Assembly (NCBI GenBank): GCA_021783235.1
Contig: JAJXUD010000001.1
Span: forward strand, 1-64,000
DNA: 64,000 nt
Direction of reading: 5' to 3'
Source of the DNA: Myxococcales bacterium
GTDB lineage: Bacteria; Myxococcota; Myxococcia; Myxococcales; JAKAPL01
Shown here: positions 1 through 64,000 of the stretch, piece after piece
Numbering within the stretch: position 1 is the first letter of the stretch
How the letters are laid out: each line of letters begins with the position of its first letter
Position numbers and translations under genes: made by a program
The notes under the pieces: model-generated
Databases searched by the model: none
What the model was told of the DNA's origin: nothing
What the model saw: only the letters and a program-made list of their open reading frames with translations

Positions 1-228
1 CCGGCGCCGGAACGGCCGGCGCCGGACAGGGCGCCGCGCGCGGAGGCGGCCGGCGAGGGGACGGCGGCTCCGGAGCCAGCCCGGCTCTCCGAGGCGGTCG
101 CGTCGCCCGAGGCCGCGCTCTCCGAGCCGGTCGCGTCGTCCGAGGCGCCGGTCGAGCTGCTGACCAGCTCGGGCGGCGCTCCGCCCGCGGAGGTCGAGCC
201 CACGCGGGAAGAGGGCGGGGTCGAGTGA
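1..228 (+). CDS. C-terminal end of an unidentified protein (5' truncated by the window)
   Basis: Frame 1 is open from the first base to a TGA at 226-228. The visible 75 residues are low-complexity, rich in Pro, Ala, Glu and Ser, and end in ...EEGGVE. Such a tail gives no functional clue, so the product is unknown. The stop overlaps the GTG of the next gene (GTGA), which suggests translational coupling with the CoA-transferase downstream. Confidence 0.6.
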   Translation, partial: PAPERPAPDRAPRAEAAGEGTAAPEPARLSEAVASPEAALSEPVASSEAPVELLTSSGGAPPAEVEPTREEGGVE

Positions 229-1382
229 CCGCGGTCGGCCCGCTCGCCGGCCTGCGAATCCTCGACCTGACCCGGCTGCTCCCCGGCCCGTACGCGACGC
301 TGGTCCTCGCCGACCTGGGGGCCGACGTCGTCAAGGTGGAGGAGCCCGAGGGCGGCGACTACCTGCGCGCCATGCCGCCCTTGGTCGGCGAGGCGAGCGC
401 GCTCTTCCAGCTGCTCAACCGGAACAAGCGCTCGGTCGCCCTCGATCTGAAGCGGCCGGCCGGCCGGGAGGCCTTCCTGCGGCTGCTCGGCCGCTTCGAC
501 GTCGTCGTCGAGAGCTTCCGCCCGGGGGTCATGGAGCGCCTCGGGCTCGGCTACGAGGCGCTGCGAGCGCGGCAGCCGCGGGTCGTCCTCTGCTCCATCT
601 CCGGCTACGGCCAGACCGGCCCCTACGCCGGGCGCGCGGGCCACGATCTCGGCTACCAGGCGCTCGGGGGGCTCCTCGCCGCCGACGGCGAGTCTCGCCC
701 GCCCGTCGTCCCGGCGGGACAGGTGGCGGACATCGGCGGCGGCGCCTGGCCGGCGGCGGTCGGGATCCTGGCGGCGGCCTTCGAGCGCGAGCGGACCGGG
801 CTGGGGCGCCGCGTCGACGTCTCGATGGCGGAGGGCTGCCTCGGCTTTCTGACCCTGGAGCTCGCCCGGTGGCTGGAGCCGGGCGGCCGCTCGCTCCTCG
901 GCGGCGCCTTCCCGTGCTACCGGCTCTACCGGGCCGGCGACGGCCGCTGGCTCGCGCTCTCGGCGCTCGAGCCGAAGTTCTGGGCCGCCTTCTGCCGGGC
1001 GGTCGGGCGCGAGGACTGGATCGAGCGGCAGTGGGACGACGCGCTCCACCGCGAGGTCGAGCGGCTCTTCGAGGCGGCCTCCCGCGACGACTGGATCGCT
1101 CGGCTCGAGCCGAGCGACTGCTGCATCGAGCCGGTCCTCGGGCGCGCCGATCTCGAGCGGCATCCCGTCCATGTCGCCCGCGGCTCGTTCTTCGAGGTCG
1201 AGGGGCTGGGCGCGAAGCTGCGCCACGTCCGCACGCCCGTCCGGCTCGAAGAGGAGCCGCCCCGGGCGCCCCCGCCGGCCCTCGGGGCCCACTCGCGCGA
1301 GGTGCTGGCGGAGGCGGGCTTCGCCGTGGCAGAGATGGGGGCTCTCGAGAGCCAAGGAGCGATCCGATGCACGCCTACCTGA
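225..1382 (+). CDS. CaiB/BaiF family III CoA-transferase, alpha-methylacyl-CoA racemase-like
   Basis: The protein has 385 residues, a normal length for the family. The N-terminus (LAGLRILDLTRLLPGPYAT) and the LGADVVKVEEPEGGD segment are hallmarks of family III CoA-transferases. A GHDLGYQALGG segment places His140 and Asp169 about where the catalytic His126/Asp156 pair of bacterial alpha-methylacyl-CoA racemase lies. Racemisation of branched-chain acyl-CoA is therefore more likely than CoA transfer, though substrate is inferred only. The start is GTG at 225, overlapping the previous stop. The 3' end overlaps the next gene by 16 nt, so the two are probably co-transcribed. Confidence 0.88.
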   Translation: MTAVGPLAGLRILDLTRLLPGPYATLVLADLGADVVKVEEPEGGDYLRAMPPLVGEASALFQLLNRNKRSVALDLKRPAGREAFLRLLGRFDVVVESFRPGVMERLGLGYEALRARQPRVVLCSISGYGQTGPYAGRAGHDLGYQALGGLLAADGESRPPVVPAGQVADIGGGAWPAAVGILAAAFERERTGLGRRVDVSMAEGCLGFLTLELARWLEPGGRSLLGGAFPCYRLYRAGDGRWLALSALEPKFWAAFCRAVGREDWIERQWDDALHREVERLFEAASRDDWIARLEPSDCCIEPVLGRADLERHPVHVARGSFFEVEGLGAKLRHVRTPVRLEEEPPRAPPPALGAHSREVLAEAGFAVAEMGALESQGAIRCTPT

Positions 1383-2293
1383 TGAGCCCTCCGCCGCGCG
1401 GCTGGAAGATCCGCGGGGCGGCCAACTACAAGTCGAAGGGGCGGCCGGCCGTCTCTCCCCGCAAGGCCTTCGGCGAATGGCTCGAGCTCGCCGACGCCGT
1501 CGAGGCGGCGGGAGGGAAGGTCGCCGTCGTCGAGCCCTCGGACGAGCCGCTCTTGACCGGGATGATGTACACCGCGAACGCCGGCTGGCTCCTGCGCGCC
1601 GGATCCGCGCCGGCCTTCCGGCTCGCGAACGTCAGCGTCGCGCATCGAAAGGACGAGCGGCCGCTGCTGCGGCGCGCCCTGGAGGCCGCCGGCTTCGCCG
1701 TGGAGGAGGCGCGGACGGTCTGGGAGGGGCAGGCCGACATGTGCCACCTCGCCGACCGGGTCGTCCTGACCTATGGCGTTCGCAGCGTCCGCGAGAGCGT
1801 CGACGAGGTCGCCGCGGCGCTTCCGCCGGGGCTGCCCTACCACGGCGCGCGGCTGCGCGACCCGTTCTTCCACGGCGACACCTGCATGGACCCGCTGCCC
1901 GCCCCCAAGGGGCCCGTCTGGCTGGTCTTCCCGGGAGCCTTCGCCTCCCGGGAGGAGTACGAGGCGGCGCGCCGCTTCGCCGCTCAGTCGGCGGAGCCCA
2001 TCGAGATCGACGAGGCCGACGCGCTGGCTTACGCCTGCAACTCCTTGCCGGTGGGCGAGGAGCTGCTGATGCCCACCGGCCTCTCGGCGAAGCTTCGGGA
2101 GACGCTTCGCGCCCAGGGCCTCCGGCTGCGCGAGCTCGACTTCGAGGAGCTCTTCGGCAAGGGGGGCGGCGGGCCGCGCTGCCTCGTCAACGAGCTGCGC
2201 GGGCTGCCGCAGGCTCCCGCGCCGCTCGCGTACGCGAGCCTCCGTCCGGCGCTCGCGGGACGCCTCGAGAGCTACCCCCAGAAGAGCCCGTAG
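1367..2293 (+). CDS. Amidinotransferase/dimethylargininase-fold enzyme
   Basis: The 308-residue protein belongs to the guanidino-group-modifying superfamily (arginine deiminase, DDAH, amidinotransferases). It carries the YTANAG motif (68-73), an EGQAD segment (120-124) like the substrate-binding acid motif, a candidate catalytic His169 in FFHGDTCMD, and the nucleophile Cys272 in GGGPRCLVNELRG. All catalytic positions appear present, so an active hydrolase or transferase on a guanidino compound is expected. The exact substrate cannot be read from sequence. The ATG at 1367 lies inside the end of the upstream gene, with AAGGAG at 1354-1359 as a good ribosome binding site. Confidence 0.85.
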   Translation: MHAYLMSPPPRGWKIRGAANYKSKGRPAVSPRKAFGEWLELADAVEAAGGKVAVVEPSDEPLLTGMMYTANAGWLLRAGSAPAFRLANVSVAHRKDERPLLRRALEAAGFAVEEARTVWEGQADMCHLADRVVLTYGVRSVRESVDEVAAALPPGLPYHGARLRDPFFHGDTCMDPLPAPKGPVWLVFPGAFASREEYEAARRFAAQSAEPIEIDEADALAYACNSLPVGEELLMPTGLSAKLRETLRAQGLRLRELDFEELFGKGGGGPRCLVNELRGLPQAPAPLAYASLRPALAGRLESYPQKSP

Positions 2294-2294
2294 G

Positions 2295-2624
2295 CTACCG
2301 CTCGCTTCCGTCCCGCAGCAGCCGCCGCAGGGCGTGGCGCTGCTGCTCCCCGATGTCGAGGAAGCTGAGCCCAATCCGGGGCTTGCCCCGGAACGTCTCC
2401 GTCCGCTGCACCACCGCCGGCAGCCGCGCCGGAGCGCCGCCGAGCTCGAGCGCCACCACCACGAGGCCCGTGAGCTCAGCGAGCGGCTTGCGCAGCTCCA
2501 CCAGGGCTCCGCCCTCCGAGAGGTTCACCGCCACCGCCGCCACCACGTTCCGCTCCGAGAAGCAGCGGAGCTCCACGGGGGTGCGACGACCCGGATGCCG
2601 CTCGCTGGCCCGCCGGTTGTTCAT
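2295..2624 (-). CDS. PilZ domain protein
   Basis: This is a 109-residue single-domain protein. The basic N-terminus (NNRRASERHPGRRTPVEL) matches the RxxxR half of the c-di-GMP binding motif. NLSEGGALVEL matches the (D/N)xSxxG half. PilZ proteins bind cyclic di-GMP and commonly control motility or exopolysaccharide in myxobacteria. The open frame extends upstream, but the ATG at 2624 starts exactly at the domain, so it is preferred. The stop lies 1 nt past the end of the convergent amidinotransferase gene. Confidence 0.85.
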   Translation of the reverse strand: MNNRRASERHPGRRTPVELRCFSERNVVAAVAVNLSEGGALVELRKPLAELTGLVVVALELGGAPARLPAVVQRTETFRGKPRIGLSFLDIGEQQRHALRRLLRDGSER

Positions 2625-2658
2625 CCCCCCGGAGTGTGAGGGCCCGGGGGCGAGGCTG

Positions 2659-3504
2659 TCAAGCGGCGGTGGCGACGACGCGCACGTCGACGCGGCGCAG
2701 CTCGCCGTCCTGGAGGGCGCGCAGGAGCTTCGCCTGGGCGGCTGGTGTGAGCGCGGGGACGGTGACGAGATCGATCGTGGGGCCGTCCGCGTGGGGCCCG
2801 AGCCGCAGGACGGCGTGGGGCATGAGTTCGACCTCCGCCACGGGCAGCTCGCCGACGAAGGGGCGGCGCCGCTCGGTGGACAGGTCGGGAGCGACGCCGC
2901 GGCCACCCACGGGCTGGATGGACCGGCGGCGACGGGAGACGGAGGCGTCGGGGAGGTGGAGGAGCCGCTCCGCCTCGCGGACCTCGTGATCCTTCAGCTT
3001 TCCGTCGAAGCGCCCCACGAGGATCTCGCGCCCCTCGAGCGGGAAGGAGCAGCTCTCTCGCGCGTGGCGCAGGAGGAGAGCGAGCGGCTCGCCCGCGTCG
3101 GGGCGGGCGAGCTCGGTCCGCTCGGCGGTGGGCGCCGGCGCGTCGGGGACGGCGGAGAGCGAGGGCGCGAAGGGCTCCTCCCGAACGACCTGGAGGATCG
3201 AGAGCGGGCCGACGCGGACCAGCGCTCCCGCGCCGAGCGGCGCGCGAGACGAAGCGTGGCCATCGGGATCCGCGATCTCCCCCTCGCCCAGCGCGGTGAC
3301 CGCGAGCAGATCGCGCTCGACGAGCTGGGGCTGGCAGAGGGACGAGGGGCCGTCGTCCCCACCGACCACGAGCTGGGCGCTGGCTCCCAAGCCCAGGTCG
3401 AGGGGCTCCTGCCCGGTCGCGAAGTCGCCGAGCAGAGCGCCTCTCAGGCGAGCGCCACCCGAGGAGAGGGAAGATCCATCGTGGGAGGACCGAAGCCCTC
3501 CCAC
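2659..3504 (-). CDS. FHA-type protein with vestigial sigma-54 AAA+ tail
   Basis: The 281-residue reading contains an FHA-like domain at about 158-236 (ILVGR, LPDASVSRRR, a Dx-ST pattern, LRLG). A second, more degenerate FHA-like segment lies at about 35-107. The last 45 residues (ADGPTIDLVTV..LTPAAQAKLLRALQDGELRR-VDVRVVATA) align by eye with sigma-54 activator AAA+ domains from Walker B onward. The acidic Walker B pair is gone, and Walker A and the GAFTGA loop are absent. The start is uncertain: GTG at 3504 has a GAGG-like site upstream, but the reading frame begins inside repeat-related DNA. The gene is either a domesticated phospho-peptide-binding protein or decayed. Confidence 0.6.
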   Translation of the reverse strand: MGGLRSSHDGSSLSSGGARLRGALLGDFATGQEPLDLGLGASAQLVVGGDDGPSSLCQPQLVERDLLAVTALGEGEIADPDGHASSRAPLGAGALVRVGPLSILQVVREEPFAPSLSAVPDAPAPTAERTELARPDAGEPLALLLRHARESCSFPLEGREILVGRFDGKLKDHEVREAERLLHLPDASVSRRRRSIQPVGGRGVAPDLSTERRRPFVGELPVAEVELMPHAVLRLGPHADGPTIDLVTVPALTPAAQAKLLRALQDGELRRVDVRVVATAA

Positions 3505-3524
3505 GATGAACCTCGATCCATCGC

Positions 3525-3820
3525 GGATGGATCGTTGTCCTCCCAGGATGGGTCGTCGTCCTCCCGGGATGGATCGTCATCCTCCCGGGATGGATCGTCG
3601 TCCTCCCAGGATGGATCGTCGTCCTCCCAGGATGGATCGTCGTCCTCCCAGGATGGATCGTCGTCCTCCCAGGATGGATCGTCGTCCTCCCAGGATGGAT
3701 CGTCGTCCTCCCAGGATGGATCGTCGTCCTCCCGGGATGGATCGTCGTCCTCCCAGGATGGATCGTCGTCCTCCCGGGATGGATCGTCGTCCTCCCAGGA
3801 TGGATCGTCGTCCATCGCGG
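3525..3820 (+). repeat. 21-bp tandem array, about 14 units (array 1)
   Basis: The unit is roughly GATGGATCGTCGTCCTCCCAG with a few point variants (CCCGG for CCCAG, TCATC for TCGTC). Because 21 is a multiple of 3, the array is open in most frames and would encode heptads such as DDDPSWE or GGRRSIL. It lies immediately 5' of the minus-strand FHA gene. There are no unique spacers, so it is not a CRISPR. A second array of the same period and with the same right-hand flank is at 49514-50010. Confidence 0.95.
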
Positions 3821-3840
3821 ATCGCGGATGGAACCGGATG

Positions 3841-3870
3841 GAACAGGTCAAGACATCCCTGACACTCGCA
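3841..3870 (+). repeat. 30-bp anchor beside array 1
   Basis: This segment (core ACATCCCTGACAC) matches 28 of 30 bases with 50011-50040, which sits at the equivalent position beside array 2. Both mismatches are single transitions/transversions (G/T at the twelfth base, T/C at the twenty-sixth). The rest of the intergenic DNA differs. It could be an insertion-sequence end or the conserved border of the array element; no transposase is nearby. Confidence 0.85.
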
Positions 3871-3875
3871 ACGGC

Positions 3876-3935
3876 GAAAGGGCATCTGACAGGCAGGCCG
3901 CGGAACGGGGAAAGGGGATCTCACAGGCAGGTCGC
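3876..3935 (+). repeat. Two-copy 26-bp direct repeat in gene-poor spacer
   Basis: GAAAGGGCATCTGACAGGC at 3876 recurs at 3910 as GAAAGGGGATCTCACAGGC, with the following bases also similar, giving a 34-bp period. It lies just beyond the anchor of array 1. The rest of 3936-4146 contains no convincing gene; an AT-rich stretch around 4085-4145 contrasts with the GC-rich surroundings. Confidence 0.7.
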
Positions 3936-4146
3936 TCGTGCCGGCGGACGCGCTCGCTGCCTCGGCCGCGCGCCGGGCAGAAGATGGGCGTGCCTCGTTG
4001 CGGTAGAGCCAGCCGCTCAGAGTGACAGGCGGGGTGGGGGCGGCACCCGTGTTGCGGTCGCCGATCTCATTGACAACGAATTGGGCAGCGAATATTTTTT
4101 TCGCGGAGGCTTTGTCTGAGCGCGAGCTTGGGCATTGCCTTTTTTC

Positions 4147-5037
4147 TTAGCTGCCGGTCGCTGCAAGGTCTTGCCGTGACCGCAGGTCGTCGATCACCTT
4201 GAAGCTCCAAACGTGGGAGGGCACTCCCGCCCTTTCTTGGGTCGCGCGAAACCGCAAGTCGCAAACAGCCTGAGCAAGATCAGCCAGTTCGGGACGTCGC
4301 TCGCGGACCATGCTCTTGACCTGGACGCCCCAGTTGATGATGTACGCCGTGAGATCTGCCACCTGGACGAGGGTCGTGAGATCGGAGTGCACGAACAACG
4401 GCTCCGGGATGATCTTGCTCGCGCGCAGCTTGCCGGTGGCCGTCTCTCGGAAGTAGCGGTGCATCTGGTTGACGAGGTTCTGGGAGCGCGACTTCTCCGT
4501 CTCGTCGAAAACCACGATGCCGTGGCCGCGGTCGGTTTCGTCCAGGAAGTAGTAGAACCGTTCGAAGAGGTAGGCGAAGTCTTTCCTGAGGAACCCTCCC
4601 TCGGTTGGCCGCGGAGCATCCCGGTCGATGATGCTCGCGAAAGCCTTGCAGCGAAACGCGGCGGCTTGCTCGAAGATCCGGGCGCAGAATCCCAGCTTTG
4701 CCTGCGCCAATGCTGCCAACTCCCTGCGCGTGACCGCTGCTCCAGCTCCCGCGGCCCCTTTCGCGAGGCAGCTCTTCGTGAGTTCCAGCCTCTCGGCGGC
4801 CGGAATCGGCTCGCACTGCGCGGCATGGCGAAAGACCTTCTTCTTGAGAAGCTTCTTCCCCTTCAGCTCGAGCTCGAACTCTTGCGAGATCCTCCGTCCG
4901 AAGTGGTCGTGCTCGGCCTGGTGGACCGATTGGATCAGGTTCCAGAGGTCCCGGTCCTCGACTGCCAAGCCGGCGAGGACCTCGTAGGGCGACTCCCGGT
5001 CGCCACCGCTCTCGTCGATGAAGAGGAGGTGCGCCAC
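4147..5037 (-). CDS. DUF3800 domain protein
   Basis: The 296-residue protein starts with FIDESGG (Asp8-Glu9-Ser10), the hallmark of DUF3800. It has the expected internal DRD and FDETEKS acidic segments and the C-terminal VQVADLTAYI motif. The family has an RNase H-like appearance and is often found in mobile or defence-rich regions; its function is unproven. Base composition is visibly less GC-rich than the neighbours, and the gene is isolated between a repeat-filled spacer and a divergent housekeeping-like cluster. Horizontal acquisition is likely. The start codon is GTG at 5037. Confidence 0.87.
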   Translation of the reverse strand: MAHLLFIDESGGDRESPYEVLAGLAVEDRDLWNLIQSVHQAEHDHFGRRISQEFELELKGKKLLKKKVFRHAAQCEPIPAAERLELTKSCLAKGAAGAGAAVTRRELAALAQAKLGFCARIFEQAAAFRCKAFASIIDRDAPRPTEGGFLRKDFAYLFERFYYFLDETDRGHGIVVFDETEKSRSQNLVNQMHRYFRETATGKLRASKIIPEPLFVHSDLTTLVQVADLTAYIINWGVQVKSMVRERRPELADLAQAVCDLRFRATQERAGVPSHVWSFKVIDDLRSRQDLAATGS

Positions 5038-5136
5038 GTCGCAAGGGTGCCAGAGAGGGCGTCGAGGAACAACGGCGCGGTCGACGGGGCCCGCTGTTGA
5101 ACGGCCCTGCGCGCGGTGCTAACGCTTCCGAAGGCC

Positions 5137-6195
5137 ATGCCCGCGCTTCCGTCGATGCGGCTGCTCCCCTTTCCGGCGCCCGCGCAGAGGGCGCCGAACG
5201 CGCTCCGCTACGAGGGGCGGCCCGGCCACGTCGAGAGCTGGTTCTGGCGGGCGAACGATCCCGACCGGCCGCGGGCGCTCTGGCTCAAGGTGACGATCCT
5301 GGCGCCGCTCTCGGGGCCCGCGCTGGCGGAGAGCTGGTTCGTCTGGTTCGACGGGGAGAAGCGGCGGCTGCTCGGCCACCGGACGACGGTGCCGTTCTCC
5401 GAGGCGAGCTTCGGTGCGGGCGCGGAGCCGCGCCTTCTGGCGGCGGGCTTCGACATCGAGACCTCGCCGATCGGCCGGGCGCGGGGCGCGCTGCGGGCGA
5501 GCTTCGGGGAGGCGGCCTTCGACCTCTCGGTCGCGCCGGAGCGGTCGCCCATCGCCGAGCCGCTCGCGCTGCTGCGCGGGAAGGCGCTTCGCGAGGGGCC
5601 GTTCCCCCGCTCGAAGCTCCTGACGCCGCTGCCGGCGGCGCGCCTCTCGGGCAGCGTGACGTTGCCGGACGGCCCCGTGGCGATCGACGGCTGGCCCGGG
5701 ATGCAGGGGCACAACTGGGGGCGCGAGCACGCCTTCGAGTACGCCTGGGGCCAGTGCCTCTTCCCCAGGGCGGGCGGCGCGCCGGAGGCGATGCTCGAGG
5801 GCTTCACCGGGCGCGTCTGTGTCGCCGGCCGACGGACGCCCTGGATGTCGGCGCTGGTGGTGCGGCGCGGCGAGGAGGAGCTCCGCTTCGATCGGCTCCT
5901 CGACTTCTGGCGGCAGCGGTCCGAGGTCGGCGGCGAGCGCTGGACGCTCGCGCTGCGCGGCCCCGACGGCGAGGCGCGGCTCCGGATGGAGGCCGCCGGC
6001 CGGCCGACGGCCTGCCTCGGCTACCGAAACCCGGACGGCCGGCTCTCGTACTGCTTCAACTCGAAGCTCGCCGAGGTCCGGCTGCAGCTCCAGCCGCGCC
6101 GGGGCGGGGCGTTCGAGCTCTACAGCGAGCACGGCGGCGCGCTGGAGCTGCTCCGACGGGAGCCCGGCCCCGCGGCTGGGATCGAGCCGATCTGA
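5137..6195 (+). CDS. CrtC/AttH-like lipocalin-fold protein
   Basis: The 352-residue protein contains G-WPGMQGHNWGREHAFEYAWGQ, resembling the conserved HNWG...W.WG region of hydroxyneurosporene synthase (CrtC) and AttH-type proteins, which hydrate or modify hydrophobic isoprenoid or steroid-like substrates. ATG 5137 is chosen; GTG 5116 and ATG 5155 are in-frame alternatives. The stop overlaps the next ATG (TGATG), so it forms an operon with the small protein and the GMC oxidoreductase. A joint role in oxidising and modifying a lipid such as a sterol or carotenoid is inferred from this context only. Confidence 0.65.
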   Translation: MPALPSMRLLPFPAPAQRAPNALRYEGRPGHVESWFWRANDPDRPRALWLKVTILAPLSGPALAESWFVWFDGEKRRLLGHRTTVPFSEASFGAGAEPRLLAAGFDIETSPIGRARGALRASFGEAAFDLSVAPERSPIAEPLALLRGKALREGPFPRSKLLTPLPAARLSGSVTLPDGPVAIDGWPGMQGHNWGREHAFEYAWGQCLFPRAGGAPEAMLEGFTGRVCVAGRRTPWMSALVVRRGEEELRFDRLLDFWRQRSEVGGERWTLALRGPDGEARLRMEAAGRPTACLGYRNPDGRLSYCFNSKLAEVRLQLQPRRGGAFELYSEHGGALELLRREPGPAAGIEPI

Positions 6196-6602
6196 TGGCG
6201 ATCGCCTTCGCCGAGACGATGCGCGGCTGGTTGCGGGCGCCGGAGGGCGAGCAGCCGATCTCCTTCGAGCTGCGGGCCTCGGGGGGGGCCGGAGGCCGCT
6301 TCGCGCTCGCGGGCCGCCTCTCCTTTCCGCCGTTCGCGCTGGACGCCCCGGCGCGCGGCGAGCTCGCGATCTCGCCGCGCCGGCTCGCCTACGCGCTCGC
6401 CTTCGCGGGGGACGACGGCAGGCGCTACCGGCTGCTGGCCGAGAAGCGGCCCTCGCTCCTCGCGCCGGTCCGCTCGATGACCTCGATGTGGGCGGTCGTC
6501 CGCGAGCTGGACGGCCCGGCGGTGGCCGAGGGCGAGATGCGCTTCGACCTGCGCGACCTGCCGGCCTTCCTCGCCTCGTGGCTGCCCCGGTTCGGCCGAT
6601 GA
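6195..6602 (+). CDS. Small GMC-oxidoreductase-associated protein
   Basis: The 135-residue protein begins IAFAETMRGWL and ends with a WAVVREL...LRDLPAFLASW segment. This resembles the TMxG-containing N-terminal beta-rich domain seen fused to some cholesterol-oxidase-like GMC proteins, here as a free-standing gene. It overlaps the previous stop (TGATG) and the next start (ATGA), so it is translationally coupled to both neighbours. No catalytic residues are recognised; it may act as a substrate-presenting or structural partner of the GMC enzyme. Confidence 0.6.
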   Translation: MAIAFAETMRGWLRAPEGEQPISFELRASGGAGGRFALAGRLSFPPFALDAPARGELAISPRRLAYALAFAGDDGRRYRLLAEKRPSLLAPVRSMTSMWAVVRELDGPAVAEGEMRFDLRDLPAFLASWLPRFGR

Positions 6603-8482
6603 GCGCGCCCCCGCTCTTCTTCGGCGCCGAGCGCTGCGTCGCCCGCGAGCTCGCGGCGACCGCGCTGCCGGCGGGGCGGCTCCTGCCGGGGGCGGGCGAG
6701 TCGACGCTCGCCCGCGCCGAGGCGCTGCTCGCCGGCGCGCCACCCGCGATCGTGGGGGGCTACCGGGCGCTCCTCGGCTTGCTCCGGCTCCAGGGCTTCG
6801 AGCGCGCCTCCCCGGCCGCGCGGCTGCGGCTGCTCGAGGGCTGGGCCGGAAGCGAGAGCTGGCGGCTCGCGCTGCGGGCGCTCCTCGTCCCGCTCAAGCT
6901 CGCCCACTTCGACGACCCGGCGGTCCACGCGGCGCTCGACTGCCGCTACGCGCTCGACCCGCCGCCCCGCGAGGAGGCGCGCTGGGGGGCGCAGGTGACG
7001 CGCGCCCAGAGCCTGCCCCCGGGCTCGGAGCTCGAGTGCGACGTCGTGGTCGTGGGGACGGGCGCGGGCGGCGCGCCGGTGGCGCGGGCGCTCGCCGAGC
7101 GGGGCCACGCGGTGCTGCTGGTCGAGGAGGGGGAGCACGAGACGCGCGAGGGCTTCACCGGCCGGCCGGTGGAGATGATGCGCAAGCTCTACCGGCGCGG
7201 CGGCTTCACGGTCGCCTTCGGCAACACCGCCATCCCGATCCCCATCGGCCGCGCGGTGGGGGGGACGACGCTCATCAACTCGGGCACCTGCTTCCGGCTG
7301 CCGGAGCCGATCCTCCGCTCCTGGCGCACGGATCACGGGCTGACCGAGCTGACGCCCGAGGCGCTCGCCCCCTTCTACGAGGAGGTGGAGCGCGAGCTCG
7401 GGGTCGGGCCCTCGTCCCCGGCGGCCATCGGCAAGACCGGCGAGCTCATCGCCCGCGGCTGCGACGCGCTCGGCTACTCGCACCAGCCGCTCGCCCGCAA
7501 CGCGCCCGGCTGCGACGGGCAGGGGCTCTGCTGCTTCGGCTGCCCCACCGACGCGAAGCGCTCGACGAACGTCTCGTTCGTGCCCCGGGCGCTCGAGCGC
7601 GGCGCGCAGCTCCTGACGGGCCTGCGGGTCGAGCGGCTCCTGCTCGACGGCGAGCGGGCGGCGGGCGTCGAGGGGCGGACCGGATCGGGCGAGCGCGTCG
7701 TCGTGCGGGCGCGGGCCGTGGTGCTCTCGTGCGGCGCGCTCGAGACGCCCGCGCTGCTCTTGCGCAACGGGCTCGCGAACGGCTCGGGCGAGCTCGGCAA
7801 GAACCTCTCGATCCACCCCGCCTCGAACGCGCTCGCGCTCTTCGACGAGCGGGTCGACTCCGCGCGCAGCGTGCCGCAGGGCTACGCCATCGATCAGTTC
7901 GCGGGGGAGGGGATCCTCTTCGAGGGGGCCTCGGTCCCGCTCGACCTGACCTCCGCGTCCTTGCCGGGCTTCGGCCCCGGCCACGTGGCGCTCATGGAGC
8001 GGTTCGACCAGACGCTCGGCTTCGGCTTCATGGTCAAGGACCAGTCGCGGGGCCGGGTGCGGGTCGGCCGCGGCGGCGATCCCGTCGTCACCTACTGGCT
8101 CGGCCGCGAGGACCGCGACCGGCTCCGCAAGGGGATGGGGATCCTGGCGCGAGTCTTCTTCGCGGCGGGCGCCCGCGAGGTGCACGCCCCCGTGGTGGGC
8201 CACGAGCGGCTGCGCGGCCTGCGCGACGTCGAGCGGCTCGAGCGGGCCCCCCTCGCGGCGCGCCAGATCGACCTCACCGCCTACCACCCGCTCGGGACCG
8301 CCCGGATGGGCGTGGACCCGCGCCGCTCCGTGGTCGGCCCGAGCCACGAGACCCACGACGTCCCCGGTCTCTTCGTGGTCGATGGCGCCGCCGTGCCGAG
8401 TTCTCTCGGGGTGAACCCGCAGGTGACCATCATGGCGCTCGCCCTCCGCGCCGCGGAGCACGTCGGCCGGCGGCTCGAGTGA
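6599..8482 (+). CDS. GMC family FAD-dependent oxidoreductase
   Basis: The 627-residue protein has an unusual N-terminal helical extension of about 140 residues. The Rossmann dinucleotide motif VVVGTGAGGAPVARALAERG follows. Further GMC signs are GRAVGGTTLINSG, a Cys-rich GLCCFGCPTDAK segment, and the C-terminal AYHPLGTARMG and VNPQVTIMALALRAA motifs. The order resembles long-chain alcohol oxidases and cholesterol oxidases. Substrate is unknown; a hydrophobic alcohol is plausible given the CrtC-like partner two genes upstream. It starts at ATGA overlapping the preceding stop. Confidence 0.88.
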   Translation: MSAPPLFFGAERCVARELAATALPAGRLLPGAGESTLARAEALLAGAPPAIVGGYRALLGLLRLQGFERASPAARLRLLEGWAGSESWRLALRALLVPLKLAHFDDPAVHAALDCRYALDPPPREEARWGAQVTRAQSLPPGSELECDVVVVGTGAGGAPVARALAERGHAVLLVEEGEHETREGFTGRPVEMMRKLYRRGGFTVAFGNTAIPIPIGRAVGGTTLINSGTCFRLPEPILRSWRTDHGLTELTPEALAPFYEEVERELGVGPSSPAAIGKTGELIARGCDALGYSHQPLARNAPGCDGQGLCCFGCPTDAKRSTNVSFVPRALERGAQLLTGLRVERLLLDGERAAGVEGRTGSGERVVVRARAVVLSCGALETPALLLRNGLANGSGELGKNLSIHPASNALALFDERVDSARSVPQGYAIDQFAGEGILFEGASVPLDLTSASLPGFGPGHVALMERFDQTLGFGFMVKDQSRGRVRVGRGGDPVVTYWLGREDRDRLRKGMGILARVFFAAGAREVHAPVVGHERLRGLRDVERLERAPLAARQIDLTAYHPLGTARMGVDPRRSVVGPSHETHDVPGLFVVDGAAVPSSLGVNPQVTIMALALRAAEHVGRRLE

Positions 8483-8543
8483 GCTCAATCAAATCAGGCG
8501 GTTGGGACCCACTTGCAATTGGGCCGGCGCCGATGTAGGCGCG

Positions 8544-8572
8544 TTGACTTCATCGGAAATTTTTGCTAAGCT
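8544..8572 (+). promoter_or_regulatory. Putative sigma-70 promoter of carD
   Basis: TTGACT at 8544-8549 and TAAGCT at 8567-8572 are separated by 17 bp in an AT-rich pocket. The -10 match is weak except at the key first, second and sixth positions. Predicted transcription would start near 8579, giving a leader of about 29 nt with AGGAGG at 8598-8603. Confidence 0.5.
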
Positions 8573-8607
8573 CGCGCGGTTTTTTCGAAGACCGACCAGG
8601 AGGTCTC

Positions 8608-9150
8608 ATGCCGAGCCAGCAGATCGCGCCGAAGCCGCTCCCGACGAAGCCGCTCTCGCCGCAGAAGCAGTTCAAGATCGGCGACAAGGCCGTCTACCCA
8701 GGGCACGGCGTCGGCGAGCTGACCGGGATCGTCCACGAGGACATCGCCGGGCAGCGGCAGTCGTTCTACGAGCTCAAGATGCTCGACAACGGCCTCAAGA
8801 TCAAGATCCCGATCAACAAGGTCGGCAGCGTCGGGCTGCGCGACATCATCCAGGAGAAGGAGGTCCGGCAGGTCTACTCCATCCTCAAGGAGAAGGACAT
8901 CGCCGTCGACTCGACGACCTGGAACCGCCGCTACCGGGAGTACATGGAGAAGATCAAGACCGGGTCGGTCTTCGAGATCGCCGCCGTGCTGCGCGACCTC
9001 TACCTCCTCAAGTTCGACAAGGACCTCTCCTTCGGCGAGCGGAAGATGCTCGACACGGCGCGGTCGCTCCTCATCAAGGAGCTCTCGCTCGCGAAGAACT
9101 GCGACGAGGAGGAGATCGAGGGCGATCTCCGCGCCATCTTCAACTGCTAG
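8608..9150 (+). CDS. CarD/CdnL family transcription regulator
   Basis: The 180-residue protein has the RNA-polymerase-interacting domain near its start ([20 protein letters not shown]) followed by an all-helical DNA-binding C-terminal half. CarD/CdnL proteins bind the RNAP beta subunit and stabilise open complexes, notably at rRNA promoters, and are essential in myxobacteria. The start is ATG 8608, directly after the strong AGGAGG; an in-frame ATG-free extension upstream to 8563 lacks such a site. It is followed 16 nt later by ispDF, a neighbourhood common in this group. Confidence 0.93.
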
Positions 9151-9166
9151 TCGCCGCTTCGAGATC

Positions 9167-10315
9167 ATGGAGCCCGAGGCCCCGAGCGCCGGCACGATCG
9201 TCACCGCCGGCGGCCGGGGCCTCCGCTTTGGAGGGCTGAAGCAGTTCTCCGCGCTCGACGGCCATCCCGTCGTGGTCCACTCGCTCCGCGCGGCGGCCAC
9301 GCTCGGCGGGCCGCTCGTCCTCGTCGTTCCGTTGGGCGAGGAGGCGAGGGCGGACGAGATGCTCTCGCGGGCGGGCCTCGACGTCCGCGTGGTCACGGGG
9401 GGCGCGAGCCGCGCGCTCTCGGTCCGCGCCGGACTGTCGGCCCTGCCGGCCGACATCGACATCGTCGTCGTCCACGACGGCGTCCGCCCCTGGGCCTCGC
9501 CGGAGCTCTTCCGCCGCGTGGCGCGCGCCGCCGCCGAGGTCGGCGCCGCGGTGCCGGGGCTGCCCATCTCGGAGACGGTCAAGCGGGTCGACGGCGAGGC
9601 GGTGATCGAGACGCTCGATCGGGCGCCGCTCCGCGCGATCCAGACGCCCCAGGCCTTCCGGGCCGACTGGCTGCGCGCCGCCTTCGAGCGCGGCGGCGAA
9701 GCGGTCTCGACGGCGACGGACGAGGCGACGCTGATCGAACGACTCGGCTTTCCCGTGGCGCTCGTCGAAGGGGAGGCGCGGAACGTCAAGATCACGCGGC
9801 CCGAGGATCTCGCGCAGGAGGCTCGGCGCGCCCCCCGGGCGCCCCGGATCGGCCTCGGCTACGACGTCCACCGCTTCGCCCCCGGACGGCGACTGGTCCT
9901 CGGGGGCGTCGAGTTTCCGGGGGACGGGCTGCTCGGCCACTCGGACGCCGACGCGGTCGCTCACGCCGTGACCGACGCGGTGCTCGGCGCCGCTGGCCTC
10001 GGCGACCTCGGGCGCCACTTCCCGGACGACGATCCGGCCTTCGCGGGCGCCGACAGCCTCGGCCTGCTCGCCCATGCCGTGAGGCTCGCCGCCGAGCGGG
10101 GGCTCGCCGTCCAGAACGTCGACCTGACCATCGCGGCTCGGCGCCCCAAGATCGCGCCCCGCGCCGAGGATCTGCGGGCGCGGCTCGCCGAGGCGCTTTG
10201 CGTCGCCCCGGCGCAGGTGAACGTCAAGGCGACGACCGGGGAAGGGCTCGGCTTCGTCGGCCGCGAGGAGGGGATCTCGGTCCAGGCGGTCGCGCTCCTC
10301 TGGCCGACCGAGTGA
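9167..10315 (+). CDS. ispDF: Bifunctional IspD-IspF, MEP isoprenoid pathway
   Basis: Residues 1 to about 220 form the CDP-ME synthase ([15 protein letters not shown] nucleotide loop, [17 protein letters not shown]). Residues from about 225 to 382 form MECDP synthase (GLGYDVHRF and [10 protein letters not shown] metal ligands, [16 protein letters not shown]). The fusion performs the third and fifth steps of the MEP route to isopentenyl diphosphate. It lies 16 nt after carD, and its stop overlaps the next GTG. Isoprenoids made here could feed the CrtC-like pathway upstream, though that link is only inferred. Confidence 0.95.
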
Positions 10316-10863
10316 CCGGTCCGCGTCGCCCGGCCGGCTGGCTCGTCCCGGCGCTCTGCCTGCTCTTCGCGGGCGCGCTCCTCTGGGAGGCGCGCGCCGA
10401 CCTCGCCTTCGAGCTCTCGCTCTCGCCCCCGGTCGATCTCGGGTCGGCCGGCCACTACGACCTTCGGGGCGCCAAGGCCGACCGCTTCGCCCGCGTCGTC
10501 GGGACTCCCGGGAGCGCGCGGGTGACCTACCGGCGCGCCCTCCGCGACCGGGAGCTGCGGCCGCTCTTGGGGACGCCGATCGTGCTCGAGCGGCCGGCCG
10601 GCGCCTCCGCCGCCGCTCCCGTCGCGGCCGAAGGGAGGCTGCTCCGGGACGATCGCGCGCCTCGGTACCGCGAGGTCGTGGCCGAGTTCCTCCGGCGGGA
10701 CCAGCTCGCCGCGCCGAGCCGCGAGGCCGGCACCGCGCACGTCTGGATCCTGCTCGACGGCGAGCGCCCCTGGCGACCGAGCCTCGTGCTGCTCTGGGTC
10801 GTGCTGCTTTTCGGCCTGGTCGCGTTCAACGCGGGCTGGCTCGCCCACCGGCTGCTGCGCTGA
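10312..10863 (+). CDS. Two-TM membrane protein of unknown function
   Basis: The 183-residue protein has one hydrophobic segment near the N-terminus ([17 protein letters not shown]) and one near the C-terminus ([20 protein letters not shown]). About 110 soluble residues lie between them, likely extracytoplasmic. No family is recognised. It starts at GTG overlapping the ispDF stop (GTGA), so it is translationally coupled, and it ends upstream of the B12 riboswitch promoter. Confidence 0.7.
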
Positions 10864-10893
10864 GCGGCGAGGGCACGGCCGGCGGAGCGCCGC

Positions 10894-10922
10894 TTGCCAT
10901 CCGAGCGACGGTCGAGTAAACG
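10894..10922 (+). promoter_or_regulatory. Putative promoter of the cobalamin operon
   Basis: TTGCCA at 10894-10899 and TAAACG at 10917-10922 are 17 bp apart, placing the start of transcription near 10929, just where the conserved riboswitch begins. Confidence 0.45.
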
Positions 10923-10924
10923 AT

Positions 10925-11078
10925 GGCTGCCCGCTGCGGAGGGAAGCCGGTCTAACGCCGGCGCGGTCCCGCCACTGTAGCCGCGGAAGGCCTCAGACGT
11001 CGCCACTCGCGAAGCGCGGGGAAGGCGGAGGCCGCCGAGGAAACCCCTCGGCCGCGGGAGCCAGGATATCTCCGCGGG
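10925..11078 (+). ncRNA. Cobalamin (adenosylcobalamin) riboswitch
   Basis: The leader contains the conserved core GGGAAGCCGGT, the complementary CCGGCGCGGTCCCGCCACTGT, and the 3' B12 box AGCCAGGATATC at 11060-11070. A GC-rich variable arm lies between them. Order and spacing match the cobalamin riboswitch class. The following genes are a complete B12 uptake operon, so ligand binding should shut expression off. A GC-rich helix around the btuB start (11070-11140) could mask translation initiation. Confidence 0.92.
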
Positions 11079-11142
11079 GTCGCCGGCGCGATGGTCGCGC
11101 CGCCGTCGCTTCGCCTCTCCGCGTGAGGGGGGCCGAGGCCGC

Positions 11143-13074
11143 ATGGTCCGCCGTCTCGCCATCTCGATCGCGCTGGCCCTCTGGCGAATGCCCGATCGGG
11201 CGCTCGCCGAGGCGCCTTCCCAGAGCGCGACCGAGCTTCCTCCCGTCGACGTCCCGACCTCCGAGAGCCCCGAGCTGCCGCGGGACGAGCGGGATCCGAC
11301 CGCGCTCACGACGGAGATCCGCGCGAAGGACTACGCGGGCGAGGAGCGCTCGGTCGCGGAGCTCGTCGCCTCCGCTCCCGGCGCGACGATCCACCGGCTC
11401 GGGGACTTCGGCCAGCTCGCCACGGTGACGCTGCGCGGCTCCTCGGCCGATCAGATCATCGTCCTGCTCGACGGGGTGCCGCTCACCAGCGCGGCCGGGG
11501 GCACGGTCGACCTCTCCACCATTCCGCCCGAGCTGATCGACCGGATCGAGGTCCTGCGCGGCGACGCCGGTGCGCGCTACGGCGCGGGGGCGCTCGGCGG
11601 CGTCATCAACATCGTGACTCGCCGCCCCAGCGAGACCGTCTCGGCGGCGACGGTCGGCGCCGGCGAGTGGAACACCGAGGACGTGAGCGCGGCGGGCGCG
11701 CTCGCGGGGGCTTCGGGGGGAGCGGCGCTCGCCGCCTCGTTCTTTCGCTCGGACGGAGACTTCCCCTACCGCTGGAACCCGACCAGCGAGCTGGCCGGAT
11801 CCCCGCTGCTCGGCGCGGTGCGGCGGAACGACTGGAGCGACCTCGCCGGCTCGGTGGGCAGCGGCTCGTGGCGGCTCGGCCGATCGGAGCTCACCGTCGT
11901 CGGCGAGGGAAGCTTCGGGGCGCGCGGCCTCGCCGGGCCGGTCGACGCGCTCACCCCGACGGACCACGAGCAGTTCGGCCGGGCCATCGTTGGGGCCCGG
12001 CTCGACGACCCGCACGCGCTCGGCCCCCTGGATCTCGAGCTGTCGGCCCACGGCCGGCTCGACTCGCTCGACGTGACGCTCGCGCCCGAGGGACCGCTCC
12101 CGCAGACCGATCTCGAGGGGGGCGGGTCGGCCTCGCTCGCCTGGGCCATCGGCCCAGAGCTCTGGCGGGCCGAGGCCGGGGCGGGCCGCGAGACGTTGCA
12201 GGCCGCGGACGAAGGCAACCCCGCTCGGAACGAGCTCTTCGCGTCGCTCTCCGACGAGATCACGCTGCTCCGCGAGCGGCTGCTCGTCGTGCCCGCGATC
12301 CGCTGGGACGCGCAGGGGCCGTTCGAGGGGGTGAGCCCGAAGCTCGGCGCCTCGTTCAGCCCCTGGGCGCCGCTCGAGCTGAGGGCCAACGTGGGCGAGA
12401 GCTTCCGCGCGCCGACCTTCGGCGAGCTCTACCTGCAGCAGGGGCTCGTCGCGCCGAACCCTTCGCTCCTCCCCGAGCGTGGGGAGAGCGCCGACCTCGG
12501 CGTCGCCTTCTCCGAAGGCCCCGCGCTCGCTTCGCTGACCGCCTTCGCCTCGTCCTACCAGGATCTGATCGTCTACGAGGTCTACCCCCCGTTCGCGGTC
12601 AAGCCGTTCAACATCGGGCGCGCCTGGATCGAGGGGCTCGAGGCTTCGCTGTCGGTGCGGCCGGCGGCCTCGCTCACGCTCGAAGCCGTCTACACCTACC
12701 TGCTCACCTGGGACGACGACCCGCAGTCGCCCACCTACGGCTATCCGCTCCCCTATCGGCCGCCCCACCACGCCCACGGCCGCGCGGTCTGGCAGCCGGG
12801 TCGCTTCCTCGCGACGCTCGAGGCCGACTGGGCGACGCCGCAGGCGCTGAACGCGGCGGGCTCGCTGACGTTGCCGGGCCACTTCATCGTCGACGCGGGC
12901 GCCGGGATCCGCGTCCTGGATCGGCCGGAGCTCTGGCTCACGGCCGAGGCGAAGAACCTCACCGACGACCAGGCGCCCGACCTCTACGGCTACCCGCTTC
13001 CCGGCACCTCCTTCTTCCTCACCCTGCGGGGCTCGTTCGACCCGCAGTCCAACCCCCGGAGCCACGACCGATGA
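11143..13074 (+). CDS. btuB: TonB-dependent cobalamin receptor BtuB
   Basis: The 643-residue outer-membrane protein has a short signal peptide and a plug domain at about 45-165 (VTLRGSSADQIIVLLDGVPL, IPPELIDRIEVLRGDAGARYGAGALGGVINIVTR). A 22-strand barrel follows, ending in an aromatic-terminated strand (FFLTLRGSF). Length is near E. coli BtuB. The riboswitch upstream and btuF-btuC-btuD downstream make cobalamin the assured substrate. Energy would come from the tonB-like gene at the operon end. The stop overlaps the next ATG (ATGA). Confidence 0.93.
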   Translation: MVRRLAISIALALWRMPDRALAEAPSQSATELPPVDVPTSESPELPRDERDPTALTTEIRAKDYAGEERSVAELVASAPGATIHRLGDFGQLATVTLRGSSADQIIVLLDGVPLTSAAGGTVDLSTIPPELIDRIEVLRGDAGARYGAGALGGVINIVTRRPSETVSAATVGAGEWNTEDVSAAGALAGASGGAALAASFFRSDGDFPYRWNPTSELAGSPLLGAVRRNDWSDLAGSVGSGSWRLGRSELTVVGEGSFGARGLAGPVDALTPTDHEQFGRAIVGARLDDPHALGPLDLELSAHGRLDSLDVTLAPEGPLPQTDLEGGGSASLAWAIGPELWRAEAGAGRETLQAADEGNPARNELFASLSDEITLLRERLLVVPAIRWDAQGPFEGVSPKLGASFSPWAPLELRANVGESFRAPTFGELYLQQGLVAPNPSLLPERGESADLGVAFSEGPALASLTAFASSYQDLIVYEVYPPFAVKPFNIGRAWIEGLEASLSVRPAASLTLEAVYTYLLTWDDDPQSPTYGYPLPYRPPHHAHGRAVWQPGRFLATLEADWATPQALNAAGSLTLPGHFIVDAGAGIRVLDRPELWLTAEAKNLTDDQAPDLYGYPLPGTSFFLTLRGSFDPQSNPRSHDR

Positions 13075-14840
13075 GACGTCTCCCGCTGCTGCTCTCCCTC
13101 GGAGTCCTGCTGCTTTCCACGGCGTGCCCGCCGAAGCCGGGGGCCGTCTGCCAGAGTCCCAAGACGAGCTGCGGCTCGGAGTGCGTCGACGAGACCACGG
13201 ACCCGCGCAACTGCGGCGGCTGCGGCCAGGCCTGCGCCTCGGGCCAGAGCTGCGTCGCCGGCGCCTGCTCCTGCGGCGCGACCGACGTCGCCTGCGGGAG
13301 CCTCTGCGTCGATCCGAAGGCGGACCCCACGAACTGCGGCGGCTGCGGCCAGGCGTGCCTCTCCGGGGCCTACTGCGACGGCGGGAGCTGCGCCTGCGAG
13401 ACCGGCGCCTCCTGCGACGGTCGCTGCGTCGATCTCCAGTCCGACCACGACAACTGCGGGAGCTGCGGCTCGCCCTGCGGCGCCTCCGACGTCTGCTTCG
13501 GCGGCCATTGCCAGGCGGCCTGCCCGGCGGACGGTGGCGCGGCCGGAACGATCCAGGACTGCGGCGGATCGTGCGTCGACACCTCGAGCGCCCCCCTGAA
13601 CTGCGGCGGCTGCGGGAAGGCGTGCGGGGCGGGGCAGATCTGCAGCGCGGGGAGCTGCGGCTGCGGTGCGGGCCTCGGCGCCTGCGGTCCCGACGGCGGC
13701 TGCGTCGACGTGACCTCGAACCCGCAGAACTGCGGCGCCTGCGGCTCGGCCTGCCCCTCGTTCGAGAGCTGCAGCGCGGGCCACTGCGTCGGAGGCCCGG
13801 CGCTCTTCGCGGCCTGCTACCACTCGGGGCTCCTCGTGCCGCTGGCCGCGGACGGCGGCGCGCCGCTGGCCCCCTGGCCCGTGGTCGCCCCCTCTCCCGT
13901 CGACGGCGGCCTCCCGGTGCCTGCGAACCCCATCTCCCTCGTCTTCACCGATCCGAAGACGCTCTGGCTGCTCGACTCGGGCAACGGCCAGGTCGACGTG
14001 CTGGACCTGACCACCTGGCCGCCCACCCCGAAGGTCTCCATCGGCACGGGGGGGCCGGACTACCCGAATCAGATCCTGCTCTGCGGAGGCAAGGTGGTGG
14101 TCGTCGTCTCGGGCAACGACAGCATCGAGACCATCGACCCCGCGACCTACGCGGTCGGGGCCATCTCTTTCGGGACGCCGAGCGCCAGCACGAATCCCTA
14201 CCTCGCGGCCTGTGACGGCGCCCACACGCTCTACGTGACCGACTCCTCGGCGCAGGTCGTGCACGCCGTCGACCTCTCGACGGGCACGGTCACCGCGACC
14301 CTCGCCGTCCCCGACGGCGGGCCCGGGGTCTCGCCCGATCCGTCGGGCATCGGGGTGGCGGCGGCCCCCGGCGGCCCGGAGGTGCTCGTGACCCTCGAGT
14401 ACCTCGCGAACTACTGCCCCTCGGGCGCGCCGGCGGACGTGCTCGTGCTGCCGCCCTCCCTGGGCTCCGTCGCGGCCACGATCGACCCCGGCGCGAGCTG
14501 CGTGAACGCGGGCTTCCTCTCGGTCTCCCCGGGCGGTGGACTCGCCGTCGAGTCCTGCGGCGGCTACTACGGCTCCTGCACGGGCGGCAACGGCACGGGT
14601 ACCCTCGCGCTCATCGACGTCGCCACGGGGCTCGTGAGCGGGCTCGTCACCGTGCCGCTCGGCGCCCCCTCCGTCAGCGCCTTCCTCGGAGACGGGCGAA
14701 TCGCGGTCGCCGACAGCGCCAGCGGTTCGGTGGCGCTCCTCGAGCCCGACGGCGGCGGCGTCTCCGCCGTCGCCGCCTGCCCGGCGGGGCCCGACGGCGG
14801 GCCGGGCGAATTCGTGGGGGCGGTGGTCGCGGGCCCGTGA
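13071..14840 (+). CDS. Cys-rich beta-propeller lipoprotein in the B12 operon (BtuG-like analogue)
   Basis: The 589-residue protein has a lipobox (LLSTAC, Cys19). Residues about 25-245 hold six or so Cys-rich modules with the pattern CVD...NCGGCGxxC. Residues about 250-589 read as a beta-propeller of YncE type (repeats such as LWLLDSGNGQVDVLDL, TLYVTDSSAQVVHAVDLSTG, GTLALIDVATG). Bacteroides BtuG is a surface beta-propeller lipoprotein that sits on BtuB and captures B12. This gene occupies the same operon position with no detectable need for another function. BtuG equivalence is inference; the Cys-rich stalk would be new. Confidence 0.8.
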   Translation: MRRLPLLLSLGVLLLSTACPPKPGAVCQSPKTSCGSECVDETTDPRNCGGCGQACASGQSCVAGACSCGATDVACGSLCVDPKADPTNCGGCGQACLSGAYCDGGSCACETGASCDGRCVDLQSDHDNCGSCGSPCGASDVCFGGHCQAACPADGGAAGTIQDCGGSCVDTSSAPLNCGGCGKACGAGQICSAGSCGCGAGLGACGPDGGCVDVTSNPQNCGACGSACPSFESCSAGHCVGGPALFAACYHSGLLVPLAADGGAPLAPWPVVAPSPVDGGLPVPANPISLVFTDPKTLWLLDSGNGQVDVLDLTTWPPTPKVSIGTGGPDYPNQILLCGGKVVVVVSGNDSIETIDPATYAVGAISFGTPSASTNPYLAACDGAHTLYVTDSSAQVVHAVDLSTGTVTATLAVPDGGPGVSPDPSGIGVAAAPGGPEVLVTLEYLANYCPSGAPADVLVLPPSLGSVAATIDPGASCVNAGFLSVSPGGGLAVESCGGYYGSCTGGNGTGTLALIDVATGLVSGLVTVPLGAPSVSAFLGDGRIAVADSASGSVALLEPDGGGVSAVAACPAGPDGGPGEFVGAVVAGP

Positions 14841-15595
14841 TCGCCGCGGCAGCGCTCGCGCTCTCCCTCGCCGCGCCGACGCGCGTCGTCTCGATGGCTC
14901 CTTGCCTGACGGACGACGTGCTCGCGCTCGGCGAGGGGAAGCGGCTCGTCGCGGTCAGCCGCTTCGACGACGAGCCGGAGCTCGGCCGCCTGCCTCGCGT
15001 GGGCGGCTACCTCGACCCAGACGTCGAGGCGGTGGTGCGCGCGCGCCCGGACCTCGTCCTCTCCCTCGACGGCGAGGCCGAGCGGCCCGTGCTCGCGGCG
15101 CTCCGGCGGGTCGGGCTCACGGTCGTGGCGCTCCGCAGCGACACGCTGCCCGAGATCCTGGACGACGTCGTCGCGGTCGCCGAGGCGCTCGGCGAGCGGC
15201 AGCGGGGCGAGCGGCTGCGGGGCGAGCTCGAGCGGGAGCTCGCGGCGGCCGCGAAGGCTGGAGCCCGGCGGCGGACCGTGATCGCGGTCGACTACCGGCC
15301 GCTCGTCGTGGCGGGGCGCGGCTCGTACCTCGAGCAGCTCCTCGAGGCGGTCGGATCGGCGAACGCGGTCGCCTCGCCGCTCGCCTGGCCGACCTTCAGC
15401 GCCGAGGCGTTCGCCGCCCAGCCGCCCGAGGTCTGGATCGACGGCGGACCTCCCGGCGAGCCCGAAGGGGAGAAGCTGCTCGGGCTCCTCCGCTCCGAAG
15501 GGACGAGGGTCGTGCGGCTGCCGAACGCCGACCTCTTCCGGGCGAGTCCTCGGGCCGTGGCGGCGGCCCGCGAGCTGGCGGCCGCGCTCCGGTGA
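14837..15595 (+). CDS. btuF: Cobalamin ABC transporter substrate-binding protein
   Basis: The 252-residue protein has a very short hydrophobic N-terminus, then RVVSMAPCLTDDVLALG, the typical start of class III periplasmic binding proteins. YLDPDVEAVVRARPDLVLSL and SYLEQLLEAVGSANAV are also family-typical. It binds B12 in the periplasm and delivers it to BtuCD. GTG start overlaps the stop of the propeller lipoprotein. Confidence 0.88.
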   Translation: MIAAAALALSLAAPTRVVSMAPCLTDDVLALGEGKRLVAVSRFDDEPELGRLPRVGGYLDPDVEAVVRARPDLVLSLDGEAERPVLAALRRVGLTVVALRSDTLPEILDDVVAVAEALGERQRGERLRGELERELAAAAKAGARRRTVIAVDYRPLVVAGRGSYLEQLLEAVGSANAVASPLAWPTFSAEAFAAQPPEVWIDGGPPGEPEGEKLLGLLRSEGTRVVRLPNADLFRASPRAVAAARELAAALR

Positions 15596-16683
15596 CGCCG
15601 CTCGACCCGGCGGAGGCCCTGGAGCCCGGCGACGCGGCATGGGAGGGGCGCGCGGCCTCCTTCGGCCGCTACGCTCCCGCGCGGCTCTTGCGGCTCTTGC
15701 TCTGGGGCGCCGCGGGGCTCGCGCTCGCGCTCTTCGCGTCGGCGCTCTTCGGCGGCGTTCCGCTCCGGCTCGGCGATGCGCTCGCGGGCCGAGGTCCCGA
15801 CGGGGCGATCTTCTGGTCGCTCCGGCTGCCGCGGGTCGCGCTCGGCGCGATCGTGGGAGCGGCGCTCTGCGCCTCGGGGGCGGCGCTGCAGGGGCTGCTC
15901 CAGAACCCGCTCGCCGACCCCTTCGTGCTCGGGGTGTCGGGGGGGGCGGCGGCGGGCGGCGCCGTGGCGGTCCTGGCCGTGGATCTGCTCGGGCTCGGAG
16001 AGCGGGGGATCCTCGGCCTCTCGCCCCGGGTCGCGCTCGGCTTCGCGGGGGCGCTCGGATCGGTCGCCGTCGTCCGGGCGCTCGCGAGCCGGAGCGGTCG
16101 CCTCTTCGGCGCCGCGGCCCTCCTCGCGGGCGCGGTGCTCAACGCGCTCGCGGGCGCGCTGGTGCTCCTCGCGGAGCTCGCGCTGGCGCCGGCTCGGGCG
16201 CAGGAGCTGCTCTTCTGGCTCCAGGGCAACCTGGGCTATCCGCCGCCGGCGCTCCTCTGGTTGGCCGGGATCGGCGCGCTGGCGAGCTGCGTCCTGCTCG
16301 CGCTGCTCGCGGGACGGCTCGAGCTGCTCTCGCTCGGCGAGGAGGAGGCGGCCCAGCTCGGGGTCGACGTCCGGGGAACGACGCGCTGGGTGCTCGCCGC
16401 CTGCGCGCTCGGCGTCTCGGCGGCGGTCGCCGTCTCGGGGCTCATCGGCTTCGTCGGCCTCCTCGTGCCCCACCTGCTCCAGATGCGGCTCGGCCCCGAC
16501 CGGCGGCTGGTCGTACCGCTCTCCGCGCTCTGGGGCGCGGCCTTTCTCGTCCTCGCGGATGCGGCGGGGCGGCTCACCTTCCTTCCGCTCGGCTTCGAGC
16601 CTCCGGTGGGCGCCCTGACCGCGCTGCTCGGGGGGCCGCTCTTCCTCTGGATCCTCCGCCGGGAACTCGGGGGCCCCGCGTGA
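15592..16683 (+). CDS. btuC: Cobalamin ABC transporter permease
   Basis: The 363-residue FecCD-family permease has around ten hydrophobic segments. It carries LRLPRVALGAIVGAALCASGAALQ, NPLADPFVLGVSGGAA and GLIGFVGLLVPH, all diagnostic of the family. A charged N-terminal extension of about 30 residues precedes the first membrane segment. GTG start overlaps the btuF stop (GTGA). Confidence 0.92.
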   Translation: MTPLDPAEALEPGDAAWEGRAASFGRYAPARLLRLLLWGAAGLALALFASALFGGVPLRLGDALAGRGPDGAIFWSLRLPRVALGAIVGAALCASGAALQGLLQNPLADPFVLGVSGGAAAGGAVAVLAVDLLGLGERGILGLSPRVALGFAGALGSVAVVRALASRSGRLFGAAALLAGAVLNALAGALVLLAELALAPARAQELLFWLQGNLGYPPPALLWLAGIGALASCVLLALLAGRLELLSLGEEEAAQLGVDVRGTTRWVLAACALGVSAAVAVSGLIGFVGLLVPHLLQMRLGPDRRLVVPLSALWGAAFLVLADAAGRLTFLPLGFEPPVGALTALLGGPLFLWILRRELGGPA

Positions 16684-17453
16684 TCGCACGCCTAGAGCTC
16701 GCGGGCGTCTCGTTCGGTTACGGCCGAGGCCGGTGCCTCCAGGCGATCGACCTGCGGCTCGAGCCCGGCGAGCGGGTGGCGCTCCTCGGGGCCAATGGCG
16801 CCGGAAAGAGCACGCTGCTGCGGCTCGCGGCGGGGCTGCGCCGCCCGTTCCTCGGGGAGGCGTCGATCGAGGGGAGGCCGCTCCGTCAGCTCGGCCCCGC
16901 CGACCTCGCGCGCCGCATCGCCCTCGTGCCCCAGGAGCCGCCGGTCGAGCGGGGGCTGCTCGCCGGAGAGCTAGTTGGCCTCGGCCTCGCCCCGGTCGCC
17001 GGCTCCTGGTCGGACGGCGGCCGGGGAGGGCGGCTCCGGGTGGCTCGGGCGATGGAGCGCTGCGGCGTCCTCGACCTCGCCGGCCGAGCCCTCGCGACGC
17101 TCTCCGGGGGTGAGCTGCGGCGGCTGCTCATCGCGCGGGCGCTCGTCCGCGAGCCGGCGCTGCTCCTCCTCGACGAGCCGCTGGCCTCGCTGGACCTCGG
17201 GGCCCAGGGGCAGATCCTCACCCTGGCGCGCGAGGCCGCGGAGCGCGGCACGGCCCTTCTCTTCGCGCTCCACGATCTCAACGTCGCCGCTCGGGAGTTC
17301 GAGCGTTGCGTCGTGCTCGCGGGCGGGAGGATCGTGGCGGACGGCGCGCCGGCGGAGCTGTTGACGGCCCCGAGCGTCGCGGCCTGGTTCGGGCCGAACG
17401 AGGCCTGTCCGAGCGATCGGGGCCTCTGCTTCTTCCCGAGGGTGGGCCGGTGA
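16680..17453 (+). CDS. btuD: Cobalamin ABC transporter ATPase
   Basis: The 257-residue ATPase has Walker A GANGAGKST (38-46), the Q-loop VPQEP, signature LSGGELRR, Walker B LLLLDEP and H-loop ALHDL. It powers import through BtuC. The C-terminal 20 residues contain two Cys that are not part of the ATPase core. GTG start overlaps the btuC stop. Confidence 0.92.
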   Translation: MIARLELAGVSFGYGRGRCLQAIDLRLEPGERVALLGANGAGKSTLLRLAAGLRRPFLGEASIEGRPLRQLGPADLARRIALVPQEPPVERGLLAGELVGLGLAPVAGSWSDGGRGGRLRVARAMERCGVLDLAGRALATLSGGELRRLLIARALVREPALLLLDEPLASLDLGAQGQILTLAREAAERGTALLFALHDLNVAAREFERCVVLAGGRIVADGAPAELLTAPSVAAWFGPNEACPSDRGLCFFPRVGR

Positions 17454-18196
17454 AGCGCTGGATCCTCGCGCTCGGCGGCTCGCTCGCGCTCCACGCGCTC
17501 GTCGTGCAGGTCGCGTCGAGGGGCGAATCGCCGCCGCCTGGCCCCGCCACGGAGGAGCTTCCGGTCGAGGTCGTGCTGTCGAGGGCTTTGGGTGGGGGCG
17601 GCGCGCCCGGTCTCGCGCGGGAGGCCCGACGGCGCGCCGGCCGGCCGAGGATTGCCGGAGAGCGGGCCCAGGGCGCGATGCGGGCGCGGCCACCGTCCGT
17701 GGGCTCGGCCTCGACGGCGGCCCCGGCGTCCCCGGCCCCGCAAGCTCCGCCGGTGCTGCCCGTCCCGGCGGCCCTCGCGCCTCCGTCGGCCGCCCGGGAG
17801 GCCGGCCTCGCCGGGGGAGCCGTGGCGGGTCGGGGAGGCACGGGCGGCGGGCTCGGGCGCGGAGGGGAGGGCGGTCTCGGAGGCGGCCGCGGCGGGCTCG
17901 GCTCGTCGGGGAGTGGCCCGGGCCGCGGGCTGGACGTCGGTTCGATCCTGGAGCGGCTGCGGGCCGCGGCGGAGCGCTGCGCCCCGCGAGCGCGCCTGCG
18001 GGGAGAGACCCGCACGGCGCAGATCCGCTTCTGCGTGGGAGCGGCCGGTCAGGCGACCTCCATCGAGCTGACGCGCTCGTCGGGTTCGGCCCTTCTCGAC
18101 GAGGCCGCGCTCGGCTGCGTCGTTCCCGGCGCCCAGCCCTATCCCGCCGGAGCCGGCTGCCTGACGGTGCCGCTCCGCTTCCGCTCAGCCCCGTAG
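17450..18196 (+). CDS. TonB-like energy transducer
   Basis: The 248-residue protein has one N-terminal membrane anchor (WILALGGSLALHALVVQ, with the conserved Ser and His of TonB/TolA anchors). A long Pro/Ala/Gly-rich linker follows and spans the periplasm. The C-terminal domain at about 165-248 carries the TonB-like pattern (IRFCVGAAGQATSIELTRSSGSALLDEAAL). It would couple the proton motive force to BtuB; ExbB/ExbD could be those at 38304-39440. GTG overlaps the btuD stop. Its end overlaps the convergent modC by 12 nt. Confidence 0.85.
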   Translation: MKRWILALGGSLALHALVVQVASRGESPPPGPATEELPVEVVLSRALGGGGAPGLAREARRRAGRPRIAGERAQGAMRARPPSVGSASTAAPASPAPQAPPVLPVPAALAPPSAAREAGLAGGAVAGRGGTGGGLGRGGEGGLGGGRGGLGSSGSGPGRGLDVGSILERLRAAAERCAPRARLRGETRTAQIRFCVGAAGQATSIELTRSSGSALLDEAALGCVVPGAQPYPAGAGCLTVPLRFRSAP

Positions 18197-18856
18197 CAGC
18201 TCGCCCAGCTCGCCTCCGGCCTCGCTCGCGAGCAGCTCCCGAGGCGGGCCACCTACAAGCAGCCGCCCGCGGCAGAGGATCCCGAGCCAGTCGGCGTCCC
18301 TGGCCCGCTCGATGTCGTGGCTGACGACGAGCGCGGTGACGCCACCCGCGCAGAGCTCGCGGACCAGCGCGGCGAGGGACGACGTCCCGCTCCGGTCGAT
18401 GGCGGCGAACGGCTCGTCGAGGAGCAGGACGGGCGCCTGCCGGGCGAGCGCGCGGGCGAGGGCGACGCGCAGCCGTTCTCCTCCCGAGAGCGCCTGCGGC
18501 CGGCGAGCGGCGAGCGGCGCGGCGCCGACTCGCGCGAGCAGCTCGAGCGCGGGCGGCGCCGAGGCTGCTCGGACCAGCTCGACGTTGCCGGCGGCGGTCA
18601 GGTGCGGAAAGAGCCCGCCCCCCTGCGGAACCCAGCCGAGCGGGCGCCGCTCGGGCGGCAGCGCCTCGACCCGCCCGCCGGCGATCTCGATCGCTCCCGT
18701 CGAAGGGATGATGCCCGCGAGCGCTCGAAGCGCGCTGGTCTTGCCGGCGCCCGAGGGGCCGACGAGCAGTCCGAGGGCCCCCCGGGGCAGATCGAGATCG
18801 ATCGGGCCGAGGGGAAAGTCACCGAGCATCGCGCGAAGTCCATGGGTTCGGATCAT
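18185..18856 (-). CDS. modC: Molybdate-type ABC transporter ATPase
   Basis: The 223-residue ATPase has Walker A GPSGAGKTS, signature LSGGERLR, Walker B LLLLDEPFAAID and the H-loop SHDIERA. It is short and lacks the C-terminal TOBE domain usual in ModC. Specificity for molybdate (or tungstate) comes from the upstream modB- and modA-like genes. Its ATG overlaps the modB stop (ATGA). The neighbouring molybdenum hydroxylase (44680-47145) is one possible user of the metal. Confidence 0.82.
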   Translation of the reverse strand: MIRTHGLRAMLGDFPLGPIDLDLPRGALGLLVGPSGAGKTSALRALAGIIPSTGAIEIAGGRVEALPPERRPLGWVPQGGGLFPHLTAAGNVELVRAASAPPALELLARVGAAPLAARRPQALSGGERLRVALARALARQAPVLLLDEPFAAIDRSGTSSLAALVRELCAGGVTALVVSHDIERARDADWLGILCRGRLLVGGPPRELLASEAGGELGELLRG

Positions 18857-19503
18857 CGGGCCCGCTCCAAGGCCGAGGCAGGCAGGAGCAGGGCGAAGGA
18901 GATCGCCACCAGCAGGAGCGAGAGCGCGGCCGCGCGCCCGTCGTTCCCGCGAAGCGCGGCGTCGAAGACGCCGAGGGAGAGCGTCTGGGTTCGCCCCGGG
19001 ACGTCGCCCGCGAGCATGAGCGTGGCCCCGAACTCGCCGAGCGCCCGCCCGACCGCGAGCGCGGCTCCGGCCCAGAGGCCGCGGCTCGCGAGCGGCAGCA
19101 CGACGCGCGTGGCGGCGCGCCAGGGAGACAGCCCGAGCGCCCGCGCGTCGAGGACGTGCTCGGCCGGCACCGCCTCGATCGCGGCCCGGGCGGTGCGCAA
19201 GAAGAGCGGGAAGGCCACCGTCGCGGCGGCGAGGACGTTCGCAGCCGGCGTGAAGGGCACGGTGAGTCCGAAGGCCCGATCGAGCGCGAGGCCGAGGACG
19301 CCCCGGTGGCCGAAGAGGACGAGCAGGGCGAAGCCCGTGACGGTCGGCGGGAGGACGAGCGGCAGGCAGAGGATCGCCTCGAGCGCGCGGCGCCCAGGAA
19401 AGCGGCGCCGGCCGAGGAGGTAGGCGAGCGGCAGGCCGATCGCGACGTCGAGCGAGGCGGCGGCGAGGGCCACCGCGACCGAGAAGAGCGCGAGGCGCGT
19501 CAC
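18853..19503 (-). CDS. modB: Molybdate-type ABC transporter permease
   Basis: The 216-residue permease has five to six hydrophobic segments. LPLVLPPTVTGFALLVLFG and the EAA-like loop (DARALGLSPWRAATRVVLPLASRGLWAG) followed by GRALGEFGATLMLAG match ModB. The GTG start overlaps the modA stop by 2-3 nt. Confidence 0.9.
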   Translation of the reverse strand: MTRLALFSVAVALAAASLDVAIGLPLAYLLGRRRFPGRRALEAILCLPLVLPPTVTGFALLVLFGHRGVLGLALDRAFGLTVPFTPAANVLAAATVAFPLFLRTARAAIEAVPAEHVLDARALGLSPWRAATRVVLPLASRGLWAGAALAVGRALGEFGATLMLAGDVPGRTQTLSLGVFDAALRGNDGRAAALSLLLVAISFALLLPASALERAR

Positions 19504-20258
19504 GGGGTCGCGTGCGCGACGAGCGGTGGGGGCCCGGGCGGCGGTGCGAAGCCGGCGGCGCGGAGCTGGGAGCGCGATCGATCGGCGAGCAGAAACTCGA
19601 ACAGCTCCCCGGCGCTCGCCGGGGCGCCCCGCAGCAGCGCCGCGACGAGCTCGGTCCGCGGCGGGCCGGGGAGGCTGGTCGGCGAGAGACCCGCGGTCTC
19701 GGTCCGATAGACGAAGCCCGCCTCGACCTCGCCGCGGGCCACCCAGGCTCGGACCTCGACGACGTCCTCGGCGAAGACGAGCTTGGGCTCGAGCGCCTTC
19801 CAGAGTCCCAGCCGCTCGAGAAACTGGCGTGCGAGGCGGCCGGCGGGCACGGTCTCGGGCTGTCCGATCGCGATCCTTCGCACCCGCGGCGTCGTCAGGT
19901 CCGCGAGCGACGCGGCCCCCTCCTTGGGGGCCACGAGCACGAGCTCGTTCTCCGCGAGGGGGAGCTGCCGGGCCACCCGCCCCTCGGCGGCGAGTCGATC
20001 CAGCTCGCGCGGGCTCGCCGAGAGGAAGATCGCCACGGGAGCGTCGCCCTCGATCTGCCGCTCGAGCGCGCCGGAGCCGCCGAAGGTCGCCTCGACGCGC
20101 GCGCCGGGGTGGGCCTCGGCGTAGGCTCGGAGCGCTCCCGGGAGCCAGTCCTCGAGGCTCGCCGCGGCGGCGACTCGGACGCTGGCGTCCCCGTGGCAGC
20201 CGACCGGCCACGGCAGCGCGAGGACGAGGAGGAGTGACGCGCGCACGGGGGCTTCCAT
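19500..20258 (-). CDS. modA: Molybdate-type ABC transporter substrate-binding lipoprotein
   Basis: The 252-residue protein has a signal sequence ending in WPVGC, a plausible lipobox (Cys21). The mature part begins VRVAAAASLEDWLPGALRAY and contains FGGSGALERQIEGDAPVAIFLSA, both ModA hallmarks. It is the first gene of a three-gene minus-strand operon. It is divergent from the iron permease at 20333, leaving only 74 bp between start codons. Confidence 0.88.
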   Translation of the reverse strand: MEAPVRASLLLVLALPWPVGCHGDASVRVAAAASLEDWLPGALRAYAEAHPGARVEATFGGSGALERQIEGDAPVAIFLSASPRELDRLAAEGRVARQLPLAENELVLVAPKEGAASLADLTTPRVRRIAIGQPETVPAGRLARQFLERLGLWKALEPKLVFAEDVVEVRAWVARGEVEAGFVYRTETAGLSPTSLPGPPRTELVAALLRGAPASAGELFEFLLADRSRSQLRAAGFAPPPGPPPLVAHATP

Positions 20259-20330
20259 ATCAGACGGCGCCGCTCGCGACGACGGGCCTCTCTCCGCTGG
20301 ACGGGACCTCGCCAGGGTGCTAGCTTGACG

Positions 20331-20351
20331 AAGTGATTTTGAGAACCACTT
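20331..20351 (+). promoter_or_regulatory. Fur-box-like palindrome over the iron permease start codon
   Basis: A 21-bp imperfect palindrome (arms AAGTG and CACTT, 8 of 10 pairs matching) is centred on G20341. Its core reads as a 7-1-7 element (TGATTTT-G-AGAACCA), the Fur arrangement. It is AT-rich in GC-rich DNA and overlaps the GTG start codon of a probable iron permease. The match to the Fur consensus is partial. Confidence 0.4.
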
Positions 20352-22264
20352 GCAGCGCCCTCTGCCTGCTCCTCTCGGTCGGGGGCGCCCGCCCGGCGGC
20401 CGCGGAGCCGGTCGACGCGCAGCAGATCGTCGCCATCCTGAGCTACGTCGTCTCGGACTACGGCTCCGCGGTGGGGCCCCGGGGCGTCCAGAACGCCGAG
20501 GAGCTGACGGAGCAGCAGGGCTTTCTGGAGGAGGCGCTCGACCTCAGCCAGTCGCTCCCGGCGGACGAGCGGGACGAGCTCGAGCCTCGCCTCCGGAGGG
20601 CGCTCGCCGCCGCGCAGAAGGCCGCCCCGTCCGCCGTCGTCGTCCCCGAGGCAAAGAGCGCGCTCCAGGCGCTCGAGCGTCGGCACGCTCTCGCCGTCGC
20701 GCCACGGGAGGCGCCCTCCCTTCGGAACGGCCTCTCCCTCTATCGAGAGGGCTGCGTGAGCTGCCACGGAGCGCTCGGACGCGGGGATGGCGAGTCGGCG
20801 CCGGAGCTGTCGACTCGCACGCCGGACGTCACGGATCCGAAGCAGTCGGGGCCGCTCTCGCCCCTGCGCGTCTTCGATTCGATCTCCTACGGCGTCCCGG
20901 GTACCGCGATGCCCTCGTTCAAGGAGACCTGGGACGAGAAGGGGCGCTGGGACGTGGCCTTCGCGCTGATGGCGCTCGCCCATCCGCCCGGCGGCCCCGG
21001 GGACGGCGGCGGCCATCACCTCGACCTCCCGCTCTCCGAGCTCTCGGCGAAGAGCGACGACGAGCTCCGGAGCGAGCTGAGCTCCCGCGGCCTCTCGCCG
21101 CCGGAGCTCGAGCGAGAGCTCGCCTGGCAGCGCGCGAGCGGGAGCTTCCGCCTCCGGGCGCCTCCGCTCTCCGATTGCCGGCGCTCGGTCGCTCTGGCCG
21201 CCGACCGCTACCGGGCGGGGGACCACGAGGGGGCGCGTCGAGAGGCCATCCACGCCTACCTGGACGAGCTCGAGCCCCATGAGGCGGGGCTCCGGGTGCG
21301 GGACGCGAAGCTGGTGATGGACCTCGAGCGGGCGTGCGGCGAGCTTCGCTCGACCATCGACCAGGGTGGCGCGATCGAGGCCGTCGCCAGCCGAGCCGCT
21401 CACGCGGAGGCGCTCCTCGAGCGGGCCATGTCCCTCGAAGACCGCGGCGGCGCCGGGGTTTCGTTCGCGGCGGCGCTCGCCATCGCGCTCCGAGAAGGGC
21501 TCGAGGCGAGTCTTCTGCTCGGCGCGCTGCTCGCGCTCGCCTCGAAGTCGCGCGAAGGTCGGGGCCGCGGGGCGGTGCTGCTGGGCGGTGCCATGGCGCT
21601 GCTGCTCGGGGCGGCGACCTGGTGGGTCTCCGGGGCGCTGCTCGCCAAGGGCGGCACCCGGGAGTGGCTCGAGGGCGCGATCGAGCTCGTGACCGCGCTC
21701 CTGATCGTCGCCGCGAGCCACTGGCTGCTCGCCCAGGCGGCGGCGAAGCGCTGGATGGGGCTGCTCTCGCGCCAGCTCCGGCCCGGCGCCGGGTTTTTCG
21801 GCTACTTCGGCCTCTCCTTCCTCGGCCTCTACCGCGAGATGGCCGAGATCGTCGTCTTCTACCGGGGTCTCCTCCTCGAGGCCCCCGGGGAGGGGCGGGC
21901 GGTCGTGCTCGGCGCGGCGGCGGGAGTGGTGAGCCTCGGCGGCGTGCTGGTCGTCTTCCAGCGGCTCGGGAAGCGGCTTCGGCCCCGCCCTCTGCTGCTC
22001 GCCTGCGGGGCGATCCTCTGCGGTCTCGCCATCGTGATGGTCGGGGAGGCGACGCACAGCCTCCAGGAGGCCGGGGCGATCGGGGCGACGCCGCTCCCCA
22101 TTCCCGAGCTGCCGGCGCTCGGCGTCTTCGCGACGGTTCAGGGGCTGCTCGCCCAGGGGGCCGTGGTCCTGGGGCTCGCCGCCTCGCTGGCCTACGCGCT
22201 GCTCCGGCGAGATCCGCCCAGCGCGCCGGCCGCCGGGCCGGCTATCGACCAGCGTCCGGCTTGA
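20333..22264 (+). CDS. Cytochrome c-FTR1 fusion iron permease
   Basis: The 643-residue protein has a signal peptide, a c-type haem motif CVSCH at about 140-144 and a distal Met in the GTAMPSF loop. A helical domain follows. The C-terminal half (about 375-630) is an FTR1 permease with seven hydrophobic segments and the two iron-binding motifs REGLEA and REMAE. FTR1 permeases take up iron after redox chemistry. The built-in cytochrome could oxidise ferrous iron before import, replacing the multicopper oxidase used elsewhere. The start is GTG, immediately upstream of the signal peptide. Confidence 0.88.
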   Translation: MILRTTCSALCLLLSVGGARPAAAEPVDAQQIVAILSYVVSDYGSAVGPRGVQNAEELTEQQGFLEEALDLSQSLPADERDELEPRLRRALAAAQKAAPSAVVVPEAKSALQALERRHALAVAPREAPSLRNGLSLYREGCVSCHGALGRGDGESAPELSTRTPDVTDPKQSGPLSPLRVFDSISYGVPGTAMPSFKETWDEKGRWDVAFALMALAHPPGGPGDGGGHHLDLPLSELSAKSDDELRSELSSRGLSPPELERELAWQRASGSFRLRAPPLSDCRRSVALAADRYRAGDHEGARREAIHAYLDELEPHEAGLRVRDAKLVMDLERACGELRSTIDQGGAIEAVASRAAHAEALLERAMSLEDRGGAGVSFAAALAIALREGLEASLLLGALLALASKSREGRGRGAVLLGGAMALLLGAATWWVSGALLAKGGTREWLEGAIELVTALLIVAASHWLLAQAAAKRWMGLLSRQLRPGAGFFGYFGLSFLGLYREMAEIVVFYRGLLLEAPGEGRAVVLGAAAGVVSLGGVLVVFQRLGKRLRPRPLLLACGAILCGLAIVMVGEATHSLQEAGAIGATPLPIPELPALGVFATVQGLLAQGAVVLGLAASLAYALLRRDPPSAPAAGPAIDQRPA

Positions 22265-22658
22265 CGACCGGAATCGGGGCGTCGCCCAGCTTCAGCCCGG
22301 CCGCGCGAGCGAGATCCAGCATGAGGGACTGCGCGTTCGGATTCGCGGGGTGGAGCACCGGCGGCCGCTGCGCCAGATCTGCGTCGAACAGGTAGTCGCC
22401 CTCGCCGCCGCCCGCGCAGCGAAGCTGGACGATGCCGCGGCAGCCGCTCGTGATGGCGGCGCCGCACGAGACGGGGTGACCAAGCCTCTTCGCGAGCGCC
22501 TGCTCGATCGATGGGCTCGCGGGGGACGGGCGCGTCTGGTCGAGCAGCTCGCGGGCGTGGCGCAGATCGCTCTGATCGAAGCGCGATTGCAGCCAGGAGA
22601 GCGTCGCCCCAAGGACGAGCGCCATGACCGCGAGGATGCCGAGCCGCCGGAGGTCCAT
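22242..22658 (-). CDS. Small membrane-anchored protein, unknown function
   Basis: The 138-residue protein has a single N-terminal hydrophobic segment (LGILAVMALVLGATLSWL). The remainder is likely periplasmic and carries three Cys (PVSCGAAITSGC, VQLRC). No family is recognised. It overlaps the end of the convergent FTR1 gene by 23 nt and lies 9 nt after the similar small membrane protein upstream. The two may form an operon and could be distant paralogues. Confidence 0.65.
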   Translation of the reverse strand: MDLRRLGILAVMALVLGATLSWLQSRFDQSDLRHARELLDQTRPSPASPSIEQALAKRLGHPVSCGAAITSGCRGIVQLRCAGGGEGDYLFDADLAQRPPVLHPANPNAQSLMLDLARAAGLKLGDAPIPVVKPDAGR

Positions 22659-22667
22659 CCCGGGGGC

Positions 22668-23000
22668 CTAGTGGGAGCCGCGCTGGGCGAGGATGCGCGC
22701 GAGCGCCTGCTCCTCGGCCGGCGTGTGGCGATCCAGCGGACGGGAGGGGGGCTTGGCCATCGCGCGGCCGGCGGTGGGCCGCGTGGCCGGTGGCGCCGCG
22801 AGGAGTCGAGCGAGCAACGGCAGCTCGATCCGCGCCGCGACGACGCCCGCCTGATCGGCGAGCGCGGCGCAGCCGGGGGAGCCGGCGAGCAGGCAGACCC
22901 GCCGAGCGGCGGTCTCTCCGGCGATCGGCCAGGTGAGCAGAAACCCCGTCAGAGCCGCGATGACGGCCATCAAAAGAAGCCAGCGCACGAGCCGGAACAT
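22668..23000 (-). CDS. Small membrane-anchored protein, unknown function
   Basis: The 110-residue protein has one N-terminal hydrophobic segment (LLLMAVIAALTGFLLTW) and a Cys pair (VCLLAGSPGC). ATG 23000 is chosen; a GTG 18 nt upstream is in frame. It resembles its downstream neighbour in size, topology and Cys content, but no function is known. Confidence 0.6.
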   Translation of the reverse strand: MFRLVRWLLLMAVIAALTGFLLTWPIAGETAARRVCLLAGSPGCAALADQAGVVAARIELPLLARLLAAPPATRPTAGRAMAKPPSRPLDRHTPAEEQALARILAQRGSH

Positions 23001-23101
23001 CGATTCATTCGGTACCACCGCCGCGGGTCGGGGTCCATTTTTTCACCGTCGTCGATCGGGTGGGTTGCCCGAACGGGTGAGCGCGAACACCTTATGGGTC
23101 G

Positions 23102-24619
23102 ATGGGGGGACGAGCAGAGAAGGCGCCCGAGAGCGCCGGGCGCGGTCGCACGCGTCGTCGAGGGTGGGCTGCCCCCTTGCTTGGGGCGCTCTTCTGCGCG
23201 CTCGCGCCGCAGGGATTCGCCCAGGCGACCGAGGCCGCTCCCGTCCGGACGCGCTCGCTCCCGGGGCTGACCTCGGTGGCTCGCAAGGCGGTTCCGGCGG
23301 TCGTGGCGATTGCGGTCGAGCAGCCGGCCGGCGAGATGCCGAGCGACTCCATCCACAGTGGACTTGGGGCTCCTCGCCCCCAGCTTCGCAGGGGCCTCGG
23401 CACCGGGTTCGTCATTCGGCCGGACGGTTACATCCTCACCAACAGCCATGTCATCGAGGGCGCGGTCCACATCGAGGTGGCCGTGGGAGCCGGCCCCGAG
23501 CTCCGTCACTACCTCGCCCGCGTGGTCGGCCGGGACGAGCCGACCGATCTCGCGGTCCTCAAGATTGAGCCCGACCGGCCGCTGCCTTGCCTCTCGCTCG
23601 GGGACAGCGACCGGCTTCAGGTCGCCCAGTGGGTGGTCGCCATCGGCAACCCGTTCGGCCTCTCCAGGACCGTCACGGCGGGGATCATCAGCCAGCTCGG
23701 GCGCGAGGACGTCTCACCCCAGGGGCGGCACGGCTACTTCGACTTCATCCAGACCGACGCGCCCATCAACCCCGGTTCCAGTGGGGGACCGCTGCTCGAT
23801 CTGGACGGGCGCGTGATCGGAATCGCCAACGCCGTCCATTCGTCCGGGCAGGGGATCGCCTTCGCCATTCCCATCAACATGGCGAAGGCCGTGCTGCCCC
23901 AGCTCTTGGACCACGGCAAGGTCGTGCGGAGCTGGATCGGCCTCAACGTCGAGGGGGTGCCGAACGACGCCCTGCGCATCCTGGGGCTGAGCAGGATCTC
24001 GGGAGTCCTGGTCTCGGACATCGTCCCGGGGAGCCCGGCCGAGGCCGCTGGGCTGCGAGTCGGCGATCTCGTCCTCGAGTTCGATGGCCGCGCGGTCGAC
24101 GATCCCCACCGCATCCGCTGGTGGGTGGCCACCGCCGGTGTGGGCCGGAGCGTTCGCCTGCGCGTCTGGCGGGCCGGCCACCCGCTCGTCCGGAACGTGA
24201 CGCTCGTCCAGATGCCCGAGCGCGAGGCTCCCCGGGCGCTGCCCTCGATTCCGGGGCTCGGGATCGCCGTGGTCCCGGATGGCGCCCCCGGCCCCTTCCA
24301 GGAGGCCTTCGCCGGGGAAGGGGCGCGGGTGGCGCGCGTCGACCCGGGTGGTCCCGGCTCTTCGGCGGGGCTGCGCGAAGGTGACCTCGTGGCGGGCGTC
24401 AACGGCCACCGGATCCACGGACCGGCGGGGCTGCTCGCGGCCACCGCGGCGCTGCCCAGCGGCAGCCCGGTGACGCTCTGGGTTCGGCGCGCGAGCGGCT
24501 CCCTGGCGATGCTCTCGGTGTCGAAGGGGCGCTTCGGCCGGATCGCACCGGCGATCGCTCCCCGTCCCCGGACCGGCGCCCGGCAGGGAGGCCAGGGGAC
24601 GCCGGCCTCGGTTCCCTGA
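23102..24619 (+). CDS. HtrA/DegP-family periplasmic serine protease with two PDZ domains
   Basis: The 505-residue protein has a hydrophobic signal or anchor segment (GWAAPLLGALFCALA). The trypsin-like domain has the full catalytic triad: His116 (TNSHVIEG), Asp149 (EPTDLAVLKI), Ser227 (NPGSSGGPL). Two PDZ domains follow (about 270-365 and 385-485), ending in a Pro/Arg-rich tail. HtrA proteases degrade or refold damaged envelope proteins and are usually induced by envelope stress. Length fits DegP/DegS-DO types. Confidence 0.93.
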   Translation: MGGRAEKAPESAGRGRTRRRGWAAPLLGALFCALAPQGFAQATEAAPVRTRSLPGLTSVARKAVPAVVAIAVEQPAGEMPSDSIHSGLGAPRPQLRRGLGTGFVIRPDGYILTNSHVIEGAVHIEVAVGAGPELRHYLARVVGRDEPTDLAVLKIEPDRPLPCLSLGDSDRLQVAQWVVAIGNPFGLSRTVTAGIISQLGREDVSPQGRHGYFDFIQTDAPINPGSSGGPLLDLDGRVIGIANAVHSSGQGIAFAIPINMAKAVLPQLLDHGKVVRSWIGLNVEGVPNDALRILGLSRISGVLVSDIVPGSPAEAAGLRVGDLVLEFDGRAVDDPHRIRWWVATAGVGRSVRLRVWRAGHPLVRNVTLVQMPEREAPRALPSIPGLGIAVVPDGAPGPFQEAFAGEGARVARVDPGGPGSSAGLREGDLVAGVNGHRIHGPAGLLAATAALPSGSPVTLWVRRASGSLAMLSVSKGRFGRIAPAIAPRPRTGARQGGQGTPASVP

Positions 24620-24646
24620 GCTCGCGAGCTGAAAGGTGGCGCCGCG

Positions 24647-25126
24647 TCAGCGGTCGAGCACCAGGATCTCCCCGGCCATCTCGGGGGAGTGCATGGCGCA
24701 GACGAACGGGTAGATCCCCGGCTTCTTGAACGTGTAGGTGAAGGCCGTCTTGCTGATCGGGGGCAGCTTCCAGTGCATGAGCACGGACGCGTCCGGGCCG
24801 ATGAAGAGCACGTCGTGGGCGTCGTCGGGCTGAAGGTTCCAGAACTCGATCCGGACGGGCTCGCCCGCTCGCACCGCGAAGAACGTGGGCGAGAAGGCGT
24901 AGGTCTCACCGAAGTGCTCGACGGTCTCCCGGGGGCCGGTCTCCTTCACCGCGACCCGCTCCGTCATGACGATGATCTGGCGGACGGGCTGCCCGTTCTT
25001 CGCGACCGAGAGGAAGGCCTTCGCGGGCCCGGTCGGAAGGTAGTCGGCCAGCTCGCTCGCTCGGTCTCCAGTCGTTGAAGGGAGGGTCGATCCGAGGGAG
25101 AGCAGGAGCCAGAGCAGGGGTCGCAT
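24647..25126 (-). CDS. Secreted cupredoxin-type copper protein
   Basis: The 159-residue protein has a signal peptide (RPLLWLLLSLGSTLPS). The cupredoxin fold carries a type 1 copper site: His104 (DDAHD), Cys143, His146 and Met150 in FVCAMHSPEM. It should shuttle electrons or bind copper in the periplasm. The ATG lies 4 nt after the stop of the NlpC-like gene, so the two are likely co-transcribed. Confidence 0.85.
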   Translation of the reverse strand: MRPLLWLLLSLGSTLPSTTGDRASELADYLPTGPAKAFLSVAKNGQPVRQIIVMTERVAVKETGPRETVEHFGETYAFSPTFFAVRAGEPVRIEFWNLQPDDAHDVLFIGPDASVLMHWKLPPISKTAFTYTFKKPGIYPFVCAMHSPEMAGEILVLDR

Positions 25127-25130
25127 GGCC

Positions 25131-25700
25131 CTACTCCACCAGAGAGGCGTAGCCCGCGTAGAGTTCGCCCGCGGGGCGACGAACGCCAGGGCCCGTCGCG
25201 ATGGGATCGTTCCAGGCGCGACCCTCGGGCGCGAACGGCTCCTTCGGGTGGCCGGGATTGAGGTGGTAGGCCACGACGCCGTGCGCCATCCGCTGGTAGA
25301 CGAGCAGCGTGCCGTCCAGGGCCACCTCGCCGACGATGCCGACGTGAACCACCGGCGCGCCGGCGACGGGCGCCTGCGGCGGGATGCGAAGGAAGAGCAG
25401 GTCGCCGGGGCGCGGGCGTCCCGCCTCGCGCAGCCGGCCGGCGGCTCGAGCATCCGCGTAGAGGCCCTCGGCGTTTCCGCCCCCGAGGGCGAGGCCGCTT
25501 CGACCATAGGCGGCCACGGGCAAGGCCCAGCAGTCGGAGGGCAGGCGACGGCCGCGGAGGGTGATCTCGCGCGCGCCGAGGAGGGAGCGGGCGGCCCGGA
25601 CGATGGCGCGCCGCTCGCCGGCGGGGCCCTGCCGCAGCGACGCTCGGTGAGCGGCGCAGCCGAGCGCGGCGACGACGGCGAGGAGCGGAGACGGCCTCAT
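25131..25700 (-). CDS. NlpC/P60-like lipoprotein
   Basis: The 189-residue protein has a lipobox (VAALGC, Cys15). A Cys-His hydrolase pattern follows: Cys57 in PSDCWALPVAAYG, then GDLLFL and His119 in VVHVGIVGEV, the arrangement of NlpC/P60 and CHAP peptidoglycan hydrolases. ATG 25700 gives the lipoprotein signal directly; an earlier GTG at 25736 would disrupt it. Confidence 0.75.
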   Translation of the reverse strand: MRPSPLLAVVAALGCAAHRASLRQGPAGERRAIVRAARSLLGAREITLRGRRLPSDCWALPVAAYGRSGLALGGGNAEGLYADARAAGRLREAGRPRPGDLLFLRIPPQAPVAGAPVVHVGIVGEVALDGTLLVYQRMAHGVVAYHLNPGHPKEPFAPEGRAWNDPIATGPGVRRPAGELYAGYASLVE

Positions 25701-25801
25701 GCCTCCAGAGGTTAATGCCGAGGCCGCGCGGGTCAATTATCCGGCCCCGGGGGAGCGCATCCGTCTTCGACAGCCCCGATCGGTCGTGTTAGCGTCGCCC
25801 C

Positions 25802-27514
25802 GTGCGGAGATCGCTCTTCCCTGGGCTCCTTGGGCTCGTCGTCGCGCTCGCGGGCTGCCACAGCTCGGCGTTCGCGCACGCCGAGGCGCAGGACAGCCCC
25901 GACGCCTGGCGTTCTTTCCTTCGCGACCACGACGACGAGGGGAAGGAGGTCGAGTTCGCGCGCAAGAGGCTCGCGGCCCTCTCGTGGAAGGCGGCCAAGG
26001 CCGAGGACAGCCCGCGGGCCTACCGCCGATTCGCCGAGGAGTTTCCCGAGGACGACCACCACGACGACGCGGTGGCGCGGCTGACCGAGCTCCGCTACGC
26101 GCAGGCCGAGCGGCAGGACGCTCCCGCGGGTTTCGAGGGCTTTCTCGAGGACGATCCCAAGGGCCCCTTCGCCGACGAGGCCCGCCTCAAGCTCGCGAAC
26201 CTCGAGTTCGCCGCCGCCAAGCGCGCGTCCGGTCCCAGGCCGCTCGACCTCTACCTGGCTCGGTTTCCACAGGGGCCGCACCGGGTCGAGGCCCAGGCGC
26301 TCGAGGACGACCGAGCCTTCGAGGAGGCGCGCGCCGGCGGCTCCCCGGCGCTGCGCGACTACCTCGCCGCTCATCCCCAAGGCGCCCACCGGGTGGAGGC
26401 CGAGCGGCTCGTGCGGGTGGCCCGCGCGACCGCGATGCTGCTCGAGTGGCGCTTCGCCGAGGCGGAGGCGGAGATCCGCGCGCTCGGGCCGGTTCCCGAG
26501 GCGTTGGCGCTCTCGCGACGGCTCGAGGCGGGGCGAAGGGAGGCGGAGCTCGCGAGGCTCGAGCGGATATCCAATCTTCCGACGCCCGCGCTCGAGGAGT
26601 TGCAGGCGCTCGCGCTCGCGCTCAGGCCGCCCGACGAGCCCTCCGTCTCGCAGCTCGCCGAGGGGCTCTCCGCGGTCGATCCTCGCCGCCGCTGGGAGAC
26701 CGCCGAGCGGCTGGGGCGCACGGGCTCTGTGTACGCGCTCGACCCGTTGCTCTCGGCGGCCTCCCGCTCGCGCTTCTGGCGCGTTCGGCTCGCCGCCGCA
26801 TCGGCCTTCGAGCACCTCGCCTCCATTCTCCCGAAGACCGTTCGAGACGAGGAGCTCGGCGGCCGGCTCGAGCGGCTGTCCGCCGAGGCCGCCTCCGCCG
26901 ATCTCGACGAGCAGGTCGCCCTCATCCAGCTCGCGCTCGGACGGATGCGCCCGGCGCGGGATGCCTTCGTGCAGGCCGCTCGCTATACCCCCGACGACCT
27001 CTTTGCCCTGTGGGGGCTGCTCGAGTGCGATCGGCGTGCGGGAGCGGAAGGGGAGGGGCTCGCGGACGCCCGATCGCTCGCGTCGGCCGCGGACGGCGAT
27101 TCGAGCCAGCGCGCGACCGACGAGGGAACGCCGCTGCTCTTGGCCGAACGGCAGCTCTGTGGCCTCACGATGCTGGAGGACGCCGCGGGGAAGATGGCCG
27201 AGAAGGGGAACGCCGAACTCGCGGCGCCCATTCGAGCCCACGCGGAGCGGCTGCGCGCGAGACTCGAGCTGGCCGAGCAGCGGTTGCGGCTCGAACGGCC
27301 GGAGGCGAGCGGCTGCGACGCCAGCGGCCAGACCGCCGAGGTGAGCGCCCCGGTCGCGCGGCGGCTCGAGGCCGTGCGGGCCCTGGTGGGCAAGCTCACG
27401 GGGGCGCCGCTGCCGGTGGCGGAGGCGGTTCGCGCCGTCCTCGCGGAGACGAGCGCCCTCGACGGCTCTGCCCGGGTTCGCTCGGCCGCGGCCGCCGCGC
27501 TGGCAACCCGCTAG
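25802..27514 (+). CDS. Large helical-repeat (TPR/HEAT-like) lipoprotein
   Basis: The 570-residue protein has a lipobox (ALAGC, Cys19). Residues about 30-230 form imperfect helical repeats with A...Y/F..F...P spacing (AYRRFAEEFPEDDHHDDAVARL, LYLARFPQGPHRVEAQAL). These resemble the tetratrico-like repeats of outer-membrane assembly lipoproteins. A HEAT-like stretch (WETAERLGRTGSVYALDPLLSAA) and helices follow. A scaffolding role in the envelope is likely; no enzyme motif is seen. Start is GTG 25802. Confidence 0.75.
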   Translation: MRRSLFPGLLGLVVALAGCHSSAFAHAEAQDSPDAWRSFLRDHDDEGKEVEFARKRLAALSWKAAKAEDSPRAYRRFAEEFPEDDHHDDAVARLTELRYAQAERQDAPAGFEGFLEDDPKGPFADEARLKLANLEFAAAKRASGPRPLDLYLARFPQGPHRVEAQALEDDRAFEEARAGGSPALRDYLAAHPQGAHRVEAERLVRVARATAMLLEWRFAEAEAEIRALGPVPEALALSRRLEAGRREAELARLERISNLPTPALEELQALALALRPPDEPSVSQLAEGLSAVDPRRRWETAERLGRTGSVYALDPLLSAASRSRFWRVRLAAASAFEHLASILPKTVRDEELGGRLERLSAEAASADLDEQVALIQLALGRMRPARDAFVQAARYTPDDLFALWGLLECDRRAGAEGEGLADARSLASAADGDSSQRATDEGTPLLLAERQLCGLTMLEDAAGKMAEKGNAELAAPIRAHAERLRARLELAEQRLRLERPEASGCDASGQTAEVSAPVARRLEAVRALVGKLTGAPLPVAEAVRAVLAETSALDGSARVRSAAAAALATR

Positions 27515-27576
27515 AAGACCGTCGGGCACGGCCCCCGATTGCCTCCCCGCCGTGCAGGCGTGCTACACTGGATTGG

Positions 27577-27981
27577 ATGGCGATCTCGGCTCCTCCCAAG
27601 AAGCGCTCCGTCCTCATCGTGGACGATTCGACCTCGCTCCTCGATTCGCTCACCGCCGCGTTCGAAGAGGCGGGTTTCGAGGTGGGCTACGCCGTCGATG
27701 GCGAGGAGGTCTTCCGCAAGATGACCGCCTACGACCCGGACGCGCTCTTGCTCGACATCTACATGCCGAAGATCAACGGCGCCGACGTCTGCCGCCTCGT
27801 CAAGGCCCATCCGCACTGGAAAAAGACCTACCTCGTCCTGATGTCCGCCCGGATGAGCGACAAGGAGGCCGAGACCTACCGCCGGCTCGGCGCGGACGAC
27901 ATCTTGAAGAAGCCGTTCGATCCCGGGGTGGCGGTCTCGCAGATCCAGAGGGGGCTCGAGGCGGGTGCCGCTCGGGGTTGA
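27577..27981 (+). CDS. Single-domain response regulator (CheY-like)
   Basis: The 134-residue receiver domain has Asp16-Asp17 (VDDS), the phospho-acceptor Asp60 in LLLDIYMP, Ser90 and Lys111 in ILKKPF. No output domain is present, so it acts by protein contact, as in chemotaxis or gliding control. No histidine kinase is in the window. It ends 3 nt before the large lipoprotein gene, so they share a transcript. Confidence 0.9.
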   Translation: MAISAPPKKRSVLIVDDSTSLLDSLTAAFEEAGFEVGYAVDGEEVFRKMTAYDPDALLLDIYMPKINGADVCRLVKAHPHWKKTYLVLMSARMSDKEAETYRRLGADDILKKPFDPGVAVSQIQRGLEAGAARG

Positions 27982-27984
27982 GGC

Positions 27985-30339
27985 GTGGTGAAGGCCTTCG
28001 GGGTGCTCCTCGCGGGGCTGCTGATGACCGGCTGCTGTCAGAAGACCGGTCTGCCCGGCGGCTCGACCGGCGGAAGCGGCGGAAGCTCCACGCGCGGAGG
28101 GAGCTCTGGGGGAACGACGGGTAGCGGCTCGAGCGCTGGATCGAGCGGCGTCGGAGACGGCGGCTGGACCGTCGGTCCGCACCAGACGCCCGTCACGCCC
28201 GCATCGCTCACGGACGGCGGGGCGGGGCAGGGGGTGCAGGCCGGGCCCGACGGAGGGATCGTCCTCGGCTCGCTCGCGAACTTCAGCTCCCATTTCGCCT
28301 ACCAGGCGAACTCCGGCCAGGCGGCGGGGAGTTCGTTCGTCTCGCGCGTCGACACCGACACCGGGCAGGAGGTCGCGCGCTACCCGTCGGTCGTCCCGAT
28401 CGACAACGACGGGAAGGCCCTCTGCGCCAAGGGAAAGCCGGCGAGCTGCCTCGTCGACGTCACGTCGACCTACTTCGACAACGCGCCGTCGCGGACGGTG
28501 GTCGACCTGAACGGCGGTGTCTTCGTGGCGAACCGCGGTCAGTGCGACTGGGCCGCCTGCGCGCCGGGCAGCGGCGCCTTCGTCGGCGCGGGGACGCCCG
28601 GAGGCAACGCGAACGGCGTCTTCGTACAGGGGTCGGTCACCTACGTCGCCAATCGGGTGGACCACCCCGAGCAGTGCGCTCCCCGTTGCCAGAATCGGCG
28701 GGGCTGGGCGCTGCCGGACGGTGGGGTCGCGCCGTTCACGTCGGGCGCGAGCCTGCCGCTGGGGGACGGCGGCACGCTGTCGATCCCGCCGAGCGAGGCG
28801 CTCCTCCCCTCGGGCGGCCAGCCGGTCGCCCCGGACGTCTGGGCGCATCCGTGCCTGGACGACGGCGGGCACGACCCCTCGGACGTGACCGATCCGACGA
28901 ACTACGACGACTGCGTCCAATTCACGATTCCGGTCGGCGCGCCGAACGGTTACGACCTGCCGAGCGAACTGGCGAATGGCCTCGGACAGGATCGCTTCGC
29001 CCCGCGTGGCCTCGCCATCTCGAAGACCTGCGGCGGCTTCGAGGGCTCGGGCGAATCGTGCGACCTCTACATCGGCCTGACCGAGCCCCACGGCGAGAGC
29101 GCCTACCTCGTCCACCTCGACCACGGCTCGAATTTCGGCGTCTCGAAGGTCATCGATACCACGCTCTCCCAGTACGGACTCTACGGCGCGGCCATCGACT
29201 GCGAGGGGGTTCTCTGGGGCACGGCCCGCAGCGCGTTGCGCGTCGCGGTCGACACCTCGACCGATCGGATCGCGAGCCAGTGGCAGTACACGGATTCGAA
29301 CGGTGCGCCTCAGAGCGCCGACACGATCAGCTCGACCTCCGGGCAGTGCGACGGCTACGGGATCGCGGTGGATCTCGAGCAACGAGTCTGGACGGGGCTC
29401 GTCTCCAAGGCGAACGGTTCCCAGAGTGGGGCGTGCGCCTTCGACTACCGGGCGTTCCAGGGGCAGACCGCGCTGCAGCCGGGCGCCTCGGGGCCGCTCC
29501 CGCAGGCGAAAGCCCAGGCGCTCATCGATCAGGACTGGAAGGCCTTCCCGTTCCGCAGCGTCTTTCCCGCGGGGACCGGCCGCGGGATCGTCGCGGACGT
29601 GAACGGGGTCGTCTACCTCGCGGTCAGCGATCAGGGCTTCGGAGCGGGGAGCATCCCGGGGCTCATCGCCTTCACCTACGACGGTGCGGGCTCGGCGTGT
29701 GGCCAGAACGGCGACGCAGCCTGCCTCTGGTCCTTCGCGGGGCAGTCGGGGGTGCCCTTCGGCGCCGGGACGATCGGGGTCGACCTCGATCAGGACGGGA
29801 ACCCCTGGATCGCCCAGCGGGGCGGCACGCCGCCCGGCGTCGTCGGTCTCGAGGCGCAGTCCGGTGGACCGCTCACCCAGTTCGCCGCCGGGAGCACTCC
29901 GTTGAAGGGGCCGAGCGACCCGAACGACATCTACTCGTACTCGGACTTCACCGGGTATGCGCTTCGCAAGATCACCCAGCCGGCGGGCGCCTACCAGCAG
30001 CTCTTCTCGGGCTGCGGCGCCCCCCTCGCGACCCAGTGGACGGGGCTCGGCTACGGGGCGACGGTTCCGCCCGGGACGAGCCTCGCATTCGAGGTCGACG
30101 TCGCGAACGACCCCAGGGCCTTCACGGGTGGTGGCGCGCCGATCCTCGGGAGCTGGAGCTGCAACTCGTCCGCGGCTTGCCCGAGCGTCGCGAGCCTCGC
30201 CTCGGCCGGTCTTCCGGCGGCTCAGTACGCTCGAGTGACCGCCCGGCTGTCCGGACCGAGCTGCACCGAGAGCGGGCTGACGCCGGTCTTGCAGTGGCTT
30301 CAACTGAGCTTCAGCTGCGGAGGGCAGGGGTTCGAGTAA
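27985..30339 (+). CDS. Large secreted Gly/Ser-linker lipoprotein (paralogue A)
   Basis: The 784-residue protein has a lipobox (LLMTGC, Cys17) followed by a Gly/Ser-rich stretch (about 24-60). The mature domain has repeats recognisable across the neighbour: GPDGGI.LG..ANF, SRTVVDLNGGVFVANR, YGAAIDCEG.LWG, and a final YSYSDFTGYALRKITQPAGAY. A beta-propeller-like repeat pattern is suspected but unproven. Multiple Cys suggest disulfides. No catalytic motif is recognised. It is about 30-40 percent similar by eye to 30509-32896. Confidence 0.7.
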   Translation: MVKAFGVLLAGLLMTGCCQKTGLPGGSTGGSGGSSTRGGSSGGTTGSGSSAGSSGVGDGGWTVGPHQTPVTPASLTDGGAGQGVQAGPDGGIVLGSLANFSSHFAYQANSGQAAGSSFVSRVDTDTGQEVARYPSVVPIDNDGKALCAKGKPASCLVDVTSTYFDNAPSRTVVDLNGGVFVANRGQCDWAACAPGSGAFVGAGTPGGNANGVFVQGSVTYVANRVDHPEQCAPRCQNRRGWALPDGGVAPFTSGASLPLGDGGTLSIPPSEALLPSGGQPVAPDVWAHPCLDDGGHDPSDVTDPTNYDDCVQFTIPVGAPNGYDLPSELANGLGQDRFAPRGLAISKTCGGFEGSGESCDLYIGLTEPHGESAYLVHLDHGSNFGVSKVIDTTLSQYGLYGAAIDCEGVLWGTARSALRVAVDTSTDRIASQWQYTDSNGAPQSADTISSTSGQCDGYGIAVDLEQRVWTGLVSKANGSQSGACAFDYRAFQGQTALQPGASGPLPQAKAQALIDQDWKAFPFRSVFPAGTGRGIVADVNGVVYLAVSDQGFGAGSIPGLIAFTYDGAGSACGQNGDAACLWSFAGQSGVPFGAGTIGVDLDQDGNPWIAQRGGTPPGVVGLEAQSGGPLTQFAAGSTPLKGPSDPNDIYSYSDFTGYALRKITQPAGAYQQLFSGCGAPLATQWTGLGYGATVPPGTSLAFEVDVANDPRAFTGGGAPILGSWSCNSSAACPSVASLASAGLPAAQYARVTARLSGPSCTESGLTPVLQWLQLSFSCGGQGFE

Positions 30340-30340
30340 A

Positions 30341-30359
30341 CCTCGCAACTGTTGCGAGG
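30341..30359 (+). other. Perfect 8-bp hairpin after paralogue A
   Basis: CCTCGCAA-CTG-TTGCGAGG forms an 8-bp perfect stem with a 3-nt loop, starting 2 nt after the stop codon. It lacks its own T-run, so it may stabilise the 3' end or act with the second hairpin downstream. Confidence 0.7.
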
Positions 30360-30368
30360 CTGCCCGAA

Positions 30369-30390
30369 GCGCCCTGCGGGGGCGCCTTTC
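30369..30390 (+). terminator. Rho-independent terminator candidate
   Basis: GCGCCC (30369-30374) and GGGCGC (30380-30385) form a stem with a 5-nt loop, followed by CTTT. The T-run is short, typical of this GC-rich genome. It separates the two paralogous genes. Confidence 0.6.
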
Positions 30391-30508
30391 GCGTCGAGCT
30401 CAGGTCATCCCGAAGCTGCTGGAATCACTTGGTGCGTCTCCTCGACCAAGCGGTATGTCTCTTGCTTTAATCTTAAGAGTCGGTCGCGCTCGCCTCGGAG
30501 GCTCGCAA

Positions 30509-32896
30509 ATGTTCAGGCTCTTGCTGGCGGGACCGCTGTCGACGGTCATCGGCCTTTCATTCGCCTTCGCGGGCCCCTGGACCTGCTCCAGCTACCAGAG
30601 TCCAGACGGTGGCAGCACGAACTTCAACCCGCACCCGGGTGGAACCGGCGGGAGCGGTCAGTCGGGGCCGGGAAACGTCGACGGCGGAGCCGCCAGCCTC
30701 GATGCCGGGCAGGGGATCGGGGTGACCAGTGGCCCCGATGGAGGGATCACGCTGGGGCCGGCGGCGAACTTCACGAGCAACTTCGCCTGGGTGGCCAACG
30801 AGGACGGCACCGTTTCGATGGTCGACACCGACAACGGGACGATCTGGGGCCGCTACCCGGCGGCGATCCCGGTCGACATGGCCGGAACGAACGTCTGCAA
30901 CGGCGCCGGCAGCTACGGCGGCAGCATGAACACGATGCTCTCGCAGAGCTACCACAGCTGCCAAGGGACCTCCCGGACGGTGGTGGACCTGAACGGCGGC
31001 GTCTTCGCCGCGAACCGGGTCTGGAGCGGCTGGTGCTTCTACGATCCGGGCGGCTATTCCGCTCCGGGGAGCAGCCAGATGCAGCCCTCGGTCACCCACA
31101 TCGCGAACGGCAAGGATCACCTCATCGATCCGGTCGATCCGAGCGCCTCGTGCCAGGTCCGCTGTCCGGCCCGAAACGGAGGCGCTCCGGTCACCTCCCA
31201 CGAGGCCGACGGCGGCGTCATCGTCATCGCCCCCTGGAGCAGCGACTACACCGGCAACCCGGCGCTCTGGTGTCCCGACGACGGCGGCACGAAGGTTTAC
31301 AACGGCGTCACCTACGACGATCCCACGGACCACTGCAACCCGAAGAACTACGACGACTGCGCCCTCTTCACGGTGCCCATCGGCGGCAATGACGGTTGGG
31401 ATCAGCCGGGCGCGAACACGCGGGGGAGCTGGGTGCCGCGCGGCGAGGTCATCTCGTCGAACTGCGACCCGCTGTCGCGCGACTGCGACATCTGGGTGGG
31501 GTTGAGCGACGGGGCGCTCATGGTGCGGCTCTCGGCGGTCAAGCCGCCGAACTGGACCGGCCCCTTCGTCCCCTTCACGCCGACCGCCACGGTGCCGCTC
31601 GCCCAGGACTCGCAAGGGAACCAGATCTTCGTCGGCAGCGCCTGGGGTGGGTCGGCTCCCTACGGCGCCGCCATCGACTGCCGCGGCTGGCTCTGGGCGG
31701 ACAACCCGGGCGGCGGTCCGCAGCCGGCCATCGACAACAACGGGGACCAGTCCAACAGCCACATGCTCTACGCCATCGACACGACCACCGTGGATCAGTC
31801 GCCTCGGCCGCCGCCGGTGACGCAGTTCAAGGTACTCGATAGCAGCAACACGAACGGCGCCTGCACGAACCAGGGGACCTGCAACGGTCTGCCGCTGCCG
31901 TCGGGGGTGGGCGGCCAGCCCCAGTGCGGCTCCTACGGCATCGCGGTGGACGGCCAGGGCAAGATCTGGACGGCCGGCTACCCGTATGGCCTGAAGACCT
32001 GCAGCTTCGATCCCGGCGTCTGGACCCAGAACCTCGTGAGCCATGGGCTCGGGCTCAATCCGACCTTCGCCGACTACCCGACGGCCATCAGCAGCTTCGG
32101 CTATGGCACGGCCTTCGACTCCTACGACTTCAACCAGTACCAGGTGCATGGCGACTGGACCCGCGGCGTGGTCGCCGATCGATTCGGCAACATCTTCCTC
32201 AGCATGTCGGACGACCAGGGTGGCAACTTCACGGGTGTCCTCGGCTTCACGCCCCAGGGGGGCGGGAGCTACAACCTGCTCTGGACGCCGGCGCCCGACA
32301 GTCCGTCCAACGGCAACGACACCGTGGGCGTCGATCTCGCCGTCAACCCCGCCGACCCCTACGGCGCCTCGGCCTCGACGAGCGAGTACCTCTGGGGGGT
32401 CGCCTACACGGGGACGGTGAGTCAGTACGACGTCGCCTCGGGCTCGAAGCTCACCGACGTCCAGGTGAACGCCGGCTACGGCGTCGACACCTACACCTAC
32501 TCCGACTTCACCGGCTACGCGCTCCGCTACATCACCGCCCCAAGCGGCGCCTACTCGCAGATCTTCCAGGCGCAGAACGGCGCGCCCGAGTTCACCAACT
32601 GGACGAGCTTGAGCTTCGACTACTCGCCGACGCCGCTCCCCAGCGGGGACGACATCGCGATCGAGGTCCGCGTCGCGAACTCCCTAGGGGGCCTCCAGAC
32701 CGCCTCGAGCAGCCTCGTCTGCGACGTCGCCTTGGGCTGCACGAGCCCTGTGGACCTCACCCATTTCAACCTGCAGGGCGCCTACCTCGCGGCGATCTTC
32801 GTCCTCAAGAGCCCGGGCTGCACCTCGCTCAACGGTGCGGCGGTCGCCCCGACGCTCTGGTCGGTCTCCGCGGCGAACACGGGGCCTGGAAACTAG
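30509..32896 (+). CDS. Large secreted protein (paralogue B)
   Basis: The 795-residue protein has a signal peptide (MFRLLLAGPLSTVIGLSFAFA), with ATG 30509 preceded by CGGAGG. A more distal ATG at 30455 is less likely. Shared blocks with paralogue A include the GPDGGITLG start, SRTVVDLNGGVFAANR, YGAAIDC and YSDFTGYALRYI. It lacks A's lipobox, so it may be secreted rather than lipid-anchored. Function unknown. The two arose by tandem duplication, since they are adjacent and in the same direction. Confidence 0.7.
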   Translation: MFRLLLAGPLSTVIGLSFAFAGPWTCSSYQSPDGGSTNFNPHPGGTGGSGQSGPGNVDGGAASLDAGQGIGVTSGPDGGITLGPAANFTSNFAWVANEDGTVSMVDTDNGTIWGRYPAAIPVDMAGTNVCNGAGSYGGSMNTMLSQSYHSCQGTSRTVVDLNGGVFAANRVWSGWCFYDPGGYSAPGSSQMQPSVTHIANGKDHLIDPVDPSASCQVRCPARNGGAPVTSHEADGGVIVIAPWSSDYTGNPALWCPDDGGTKVYNGVTYDDPTDHCNPKNYDDCALFTVPIGGNDGWDQPGANTRGSWVPRGEVISSNCDPLSRDCDIWVGLSDGALMVRLSAVKPPNWTGPFVPFTPTATVPLAQDSQGNQIFVGSAWGGSAPYGAAIDCRGWLWADNPGGGPQPAIDNNGDQSNSHMLYAIDTTTVDQSPRPPPVTQFKVLDSSNTNGACTNQGTCNGLPLPSGVGGQPQCGSYGIAVDGQGKIWTAGYPYGLKTCSFDPGVWTQNLVSHGLGLNPTFADYPTAISSFGYGTAFDSYDFNQYQVHGDWTRGVVADRFGNIFLSMSDDQGGNFTGVLGFTPQGGGSYNLLWTPAPDSPSNGNDTVGVDLAVNPADPYGASASTSEYLWGVAYTGTVSQYDVASGSKLTDVQVNAGYGVDTYTYSDFTGYALRYITAPSGAYSQIFQAQNGAPEFTNWTSLSFDYSPTPLPSGDDIAIEVRVANSLGGLQTASSSLVCDVALGCTSPVDLTHFNLQGAYLAAIFVLKSPGCTSLNGAAVAPTLWSVSAANTGPGN

Positions 32897-32897
32897 C

Positions 32898-33383
32898 ATG
32901 CGGCGCTCCTTGCTCGTGCTCCTCGGGCTCGCCTGGGCGGCCCCGGCGCTGGCCGCGGCCTATCACCTCGAGTTTCTCCGGGGGAATCACGGCCCGGCGC
33001 TCGTCGACTGCGCCCACGGCTTCGCTCCCGCGCTCCAGCTCTACTTCGAGCAGTTCGCTCGCGCGGACGGGCTTCCCGTTCAAGGGCCTGCCGAGGTGAA
33101 GGTGGAGTCGCCCGACTCCCGGATCAGCCGCTTCCGCGCGACCGTCGAGGGTCGGATCTTCCGCGGCTTCGTCTTTCTCGACCCCACGATGACCGAGGGA
33201 GACGAGGAGCCGGAAGAGGGCGCATCGATCGAGGTCTCCGAGCGGGTCTGCTCGATGGTCTTCGTGGACGATGCGGCCACGGCCGAGGAACAGGCCCTCG
33301 TCGATCAGGGCTTTCACAGCACGATCCGGCGGCTGGAGCTCGACGACTCCGCCCCGGAGCCGGTCAGCGGGCGTCGCCGCTGA
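32898..33383 (+). CDS. Small secreted protein
   Basis: The 161-residue protein has a signal peptide (SLLVLLGLAWAAPALAA). The rest contains no recognised domain; a CxH (VDCAHG) and a second Cys are present. ATG 32898 lies 1 nt after the previous stop, so it belongs to the same transcript. Its 3' end overlaps the convergent peptidase gene by 20 nt. Confidence 0.65.
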   Translation: MRRSLLVLLGLAWAAPALAAAYHLEFLRGNHGPALVDCAHGFAPALQLYFEQFARADGLPVQGPAEVKVESPDSRISRFRATVEGRIFRGFVFLDPTMTEGDEEPEEGASIEVSERVCSMVFVDDAATAEEQALVDQGFHSTIRRLELDDSAPEPVSGRRR

Positions 33384-35619
33384 CGCCCAGCCGTTCGAGG
33401 AAGAACGCCGCCGCGCGCGCCCAGAGGAGTCGCTGGGTGGCCTGGTCGGCGAAGAGGTGGGTCTGGCCCGGGATCACCAGGAACTCCGGCGCCTTTCCTA
33501 CGGCCTCGAGGGCCCCCACGAGCTTCAGCGTACCGGCAAAGTGGACGTTGTCGTCCGCGGTGCCGTGCGCGAGCATCAGCGGCCGCGACAGGCTCTCGGC
33601 GCCGGTGAGCAGCGAGCTCTCGCGGTAGCCCGAGGCGTTGGTCGCGGGTAGCCCGAGGTAGCGCTCGGTGTAGTGGGTGTCGTAGTCCTCCCAGTCGACC
33701 ACGGGCGCGATGGCGACGGCCGCCCGGAAGACGTCCGGCCGGCGCAGCAGCGCGAGCGCGGACAGATAGCCGCCGAACGACGCGCCGATGATGCCGACGC
33801 GGCTGCGGTCGAGGTAGGGGCGCTTCCGGGTGAGGGCGGCGAGCCCGGCCACCTGGTCGCCCAGCGGCACGCGAGCGAAGCTGCCGGCGAGGACGCGCTC
33901 GAAGGCGCGGTCGCGATCGGGCGTACCCCGGTTGTCGATTCGGACGACGACGAAGCCCTGATCGGCGAGCCATTGCTGGAGCTGGTCGCTCTCGGCCGAG
34001 CGGCGGACCGTGACGAAGCCGGGGCCGCCGTAGACCCAGTCGATGACCGGGTAGCGACGCGACGGGTCGAAGGACCGGGGCAAGACGACCTCCGCCTCGA
34101 GGATCGCGCCCGGGATCTCGATCCGCTCGATCTCCGCCCGTGGCGGCTCCGGTGGCTCGGCCCGATCGGGCAGCTCGCCCAGGACGCCGCCGCTCTCCGG
34201 CGAGAGCAGCAGGGTGCGCGCGGGACGGTCGAGCCGCTCGACGTGGTCGACGAGCAGCGGCGCGTCGCTCGCGGCGGCGTCCGGGCCGCGCCCGGTCGTC
34301 GAGTGGAACTCGGGCCCGCCCGCGAGGAGCTTCGGCGGCCCACCGTCGAGCGGGATTCGCCAGAGCGACTGCTCGCTCGAACGAGCCCCTCCCTCGACGA
34401 CGACGGCCCCTTCGCGCTCGTTCACCCAGGCGACTCCGCGGAAGCCCTGGGCGGCGGTCGTGAGCGGACGGAGGAGGGCGCCGTGCTCGTCGCGCAGCTC
34501 GAGCTCGTCTTCCCCGCTCCGCTGGCTCGACCAGAGCAGCTGCCGCCTCGCCGGCAGCCAGACGAGATCGTCGTCGAGATCGATCCAGGCGTCGTCGTGC
34601 TCGTGGACGAGCTCCCGGGATCTCCCGCTCCGTGGGTCGGCGGCGAGGAGCAGAAGCTCCTTCTGATCGCGGCTCTCCACTTCGAGGAGGAGCGGGCCGC
34701 CCTCGGGCCAAGAGACGCGCGCGAGGTAGGGGAAGCGGGCGCGATCCCACTCCACCCAGGCAGGAGCGCCGCCGGTGCGCGAGACCACGCTGAGGCGCAC
34801 CCGGACGTTCGCCTTGCCCGGGCGAGGGTAGGGCGAGCCCTCGGGGGCGACCTCGGGGTGCGCGGCGTCGACGAGGTAGTAGCGCTCGACCCCCGAGCTG
34901 TCGGCCTCCTCGAAGGCGAGAGCGGACGAATCGGGCGACCACCAGTAGCCATGAAACCGGTCCATCTCCTCCTCGGCCACGAACTCCGCCAGTCCATGGG
35001 TGAGCGTCGGCGAGGCGCCGCGGGTCAGCTGGACGGGAGGGCCGCCGGTCGCGCTCCGAACGAAGAGATCCCCCGCCTCGACCGAGGCGACCCATCGTCC
35101 ATCGGGCGAGAGGCGAGGGTCGAAATCGGCGGTCTGGCCTCGAGGGAGCGGCCGCGAGCGGCCCGTCTCGACGTCCACGAGGTAGATCCGGCCGCCGAAG
35201 GGGACGAGCGCGAGCTTGCCGTCCCGTGAGAGCTCGAAGCTACCGAGGCCCCGCGCCGTGAGCCTCATCCGCTCGCGCTGCGCCGCCTCCTCGGGCGTCG
35301 GCGGCCGGTCGGGAACGCCGGCCAGACTCTCGGCCGTCACGAGGAGGCGCGCCTTGCCCGTGGCGACGTCGAAGCGCCAGAGCCGCTGAACGTCGGATCG
35401 CGCGTCGCTCTCCAGGTAGAGCACGCGCGAGCCATCGGGAGTCGCGCGCGCGTGGGCCGGCTGACCGAGCCGGTGGCCTCGCGTGGCGACGAAGCGCGCG
35501 AGCTCCGGGTCGGCTTCGAGCGATTCGGTCGAGGGCGGAGCACGGCGCTCGGCCGCGAGGCCGGTGGAGCAACCCGCGGCGAGCAGCCAGGGAAGGACGA
35601 GCAGGCGACTGGGAAGCAC
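33364..35619 (-). CDS. DPP-IV-family prolyl oligopeptidase lipoprotein
   Basis: The 751-residue protein has a lipobox (LLAAGC, Cys17). The beta-propeller half contains VAEEEMDRFHGYWWSPDS, which carries the acidic pair that binds the substrate N-terminus in DPP-IV. The C-terminal alpha/beta hydrolase half has the nucleophile Ser in GASFGGY, an acidic residue in GTADDNVHF and the catalytic His in GQTHLF. It should remove N-terminal dipeptides ending in Pro or Ala outside the cytoplasm. Confidence 0.9.
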   Translation of the reverse strand: MLPSRLLVLPWLLAAGCSTGLAAERRAPPSTESLEADPELARFVATRGHRLGQPAHARATPDGSRVLYLESDARSDVQRLWRFDVATGKARLLVTAESLAGVPDRPPTPEEAAQRERMRLTARGLGSFELSRDGKLALVPFGGRIYLVDVETGRSRPLPRGQTADFDPRLSPDGRWVASVEAGDLFVRSATGGPPVQLTRGASPTLTHGLAEFVAEEEMDRFHGYWWSPDSSALAFEEADSSGVERYYLVDAAHPEVAPEGSPYPRPGKANVRVRLSVVSRTGGAPAWVEWDRARFPYLARVSWPEGGPLLLEVESRDQKELLLLAADPRSGRSRELVHEHDDAWIDLDDDLVWLPARRQLLWSSQRSGEDELELRDEHGALLRPLTTAAQGFRGVAWVNEREGAVVVEGGARSSEQSLWRIPLDGGPPKLLAGGPEFHSTTGRGPDAAASDAPLLVDHVERLDRPARTLLLSPESGGVLGELPDRAEPPEPPRAEIERIEIPGAILEAEVVLPRSFDPSRRYPVIDWVYGGPGFVTVRRSAESDQLQQWLADQGFVVVRIDNRGTPDRDRAFERVLAGSFARVPLGDQVAGLAALTRKRPYLDRSRVGIIGASFGGYLSALALLRRPDVFRAAVAIAPVVDWEDYDTHYTERYLGLPATNASGYRESSLLTGAESLSRPLMLAHGTADDNVHFAGTLKLVGALEAVGKAPEFLVIPGQTHLFADQATQRLLWARAAAFFLERLGVSGDAR

Positions 35620-35657
35620 GAGGATCTCCTGGAGGTCGAGGGCGGGGCCTCGGGCCC

Positions 35658-37577
35658 TCAGCGCCCAGCCCGCCGGCTCGGCCGAGCCGTCACGGTCCGC
35701 TCGAGCCGTTCGCCAGTCGCGTCGTCCACGAGCGTCAGCACGTGGTCGCCTTGCACCATCTGCAGCGGTGGACCGGGGGCTCGCCCGAGCGGCTTCCCCT
35801 GGCAGAACACCTGGTAGCTGTGCCCCTTGGGGGTCGCCACCGTCACCGTCCCGAGGGCGAAGCTCTTCTGGAGCGACGTGACCTGGTTCGGCCGTATGTC
35901 GACTCCGAGCATCGCGTCGAGGGCCGCCGCCTCGTTGACGAGTCGGAGCTGGACGTGGCCGGCGGGCACCGTGACCTCGACGAGCGGTGTCGACCCGAGC
36001 GCGTCGCTTCCCAGGAAGACCACCGACGGCGGAGTCGTGACGAGCGTCAGCCGTCCCTCTCCGCTCGAGCGGAGGCCACAGAAAAAGCAGCCGCCGTCGC
36101 TCGAGCCGCTCGTCGCGCCGAGGGCGCCGGCGATTCGGGGGCCCGTCGAGGTGAGCAGCGAACGGCCCACCACCACGAGGCCGATCAGGACGATGAGCCC
36201 CACGAGGGCGCTCGCGGCGCCTGCGAGCAGCCGCCCGAAAGGTCGCCTGGCCTCATCCGCCCCGGGATCCGTGTCCGCGGGTTCGCTCGCCTCGAGGGCG
36301 GTCTCCCCCCCTCCGGAGGGCATCGGCTCGGGAGCCTCCCGTTCGGGAGGGCGGTCGTGGCTCTTCTGGACCGGCGCTGGCCTCGCGACGGGGCGCGGCG
36401 CCTCGATCGGCGGCGGAGGCTCCCTGGGCCGGTCGTCTCCTGCCTTTCCCGACAGCGGAAGCCGCTTCGCGGCCACCATGCGAGCGGACCTGGTACCCGC
36501 GGGGGCTCCAGGCGACGACCGTCCGGCGAGCGCTCCAGGGGCTGGGCGGGGCGTCCCGCCCACCGGGTGGATCGGAACGCGGCGGCTCGAGCTGCTCGGG
36601 CTCGATCGCTCGCGGCTCGGAGCCGGCGCTGGCGCCGGCTCGGGTTCGGGCTCGTCGCCGCCCGGGTAGAGGCCGCGCATGAACTCCGCGAGGTGGGCCC
36701 CCGAGGCGGGGAATTGGCCGAGGAGCAAGAACTCCTCGAGCGCGAGCGCGAGCTGCCCGGCCGTCCGATAGCGCTCGTCCGGATCTCGAGCGAGGGCCTT
36801 GAGCAGGACGCGGTCGAGCGACTTCGGCACCAGGGGCGAGATGCTCGAGGGCGCCGGCACCTCGCACTCGCGCACCGCCTCGAGCGTCGCGATCTCGTTG
36901 TCGCGCTTGAAGAGACGGAAGCCGGTCGCGAGCTCGTAGGCCACGATGCCGAGCGCGAAGATGTCCGTGCGGGAATCGACGGGATCACCCGCCGCCTGCT
37001 CCGGGGACATGTACGAGTACTTTCCCTTCAGGACCCCGGCCCGCGTGTGCGCGGCCTGGTCGGCCGCCTTCGCGATTCCGAAGTCGACGAGCTTCACGCC
37101 GCCCTGGAACGTCACGATGACGTTCTGGGGCGAGACGTCCCGGTGCACGAGCCGGAGCGGGCGCCCGGAGGGGTCCGTCGCCGAATGCGCATAGTCGAGC
37201 GCCTGCGCCGACTCGATGAGCACGCGGACCGACAGCGGGATCGGCAGCGGCGTCCCGGCCTTCACGGAGTCCTGGTAGACGCGGCGCAGGTCCTTGCCCG
37301 GGATGTACTCCATCGCGATGTAGTAGGCGCCGTCGGCGTCGCCGAGATCGAAGATCTGAACGATGTTCGGGTGGTTGAGCCGAGCGGCGATGCGGGCCTC
37401 GTCGAGGAACATCCGGACGAACTCGTCGTCCTCGGCCAGGTGCGGGAGGATCTTCTTGACCACCACCCGCTTCTGAAAGCCCTCGGGGCCCTCGATGCTC
37501 GCGAGCCAGATTTCGGCCATCCCGCCCGTCGCGAGCTTTCGGGTCAGGCGGTAGCGACCGAGGGTCTCTTCGCTCAC
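35658..37577 (-). CDS. Membrane Ser/Thr protein kinase with PEGA-like C-terminal domain
   Basis: The 639-residue protein has a complete Hanks-type kinase domain: Gly loop LATGGMAEIW, Lys41, HRDVSPQN with catalytic Asp147, DFG (165-167), SYMSPEQAAG activation segment. A Pro/Arg/Ser-rich linker follows, then a single membrane span (about 450-475). An extracytoplasmic domain has a PEGA-like TPPSVVFLGSDALGSTPLVEVTVPAGH motif. It is likely a sensor kinase of the kind abundant in myxobacteria. Start is GTG 37577. Confidence 0.92.
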   Translation of the reverse strand: MSEETLGRYRLTRKLATGGMAEIWLASIEGPEGFQKRVVVKKILPHLAEDDEFVRMFLDEARIAARLNHPNIVQIFDLGDADGAYYIAMEYIPGKDLRRVYQDSVKAGTPLPIPLSVRVLIESAQALDYAHSATDPSGRPLRLVHRDVSPQNVIVTFQGGVKLVDFGIAKAADQAAHTRAGVLKGKYSYMSPEQAAGDPVDSRTDIFALGIVAYELATGFRLFKRDNEIATLEAVRECEVPAPSSISPLVPKSLDRVLLKALARDPDERYRTAGQLALALEEFLLLGQFPASGAHLAEFMRGLYPGGDEPEPEPAPAPAPSRERSSPSSSSRRVPIHPVGGTPRPAPGALAGRSSPGAPAGTRSARMVAAKRLPLSGKAGDDRPREPPPPIEAPRPVARPAPVQKSHDRPPEREAPEPMPSGGGETALEASEPADTDPGADEARRPFGRLLAGAASALVGLIVLIGLVVVGRSLLTSTGPRIAGALGATSGSSDGGCFFCGLRSSGEGRLTLVTTPPSVVFLGSDALGSTPLVEVTVPAGHVQLRLVNEAAALDAMLGVDIRPNQVTSLQKSFALGTVTVATPKGHSYQVFCQGKPLGRAPGPPLQMVQGDHVLTLVDDATGERLERTVTARPSRRAGR

Positions 37578-37587
37578 GGAAATTGCA

Positions 37588-37617
37588 ATTAGAACAGGCG
37601 GTTGCCCCGCGTGTCAA
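37588..37617 (-). promoter_or_regulatory. Promoter of the Ser/Thr kinase gene
   Basis: On the minus strand TTGACA (37617-37612) is 18 bp from TCTAAT (37593-37588). This is a near-consensus sigma-70 promoter. The predicted transcription start lies at about 37580, only a few bases before the GTG at 37577, implying a leaderless or near-leaderless mRNA. Confidence 0.6.
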
Positions 37618-37643
37618 ACGTCCTCGCGAGGCCGCTCTGACCG

Positions 37644-38288
37644 TTACGCCGGCGGTAGCTCGGTCGCCGGCCGCTTCGCCTGGCGAACGTGCCGCCAGAC
37701 CCAGAGGCCGACGGCGACGGCGCCGAGGACGGCGATGACGCCATCGGAGGCGTGGAAGATCGGCTTGAGCGCCTCCCAGTGCTGTCCGAGCTTCTCGCCG
37801 ACCCACGCGAGTCCGAGGCACCAGGGGAGGGAGCCCGCGAAGGTGTAGACGAGGAAGCGGCCCAGCTCCATCCGGGCGACGCCCGCGGGGAAGGCGATGA
37901 ACGTCCGGATGACCGGCAGGAGCCGCGCGACGAAGACGATCCGCTCGCCGAAGCGGGCGAAGAGCCGGTCGGCGAGATCGAGGTCGTGCCCGGAGATGAG
38001 CACGTATCGCCCGTAGCGCTGGATGAGCGGCCGCCCGCCGAACTGTCCCAGGTAGTAGGCCGGGATGCTTCCCAGCACGCAGCCGATCGCGCCCGCGAGC
38101 GCCGCCTCCCAGAGCCCGAATCGCCCGAGCGCCACGAGCGACCCGGCGAAGGGCATGATGACCTCCGAAGGGAGAGGGATGCAGGCGCTCTCGACGGCCA
38201 TCAGGCCGGCGACGGCGAAGTAGCCGCCCGAGGCGATGACCGCCTGGATCCAGCTTCCAAGGGCTTCGATCAGCGTGTGGAGGTGCAA
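37644..38288 (-). CDS. DedA family membrane protein
   Basis: The 214-residue protein has several hydrophobic segments and the DedA signatures ESACIPLPSEVIMPFAG and RLLPVIRTFIAFPAGVARM. DedA proteins are thought to flip or transport lipids (undecaprenyl phosphate) or maintain proton motive force. It lies 15 nt downstream of exbD. Confidence 0.9.
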   Translation of the reverse strand: MHLHTLIEALGSWIQAVIASGGYFAVAGLMAVESACIPLPSEVIMPFAGSLVALGRFGLWEAALAGAIGCVLGSIPAYYLGQFGGRPLIQRYGRYVLISGHDLDLADRLFARFGERIVFVARLLPVIRTFIAFPAGVARMELGRFLVYTFAGSLPWCLGLAWVGEKLGQHWEALKPIFHASDGVIAVLGAVAVGLWVWRHVRQAKRPATELPPA

Positions 38289-38303
38289 GAGCGGCTCCTC
38301 GTC

Positions 38304-38750
38304 TTATTGGGGGGCCTGCGTCGCGATGGCGAGGCGCTCGAGCCCCGCCGCGCGAGCCATCTCCATTACCGCGACCACCTTGCCGTGCGCCACCCCCGCG
38401 TCGGCCTGGACGACGATGGTCGTCTCGGGGTCGTGCGAGGCGGCGGCGGCGAAACGCGACTTCAGGTCGTCGTCGCTCAGCACCTTTCCGCCGACGACGA
38501 TTCGGCCGTCCGCGAGGACCGCGACCGCGAGGCTGTTCGAGGCGGCCGTCTGGACGTCCGACGGCGAGCCCTTTGGCAGCGTCACGTGGACGCCGCTGCG
38601 CCCCGAGACGCCGGACTGCACGATGACCGACGAGGTCACCATGAAGATGATGAGCAGGACGAGGAAGATGTCGGTGAGCGGCGTGATGTTGATCTCGGCG
38701 AACACTCCGCCGTCGCCGCTCTCCTCCTCCGGGAGCCGCCCGACCGCCAT
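38304..38750 (-). CDS. exbD: ExbD/TolR family proton-channel protein
   Basis: The 148-residue protein has a single membrane span with the conserved Asp27 in INITPLTDIFLVLLIIFMV. The periplasmic domain (TIVVQADAGVAHGKVVAVMEMARAAGL) follows. It works with ExbB upstream and TonB or TolA partners to energise outer-membrane transport. The stop of exbB and its start are adjacent (38750/38751). Confidence 0.92.
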   Translation of the reverse strand: MAVGRLPEEESGDGGVFAEINITPLTDIFLVLLIIFMVTSSVIVQSGVSGRSGVHVTLPKGSPSDVQTAASNSLAVAVLADGRIVVGGKVLSDDDLKSRFAAAASHDPETTIVVQADAGVAHGKVVAVMEMARAAGLERLAIATQAPQ

Positions 38751-39440
38751 TCAGCGCGCTCCTTCGGGGCCGTTCCCGCTCGCCGCCGGCGCGAGCGGCA
38801 CGGGCTGCGCCGCCGGCAGCTTCTGCTCCTTGAGCACCTCGAGGAACTCGTCGGAGACGAGCCTGAGCTCGACCAGCGTCCGCTGCACCCGCGACTGGAA
38901 GTAGTTGTAGAGCACCACCGCGAGCACGGCCGCGACGATGCCGCCAGCCGTCGTCACGAGCGCTTCGCTGATCCCCTCGGCCACCACCGCGAAGCCGCCC
39001 TGGCCCGTCGAGTAGATCTGGTGGAAGGCGCGCATGATGCCGACGATGGTGCCGAAGAGCCCCACGAAGGGCGCGACCGCGCCCACCGTGCCGAGCGCCC
39101 AGAGGTGGGAGCGGAGCCGCAGCCCCACGGCTTGCCGCTCCCGCTCGACCGCGGCCTCGACCTGCTCGAGCGAGGCCCGACCGAGCCGGGCGAAGCCGGC
39201 GAGGAAGATGTCGGCGGCCGGCGCCCGCGAGCGTTCGCAGACGGCCCGGCCCTCGGCGAACTCGCCCCGGAAGAGGTGGCGCGCCACCGAGTCCCCCAGA
39301 TCCCGGGCCGACGAGACGACGCTCCAGAGCGCGACGAGTCGTTCGACCGCCACCGCGAGGGCGAGGAGCCCGCACAGGATGATGACCGCCATGGCGAAGC
39401 CGCCGGAGCGGACGAGGGTGAGGAGCTCTTGAGGGGCCAT
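38751..39440 (-). CDS. exbB: ExbB/TolQ/MotA family proton-channel protein
   Basis: The 229-residue protein has three hydrophobic segments and the conserved LGTVGAVAPFVGLFGTIVGIM and GISEALVTTAGGIVAAVLAVVLYNY motifs. It forms the proton channel with ExbD. It is likely the energy source for the BtuB system, which has its own TonB-like gene at 17450 but no ExbBD. Confidence 0.92.
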   Translation of the reverse strand: MAPQELLTLVRSGGFAMAVIILCGLLALAVAVERLVALWSVVSSARDLGDSVARHLFRGEFAEGRAVCERSRAPAADIFLAGFARLGRASLEQVEAAVERERQAVGLRLRSHLWALGTVGAVAPFVGLFGTIVGIMRAFHQIYSTGQGGFAVVAEGISEALVTTAGGIVAAVLAVVLYNYFQSRVQRTLVELRLVSDEFLEVLKEQKLPAAQPVPLAPAASGNGPEGAR

Positions 39441-39535
39441 GCGATCTCGGGGGACGGTGGATGCTCTTAACTGCCGGCCTCGTTGCGGTCAATCCCGTCG
39501 TAAGCTATGACGCCCGGGCTCCTCCCGAAAGCCCG

Positions 39536-40753
39536 ATGGCCCGGACTCCGAACAGGCGAGTAGAAGCGCGACGGCGGGAGCCGCTCGGGAAGGGGCTCGC
39601 CACCCTCGCGGTCCACGCGGGCGCCGAGCTTCCTCCGCCCGCGACCCCGCCCCTCGACGTCCCGGTCTACCGGGCGAGCACCTTCCGCTTCTCCTCCGCC
39701 GCCGCGTTCGGCCGCTACCCGGACGAGCGGGGCGAGCTCTACCTCTACACGCGCTACGAGAATCCGACCGTGCGGGCCGTCGAACGGCGGCTCGCCGCGC
39801 TCGAGGGCGCCGAGGGGGCGCTCGCGTTCGGGAGCGGCATGGCGGCCATCTCCACCGCCCTCTTCGCCCACCTCTCCGCGGGCGACTCGCTCGTCGCCTC
39901 GTCGGCGCTCTACGGCGGCAGCTACCGGCTCTTGCGGGACGTGCTGCCGCGCTTCGACGTGTCGCCGCTCTTCCTCGAGCCGGATCGGATCGCCTCCGCC
40001 CCCTGGCCTTCGGGCGCCCGGCTCGTCTACGTCGAGACGCCCATCAACCCGACGCTGCGCCTCGTCGATCTGCGGGCGCTCTCGGCTCGCTGCCGCGAGG
40101 AGGGGGCGCTGCTCTTCGTCGACGGCACGTTCGGGAGCCCGGTCCTCCAGCGGCCCCTCGCGCTGGGGGCGGACCTCGTCCTCGAGAGCGCGACCAAGAT
40201 CCTGGGCGGCCACAGCGACCTGCTCGCGGGCGTCGCCGCCGGCTCGCCCCGCGTCCTCGGGCCCATCGCCGCGCTGCGCCGCGCCCTCGGCGGCATCCTC
40301 TCTCCGGACGACGCGTTTCAGCTCGCCCGAAGCCTCAAGACGTTGCCCATCCGCGTCGAGCGGCAGTGCCGGAGCGCGGCGGATCTCGCCCGCAGGCTCG
40401 AGCGGGATCGGCGGCCGGAGCGCGTCATCCACCCGAGCCTGCGAAGCCATCCCGACCACGCCCTGGCGCGCCGCCAGATGTCGGGCTTCGGCTGGATGCT
40501 CACGATCGCGCTGCGCGGGGGGCTTCCCGCCGCGCGTCGCTTCCTCGATCGGCTCGAGCTCTTCGCGCGCGCCACCTCGCTCGGCGGGGTCGAGAGCGTC
40601 GCCTCGATCCCGGTCGACACGAGCCACGTGGGCCAGAGCCCCGGGGAGCTGCGCCGCGCCGGGGTGACGCCCGGGATGGTGCGCCTCTCCATCGGTCTCG
40701 AGGAGCCGGACGATCTCTGGCGGGATCTCGATCGGGCGCTCGGCCGTGCGTGA
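39536..40753 (+). CDS. Cys/Met-metabolism PLP-dependent enzyme (gamma-synthase/lyase family)
   Basis: The 405-residue protein has the PLP lysine Lys221 in ESATKILGGHSD, the YTRYENPTVRAVERRLA start and the final RLSIGLEEPDDL. It belongs with cystathionine gamma-synthase, gamma-lyase and O-acylhomoserine sulfhydrylase. The usual VDNTF is VDGTF here. Exact reaction cannot be fixed. ATG 39536 is chosen; the longer in-frame start at 39461 adds an unlikely segment close to the divergent exbB. Confidence 0.9.
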   Translation: MARTPNRRVEARRREPLGKGLATLAVHAGAELPPPATPPLDVPVYRASTFRFSSAAAFGRYPDERGELYLYTRYENPTVRAVERRLAALEGAEGALAFGSGMAAISTALFAHLSAGDSLVASSALYGGSYRLLRDVLPRFDVSPLFLEPDRIASAPWPSGARLVYVETPINPTLRLVDLRALSARCREEGALLFVDGTFGSPVLQRPLALGADLVLESATKILGGHSDLLAGVAAGSPRVLGPIAALRRALGGILSPDDAFQLARSLKTLPIRVERQCRSAADLARRLERDRRPERVIHPSLRSHPDHALARRQMSGFGWMLTIALRGGLPAARRFLDRLELFARATSLGGVESVASIPVDTSHVGQSPGELRRAGVTPGMVRLSIGLEEPDDLWRDLDRALGRA

Positions 40754-41513
40754 GCGCTCGCTCCTCGTGCTCCTCCTCCTCGCGGGCTGCGTCCACGCGA
40801 GGCCCCTCCGCTTCGGTCCCCAGGGCGAGATCCACGACCCCGCGCTGCTGCTCCGCCTCCTCGACCAGCGCGGCGCCCGGCTCGAGGCGCTCTCGGCCGA
40901 CGGGCGCGTGACGGCCCACGGCCCGAGCGGCGGCGGCGCCACCGGCGTCTCGGTCTCGGCGCGCCGCCCCGCCTCGATCCGCTTCGAGCTCGACTCGTTC
41001 TTCGGGAACCCGCTGCTCGTGCTCGCGACCGACGGGACGCGGATGCAGATCTGGGACCTCGACCACGGGGTCTTCCAGGAGGGCCCCGCGGACGCGGCGG
41101 CGCTCGCCGCGCTCGTCTCCGTGCCGATGTCGCCGGCGGACGCCGTCTCGCTCCTCCTCGGCGATCCGCCGCGGCTCGTCCCGGAAGAGGCTCTTCTGTC
41201 GATCGACCGCGAGCGGGGCGCCTACCTGCTCGAGCTGCGCCGCGGGGGCCTCTCGCAGCGACTCTGGGTGGAGCCGGAGACTCTCGATCCGATCGAGTCG
41301 GCCGTCGCCGGGCCGGCTGGCTACGTCGCAAGCTTCTCGTCCTTCGAGACCACCGGGGGCGAACGGCTGCCGCGGGAGATCGACCTCGTCGCGGCCTCGG
41401 GGGCCCGGCTGCGGCTCCGGTTTCGGGAGCTGCGCCCGACCGTTCCGAAGGAGCCCGACCCGTTCGAGCTGACGCCGCCGCCGAACGTTCGGGTCGTGCC
41501 GCTCGGAGGCTGA
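40746..41513 (+). CDS. LolA/LolB-like lipoprotein
   Basis: The 255-residue protein has a lipobox (LLLAGC, Cys15) and a beta-rich mature domain. Lines such as ADGRVTAHGPSG..VSVSARRPASIRFEL and TDGTRMQIWDLDHGVFQEG resemble LolA/LolB-type lipid-binding proteins. GTG 40746 overlaps the PLP enzyme by 8 nt. A lipid or lipoprotein carrier role is inferred. Confidence 0.65.
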   Translation: MRERSLLVLLLLAGCVHARPLRFGPQGEIHDPALLLRLLDQRGARLEALSADGRVTAHGPSGGGATGVSVSARRPASIRFELDSFFGNPLLVLATDGTRMQIWDLDHGVFQEGPADAAALAALVSVPMSPADAVSLLLGDPPRLVPEEALLSIDRERGAYLLELRRGGLSQRLWVEPETLDPIESAVAGPAGYVASFSSFETTGGERLPREIDLVAASGARLRLRFRELRPTVPKEPDPFELTPPPNVRVVPLGG

Positions 41514-41562
41514 GCCGGGTCTGCGCTTGCGCCGCGACCTTCCTCCGTCATTGAATCGAGCC

Positions 41563-43425
41563 ATGGGTGAGACGCGCCACGCCTTCACGCTCGACCTGCC
41601 GGGGGTCGATCCGGGGCTGCTCTGGGCCCTGCTCTCGGACACCAATCGGGGAGCCCGCGCCCAGGGGCTGCCTCCGGGCGAGTTTCGGCTCGAACACGAC
41701 GCCCACGGCCGTCCCGCGATGGTGGGGCGGGGGCGCAAGCTCGGCCTCGAGCTCGAATGGGTCAGCGGGCCCGACAGCTGGGTCGAGGGGCGCTGGTTCC
41801 ATGGCCCGCGGCGCTTCCGAAAGGGGCCCGTCGAGGAGGGCACGGACGACTTCCGGATCGAGCCGGCGGGCGACGGCTGCCGCCTCTCGGTCGAGCACCG
41901 CGTCCGGGGCGGGGCGCTCGGTCTCGCGATGGCCCGGCTCGGGGCCGGCGAGCTGCGCCGCTACGCCCTCGCCGCCGCGGCGTTGGCGCGAGGCGCTCGA
42001 TCGGATCCCGAGGCCCCGGCGGGCCCCAGCGCTCGCGAGCTGCTCGGCAGCCTTCGGTCGGTCCCCGCCCTCTTGACCGGGCAGCGGACGCCAACCGACG
42101 GGGAGGAGCTCCATCGGCGCGGCCTTCGCCTCCGGGAGCGGCCCGTGCCGGCCGAGCTCGTCGAGCGGCTGCTCGGCCAGCTCGCCGAGCGGCCCGACGA
42201 GGAGCTCTCCTCGCTCCAGCCGCTCCGGCTCGCCGACCGCTGGGGCGCCGATCGGCGCGAGCTGCTCCGGACGTTTCTCCACGCGACCGACGCCGGCCTG
42301 CTCACGCTCGAGTGGGGGCTTCGCTGTCCGATGTGCCGGGTGGCGTCGAGGCGCGTGCCGAGCCTCGGGGATCTCCCCGACGAGGTGGAGTGCGGCTGTG
42401 GCGCCATCTTCGACGCCGACCTGAGCCACCGGGTCGAGGCCGCCTTTCGAGTCCACCCGGCGATCCGAAAGCTCGAGCAGGGCATCTACTGCGTGGCCGG
42501 GGCCCAGCTCCGGCCGCACGTCTTCGCCCAGCTCGTGGCGACCCGCTCCGCGCCCTGCGAGGTGACGGTCTGTCTGCCGCCGGGCGATCTCCTCGCGGTC
42601 GTCCCGGGGCGCCACCGGGAGAGCCTCGCCGCCCCTCCGCCGGCGGAGCTCGGCTTCGTCGTGCGGGCCGACGGCGTCACGGTGCATCGGAGCGCCGGTC
42701 CCGCCGGTGGCGAGGGGACGAAGCTCTCCCTCCGGACCGAGCTCGACGGGCCGGCCGAGATCCTCGCCCTCGAGCGCGCCGGCTGGCAGGCGGAGTGGGT
42801 CTCGGCGACGCTCCTCGCGACCCTTCCGGAGTTCCACGAGCTCTTCGCGGGCGAGGCGCCGCGCTCGCGGCACGAGGTCTCCGTCGGCTCGATCACGCTC
42901 CTGTTCACCGATCTCAAGGGCTCCACGGCGCTCTACCAGCGGGTCGGCGACCCGCGCGCCTTCTCGCTCGTCGAGGAGCACTTCGATCGGCTGGCCGAGG
43001 CGGTCGCGCGGCACGGCGGGGCCATCGTGAAGACGATGGGCGATGCGCTGATGGCGGTCTTCGACCGGCCGGCGGAGGCGGTCCGCGCCGGACTGGCGAT
43101 GCACGAGGCGATCCGGGGCTGCGCCGCCGCGGGCGAGGGGCTCGAGCTCAAGCTCGGCATCCACACCGGGAGCTGCATCGCGATCCGGGCCAACGGCCGG
43201 CTCGACTTCTTCGGGAACGCCGTCAACCTGGCGGCGCGCGCCCAGGCGCAGGGCCGGGGAGGGGACGTCGTCCTGACGGACGCCGTGGTGGGGGCGCCCG
43301 AGGTCGAGCCGCTCCTCGCGGGGTTCGCCGTCGAGCCGTTCGAGGCGAAGCTCAAGGGAATCGACGCGCCGCAGCGGCTCTGGCGGCTCGCCGTTCCCGC
43401 GGGCGGCGCGCGGACGGGGAGCTGA
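41563..43425 (+). CDS. Class III adenylate/guanylate cyclase with DUF5939 N-terminus
   Basis: The 620-residue protein has an N-terminal region of DUF5939 type, including a Cys cluster (CPMCR, ECGCGAIF) that could bind zinc. The catalytic domain is at about 455-620: metal Asp in FTDLKGST, second Asp in TMGDALMAVF, and the transition-state pair in FFGNAVNLAARA. All core residues are present, so it should make cAMP or cGMP. Confidence 0.9.
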   Translation: MGETRHAFTLDLPGVDPGLLWALLSDTNRGARAQGLPPGEFRLEHDAHGRPAMVGRGRKLGLELEWVSGPDSWVEGRWFHGPRRFRKGPVEEGTDDFRIEPAGDGCRLSVEHRVRGGALGLAMARLGAGELRRYALAAAALARGARSDPEAPAGPSARELLGSLRSVPALLTGQRTPTDGEELHRRGLRLRERPVPAELVERLLGQLAERPDEELSSLQPLRLADRWGADRRELLRTFLHATDAGLLTLEWGLRCPMCRVASRRVPSLGDLPDEVECGCGAIFDADLSHRVEAAFRVHPAIRKLEQGIYCVAGAQLRPHVFAQLVATRSAPCEVTVCLPPGDLLAVVPGRHRESLAAPPPAELGFVVRADGVTVHRSAGPAGGEGTKLSLRTELDGPAEILALERAGWQAEWVSATLLATLPEFHELFAGEAPRSRHEVSVGSITLLFTDLKGSTALYQRVGDPRAFSLVEEHFDRLAEAVARHGGAIVKTMGDALMAVFDRPAEAVRAGLAMHEAIRGCAAAGEGLELKLGIHTGSCIAIRANGRLDFFGNAVNLAARAQAQGRGGDVVLTDAVVGAPEVEPLLAGFAVEPFEAKLKGIDAPQRLWRLAVPAGGARTGS

Positions 43426-43558
43426 GGGCCGCTCAGCAGCCCGAGGCGGCAGGCTGGAGGGCGTGCTTCGGGTACGCCCAGAGGCCGGGCGTCTTCTCGA
43501 AGGGCGCTTCCCTCCGCTCGCGGTCGACTCCACCTTGAGGAGGCGGAGGAACGTCCCC

Positions 43559-44077
43559 ATGACGGATCAAGTGAAGGTAGCCTGCCTGCTCGGCGATGGC
43601 TTCGAGGACTCCGAGTTTCGGATTCCCTACGACCGGATGACCAAGGCCGGCCTCAAGGTCGAGATCATCGGCGCGACCGCGGGCCAGCAGCTCCGCGGCA
43701 AGAACGGCAAGGAGGTCGCGAAGGTGGACCTCTCGATCGACGAGGCGCGGGCCGACCACTACGCGGCGCTCTTTCTCCCCGGCGGCCACTCGCCAGACCA
43801 GCTGCGCGCCGACGCGCGCTTCGTCTCGTTCGTGAAGCTCTTCGACACGTTCAACCGGCCCATCGCGGCGATCTGCCGCGGTCCGCAGCTCCTCATGTCG
43901 GCCGGCCTCGTGAAGGGGCGGACGCTCACGGCGTGGCCCACGGTGCAGGGCGACCTGCGGCTCGCCGGGGCCAACGTGAAGGACGAGGCCGTGGTGATCG
44001 ATCGCAACTGGATCACGAGCCGCAAGCCGGACGACCTCGAGCGGTTCAGCGAGGCGATCGTCCGGACGCTGCGCTAG
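43559..44077 (+). CDS. DJ-1/PfpI family protein lacking the usual catalytic His
   Basis: The 172-residue protein has the DJ-1/PfpI fold with Glu16-Asp17 and nucleophile Cys106 in AAICRGPQLL. In PfpI-type proteases the residue after the Cys is His; here it is Arg. It may be a deglycase- or stress-type member rather than a protease. ATG 43559 follows a GGAGGCGGAGG tract. A Dps gene follows 79 nt later. Confidence 0.85.
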   Translation: MTDQVKVACLLGDGFEDSEFRIPYDRMTKAGLKVEIIGATAGQQLRGKNGKEVAKVDLSIDEARADHYAALFLPGGHSPDQLRADARFVSFVKLFDTFNRPIAAICRGPQLLMSAGLVKGRTLTAWPTVQGDLRLAGANVKDEAVVIDRNWITSRKPDDLERFSEAIVRTLR

Positions 44078-44105
44078 TCTCCGGGGGCGGTGCCAATCCC
44101 TTCTG

Positions 44106-44134
44106 TTGCGGGGGGCCGGTCGGCTGGCTATAGC
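44106..44134 (+). promoter_or_regulatory. Putative dps promoter
   Basis: TTGCGG (44106-44111) and TATAGC (44129-44134) have a 17-bp spacing, upstream of AAGGAGAGG and the dps ATG. Only the first three -35 bases and the TATA part of the -10 match well. Confidence 0.4.
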
Positions 44135-44156
44135 TCCGGCACACAAGGAGAGGACC

Positions 44157-44630
44157 ATGTACAAGAGCCCGAGCTCACTCGCGGAGAACGCCCGCGCCCA
44201 GATCGTCGAGAGCCTCAACGCCCGGCTGGCGGACGGCCTCGACCTCCACAGCCAGATCAAGGTCGCCCACTGGAACGTCAAGGGGCCGCAGTTCGCCGCG
44301 CTCCACCCGCTCTTCGAGACCTTCGCGGTCGCGCTCGCCGGCTTCAACGACGAGATCGCCGAGCGGGCCGTCACGCTCGGGGGCCGGGCCTACGGGACCG
44401 CGCGCCACGTCGCCAAGGTCTCGAAGATCCCCGAGTATCCGGCCGAGGCGAGCCGCGATCTCGACCATGTCCGCCACCTGGCCGAGCGCTTCGAGCGCTA
44501 CCTCGAGGGGGCCCGCGAGAGCCGCGAGGTCGCCGACAAGCAGCGCGACGCCGACACGGTCGACCTCCTGACGCGGGTCGTCGAGGAGTTCGAGAAGCAC
44601 GACTGGTTCCTGCGCGCCTCGCTGGAGTAG
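44157..44630 (+). CDS. dps: Dps-type DNA-protecting ferritin
   Basis: The 157-residue protein keeps all five inter-subunit ferroxidase ligands at Dps spacing: His38 (KVAHWNVKG), His50, Glu54 (for Asp), Asp65 and Glu69. It should form a 12-mer that stores iron with hydrogen peroxide as oxidant and protects DNA. The start has a strong AAGGAG site. The short N-terminus has little Lys, so direct DNA binding is uncertain. Confidence 0.93.
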   Translation: MYKSPSSLAENARAQIVESLNARLADGLDLHSQIKVAHWNVKGPQFAALHPLFETFAVALAGFNDEIAERAVTLGGRAYGTARHVAKVSKIPEYPAEASRDLDHVRHLAERFERYLEGARESREVADKQRDADTVDLLTRVVEEFEKHDWFLRASLE

Positions 44631-44679
44631 GGGTTCGCGCGGCCGCGGGCGATGCGTATGCTCGCCGCCGGAGGCCCGC

Positions 44680-47145
44680 ATGGACGGCTCGCTCACGGTC
44701 AACGGCCGGAAGGTGGAGCTTTCGCTCGACCGTCCGAGGAGTCTGCTCCACGTCCTGCGCGAGGAGCTCGGCCTCACGGGCCCCAAGTACGGCTGCGGCG
44801 AGGGGCAGTGCGGCGTCTGCACGGTCCTCGTCGACGGCCGCCCCGTGCAGGCCTGCGGCACCGAGCTTGCGGCCGTGGTCGGCCGCTCGATCCGGACCAT
44901 CGAGGGCTTCGCCACGGAGGGGCGCCTCTCCCCCCTGCAGCGGGCCTTCGCGGAGCTCGGCGCGTTTCAGTGCGGCTACTGCACCCCCGGCATGATCGCG
45001 GCGGCCGAGGCGCTGCTCGCCTCGGAGCCCAATCCGAGCGAGGGCCGCATCGCCGAGGCGCTCGAGGGGCACGTCTGCCGCTGCGGGGTCTACTCCCGGA
45101 TCGTCCGGGCCGTCCGGCGGGCGGTGGAGCTCTCCGACGCGCCGCCGGCCGCGGCCCAAGCTCCCGCGCCGGCGCCCGAGCTCGCCTCCGGCGGCGTCCC
45201 CTGGGACCTGCTCGAGCCCTCCGCGCGGAGCTACTTCGAGCGGCTCGGCGACGGCCTCCTCTCCGTGGAGGCCCCCGCGATGCGGGGCTGGCCGCCCGCC
45301 GGCGGCGCCTGGATCCACCTCGGGGCGGACGGCGTCGCCACCGCCTTCACCGGCAAGGTCGAGATGGGGCAGGGGGCCGCCACGGGGATGGCCCTCCTCG
45401 TCGCCGAGGAGCTGCGGCTGCCGCTCTCGGCCGTGCGCGTGGTCCACGGCGACACCGACCACTGCCCCTGGGACGTCGGCACCTTCGGCAGCATGTCCAT
45501 CGCCGTCGCGGGCCGCGACCTGCGCGCCGCGGCCGCCCGACTCCGCGAGCGGCTCGCGTCCCTCGGCGGCGAGCTCCGGGGCCGGCGCGAGCTCGTCTCC
45601 GCGGGGCCGGCGCCGCTCACGCCCGCCGCGGCCTGGCGGGTCGCGGGCCACGACGCGGCGCGCGCCTCGGCGCTGGACGTCGTCACCGGCGCGAAGCGCT
45701 ACCCGAGCGACCTGTCGCGGCCCGGGCTGCTGCACGGCGCCGTCCTCCGCCCGCCCGCCTACGGCGCCTCGCTCCGCTCGGTCGACGGCTCGCGGGCCCG
45801 CGTCCTCCCGGGCGTGACGCTGGTCGAGGAGGAGGGCTTCGTCGGCGTCGCCTGCGGAGAGCTCGGGGTGGCGCGGGAGGCCGTCCGGGCGATCCAGTCC
45901 GAATGGGAGCTCTCCCCGCAGCCGTCCGAGGGCGAGCTCGAGGAGTGGCTGCGCGCTCACCCGGTCGAGGCCGCGGGCTGGGAGCGGGCGGTTCACGAGG
46001 AGCGGGGCGATCCCGCGAAGGCGCTCGCGGCCGCGGAGGTCCGCCTCTCGGCCAGCTACCGGGCGGCCTACCTCGCCCACGTCCCCATCGAGCCCCGCGG
46101 CGCGCTGGCGGAGTGGGGCGGCGGGCGGCTGACCGTCTGGCTCGGCACGCAGACCCCCTTCGAGCTGCGCGAGACGCTCGCCGAGGCGCTCGCGATCGCC
46201 CAGGAGCGGATCCGCGTCGTCGCGGTCGACTTCGGCGACGGCTTCGGCGGCAAGCACGCGGACGACGTGGCGCTCGAGGCCGCCCGGCTCGCCCGCGCCA
46301 CCCAGCGGCCGGTCAAGGTCCTCTGGAGCCGCGAGGAGGAGTTCCGCTGGGGCCACTTCCGGCCCGCGGCCTTCATCGACGTCCGCAGCGGCGCGAATCG
46401 CGACGGGCGGATCGTCGCCTGGGACTTCCGCTGCGTGAACGGCGGTCCGTCGGCGGTCCGGCCGCCCTACGACTTCGCGCACCAGAGCGTCCACTTCCAG
46501 CCGGCGCTGGCGCCGCTCGCGCAGGGGCCCTACCGGGCGCTCGCCGCCACCACGAACAACTTCGCGCGCGAGTCGCACCTCGACGAGATCGCCCACGCGA
46601 TCGGCTTCGATCCGCTCGAGCTTCGGCTGCGCCAGCTCCGCGACGACCGCACGGCGGCGGTGCTGCGCGCGGCGGCGGAGCGGGCCGGCTGGAGCCGTCG
46701 GGAGGGGCGCCACCTGGGCCTCGCGGCGGGCGTCGAGAAGGGCGGCCGGGTGGCCACGGTGGCCGAGGTCGCCCTCGAAGCGGGGACGCCGCGCGTGCGC
46801 CGCATCGTGACCGCCTACGACTGCGGCGCCGTCGTCAACCCCGACGGCGTCCGGAGCCAGATCGAGGGGGCCACGACGATGGGGCTCGGCGGCGCGCTCT
46901 TCGAGGCCGTCCACTTCGAGCGGGGCCGACTCTCGAACCCGAAGCTCTCGCTCTACCGGCTGCCGCGCTTCTCGGACCTGCCGACCGTCGAGACCGTGCT
47001 CGTGAGCCGGCCGGACGATCCGCCGGCGGGCGCGGGGGAGGTGCCGCTCATCGCGCTCGCGCCGGCCATCGCGAACGCGATCTTCGCGGCGACGGGCGAG
47101 CGGCGGCGCGCGATGCCGCTCCTCGGCCCCCAGCCGGCCGGTTAG
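44680..47145 (+). CDS. Single-chain molybdenum hydroxylase (isoquinoline 1-oxidoreductase/aldehyde oxidase type)
   Basis: The 821-residue protein fuses the small iron-sulfur subunit (Cys39, 44, 47, 59 and Cys98, 101, 133, 135) to the molybdenum-binding large subunit. The latter carries KVEMGQGAATGMALLVAEEL and a C-terminal Glu in AGEVPLIALAPAIANAI at the active site. In relatives these are two separate genes. There is no FAD subunit, so an external acceptor such as a cytochrome is expected. The cofactor fits the molybdate transporter in the window. Overlaps the convergent GH76 gene by 4 nt. Confidence 0.88.
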   Translation: MDGSLTVNGRKVELSLDRPRSLLHVLREELGLTGPKYGCGEGQCGVCTVLVDGRPVQACGTELAAVVGRSIRTIEGFATEGRLSPLQRAFAELGAFQCGYCTPGMIAAAEALLASEPNPSEGRIAEALEGHVCRCGVYSRIVRAVRRAVELSDAPPAAAQAPAPAPELASGGVPWDLLEPSARSYFERLGDGLLSVEAPAMRGWPPAGGAWIHLGADGVATAFTGKVEMGQGAATGMALLVAEELRLPLSAVRVVHGDTDHCPWDVGTFGSMSIAVAGRDLRAAAARLRERLASLGGELRGRRELVSAGPAPLTPAAAWRVAGHDAARASALDVVTGAKRYPSDLSRPGLLHGAVLRPPAYGASLRSVDGSRARVLPGVTLVEEEGFVGVACGELGVAREAVRAIQSEWELSPQPSEGELEEWLRAHPVEAAGWERAVHEERGDPAKALAAAEVRLSASYRAAYLAHVPIEPRGALAEWGGGRLTVWLGTQTPFELRETLAEALAIAQERIRVVAVDFGDGFGGKHADDVALEAARLARATQRPVKVLWSREEEFRWGHFRPAAFIDVRSGANRDGRIVAWDFRCVNGGPSAVRPPYDFAHQSVHFQPALAPLAQGPYRALAATTNNFARESHLDEIAHAIGFDPLELRLRQLRDDRTAAVLRAAAERAGWSRREGRHLGLAAGVEKGGRVATVAEVALEAGTPRVRRIVTAYDCGAVVNPDGVRSQIEGATTMGLGGALFEAVHFERGRLSNPKLSLYRLPRFSDLPTVETVLVSRPDDPPAGAGEVPLIALAPAIANAIFAATGERRRAMPLLGPQPAG

Positions 47146-49388
47146 GGGACGTCGAAGCTGAAGACCGGTCCCGCCAGCTCTCCGCAGCCGGTGAGGGCGG
47201 TCACCTGCCAGCGGTGGCAGCCGGGGCCGGGCGGCGAGGAGGGCGTGCAGCTCGTCCCGGTGAGCCCGACGCAGATCGGCTGCCCGTCGAGCGTCACGTC
47301 GAAGGAGCTGCCCGGGGCCGAGGCGCTCCACGAGAGCGCGCTCGGCGCGCCGACGCTGCCGTCGGCAGGCGAGGGGGAGCCGACCGACGCGGGGGAGGGG
47401 GCGATGGCGAGCTCCCGCTCCGGGGAGAAGCTGGCGCCGCAGCCGTTCTGGGCCTCGACGTACCAGCGGTGCAGGCCGGGCGCGAGCGGGGGCAGCGCAC
47501 AGCTCGTCCCGCCGGTCGTGCAGGCGACCGCGCCGTCCACGACGAGCGCGTAGCTCGTCGCGCCCGTGGCCGCGGTCCAGCTCGGCGCGGGCGGCGTCCC
47601 GCAGCAGCTCGCCTGGTTCCAGGGGGCCGTCGGCGCGGGGGAGCCTGGGAGGTTGCCGGCGGCGCAGGGGACGGGCTCGACCACGACGACGTCCAGGTTC
47701 ACGTAGCCGCCGTTGCCCGCGGCCTCGCCGATCTCGAAGTCGGTGGGCCGCTGGGCGAGCTGAAGATCCTCGTGGACGTTCGACCAGGTCGACCAGGAGC
47801 CCGTCCCGGGGAAGGCGAGCGAGGAGTCGACGACCTTGCCGTCGACCGAGAGCGTCCGCGTCGCGGCCCCGGCGCCGGCCGCGTAGGCGAAGGTCAGCCG
47901 CCAGCGGCCGGCGGTCGGGACGTCCCAGTGGAGCAGCACCGACTGCCCCTGGCTGCCCCAGCCGGCGACGTAGCCGAAGCCTTCGTGGCCCGGCGCCGAG
48001 GCCTCGAGCCCGACCCCGTTCAGCTTGCCCTCCTCCGCCTGGAGGTGGTTCGCGGGGTAGCCGCGGCCCGGGTACTGTCCGCCGCGGGCCGCCGACAGGT
48101 CGAGCGCCATGAGCGCCGAGGTGACCGCGCGGAGGTCGACCGGCGTGGTCGGGGAGGGGGCGGGGCCCGCCCAGTCGGACGCGAAGACGTCGCCGGGCCC
48201 GCGCGCATCGTTCCAGACGGCCAGCGGGGAGTCGACGAGGACCGGAAGCGTCGCGAGGGTGGGGTCCACCGCGGAGAGCTCGTTCAGGTAGCGGTAGCCG
48301 ATGCCCTTGAACTGCGCGCAGTCGCCGCCGCAGGTCGATCCGTCGAAGAGGATGGGGCCGTCGCCGCTGCTCTCGGTCTCGCTCTGCTGCATGAACGCGG
48401 CGAAGGCCCTGGCGTCGTCCAGGTAGCGGGCCTCGCCCGTCGCCTCGTGCAGCTCGAGCGCGGCGCCCACCATCAGCCCCTGGTCGTAGCTGTACTTCCA
48501 CCAGAGCCGCTGCCCGGTCTTCGCGACGACGTGGTCGGCCACCTGACCCTGCGCGTCCACGTAGGTCGAGCGCCAGAAGTCGTAGACCCTCCGCGCGAAG
48601 GAGAGGTAGGCCGAGTTGCCGCTGCGGGCCGCGAGCCGCACGCCGGCGATCACCGGGCCGGCGTTCGAGGCGGTGGCCTTCTGCGTGTGCGCCTGGTCCC
48701 ACCAGATGCCGCCCGGGCTCGCGCCGCAGCAGGTCGTGTCCCAGCCGCCCTCGATGCTCGCGTAGATGCCCTCGGCGCTGCCGAGGAAGGTCGCGTCGCC
48801 GCCGAAGTCGTAGGCGCGCAGCAGGGCCAGCGTCATCCAGCTCTCGTCGTCGTAGTAGCTGCTCGAGAAGCCGCTCGAGTAGCTCGTCTTCTCGGCAGCG
48901 GCCGCGTCGTAGAAGGTGTCGAGCGTCAGCCCGAAGCCGCCCGTGCGGAAGGCCGCGTCGAGGAGCGCGTCGAAGCCCTGCGCGAAGGTCCAGTAGCCCG
49001 TCGCCGTCGTCGAGGCGCCGCCCTGGGAGGCCCAGCTCGCGGCGAGGTAGCCGAGCGGCTGGCTCCAGTAGTGGACGAGAAAGTCGCCGACCGCCTGGTC
49101 CGCGTCCGCGTGGGCGGCGGCGTCCTGGCTCTGCGGCGCGCAGCTCGAGCCGAGCGGAGCGCCGCCCGAGCCGCCGAGCGGCGCGCAGGCGCCACCGCTG
49201 GTCGAGCCGCCGCTCGACCCGCCCGAGGTCGATCCGCCGTTCGTCGTGCCGGAGCTCGTGGCGGCGGAGCCGCTGCCCCCGGCCGACGTGGAGCCGCCGC
49301 CGCTCGTGGCGGGGCTCGAGCCCTCTCCCGGCGAGCAGCCGCCGCCGAGGAGGAGCCCGAGGGCGAGAAGCGACGGGGCGAGTCTCAT
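47142..49388 (-). CDS. GH76-like glycoside hydrolase lipoprotein with carbohydrate-binding and Fn-type domains
   Basis: The 748-residue lipoprotein (LLLGGGC, Cys18) has a Gly/Ser/Thr-rich linker (about 22-70). A catalytic domain follows with the GH76 Asp pair in SSYYDDESWMTLALLRAY (Asp180-Asp181), characteristic of alpha-1,6-mannanases. A CBM6/35-like sandwich (LTFAYAAGAGAATRTLSVDGKVV) and two Fn3-like domains form the C-terminal part. It probably degrades fungal or bacterial mannan. A truncated copy of its 5' end lies at 52606-52800. Confidence 0.85.
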   Translation of the reverse strand: MRLAPSLLALGLLLGGGCSPGEGSSPATSGGGSTSAGGSGSAATSSGTTNGGSTSGGSSGGSTSGGACAPLGGSGGAPLGSSCAPQSQDAAAHADADQAVGDFLVHYWSQPLGYLAASWASQGGASTTATGYWTFAQGFDALLDAAFRTGGFGLTLDTFYDAAAAEKTSYSSGFSSSYYDDESWMTLALLRAYDFGGDATFLGSAEGIYASIEGGWDTTCCGASPGGIWWDQAHTQKATASNAGPVIAGVRLAARSGNSAYLSFARRVYDFWRSTYVDAQGQVADHVVAKTGQRLWWKYSYDQGLMVGAALELHEATGEARYLDDARAFAAFMQQSETESSGDGPILFDGSTCGGDCAQFKGIGYRYLNELSAVDPTLATLPVLVDSPLAVWNDARGPGDVFASDWAGPAPSPTTPVDLRAVTSALMALDLSAARGGQYPGRGYPANHLQAEEGKLNGVGLEASAPGHEGFGYVAGWGSQGQSVLLHWDVPTAGRWRLTFAYAAGAGAATRTLSVDGKVVDSSLAFPGTGSWSTWSNVHEDLQLAQRPTDFEIGEAAGNGGYVNLDVVVVEPVPCAAGNLPGSPAPTAPWNQASCCGTPPAPSWTAATGATSYALVVDGAVACTTGGTSCALPPLAPGLHRWYVEAQNGCGASFSPERELAIAPSPASVGSPSPADGSVGAPSALSWSASAPGSSFDVTLDGQPICVGLTGTSCTPSSPPGPGCHRWQVTALTGCGELAGPVFSFDVP

Positions 49389-49535
49389 GCGGCCAGTCTA
49401 CCGCTGCTCGGCCCGAGTTCGTCTCCGCCGGAGCGCGCAGCCGCTCGGGCGAAGGAGGGTCGATCGCCGGCCAGCGAGGCTCGACGAGCTGCGAGGGAGG
49501 CTCGATCGCGACCGATCCCTCGGGGATCACCCGCG
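49249..49535 (+). repeat. Source copy of a 280-bp segmental duplication
   Basis: This stretch covers the first about 45 codons of the GH76 gene, its upstream region and the start of array 2. It is closely matched by 52666-52935. Both copies contain the same CAT, CGGCCAGTCTACCGCTGCTC and GAGGCTCGACGAGCTGCGAG segments. Confidence 0.85.
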
Positions 49536-50010
49536 ATCCCTCGGGGACGATGGCCGATCCCTCGGGGATCACCCGCGATCCCTCGGGGACGATGGCCGAT
49601 CCCTCGGGGATCGCCCGGGATCCCTCGGGGACGATGGCCGATCCCCCGGGGATCGCCCGTGATCCCTCGGGGACGATGACCGATCCCTCGGGGATCGCCC
49701 GTGATCCCTCTGGGATGATGGCCGATCCCCCGGGGATCGCCCGCGATCCCTCGGGGACGATGGCCGATCCCTCGGGGATCGGCCGTGATCCCTCGGGGAC
49801 GATGGCCGATCCCTCGGGGATCGCCCGTGATCCCTCGGGGATGATGGCCGATCCCCCGGGGATTGCCCGTGATCCCTCGGGGATGATGGCCGATCCCTCG
49901 GGGATGATGGCCGATCCCTCGGGGATCGGCCGTGATCCCTCGGGGACGATGGCCGATCCCCCGGGGATCGCCCGTGATCCCCCGGGGATGATGGCCGATC
50001 CCCCGGGGAG
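49514..50010 (+). repeat. 21-bp tandem array, about 24 units (array 2)
   Basis: Units alternate between GATCCCTCGGGGATCGCCCG- and GATCCCTCGGGGACGATGGC-type forms, giving a 42-bp higher-order pattern. Each unit carries a CTCGGGG or CCCGGGG palindrome. It occupies the divergent intergenic region between the GH76 gene and the Cys-rich DUF1566 gene. All plus frames read as heptads such as ADPSGIA/RDPSGTM. No unique spacers are present. Confidence 0.95.
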
Positions 50011-50040
50011 GAACAGGTCAATACATCCCTGACACCCGCA
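50011..50040 (+). repeat. 30-bp anchor beside array 2
   Basis: Identical in 28 of 30 bases to 3841-3870 and placed directly after the last array unit, as in array 1. On the minus strand both anchors could encode CxCQGC(L/I)DLF ahead of the heptads. Confidence 0.85.
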
Positions 50041-50124
50041 CCACTCCGAGGTCAGGCGAGCGATTGCTCGACAGGGGGTTGACGCCTCTTCCTCCGGCTG
50101 TTGGACTACTCCCGGGAGGTCCTC

Positions 50125-51972
50125 ATGCTCGGTCGTTCGTTGTCCCGCTCGATCTTCGCGGCGATGGTCCCTTTTCTGCTCTCTGCCTGTCCAGGCACGA
50201 CGGGCAAGGTCGGCGGTGACGGCGGTGCCATCCAGGACGGCGGCGGTGTCTCCGGCGACGGCGGTGCCTGCGCGGTTCTTGGCGGCTCCTGCGCGAGCGG
50301 CCCCTGCTGCGCTGGGCTCCAGTGCCAGGCTGGCGCCTGTACATCCCCCGCCGACGGCGGCTGCGCCGAGTCCTGCGCCTTCGGCGAGAGCTGCCAGAAG
50401 GGGGCCTGCCGCTGCGATCCGGCGAGCTGCACCGGGGGCCACTCGTGCAACGGCGCCGACCGCTGCGTCCAGGGGCAGTGCGTCCAGGGCGGCCAGGCCT
50501 GCGCCAGCTTCTCCGACTGCTGCAGCGGCGTCTGCGCGAACCAGCTCTGCGACGCCTGCGCCCCAAAGGGGACGGCCTGCAGCGGCTCTTCGAACTGCTG
50601 CGTGGGCCTCTTCTGCTACGATGGCGCCTGCACCGGCGGCTGTCAGGACGACGGCCAGAGCTGCAGCCTCGCCGCCGACTGCTGCTCCAACATCTGCAAG
50701 GCCGGGAGTTGCGTCGCCTGCGGCGCCGCCCAGGCCCCCTGCGGGAGTAATGCCGATTGCTGCATCGGTCTCGCCTGCAGCAATGGCTCGTGTGCCGCCG
50801 CCGCCGATGGCGGGACGCCGGACGCCGGCCAGAGCCTCGACGGCGGCCAGTGCTTCATGGGCGGCCACTCCTGCCTCGCCTTCTCCGACTGCTGCAGCGG
50901 CGTCTGCGCGAACCAGATCTGCGATGCCTGCGCCGCCTCGGGTGCCACCTGCGCGAGCGGCGCCGACTGCTGCGTCGGGCTGAACTGCTACCAGGGCGCC
51001 TGCGCCTCCTGCCAGCTCGATGCCACGAGCTGCACGCTCGCGAGCCAGTGCTGCTCGAACATCTGCCGGAGCGGGGGCTGCGTCGCCTGCGCCGCGCTCG
51101 GCGCCGCGTGTAGCGTCGGCGCCGACTGCTGCTCGGGGAGCTGCCAGGGCGGCGTCTGCGCGTGCCCCAACGGCGGTGCCCTGTGCAGCAGCGGCTGTGC
51201 GGACACCCAGACCGACCCAGCCAACTGCGGCGGCTGTGGGAAGGCTTGCCCGCAGGGCGCCTCCTGCCAGGGAGGCGCTTGCGCGTGCCCGCAGGCCGGA
51301 CAGGTCGCCTGCGGGTCCGTCTGCACGGACACCCAGACGGATGCGAGCAACTGCGGCAAGTGCGGGCTGGCTTGCGTGAACGGAGGCGTCTGCCAATCTG
51401 GCGCCTGCAACTGCACCGCCGCGGGAATGACCTACTGCTCCGCCGGGTGCACGAACGTGCAAGACGACCCGAACAATTGCAGCGGCTGCAACATCGCCTG
51501 TGCCAGCTACGAATCCTGCGGTTCGGGCCAGTGCTTGACCCAATGGGCGAGCTGGCCGATGCCGAACTCGGCGAGTACCGGATTGCCGAACCCCTCGAGC
51601 TACAACACCGCAACGCCTGGAGTCGTGATCGACAACGTGACGGGCCTGATGTGGCAGCAGCCGCTCGGCGACCCGAGCGGCACCAGCGCGTGGAGTGCGG
51701 CGGCGAGCTACTGCGCCTCTCTCTCGCTCGCGGGCTACACGGGCTGGCGGCTGCCCACGGAGATCGAGCTGACCTCACTGGTGGACTTCAATGTGGCACA
51801 ACCAGGTCCGACGATTGATGCGACGGCGTTTCCGGGGACGCCTCACACTAGGTTCTGGTCGTCCTCGCCGCTGGCGGGCATTCCGTCCTATGCGTGGTTC
51901 GTGAACTTCTACGACGGCGACGCCGACAGCGACGGCGTGGCGGTGTCGTTTTACGTCCGGTGTGTGCGTTGA
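50125..51972 (+). CDS. Cys-rich lipoprotein with C-terminal DUF1566 (Lcl) domain
   Basis: The 615-residue protein has a lipobox (FLLSAC, Cys22). About 450 residues of Cys-rich modules follow (repeats of CCSGVCANQ.CDAC, CC.GLxC, NCGGCGKAC). The last 115 residues form a DUF1566 domain (GLMWQQPLGD, WRLPTEIEL, FWSSSPLAG, ending VRCVR), a C-type-lectin-like fold. It is probably a surface adhesin. ATG 50125 follows GGGAGG. Resembles the B12-operon lipoprotein in its NCGGCG modules. Confidence 0.82.
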   Translation: MLGRSLSRSIFAAMVPFLLSACPGTTGKVGGDGGAIQDGGGVSGDGGACAVLGGSCASGPCCAGLQCQAGACTSPADGGCAESCAFGESCQKGACRCDPASCTGGHSCNGADRCVQGQCVQGGQACASFSDCCSGVCANQLCDACAPKGTACSGSSNCCVGLFCYDGACTGGCQDDGQSCSLAADCCSNICKAGSCVACGAAQAPCGSNADCCIGLACSNGSCAAAADGGTPDAGQSLDGGQCFMGGHSCLAFSDCCSGVCANQICDACAASGATCASGADCCVGLNCYQGACASCQLDATSCTLASQCCSNICRSGGCVACAALGAACSVGADCCSGSCQGGVCACPNGGALCSSGCADTQTDPANCGGCGKACPQGASCQGGACACPQAGQVACGSVCTDTQTDASNCGKCGLACVNGGVCQSGACNCTAAGMTYCSAGCTNVQDDPNNCSGCNIACASYESCGSGQCLTQWASWPMPNSASTGLPNPSSYNTATPGVVIDNVTGLMWQQPLGDPSGTSAWSAAASYCASLSLAGYTGWRLPTEIELTSLVDFNVAQPGPTIDATAFPGTPHTRFWSSSPLAGIPSYAWFVNFYDGDADSDGVAVSFYVRCVR

Positions 51973-52113
51973 GGACTGGGCCACTCTGACACCTCGTCCC
52001 TTTGACCTCGGGTGAGCGGCATGGCGAGGCGGCGGAGGGATCGCTCGAGGAGTTCCGCGGGTTCGGCGGGGGACGAGCCCCCGCCCAACGTCGTTCATGA
52101 AGGAGCGAATGCC

Positions 52114-52581
52114 ATGAAGAGCCACGTCGGTCGCAGCCTCTCTTGCACCCTCGGTGTTGCCGCCCTCGTCTTGGTTGCCCTGCCTGCCGGCGCGGGAGCG
52201 CCGCCGGGGCAGTACACGATCCCGGGCGATGGGACGGTCCACGACACGAAGACCGGGCTCATCTGGCAGCAGGCGCTCGGGGACAACCCAGGCGGGCAGA
52301 GCTGGAGCGCCGCGGCGAACTATTGCGGCTCGCTCACCCTCGCGGCTCTGTCCTGGCGGGTTCCGAGCGTCAAGGAGCTGAAGACGCTGGTGGATTTCAC
52401 GGTAGCGTCACCGGGACCGGCGATCGATGCGACGGCCTTTCCGAACACGCCCGCGACTTACTTCTGGTCGTCCTCGCCACTGGCGGGCGATCCGTCCCAC
52501 GCGTGGTACGTGAACTTCGTCGACGGCCTCACCAACTACAGCAGCGTGGGCTTTACTTCCCGCGTCCGTTGTGTGCGTTGA
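52114..52581 (+). CDS. Secreted single-domain DUF1566 protein
   Basis: The 155-residue protein has a signal peptide (LGVAALVLVALPAGAGA) and one DUF1566 domain. The domain is closely similar to the C-terminus of the preceding gene (GLIWQQALGD, FWSSSPLAGDPSHAWYVNF, VRCVR). ATG 52114 follows AAGGAG. It likely arose by tandem duplication of the last domain of 50125-51972. Confidence 0.85.
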   Translation: MKSHVGRSLSCTLGVAALVLVALPAGAGAPPGQYTIPGDGTVHDTKTGLIWQQALGDNPGGQSWSAAANYCGSLTLAALSWRVPSVKELKTLVDFTVASPGPAIDATAFPNTPATYFWSSSPLAGDPSHAWYVNFVDGLTNYSSVGFTSRVRCVR

Positions 52582-52605
52582 GGACGGGGCCCTTTTGACG
52601 ATTCG

Positions 52606-52800
52606 TCACTTCGACATCTCGTCCCGCGAAGGGGCATCGAACCGCTCTCCGCTCGGAAGACCGGAGCTCGTGGCCTCGGCCCCGCTGCACCCGGCCGACG
52701 TGGAGCCGCCGCCGCTCCTGGCGGGGCTCGAGCCCGCTCCCGCCGAGCCGCCGTCGCCGAAGAGGAGCCCCACGGCGAGAAGCGACGGGGCGAGCCTCAT
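52606..52800 (-). pseudogene. Truncated 5' copy of the GH76-like gene
   Basis: The 64-codon reading (MRLAPSLLAVGLLFGDGGS...) matches the first about 45 residues of the protein at 47142-49388. The lipobox Cys is lost (GGGC became DGGS), and the rest of the gene is missing. The similarity continues through the upstream non-coding DNA up to 52935. It is a non-functional duplicate. Confidence 0.8.
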
Positions 52801-52935
52801 GCGGCCAGTCTACCGCTGCTCGGCCCGAGTTCGTCTCTGCCCGAGCGCGCCAGCCGCTCGGGCGAAGGAGGGTCGACGCCGGCCAGCGAGGCTCGACGAG
52901 CTGCGAGGGGGCTCGATCGCGACCGATTCCCCGGG
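52666..52935 (+). repeat. Partial copy of the 49249-49535 segment
   Basis: Holds the pseudogene 5' end and its upstream region. Similarity falls off in a residual two-unit 21-bp array at about 52925-52975 (GATTCCCCGGGGATCGCCC), the short counterpart of array 2. The remaining 52936-53116 shows nothing further beyond this. Confidence 0.8.
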
Positions 52936-53116
52936 GATCGCCCCGCACCTCCCCCGGGGAATGACGACCGATCGACGACCTTGCGAATATTCGGAGGCGC
53001 GGGCGGGGGGCTGAGACCGGCCCTTCCTCCACTCGCGCCCTCGTCGATGCCTCCATGGGTGAATTGAGTAGCGGTGGTTGCCTGCCTGGCCGCTTACTGG
53101 CATCATCCTCGGGTCC

Positions 53117-54379
53117 ATGGCCTCTGTTCGCGAGCTTCTCGAATGCTTGGGGCGCGATGGCCTGGTCAGGCTCATGCGAGAGCGCGGATTGCCCCCAACG
53201 CGGGAAAATGATGACCGCCGCAGCTGCCTGGCGCGCTCGTTTCGTGGGGACGTAAGCGGGTTCATCTCGGAGCTGACCCGAGAGGAACTCGTCTCGATTT
53301 TCCGGAGTTCGACCTTCGAGGTCCGGGGGGACGAGGCCTACCTTTCGAATCCCTCGAAGTACCGCCTGGACGAGCTGCGAGCGTTTGCGCTCAATGCCTT
53401 TGCCGGCTTAGACGTTCGGACCCCAGGCGAGTTCTGCTCCGTTCCCACTCCGAGCGAGGACGAACTTGAACTGCAGGTTGGCGAGCAAGAGGAATGCGTC
53501 AGCGACCTCGACATTGGCTCTCTCGGCCGGGTCAGCGAAGAATGGTCGAGACCTAGGCTCATTTCGCGGCTTCTGCGACACATGGGGAGGAAGGTTCCTT
53601 CTCGGTTGCGAACCGTGCGTTTCCACGAGCTTCTGGCTGACCTCGCGGCAAGAGGAATCGAGGCTTGCCTTTCGGACGATCCCGAGGATTCCCCGCTCGG
53701 TGACGGTACCGAGTCTCCAGGGATTTCCGCCAAGCTTCGTTTGCGTCTTCGTCTTCCCAAGGCATCGAACTCGAGAGCCCTGGCTGACCGGGGGATCGGC
53801 CCACGCGGACCGGCGATCGTCATCGATGGCGCGGAGCCCCCGCTCGTTCAGTCTTCCCATAGGCCGAGCGACTACGAGTTGGCTGTCCTGCGCCTGAAGT
53901 TCTTGACTGCCATTCCAAGCACCCGGCGCTCCGCCACGCCGCAGTGGCCGAGCGCATTTCTCGACGCTGCCACCCGCGGGCTTCAGCTCCGTCTCGGTGA
54001 GCCGGGGCTCCTTAGAGCGATCTCTGCGAGCGTCAGCATAGGCAATCACAGCCCTTACGATTCCATCCAAGAACTCGTTCGCGCCCTGAGCGAGCGGGAG
54101 TGGGACGAGCTCCTGGAGGATCTTCAAGCCCTCAATCCGTCCCAACCCGGTGTGGTGGCCGCCATCGCCCAGCAGGTCAGGGCGATTCTCACGAGTCAAC
54201 GCGCTTCGAGTTCGGAGGCGCCTCACATGCCGCCGGAAGACCTTCGCGTTTCACTGGCCGCGCCCGCGGAGCCACTCGTCGCGTCAGGGAAGCCCTCCGT
54301 CGCAGTCGAGCCACCTTCACCCTCCAAGACGAACGTTCGTGACTTGGGTTCTCTCTCCGGCATGTTCGGCGACGAGTAG
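53117..54379 (+). CDS. Unknown protein partnered with BrxL
   Basis: The 420-residue protein has three similar helical modules near the N-terminus, each with LxRxxLxxLxxxxG...(R)..EL. They lie at about 3-45, 55-105 and 140-185, and look SAP/HeH-like, hinting at DNA or protein binding. The central region is basic and the C-terminus acidic with SGMFGDE. No catalytic motif is recognised. Only 5 nt separate it from brxL, so it is the obvious partner. ATG 53117 is preferred over 53078. Its base composition is visibly less GC-rich than the surrounding genome. Confidence 0.7.
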   Translation: MASVRELLECLGRDGLVRLMRERGLPPTRENDDRRSCLARSFRGDVSGFISELTREELVSIFRSSTFEVRGDEAYLSNPSKYRLDELRAFALNAFAGLDVRTPGEFCSVPTPSEDELELQVGEQEECVSDLDIGSLGRVSEEWSRPRLISRLLRHMGRKVPSRLRTVRFHELLADLAARGIEACLSDDPEDSPLGDGTESPGISAKLRLRLRLPKASNSRALADRGIGPRGPAIVIDGAEPPLVQSSHRPSDYELAVLRLKFLTAIPSTRRSATPQWPSAFLDAATRGLQLRLGEPGLLRAISASVSIGNHSPYDSIQELVRALSEREWDELLEDLQALNPSQPGVVAAIAQQVRAILTSQRASSSEAPHMPPEDLRVSLAAPAEPLVASGKPSVAVEPPSPSKTNVRDLGSLSGMFGDE

Positions 54380-54384
54380 GGACG

Positions 54385-56424
54385 ATGAACCAAGAGCTTC
54401 GAAACAAGATCGAGCACGTATTCGACAAGTTGGTGGTGGATAAACGAGAAGCGCTCAAGGCGGGCTTCGAGCTGATGCCTCGCTTCGTGACGGAGTTCCT
54501 TCTCGCCCAAGCCAAGACTTCGAATGCGGGCATGGAGTTCGACGAGGTCCGCCGCCGGATCGCCCGCTACACGGTCGACGCCGATCGGAAGAATGCGTTC
54601 GTCTCCGAATTAATGATGAAGGGAGAAGCGTCGCTGATCGCTCTGCTGGATGTCGAGCCGGACCTCGCGCACGGGGAGCACATCGGACGGATCGCGCAAC
54701 TCGACGGCCAGCCCATTTGGGTTCCAAATGCGATCGTCGAGGAATACAAGGAACTACTCTATGGGGGCCTGTGGGGGAGCGCCAAACTCGTCATCGACCG
54801 GGCCGCCGAACCTCGCCGTGTCGCCGTCCAGGAGTTCAGGCCCTACCAGCTCACTAGACCAGACATGGATGCCTTTCGTCGCGCGCGCGATGAATTTTCG
54901 CTTGAAGAGTGGACGGATCTTCTCATTACGAGCGCGGGATATCGCCCGGAAGCATTCCCGACCTTCCGCGGGAAACTCTTGGTCCTCTCCCGTCTGACCC
55001 CGTTGACTCAGCCCAACCTAAACGTCGTGGAGTTGGGCCCACGAGGGACGGGGAAGAGCTACCTCCTTAGGAATCTCAGCTCCCGCGTTTACCTCCTTTC
55101 CGGAGCGAGGGCGAGCCCGGCGACGCTGCTTTACGACCTCAACAAGAAAAGGCTTGGAATCATCGGCACAAAGAAGGTTGTCGTCTTCGACGAGGTCAGC
55201 CACACCGCCTTCCCCGATCTGGCTTTGGTCGCCGCCCTCAAGGACTTCATGGAGTCCGGGAACATCGCTCGAGGGGGGCGGTCGTTCGTCGCCGACTCGA
55301 GTTTGGTGTTCACGGGTAATCTGGAACTCGATGGCGAGGGCCGGTTGCCGAGCAAGCAGTACACGCACTATTTCGAAGCCCTTCCCAGGGCTCTCTGCGA
55401 CGTGGCGATCGGCGATCGAATCCACGCATTCATCCCTGGCTGGGAGATCCCGAAAATCTCGGACGAGGTGCTCGCTGATGGCGTGGGATTGCTCTCCGAC
55501 TACTTCGGAGAGGTCCTCGGCGAGCTTCGGCGCGACCAGACGTTCCTTGACTTTCTCCAACAGAAGAAGCGCTTGGTCAACGCCACGCTTCGCGACCAGA
55601 CGGCCGTCATGCGAACGGCGGCTGGCCTGCTTCGCATGCTGTACCCCAACGGAAAGATTGGGGAAGAGGGCCTCAAGCATGTGCTTCCGGTTGCCACCGA
55701 GTTGCGCCAGCGAGTCCACCGTCAGCTCGAACGCATGGCCCCCGGTGAGTACAAGCCGAAGATCCTCTATTTCGAAGGCATCGACGTTCACTCTCCACCG
55801 GACTTGGGCACGCGTTTCGAGCTTGAGCCTCAGGATGTCCTCGCGAACGAGGTTCCGCAGGTTGGCAAGATCACCATCCTCCTCGTCGGCGGCAAAGGCG
55901 GCGGGGGCGTCGGGTTCGTGGAGTGCGCCCACAATCCGGGCACCGGTCGGCCACGTATTACCGGGCTTCACGGAGACGCACTGGCGCACTCCGTCGAGGC
56001 GGCTTACGAGGCGCTCCTTTCGCTTTCAGGGAACCTGGGGGTCTCGGTCGCCGACTTGCGAGCCAAGAAGTTCGCAGTTCACCTCGTGAACATTTCTGAG
56101 CCCAAGGATGGCCCGAGCGCCGGGCTGGCAATAGCCCTTGCGATGCTTTCCGCGGCAACCAAGCGACCGGTCCGCCCGAACGTCGCTGTGACGGGGGAAC
56201 TCTCGGTTCAGGGCAACGTCAATGCCGTCGGTGGCATTGCGGAGAAGCTCACGGCGGCGGCCCGTCACGGGCGCCGGTTGGTCCTGATTCCCGCCGAGAA
56301 TGCCTCGGAACTTGGGCGGTTGCCAGAACTCGGACTCCAGCTGGACATTCACCCAGTTCGGGAACTTCGAGAGGCGGTCGAACTCGTCCTGGCTGAATCC
56401 CCGCAGGCGGCGACTTCGGCGTAA
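54385..56424 (+). CDS. brxL: BrxL, Lon-like AAA+ protein of BREX defence
   Basis: The 679-residue protein has Walker A GPRGTGKS (218-225), Walker B VVVFDE (265-270) and sensor FTGNL. The C-terminal Lon-type domain has catalytic Ser578 (KDGPSAGL) and Lys621 (GIAEKL). Length and domain order fit BrxL, the factor that binds DNA and is needed for phage resistance in type I BREX. No pglX, pglZ, brxC or brxA/B is in the window, so this is an orphan or a distinct two-gene system. The base composition resembles its upstream partner. Confidence 0.92.
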   Translation: MNQELRNKIEHVFDKLVVDKREALKAGFELMPRFVTEFLLAQAKTSNAGMEFDEVRRRIARYTVDADRKNAFVSELMMKGEASLIALLDVEPDLAHGEHIGRIAQLDGQPIWVPNAIVEEYKELLYGGLWGSAKLVIDRAAEPRRVAVQEFRPYQLTRPDMDAFRRARDEFSLEEWTDLLITSAGYRPEAFPTFRGKLLVLSRLTPLTQPNLNVVELGPRGTGKSYLLRNLSSRVYLLSGARASPATLLYDLNKKRLGIIGTKKVVVFDEVSHTAFPDLALVAALKDFMESGNIARGGRSFVADSSLVFTGNLELDGEGRLPSKQYTHYFEALPRALCDVAIGDRIHAFIPGWEIPKISDEVLADGVGLLSDYFGEVLGELRRDQTFLDFLQQKKRLVNATLRDQTAVMRTAAGLLRMLYPNGKIGEEGLKHVLPVATELRQRVHRQLERMAPGEYKPKILYFEGIDVHSPPDLGTRFELEPQDVLANEVPQVGKITILLVGGKGGGGVGFVECAHNPGTGRPRITGLHGDALAHSVEAAYEALLSLSGNLGVSVADLRAKKFAVHLVNISEPKDGPSAGLAIALAMLSAATKRPVRPNVAVTGELSVQGNVNAVGGIAEKLTAAARHGRRLVLIPAENASELGRLPELGLQLDIHPVRELREAVELVLAESPQAATSA

Positions 56425-56516
56425 GGCTGGAAGCAGAGCGTCGGACCGTCGCATCGAAGAGCATTTGTCGCGTCGATCCGACCGATCTCCGGCCAGCGTC
56501 GGCCGATCTGGATGCA

Positions 56517-56560
56517 GAGGGCGGCGGCATCGTCAAGGCGCTGCGGCTCCCGGGCGGCGG
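56517..56560 (+). repeat. Exact 44-bp duplicate of an internal aspS segment
   Basis: The 44 bases GAGGGCGGCGGCATCGTCAA... are identical to aspS 58427-58470, and the match stops sharply at both ends. It lies in the non-coding gap after brxL, 1.9 kb upstream of the functional copy and in the same direction. The rest of 56425-56672 contains no recognised gene. Confidence 0.9.
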
Positions 56561-56672
56561 GCGACCGCTGGTGGCGCCGCGTTTGGTGCTCGCGTTCGTG
56601 TGGTACGATGCCTCGATGGGCGGGCGACGCGCCTCGGTGGCGACCCTCGCGCCGCTCGCGGGCGGGTGAGCC

Positions 56673-57608
56673 GTGCTTCGCCTCCCCACGAGCCTGCTCG
56701 CCATCGCGCTCGCGTCGCAACCGGGTGGGCCGCCGAGCGGCGCGGCCCGCTCCGAAACCGGCGGCGCGCCGCCGCTCGCGAACGGGAGATCGAGCCCGCT
56801 CTCGCCCGAGTCCCGCCGGGACGAGGCCGTCGTCGCGGCCGTCCTCTCGTTCTGCGGCGCCTGGTGGCCGGATCGCGACGAGGAGGCCGGCCGCGACGCC
56901 GCCAAGTCGTGCGGCCCGCTGCTTCGCCCCGGGCGGTCGGCGGTGCGGCTCCTCCGCCCCCGGGCGGCGCGCTGCCGCCTCGCGGGCATCGAGCCGTCGA
57001 CCATCTCGGCGTTCAACGCCCAGTCTCATCGCGAGGACGAGGCGTGGATCTCCCGCATGGCACCGAACGGCTGGTCCGCCGACCTGGACGGCGGCGGCGT
57101 CCAGACCGTGCTCTTCCATCCGCCGCTGTTCAGCCCGAGCGGCAGGCAGGCGCTCGTCCGGGCCGAGGTCACCCGCGTCTTCCATTCCTTCGGACGCTTC
57201 GGCGAGTCGCTCTCGGTCTCTTTCGAGCTGCTCGTGCTCGTGGCTCTCGACGCGACCGGGGCCTGGGGCGTCTCGGGCCACGCGGTGGTCGCCCGGCGTC
57301 CCGTCGAGCGGGGTCGTCGTCGGGGGGTCGCGGCCCCAGGTAGCGCCGGGCAGGAGGCGTCGCGTCGGGGAAGGCGTCTCCGCCCGCTTCTCCTTGACAC
57401 CCTGCGTCGCGGGGCTACGATCCGCCGCCCTGCTCGGAGTCTGACATCGTGCCCCCTCGCTTCATCTTCGACATCAAACGGACCCACTCCTGCGGCGCGC
57501 TCACGAAGGCCAACGTGGGCGAGAGCGTGGTGCTCTTCGGCTGGGTCGCGACCCGGCGCGACCACGGCGGCTGCGTCTTCATCGACCTGCGCGACCGCGA
57601 GGGGCTGA
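56673..57608 (+). CDS. Secreted protein of unknown function, 3' end uncertain
   Basis: The reading begins GTG and has a signal-peptide-like start (LRLPTSLLAIALASQ). A beta-rich segment (VTRVFHSFGRFGESLSVSFELLVLVALDATGAW) looks genuine. The natural end cannot be fixed: the frame continues out of frame through the aspS promoter and 160 nt into aspS before reaching a stop. The last about 60 residues are therefore probably not real, or a frameshift has removed the true stop. No family is recognised. Confidence 0.45.
   Translation: MLRLPTSLLAIALASQPGGPPSGAARSETGGAPPLANGRSSPLSPESRRDEAVVAAVLSFCGAWWPDRDEEAGRDAAKSCGPLLRPGRSAVRLLRPRAARCRLAGIEPSTISAFNAQSHREDEAWISRMAPNGWSADLDGGGVQTVLFHPPLFSPSGRQALVRAEVTRVFHSFGRFGESLSVSFELLVLVALDATGAWGVSGHAVVARRPVERGRRRGVAAPGSAGQEASRRGRRLRPLLLDTLRRGATIRRPARSLTSCPLASSSTSNGPTPAARSRRPTWARAWCSSAGSRPGATTAAASSSTCATARG
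57394..57421 (+). promoter_or_regulatory. Promoter of aspS
   Basis: TTGACA (57394-57399) and TACGAT (57416-57421) have a 16-bp spacer. This is the best sigma-70 match in the window. It precedes the aspS GTG by about 28 bp. Confidence 0.65.
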
Positions 57609-59245
57609 CGCAGGTGGTCTTCGAGCCGGACGTCTCGCCCGAGGCCCACGCGCTCGCGGGCGAGCTGCGCCACGAGTACGTCGTCGGCATCCGCGGCAAG
57701 GTCCACGCGCGCGGCGCGCAGGTGAACCCGAAGATGAAGACGGGCGAGGTCGAGGTGAAGGCCACGGAGCTCGAGATCTTCAACCGGGCCGAGACGCCGC
57801 CCTTCCCGATGGACGACGAGATCGACACGGCCGAGGAGAAGCGGCTCGCCCATCGCTACCTCGACCTGCGGCGCGCCCCGCTCCAGCGGGTCCTGATGAC
57901 GCGCCACCGGATGAACCAGGCGACGCGCGGCTACCTGAGCTCGCGCGGCTTCCTCGAGCTCGAGACGCCGTTCATGATCCGCAGCACGCCGGGCGGGGCG
58001 CGCAACTTCCTCGTCCCTTCGCGGCTGAACCCGGGCAAGTTCTACGGCCTCGCGGAGAGCCCGCAGCTCTTCAAGCAGCTCTACATGGTGTCGGGCTTCG
58101 ACCGCTACTTCCAGATCGTCAAGTGCTTCCGCGACGAGGATCTGCGCGGCGACCGGCAGCCGGAGTTCACGCAGATCGACCTCGAGATGAGCTTCGTCGC
58201 CGAGCCCGACGTCTTCGAGATCATCGAGGGGCTGATGGCGGAGCTCTTCCGCGCGGCCAAGGGCAAGGAGCTCACGACCCCGTTCCCGCGGATGCCTTAC
58301 GAGGAGGCGATGGACCGCTACGGCGTCGACAAGCCCGACACCCGCTTCGGCCTCGAGCTCTGCGAGGTGACCGACGTCGTCCGCGCCGAGAACGGCGGCG
58401 GCGTGCCGCTCTTCGCGCAGGCGCTGGAGGGCGGCGGCATCGTCAAGGCGCTGCGGCTCCCGGGCGGCGGCGGCCTCTCGCGCACCGAGCTCGACGGCCT
58501 CGAGGAGGTGGCGAAGAGCTTCGGCGCCCGCGGCCTCGCGCGCGCCAAGGTGGGGCCGGGCGGCGAGTGGACCCAGTCGCCGCTCGCGAAGAGCGCGACG
58601 CCCGGGCTGCGCCAGGGCATCCACGAGAAGACGCAGGCGAAGGAAGGGGACGTTCTCCTCTTCCAGTTCGGCAAGGCCAAGGTGGTCAACGGCGTGCTCG
58701 GGCAGCTTCGCGGCTCGCTCGGGAAGCGGCTGAAGCTCATCCCCGAGGGGCGCGACGACCTGCTCTGGGTGGTCGACTTCCCGCTCTTCGAGTACTCGGA
58801 CGAGCAGAAGGCCCACGTGGCGGCGCACCACCCGTTCACCTCGCCGCGGCCCGAGGACGTCGAGTTCATCCTCTCGGACCCGGGCCGCTGCAGGGCGCGG
58901 GCGTACGACCTCGTGCTCAACGGCAACGAGGTGGGCGGCGGCAGCATTCGAATCCACGACTCGAGCGTGCAGGCGAAGGTGTTCAAGGCGCTCGGAATCT
59001 CGGACGAGGAGGCGAACAGCAAGTTCGGCTTCTTGCTCGAGGCGCTCCGTTACGGCGCGCCGCCGCACGGCGGCCTCGCGCTCGGTATGGACCGGCTCAC
59101 CATGCTGCTCGCGGGCGGCGAGTCGCTGCGCGACGTCATCCCGTTCCCGAAGACGCAGAAGGGGACGGATCTCATGACGGGCGCGCCGGGCGACGTCACC
59201 GAGGCGCAGCTGCGCGAGCTGCACGTGCGGAGCGTGCTGCCTTGA
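57449..59245 (+). CDS. aspS: Aspartyl-tRNA synthetase
   Basis: The 598-residue class II synthetase has the N-terminal anticodon-binding OB fold, motif 2 in FRDEDLRGDRQPEFTQID and motif 3 in GGLALGMDRL. A GAD insertion follows the catalytic core, as in bacterial AspRS. It charges tRNA-Asp; whether it also charges tRNA-Asn cannot be told. The stop overlaps the next TTG start by 3 nt. Confidence 0.95.
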   Translation: MPPRFIFDIKRTHSCGALTKANVGESVVLFGWVATRRDHGGCVFIDLRDREGLTQVVFEPDVSPEAHALAGELRHEYVVGIRGKVHARGAQVNPKMKTGEVEVKATELEIFNRAETPPFPMDDEIDTAEEKRLAHRYLDLRRAPLQRVLMTRHRMNQATRGYLSSRGFLELETPFMIRSTPGGARNFLVPSRLNPGKFYGLAESPQLFKQLYMVSGFDRYFQIVKCFRDEDLRGDRQPEFTQIDLEMSFVAEPDVFEIIEGLMAELFRAAKGKELTTPFPRMPYEEAMDRYGVDKPDTRFGLELCEVTDVVRAENGGGVPLFAQALEGGGIVKALRLPGGGGLSRTELDGLEEVAKSFGARGLARAKVGPGGEWTQSPLAKSATPGLRQGIHEKTQAKEGDVLLFQFGKAKVVNGVLGQLRGSLGKRLKLIPEGRDDLLWVVDFPLFEYSDEQKAHVAAHHPFTSPRPEDVEFILSDPGRCRARAYDLVLNGNEVGGGSIRIHDSSVQAKVFKALGISDEEANSKFGFLLEALRYGAPPHGGLALGMDRLTMLLAGGESLRDVIPFPKTQKGTDLMTGAPGDVTEAQLRELHVRSVLP

Positions 59246-60921
59246 GCGACGCCGCGGCGTACGACGTCCTCGTCATCGGCGGCGGCGTGAACGGCACGGG
59301 CACGGCGCGCGACTGCGCGATGCGCGGGCTGCGCACGGCGCTGGTGGAGAAGCGCGACGTCGCCTCGGGGGCGAGCGGCGCCAACAGCGGGATGATCCAC
59401 GGCGGCATCCGCTACCTCCAGACCGAGCCGAAGGTCACCAAGCTCTCCTGCATCGACTCGGGCTACATCCAGAAGATCGCGCCGCACCTGCTCTTCCGCA
59501 TCCCGTTTCTCTTCCCGGTGCTCCGCAAGGGGCGCGAGGCGTCGCTCTCGGAGCGGGCCTATCTCTACGGCGCCGAGACGGTCTTCTCGATGTACGACGA
59601 CTACCAGCCGCTCAAGCGCGGCAAGCCGTCGACGCGGCTCACCCCGGCGGAGGCGCTCGAGCTCGAGCCGGGGCTGCGGCCGGAGCTCGTCGGGGCGCTC
59701 ACCACCGACGAGTGGGGCATCGACCCGCAGCGGCTCTGCGCCGCGAACGCGCTCTCGGCGAAGGCCCACGGCGCCGACCTCTTCACCCACTCCCAGGTGG
59801 TCGGGCTGCCGCGCGGACCGGGCGGCGAGATCCTCGGCGCCGAGGTGCGGCGCGAGGGCAAGACCGAGCTCCTGCGGGCGCGCGCCGTGCTGAACGCCTC
59901 GGGCCCCTGGTCGCCCCGCGTCGCCGCGCTCGCCGGGGTCACGGTGCGGCTCCGCCCCGGGAAGGGGGTCCACCTGACCCTGGACCGGCGGCTGTCGAAC
60001 TACGGCATCATCACGGAGGCCGTCGACGGCCGGCAGATCTTCGTCTACCCGCACGAGCAGACCTCGATCATCGGCACGACCGACGACGACTACTACGGCG
60101 ACCCCGACCGGATCCCGATCACCCACGACGAGGTCGCCTACCTCCTGCAGGGGATCGAGCACGTCTTCCCGGCGGTGCGCGAGGCGCGCATCGTGCGCGC
60201 CTGGGCGGGGGTGCGGCCGACCCTCTGGGGCTACGGCCCCTACGAGGACGCGCTGTCGCGCGACCACCGGCTCGTCGACCATTCGGAGGAGGGCGTCCCC
60301 GGCTTCTGGTCGCTGCTCGGCGGCAAGCTCGCGAGCTACCGGGTCATGGCCGAGGAGACGGCCGACGCGATCTGCCGGCAGCTCGGCCGTGGCGAGCCCT
60401 GCCGCACGCACCTCGAGCCGCTGCCCGGCGGCGAGAGCGTGCCGGACGTCCCGCTCCTCGCCCGCGAGCACGGGGTCTCCGAGTGGGTGGCGAGCCGCTG
60501 CGTCTACCGGCACGGCCAGAAGGCCGACGAGATCCTGGCGCAGGTCCACGACGAGCCGTGGCTCGGCGCGACGCTCTGCGCCTGCGAGCAGGTGAGCTTC
60601 GCCGAGGCGCGTTGGGCCATCCGCAACGAGTTCGTCCAGACGCTCTCGGATCTGCGGCGCCGCAGCCGGGTCGGCATGGGGCCCTGCCAGGGGACCCGCT
60701 GCGCGGCGTCGGCGGCGGCCCTCCTCGGGCGCGAGCGCAAGCTCTCCGCCGCGCAGACCCATGCCGCGCTCCAGGGCTTTCTCGCCGCCCGCTTCTCGGG
60801 GCAGCGGGTCCTGCTCTCGGGCGCGGGCCTCGCCGAGCAGGAGCTGTCGCGGGCGATGCACCGCGGGCTCGCGGGCGACGAGGCCGAGCTGCCGCCTCCC
60901 GCGGAGGGCGATCGGCCTTGA
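59242..60921 (+). CDS. glpA: Anaerobic-type glycerol-3-phosphate dehydrogenase, subunit A
   Basis: The 559-residue flavoprotein has the FAD motif VLVIGGGVNGTGTARDCAMRG and the substrate-region KRDVASGASGANSGMIHGG. A C-terminal BFD-like [2Fe-2S] domain has paired Cys (LCACEQV and GPCQGTRC). This is the GlpA architecture of GlpABC, not GlpD. It oxidises sn-glycerol 3-phosphate to DHAP and passes electrons on. TTG start overlaps aspS; stop overlaps glpB (TTGA). Confidence 0.92.
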   Translation: MSDAAAYDVLVIGGGVNGTGTARDCAMRGLRTALVEKRDVASGASGANSGMIHGGIRYLQTEPKVTKLSCIDSGYIQKIAPHLLFRIPFLFPVLRKGREASLSERAYLYGAETVFSMYDDYQPLKRGKPSTRLTPAEALELEPGLRPELVGALTTDEWGIDPQRLCAANALSAKAHGADLFTHSQVVGLPRGPGGEILGAEVRREGKTELLRARAVLNASGPWSPRVAALAGVTVRLRPGKGVHLTLDRRLSNYGIITEAVDGRQIFVYPHEQTSIIGTTDDDYYGDPDRIPITHDEVAYLLQGIEHVFPAVREARIVRAWAGVRPTLWGYGPYEDALSRDHRLVDHSEEGVPGFWSLLGGKLASYRVMAEETADAICRQLGRGEPCRTHLEPLPGGESVPDVPLLAREHGVSEWVASRCVYRHGQKADEILAQVHDEPWLGATLCACEQVSFAEARWAIRNEFVQTLSDLRRRSRVGMGPCQGTRCAASAAALLGRERKLSAAQTHAALQGFLAARFSGQRVLLSGAGLAEQELSRAMHRGLAGDEAELPPPAEGDRP

Positions 60922-62174
60922 GGCTCCTCGTGGCCGGAGGGGGGCTCGCGGGAAGCGTGGCGGCGCTCGTCGCGCGCGAGGCCGGCGCCGAGGTGCGGCT
61001 CGTCCGCGCCGCGCCGGGGGCGAGCGCGCTCTCCCTGGGCCTCGTCGAGGTCGCGGGCGAGCGCTTCATCCCGTCGCTCGGAGAGCCCGCGCCGCGCGGG
61101 GTCGGGGACCCGCTCGCCGCCGCGCGGCAGGTCGCGGCGCTGACGCCCGGACACCCTTACCGGACGCTCCAGGCGTCGCTCGAGCGGATTCCGGAGGCGC
61201 TGGGGCTCCTCCCGCGCTGGTTCCCCGCGGTCTTCGGCCCCATGGTGCCCGGCCGCTTCGCGACCCCGCTCGGCACGGTGCGCCGCGCCGCCGGGGCGCA
61301 GCGATCGCAGGCCGCCGGGGCGCTCGTCGACGGGAGCCGCCTCGCGCTGGTCGGCTTTCGCGACGATCCCGCGCTCTTCGACGCCGGGCTCGTCGCGGCC
61401 GGCCTCGCCGAGGCGGGCCTCGACGCCCGCGCCGCCTGGTGCGACTTCCTCGACCGGCGCGAGCTCGTCGGCCGCTCGCCGTTCGAGCTCGCGGCGCTGC
61501 TCGATCGGCCCGAGGAGGCGAGACGGCTGGGGGAATCGGTGGGGCGGGCGATCGCCCGCGACGCCGCGGGGGCCACGCTGGCGCTCCTGCCGCCGATCGC
61601 CGGGATCGAGCGGCCGGTCGAGACGCTGGAGCGGATCGGCGCGGCCGCTGGGCTTCGGGCCGGCGAGACCCTGGGCTGGCTCCCCTCGGTGCCGGGATTC
61701 CGGCTCCAGCGGGCGCTCGACGCCGCGCTGCGCCAGGCGGGCGTCGAGCTGGTCGAGGCGGAGCTCCGGCGGCTCGAGCCGGGAAGGGCGCTGCTCGAGA
61801 GCGAGCGGACGCTCGACTTCGATCGGGCCGTGCTCGCCACCGGTCGCTTCATCGGCGGTGGCGTGCGACGGGGCGAGGCCTTCGTCGAGCCGCTCGTCGG
61901 CCTTCCGCTCTGGGACGGCCGCGTGGCGTTGGCGGCGCAGCTCATCGAGCCGCTCCTCGGCGATTCCCCGGAGGCCCCGGCGGCGGCCTTCCGGGCCGGC
62001 GTCCGGATCGACCAGCGCTGCCGGGCCCTCGACGGAGACGGCCGGCCGCTCGGCTGGCTCTGGGCGGCGGGCTCGGTGGTCGGGGGCGCCGACCAGGGCG
62101 CGGACGGCGCCGGGCTGGGCCTCTGCGCCTTCACCGGCCTTTTGGCTGGACGGGACGCCGTGGCGGCGAGCTAG
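60918..62174 (+). CDS. glpB: Anaerobic-type glycerol-3-phosphate dehydrogenase, subunit B
   Basis: The 418-residue flavoprotein has an N-terminal FAD motif (LLVAGGGLAGSVAALVAREAG). The C-terminal GSVVGGADQGADGAGLGLCAFTG segment matches GlpB. It relays electrons from GlpA toward the membrane. TTG start overlaps the glpA stop. Confidence 0.9.
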   Translation: MRLLVAGGGLAGSVAALVAREAGAEVRLVRAAPGASALSLGLVEVAGERFIPSLGEPAPRGVGDPLAAARQVAALTPGHPYRTLQASLERIPEALGLLPRWFPAVFGPMVPGRFATPLGTVRRAAGAQRSQAAGALVDGSRLALVGFRDDPALFDAGLVAAGLAEAGLDARAAWCDFLDRRELVGRSPFELAALLDRPEEARRLGESVGRAIARDAAGATLALLPPIAGIERPVETLERIGAAAGLRAGETLGWLPSVPGFRLQRALDAALRQAGVELVEAELRRLEPGRALLESERTLDFDRAVLATGRFIGGGVRRGEAFVEPLVGLPLWDGRVALAAQLIEPLLGDSPEAPAAAFRAGVRIDQRCRALDGDGRPLGWLWAAGSVVGGADQGADGAGLGLCAFTGLLAGRDAVAAS

Positions 62175-62186
62175 AATCGACGCGGC

Positions 62187-62621
62187 ATGACGCAGAAAGA
62201 GTTCGCCGGCTACGTCCGGATCGTCTTCCGCGCCGCCTTCGTGCGGCCCATCCAGGTCGCCTTTCGCTCCGAGCCGGGCAGCGATCGCTTCCGGCGCAAC
62301 TTCCTGCCCGAGGGGCTCGTCCCGACGAGCGCCGAGGACCGCGAGCGGCTGCGCGAGGCGAGCCGCTGCATCCACTGTGGCCTCTGCGACGCGGCGGCCA
62401 TCGGCGTCGGCGTCTCGCCCAGCCTCGTGCCGCTCGTCTTCGCGCGCACCGCCGTCGAGCTGCCGCTCGCCGGGCGGGAGCTCGCGCTGCTGCTCGCACG
62501 TCCCGAGCTGCTCGAGGTGGGTGAGCGGCTCTGCCCCGAGCGGGTGCCGCTCGTGCGGCTCGCCCGCTGGCTCGGGGAGCGGCTCGAGCGGGTGCGCGAG
62601 GCCGCGGCGGAGGCCGCCTAG
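62187..62621 (+). CDS. One-cluster ferredoxin-like protein, possible reduced GlpC
   Basis: The 144-residue protein has a single [4Fe-4S] set: Cys61, Cys64, Cys67 (RCIHCGLC) and Cys116 followed by Pro (LCPERV). GlpC proper has two clusters and CCG domains and about 400 residues, so this is far smaller. Position after glpB suggests it accepts electrons from GlpAB or links to the next oxidase. It is 12 nt from glpB, and the next ATG follows the stop directly. Confidence 0.75.
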   Translation: MTQKEFAGYVRIVFRAAFVRPIQVAFRSEPGSDRFRRNFLPEGLVPTSAEDRERLREASRCIHCGLCDAAAIGVGVSPSLVPLVFARTAVELPLAGRELALLLARPELLEVGERLCPERVPLVRLARWLGERLERVREAAAEAA

Positions 62622-64000
62622 ATGGAGCTCGCCGCCGAGAGCTCACGAGCGGCGCGGCCGGCGGGCGAGCTTCGGCCGGCCGACCGGCCAGTGGTGCCGG
62701 TCCCGCCGCCGTCGCAGGGCTCGGAGGCGCTCGCGCGCGAGCTCGAGCGACACTGCCGCGTCTCGCAGGACGACCTCGACCGGATCGGCTGCGCCCGGGA
62801 CATGTGGCCGCGCTGGCTCATCTACGCGCGCGAGGGGCTCTGGCCGAAGCCCCCGGACGTGGTCGCGAGCCCGTCGAGCGCGGGCGAGGTGGCCGCGGTC
62901 CTGCGCGCCTGCAAGGCCGCGGGCGTGCCGGTGATCCCCTACGGCGCCGGCTCCGGGGTCTGCGGCGCGACGCTCTTCTCCGAGGGCGGCGTGGCGCTGG
63001 ACATGAAGCGGCTCTCCCGCGTGCGGCGCATCGACGCCGAGCGGCGGCGCGTCGAGGTCGAGGCGGGCCACCTCGGCTGGACGCTCGAGGAGAAGCTCGG
63101 CCGGGCGGGCTTCACGGCCGGCCACTTCCCCTCCTCGATGAGCTGCTCGACGGTGGGCGGCTGGATCGCCGCGCGCGGCGCCGGCCAGCTCTCGACCCGC
63201 TACGGGAAGATCGAGGATCTCTGCCTCGAGGTCGAGGCGGTGCTCGCCGACGGCCGGATCCTGCGCGGCCGCGCCGACCGCGACCCCTGGACCGAGCTCC
63301 TCTGCGGCAGCGAGGGGACGCTCGGCGTCCTCACCGCCGCGACGCTGCGACTCCGCCCGGCCCCGGCGCGCCGCCGCTTCCTCGCCTTCCGCTTCGCCGG
63401 CGTCGAGGCGGGCATCGGCGCGCTCCGGCAGCTCTTGCGCGCCGGGCTGCGACCGGCGGTCGTCCGACTCTACGACCCGCTCGACACGCTGATCGCCGGG
63501 GGCGGAGGCCACGACGAGGCGCAGCCGGCGGCGGCGAGGCTTCCCATCCGGGGCGGGCTCGCGATGGCCCACGACATCGGCAAGCGGCTCGGCTTTCGGA
63601 CCCTCGGGCTGGCGCTGCGCTCGCCCGGCTGGATCGGGCCGGCGGTCGACCGGATCGCGCGCCGAGGCTGCCGGCTCGTGCTCTGCTTCGAGGGGAGCGC
63701 CGAGGTCTGCGACGCCGAGGCCCAGGCGTGCGACGAACGCGCCCGCGCCGCCGGCGGCGAGCCCGAAGGGCCCGGTCCCGCCGAGCACTGGTGGGCGCAC
63801 CGCTACGACGTCTCGTTCAAGCAGATGCCGGTCTTCGAGGCGGGGCTCTGGGCCGACACGATGGAGCTGTCGGCCACCTGGGACCGGATCGTTCCGCTCT
63901 ACCGGAACGCCCGCGCGGCCATCGGCCGACACGCGCTCTGCATGGCGCACTTCTCCCACGCCTACCCCGAGGGCTGCTCGGTCTACCTGACCTTCGTGGG
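62622..64000 (+). CDS. AGPS-like FAD-linked oxidase (3' end cut by window)
   Basis: The visible 459 codons contain the FAD-binding type 4 domain (IPYGAGSGVCGATLF, FPSSMSCSTVGGWIAARGAGQLSTRYGKIEDL). The C-terminal part carries the HFSHAYPEGCSVYLTF segment typical of alkyl-DHAP synthase. AGPS makes ether-lipid precursors from acyl-DHAP and a fatty alcohol, and myxobacteria make ether lipids. DHAP formed by GlpAB could feed it. A related lactate- or glycolate-type oxidase remains possible. The gene runs beyond 64000. Confidence 0.8.
   Translation, partial: MELAAESSRAARPAGELRPADRPVVPVPPPSQGSEALARELERHCRVSQDDLDRIGCARDMWPRWLIYAREGLWPKPPDVVASPSSAGEVAAVLRACKAAGVPVIPYGAGSGVCGATLFSEGGVALDMKRLSRVRRIDAERRRVEVEAGHLGWTLEEKLGRAGFTAGHFPSSMSCSTVGGWIAARGAGQLSTRYGKIEDLCLEVEAVLADGRILRGRADRDPWTELLCGSEGTLGVLTAATLRLRPAPARRRFLAFRFAGVEAGIGALRQLLRAGLRPAVVRLYDPLDTLIAGGGGHDEAQPAAARLPIRGGLAMAHDIGKRLGFRTLGLALRSPGWIGPAVDRIARRGCRLVLCFEGSAEVCDAEAQACDERARAAGGEPEGPGPAEHWWAHRYDVSFKQMPVFEAGLWADTMELSATWDRIVPLYRNARAAIGRHALCMAHFSHAYPEGCSVYLTFV

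Follow-up and report, generated by a model that had tools for sequence, protein, structure and literature searches.

A GH76 gene front and its decayed partial copy bracket a retroelement-type target gene pair beside a BrxL island in a Myxococcales bacterium

The window analysed here is a 64,000-nucleotide stretch of a contig from a Myxococcales bacterium. Its region of interest opens with a complete GH76 gene, whose upstream DNA is followed by a short leader, a tandem array and a conserved array tail. Beyond the tail lie two genes with Lcl_C/DUF1566 domains, Lcl1 and Lcl2, then a partial copy of the front of the GH76 gene and, directly abutting this copy, a foreign island made of a 433-aa gene and the phage-defence-like brxL, with an exact fragment of aspS at its right edge. 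The features are collected in Table 1, together with the retroelement on contig 14 of the same genome to which the Lcl genes are related.

Table 1. Positions of the features discussed. Positions are those of the window unless a contig or locus is named.
Feature	Position	Strand	Basis
GH76 5' part, duplicated (whole gene 47142-49388)	49249..49388	-	Pfam GH76 and CBM35; alignment to 52661-52800
GH76 upstream DNA, duplicated at 52801-52851	49389..49439	-	3/51 differences
Array leader, degenerate 21-bp units, 3 copies in genome	49440..49511	.	97% to 52853-52922, 95% to C6:181302-181237
Tandem array, 42-bp unit (2 x 21 bp), ~12 copies	49512..50009	.	TRF; second full array on C6
Conserved array tail, GGAACAGGTCAATACATCCCTGACAC...	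50010..50040	+	5 genomic copies, all adjoining a 21/42-bp array
Lcl1, Cys-rich, C-terminal Lcl_C/DUF1566; homolog of DGR target VP1 (contig 14)	50101..51972	+	Pfam; 81% nt to L118:3256-3760; VR differences
Junction; avd, TR and RT missing relative to contig-14 DGR	51973..52130	+	VP1-side homology stops at 52028, VP2-side resumes at 52131
Lcl2, short Lcl_C/DUF1566 gene; homolog of DGR target VP2; ATG probably 52114	52012..52581	+	Pfam; 75% aa to VP2; VR test
Partial copy, decayed: start of GH76 (lipobox Cys lost) with its upstream DNA, the leader and ~2 array units	52661..52973	-	Alignment, frame reading
Motif in common with right flank of other array element (C6:180674-180644)	52989..53019	+	Score reached by 0/1000 shuffles and 0/3000 random stretches
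First gene of foreign island, 433 aa	53078..54379	+	GC3 0.707
brxL (BrxL_N, BrxL_ATPase, Lon_C)	54385..56424	+	Domain matches; GC3 0.749
Exact 44-bp copy of aspS interior (58427-58470), right edge of BrxL island	56517..56560	+	100% over 44 bp
Contig-14 DGR	L118 (G000:C14:1-8021)		VP1 831-3704, Avd-like 3741-4151, TR ~4306-4425, RT 4408-6030, VP2 6027-6503

In a local alignment, positions 49249-49559 match 52661-52973 on the same strand throughout, at about 90% identity with gaps and with a score of 457, compared to 28 for the best of 50 shuffles. The initial 190 bp align without gaps and are 91.6% identical, and the starts of the two repeats lie 3412 bp (~3.4 kb) apart. The sequence-only reading had proposed a copied block of 270-280 bp at 52666-52935; the alignment confirms the duplication and corrects its borders, the copy beginning at 52661 and extending about 40 bp further to the right, for a total of 313 bp. 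It contains the GH76 start codon and the first ~46 codons, ~50 bp of upstream DNA, the ~72-bp leader and about two degenerate 21-bp units. With respect to the GH76 locus, 14 of 140 bases are changed in the coding portion (6, 4 and 4 at codon positions 1, 2 and 3), 3 of 51 in the upstream DNA and ~3% in the leader. The translation of the copy reads MRLAPSLLAVGLLFGDGG, and the frame is truncated and dead, ending after 64 codons; both the lipobox Cys (LLLGGGC replaced by LLFGDGG) and the rest of the gene are missing, as had been noticed from the sequence. Because the indels and deletions of the 52661 block are private to it when the third leader of the genome, on C6, is brought into the comparison, and the leader at 49440 retains the state common with C6, the block is the derived, decayed copy. 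A separately binned MAG holds a contig (JAJYIO010000223.1) identical to window 49815-55214 except for 1 mismatch, with 0 gaps, and the junction of array, copy and brxL is therefore not a chimera of a single assembly, although both MAGs may come from one sample. No Rfam match to a structured RNA was found at the GH76-front block.

The leader, the array and the tail occur together a second time in full at C6:181313-180715, without GH76 DNA and with 89% identity over the whole element. They constitute a dispersed element, belonging to a family of arrays with a common tail. The 26-bp tail GGAACAGGTCAATACATCCCTGACAC follows five arrays (window 3525-3813, window 49512-50009, C6:180.8 kb, C101 and C120) whose units are mostly unlike each other, and its core was found nowhere else in the genome when up to 2 mismatches were allowed. 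Arrays of 21- or 42-bp period with mostly unlike units are seen at window 3525-3900, L036:8716-9313, L119:9860-10399 and L120:8618-9418, and share the tail GGAACAGGTCAA(T/G)ACATCCCTGACAC; further 21-bp arrays, at L122:9533-9920, L124:329-711 and L128:12892-13145, are devoid of it. No copy of leader, array or tail was found in the relatives. To the right of the partial copy, the motif at 52989-53019 suggests that the stub formerly extended into a full element and then lost its array.

Short dispersed intergenic repeats are also a property of the REP/REPIN sequences associated with RAYT (PMC3116915, PMC3733652), and the tail contains a GTCA...TGAC motif; unlike these, the arrays described here are 21-bp tandem repeats in few copies, have no linked transposase in this genome and show no general palindrome. 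Indeed, dyad symmetry clearly above shuffles was observed for 1 of 9 array units, and a general palindromic nature of the 21-bp units was rejected. In relative G001, a RAYT (Y1_Tnp-like) gene has an array of 41 copies of a 21-bp unit immediately at its 3' end (L086:4167-5780). Despite this case, a role of RAYT as the general driver of arrays is unsupported: the one RAYT found in the window's genome has no array beside it, and among 30 RAYT-type loci in and around the order, one adjoins a period-21/22 array of more than 3 copies.

Contig 14 of the same genome carries a complete DGR in which VP1 and VP2 both have Lcl_C domains and the TR is rich in AAC codons; its Avd-like protein matches Avd models weakly, under their cut-offs. 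Lcl1 and Lcl2 are colinear with VP1 and VP2 of this element (order VP1-avd-TR-RT-VP2), the middle being gone: window 51527-52028 corresponds to the end of VP1 plus 20 bases past the start of the avd frame as drawn, at 81% identity, window 52131-52605 matches VP2, also at 81%, and everything between the VP1- and VP2-matching parts is missing. RT, template repeat and accessory gene are absent between Lcl1 and Lcl2 and were found on contig 14 only. The ends of Lcl1 and Lcl2 are related to each other (~75%), and each is nearer to its counterpart, Lcl1 to VP1 and Lcl2 to VP2.

DUF1566 is a usual target domain of DGRs (PMC6642488), and remote variable proteins of the DGR kind have been described in cyanobacteria (PMC7517822). 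Compared to the template, the VR of Lcl1 differs at 19/31 A versus 14/88 non-A positions (p=4e-6) and that of Lcl2 at 17/31 A versus 7/88 non-A positions (p=2e-7); the VRs of VP1 and VP2 show the same concentration on adenines (p=4e-8 and 2e-10), with 2 non-A differences. The window genes thus have the property of remote DGR targets, a 3'-end VR with adenine-specific differences from a template located elsewhere in the genome. Because they carry more non-A changes (14 and 7 of 88, versus 2), they have not been rewritten recently from the contig-14 template, Lcl1 especially. The locus resembles known DGRs whose targets are of the DUF1566/C-type-lectin kind and which have remote variable proteins (PMC6642488, PMC7517822) in its Lcl_C targets, its adenine-biased 3' VR and the sequence shared past the stop codon, and differs from them in consisting of two targets only, without avd, TR or RT. 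On contig 14, a RAYT-like gene and IS66-like genes come after the DGR. A remnant of an Lcl2-like gene is also present at L161:166-324 (G000:C32), where its start survives together with a stretch similar to its 3' flank, and the intervening space encodes, as judged by eye, an apparent HEPN/nucleotidyltransferase toxin-antitoxin pair.

The BrxL pair has a foreign composition, its GC3 (0.707 and 0.749) being lower than that of the Lcl genes (0.82-0.88) and of the native genes (0.97, taken from GH76, aspS and the molybdenum-enzyme gene at 44680). Full-length BrxL is present in about 9 of 145 genomes of the order, including that of the window, and is absent from both other genomes of the family. 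With this GC3 and a patchy distribution, the pair is clearly foreign and forms an island of its own. BrxL resembles its counterpart in BREX (PMC10164562) by its BrxL_N, BrxL AAA+ and Lon_C domains and scores above the cut-off of the NCBIfam BrxL equivalog TIGR02688; unlike in BREX, its sole partner is the unrecognised 433-aa gene, and neither PglZ, BrxC, a methyltransferase nor another BREX gene is present in the island or adjacent to it. The 433-aa gene has no match in Pfam, NCBIfam or PADLOC, and no convincing homolog of it was found beside eight distant BrxL genes. The aspS-interior copy lies 93 bp beyond the stop codon of brxL.

Lcl1 and Lcl2 lie between direct repeats of native DNA (49249-49559 and 52661-52973): along the GH76 strand, the truncated GH76 front with its upstream DNA and leader is followed by Lcl2-Lcl1 and the array and then by the complete GH76 gene. 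The sequence-only reading had suggested that the accessory genes entered through a duplication or recombination event at the copy, which lies, as it stated, immediately upstream of the BrxL module. The analysis supports an event of this kind; the genes that it brackets, however, are the Lcl/DUF1566 pair, whereas the BrxL pair sits outside the right-hand repeat. We favour, with about even confidence, an old insertion-duplication bracketing a retroelement-type target pair, of which 52661-52973 would be the right-hand direct repeat, since decayed. DNA with foreign genes and a fragment of the GH76 front would have joined the chromosome through one homologous crossover, a tandem duplication or a template switch being equivalent routes, and the insert would be the target-gene half of a DGR that lost avd, the template repeat and the reverse transcriptase. 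The copy, being unneeded, would then have decayed, with shrinkage of the array, loss of the signal-peptide Cys and accumulation of indels, and the BrxL pair would have come separately, outside the repeat. The layout resembles Campbell-type single-crossover insertion-duplications and merodiploids, such as those of transformed Streptococcus pneumoniae (PMC3784515), in that direct native repeats bracket extra DNA with one truncated copy and one intact gene; it differs in that the GH76-front repeats are old and diverged, and the donor and the mechanism are inferred. The 8-10% divergence between the repeats marks the junction as old, and its original ends may no longer be present. A single crossover and a tandem duplication followed by later insertion of the Lcl genes between the copies are not told apart by any of these observations.

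The event is reconstructed from a single genome because the pre-insertion state is seen in no relative. The comparison within the family comprised two other genomes, among which G001 alone has a readable aspS locus. There, recJ precedes aspS, the GH76 gene is on another contig without such an array beside it and the synteny is unrelated (recJ is on contig 104 in the window's genome); G002 gave no strong aspS match. A census of non-tandem partial duplications of at least 30 bp on one 247-kb contig, from which arrays and internal gene repeats were left out, yielded three: the GH76-front block, the aspS fragment and a kinase front at C6:91606-91802. The latter, which is the only other comparable gene-front duplication on the contig, belongs to a complete gene beginning near 92615 and also matches a paralog at 222.7 kb. 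Its locus is laid out like the GH76 locus: the truncated front comes first, then an inserted lipoprotein gene of lower GC (0.648), then the complete gene. That the layout is seen twice speaks for insertion-duplication without proving it. The truncated kinase-front copy lacks 222 bp internally, the deletion lying at a short shared sequence (L121:7606-9033; G000:C6:91606-93033).

That the duplication marks the entry of the BrxL module, joined to the GH76-front copy, is unlikely. The copy abuts the island and the other edge has the exact 44-bp aspS copy, so that both edges carry fragments of neighbouring native genes, and local duplications of this kind are rare on the 247-kb contig. However, BrxL lies outside the repeats and not between them, the left copy has diverged by 8-10% while the aspS copy is identical, so that the two fragments need not share one age, and no target-site or other direct repeat was found at the two island edges. 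Nothing ties the arrival of BrxL to the duplication; the best reading is that it was independent, BrxL being a later or at least separate neighbour, and the aspS copy and the 52989-53019 motif could mean, against this reading, that templated repair here was also part of the arrival.

Mobility of the array element, a second insertion or an array-to-array recombination dragging along the adjacent GH76 front, would account for the third occurrence of leader and array without GH76 DNA, for the five tails each adjoining an array and for the 31-bp motif common to the right flanks of the stub and of the other element. We nevertheless regard it as doubtful, as no transposase accompanies the elements in this genome, the association of RAYT-type loci with such arrays is limited to the 1 in 30 given above plus the G001 case, and elements carrying off the front of a host gene are not otherwise seen here. 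A plain tandem duplication from the GH76 front to the Lcl region with later deletion, involving no acquisition, is quite improbable: the 3412-bp unit between the repeat starts and the relatedness of the Lcl1 and Lcl2 ends would agree with it, but Lcl1 and Lcl2 are not each other's closest relatives.

With regard to insertion-duplication, the three cases on one contig (the fronts of GH76 and of the kinase gene at C6:91.6 kb, and the 44-bp aspS fragment) raise the broader idea that the lineage gains foreign genes by recurrent duplicative joining that leaves a truncated native-gene copy at the edge of the insert, with 21-bp arrays as recombination points; we consider this generalisation very unlikely at present. 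The duplication itself is an ordinary scar of a past DNA insertion, with some unusual company. The genes that it brackets are retroelement-type targets and not BrxL, and the arrays beside it form a dispersed family with a common tail. On one contig, a truncated native-gene copy is found at the edge of a foreign insert in at least two cases, an arrangement that could be counted genome-wide.

Follow-up and report, generated by a model that had tools for sequence, protein, structure and literature searches.

According to a 2026 survey, BrxL is specific to BREX Types 1 and 4, its AAA+ module belongs to the MCM family, and its Lon domain lacks the catalytic dyad (PMC12839542). The Acinetobacter protein is a DNA-binding ring with DNA-stimulated ATPase activity and no protease motif (PMC10164562). 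E. coli and Acinetobacter needed BrxL for phage inhibition; Salmonella did not (PMC12839542). Here we describe a brxL gene that stands outside BREX with a single partner, and compare it with the BrxLs of Type-1 and Type-4 systems and with further BrxLs found outside BREX in bacteria and archaea.

The gene lies in the 64-kb stretch of DNA analysed here (the window), as the second member of a pair on the forward strand. The upstream gene, P0001 (53117..54379), encodes a 420-aa protein without a known domain and is followed after 5 nt by brxL (P0002, 54385..56424), which encodes 679 aa. Both reading frames are intact, and a preliminary description of this DNA, which had reported a 420-residue protein 5 nt before brxL, had placed them correctly. 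We set the start of P0001 at 53117, where the first methionine of its homologues aligns, rather than at a longer TTG start at 53078.

P0002 is a BrxL from end to end. The PADLOC BrxL model matched residues 2-664 with 411 bits, and PF20442 (63.8 bits, cut-off 28.2), PF13337 (324 bits, cut-off 25) and TIGR02688 (380 bits, cut-off 329) all scored above their curated thresholds; the nearest solved structures were 8emc and 8emh. Like the Acinetobacter Type-1 BREX BrxL of those entries (PMC10164562), it combines an N-terminal domain (BrxL_N, PF20442, residues 12-135, 54418..54789), an AAA+ ATPase domain (PF13337, residues 147-458, 54823..55758) with intact Walker A (GPRGTGKS) and Walker B (VVFDEV) motifs, and a Lon-like C-terminal domain (Lon_C, PF05362, 126 bits, residues 487-669, 55843..56391), all encoded on the forward strand. 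In contrast to Type-1 BrxL, it stands without BREX partners, keeps the Lon serine motif and falls on a separate branch at 100/100 support. The AAA+ plus Lon architecture attributed to it earlier was borne out at the level of domains, whereas a working protease is unlikely. Alignment places Ser578 (KDGPSAG; codon 56116..56118, forward strand) at the Lon catalytic serine, and Ala619 (codon 56239..56241, forward strand) at the catalytic lysine, within GGIAEK where true Lon has GGLKEK. The Ser-Lys dyad is incomplete, and with alanine at the lysine position, proteolysis by the usual dyad appears unlikely. Elsewhere the lysine position is occupied by alanine in the BrxLs of loci L003 and L038 and by proline in those of L092 and L093, and the serine motif itself is missing from the Type-1 BREX BrxLs compared and from the L136 protein.

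Sequence comparison set the window BrxL apart from those of Type-1 BREX. Its nearest relatives, from Bacillota, shared up to 42% identity with it, whereas identity to Type-1 BrxLs was about 27-33%, reaching up to 36% in the N-terminal plus AAA+ core. A 12-member non-Type-1 group that includes the window protein separated from 16 Type-1 BrxLs at 100/100 support, and in each of three differently sampled trees a split at 100/100 put the Type-1 proteins together and left the window BrxL on the opposite side. The non-Type-1 side also held a Type-4-like BrxL (L109), a Myxococcota protein (L038), the BrxLs of four Bacillota operons and those of Nitrososphaeria; the window protein and the four complete Bacillota operon BrxLs grouped at 98/94, in a half of the tree where several members form long branches and the exact order is less certain. 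The Type-4 candidate, recognised by DUF4007 and a weak PglZ match, shares this half of the tree with the window BrxL but is shorter (485 aa), lacks a C-terminal domain and sits with BREX genes, whereas the window protein has a Lon-like tail and no BREX genes. As classified by these trees, the window protein is not a Type-1 BREX BrxL and belongs to a separate, well-supported branch, which we present here as new; a search of the literature returned no phage experiments on any of its members. Among Myxococcota, brxL occurred in 11 of 195 genomes and was absent from both same-family genomes searched, and viral contigs yielded no BrxL relatives.

The genome around the pair likewise speaks against a BREX system. 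The absence of pglX, pglZ, brxC and brxA/B from the window, noted previously, held, and for PglZ, PglX and BrxC we extended it to the whole genome. Three components that mark Type 1 BREX were wanting: PglZ had no match anywhere in the 97% complete genome; PglX gave only partial matches of 44 and 19 bits, against a cut-off of 500; and no BrxC lay in the locus, the sole BrxC/D-family ATPase genome-wide (found with PF10923, a BrxC/D model that a divergent BrxC may escape) being SngB, encoded by a Shango locus on a different contig. Type 4, which is marked by PAPS reductase or DUF4007, by BrxC and PglZ, and by a BrxL that ends without a C-terminal domain, was no better match, given the genome-wide absence of PglZ and the Lon-like C-terminal domain of the window BrxL. 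No BrxA or BrxB was noticed beside the pair, in an inspection of the locus only. Because PglZ is absent, PglX matches are below cut-off and the only BrxC/D ATPase belongs to Shango, the pair is no piece of a BREX locus lying just beyond the window's edge, and a full BREX system elsewhere in the genome was rejected on the PglZ, PglX and BrxC searches. By contrast, at the five other Myxococcota loci of Type-1-like BrxLs that were examined, PglX and PglZ matches adjoin brxL. It is very probable that a P0001-BrxL operon independent of BREX exists. Separately, the host genome carries a complete Shango-type locus, SngA-SngB-SngC (L047:7409-13325, contig C61).

The composition of the pair is foreign to its surroundings, in keeping with the lower GC content suspected at the outset. 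GC was 0.630 in P0001 and 0.614 in brxL versus 0.72 ± 0.04 in the 23 other window genes, and GC at third codon positions was 0.71 and 0.75 versus 0.91 ± 0.04 in the same genes (z = -5.0 and -3.9). In 4-mer usage the pair formed the most deviant 3.3-kb stretch of the 64-kb window, exceeded by none of 122 sliding stretches of that length. This shared atypical composition makes it probable that the two genes were acquired as one unit, horizontally and from elsewhere. A second metagenome-assembled genome (MAG) of the same species carries the same DNA at 99.98% identity, with P0001 complete and brxL represented by its start, and an assembly accident is therefore unlikely.

No further defence genes were recognised adjoining the pair, no RNA families were found close to the locus, and promoter and terminator scans returned nothing specific to it. 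In three relatives, none of the other window genes tested for synteny, leaving aside the glp genes downstream, was found close to aspS. A 313-bp segment shortly before the pair (52661-52973) is a 90% copy of 49249-49559, in the start region of a gene for a GH76/CBM lipoprotein, and apparently represents a truncated duplicate. Downstream of brxL, 44 bp (56517-56560) exactly copy an aspS-internal segment (58427-58470), as either a recombination scar or an assembly artefact.

BrxLs outside BREX were also present in other organisms. Four Bacillota loci share an operon in which an uncharacterised ~300-aa protein and two BrxD-like ATPases precede brxL (L003:4515-10052, L092:585-6129, L093:9267-14818 and L136:1155-6213), with differing flanks, and a fifth has the same order on a contig that ends inside brxL (L134:40-3494). 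PglX and PglZ were not found beside any of the five operons, and the L003 genome as a whole had no PglZ match. These BrxLs are the closest to that of the window, and three of the four complete ones likewise keep the serine and lose the lysine; their operons differ in having three upstream genes where the window has P0001. The ~300-aa protein occurred in 17 of 399 genomes sampled, and in other Bacillota the whole upstream trio, or failing that the two ATPases, stood without brxL in the stretches examined, so BrxL appears to be a partner that this core can swap for others. No description of these operons was found in the literature searched.

Nitrososphaeria encode short BrxLs without a Lon-like tail, in several settings. 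A small CxC..CxH protein directly precedes brxL at two loci (L112:4710-6744 and L004:1674-4059); it resembles SWIM proteins by eye only and matched no model. At L113 the short BrxL follows an ATPase-like protein, and in two genomes a lone short BrxL lies beside the same prenyl-synthase-like gene (L102/L114, at L114:6982-8445, and L105:1009-2469), a repeated chromosomal position suggesting that some BrxLs serve a non-defence role. In Myxococcota, L038:8186-13997 combines PglZ and BrxL with a third gene of 305 aa, with no PglX match by tblastn, and constitutes a reduced BREX-like arrangement. Close relatives of the window BrxL also occur without PglX and PglZ; a small module of BrxL with a partner is therefore no freak, and BrxL may be usable with different partners.

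The partner protein proved harder to place. P0001 had been described as carrying three SAP-like helical modules and as a possible source of DNA recognition, and neither idea found support: the protein had no sequence match in Pfam, NCBIfam, PADLOC, PHROG or PDB, and no SAP or other DNA-binding domain model matched P0001, its homologues or its sub-domains at E values up to 10. The SAP assignment was accordingly dropped, as was a winged-helix/LOTUS-like reading of residues 131-213, drawn from the motif and unsupported by any model. Folding by AlphaFold without an alignment gave a pLDDT of 39, too low to judge the fold, and there are only hints that the protein may be all-helical.

Profile searches found P0001-like proteins in 6 of 195 Myxococcota genomes, one being the genome of the window and the other five belonging to a single Myxococcus-like genus. 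The latter (L015-L019) encode stand-alone proteins of ~233-300 aa in varying neighbourhoods with no brxL nearby, and only in the window's own genome does the gene adjoin brxL. Continued linkage of the pair in other genomes, which the preliminary description had proposed to check, was not borne out; nor is the partner gene confined to full BREX loci, the pattern that the preliminary description had named as counting against its reading. Alignment to the Myxococcus-like ~235-aa proteins covers P0001 residues 1-213 at 31-33% identity. The likeness includes the most conserved block (residues 131-213, 53507..53755, forward strand; WSRPR...LL..G..VP.RLR..RF.E....L...GI...SPG....RLRLR), and invariant residues are concentrated between 143 and 210 (W143, R145-R147, G157, V160, P161, R163-R165, R168, F169, S200-G202 and R208-R210). 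Unlike P0001, these proteins lack the C-terminal 207 residues (214-420), a segment with no detected homologue that ends in a Pro/Ser/Ala-rich tail, and they are encoded away from brxL. No P0001 relatives were found in phages, plasmids or viral contigs. Profile comparison showed no relation to the ~300-aa protein of the Bacillota operons, and weak matches in L012/L020, L013/L022 and L014/L021 (histidine kinase-like, ClpC-like and other proteins) proved unrelated. A single species, represented by the two MAGs that are 99.98% identical, is the only one in which the P0001-BrxL pair is known.

We favour, at a probability of roughly 0.5, the reading that the two genes form an operon gained by horizontal transfer, whose non-canonical BrxL has P0001 as its working partner in place of the BREX core. 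In this scheme P0001 would bind or sense a feature of invading DNA, or its replication state, and would interact with BrxL and load or license it on the target. BrxL might then assemble on invading DNA as an ATP-dependent ring, by analogy with the ring that the Acinetobacter protein forms on DNA (PMC10164562), and, with no methylation involved, block use of that DNA by unwinding or translocation. The Lon-like tail would be structural or regulatory rather than a protease. An anti-phage or anti-plasmid function seems somewhat the better guess for the pair, while the role of DNA recogniser or loader is one we assign to P0001 only tentatively. The earlier idea of a minimal module with a partner survives in that the pair stands in a genome without PglZ, PglX or BrxC and that close relatives of its BrxL also occur without PglX and PglZ; the SAP-type DNA-recognition component of that idea does not.

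Several other explanations account for part of these observations. The pair could be a functionless remnant, brxL and an unrelated neighbour left over from a BREX-like locus or from a larger operon of the Bacillota type. The window BrxL does group with proteins of four-gene operons whose three upstream genes are missing here, and repeats and duplicated fragments surround the locus (52661-52973/49249-49559 at 90%, and the aspS piece at 56517-56560). Decay is nevertheless unlikely. Neither frame is broken, every AAA+ motif checked is preserved, and the genes are spaced, 5 nt apart, as in an operon; moreover, no fragment of a BREX gene turned up, and P0001 and brxL have their atypical composition in common. 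The draft state of the genome (4.58 Mb in 133 contigs, 97% complete) raises the alternative that a full BREX system was split over contigs, which we find scarcely credible given that the pair is flanked by non-BREX DNA ~53 kb into a contig of 248 kb, that no qualifying PglZ or PglX was found genome-wide and that the BrxL is off the Type-1 branch.

Two further readings keep the operon functional and change what it does. BrxL could be an MCM-like AAA+ protein with a cellular role in DNA maintenance or replication control, and P0001 its adaptor. The MCM-family assignment of the AAA+ domain (PMC12839542) and the lone Nitrososphaeria BrxLs beside a recurring prenyl-synthase-like gene are consistent with such a role, as is the occurrence of the P0001 family alone in ordinary chromosomal settings of the Myxococcus-like genus; foreign composition and the scarcity of BrxL (11 of 195 Myxococcota genomes, and neither of the same-family genomes searched) fit an accessory gene better and render a cellular role improbable. 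Alternatively, the pair could be a proteolytic two-component system, P0001 serving as adaptor or substrate and the Lon-like domain cutting P0001 or a phage protein. That domain closely resembles true Lon, scoring 126 bits against Lon_C, and has retained the DGPSAG serine motif missing from Type-1 BrxLs, but the lysine position is alanine (window, L003 and L038) or proline (L092/L093), the L136 protein has lost the serine motif too, and the known BrxL is a DNA-binding ring devoid of a protease motif (PMC10164562), all of which leaves proteolysis highly improbable.

A minimal BrxL module is a plausible reading of the pair, with the pairing resting on one species. More speculatively, and with considerable doubt on our part, BrxL could be a general-purpose DNA-ring effector deployed in several modular non-BREX contexts (with P0001, with an uncharacterised protein and tandem BrxD-like ATPases, next to a zinc-finger-like CxC..CxH protein, paired with PglZ only, or by itself), of which the window would hold the smallest bacterial version among those compared: a two-gene, methylation-free defence whose one partner protein stands in for the entire BREX recognition machinery. 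The occurrence of BrxL outside BREX across several bacterial and archaeal contexts is what we consider most worth following. Such operons are compact enough to probe the unsolved role of BrxL in the absence of five other proteins, and the two-gene version, clonable in ~3.3 kb, asks directly what BrxL needs to act on DNA.

Two minor features of the window lie apart from the pair. A 42-bp tandem repeat of ~12 copies, 90-94% alike, occupies 49512-50009, and a DUF3800 gene at 4147-5037, whose GC content of 0.63 is below that of its neighbours, is likely another acquired gene.
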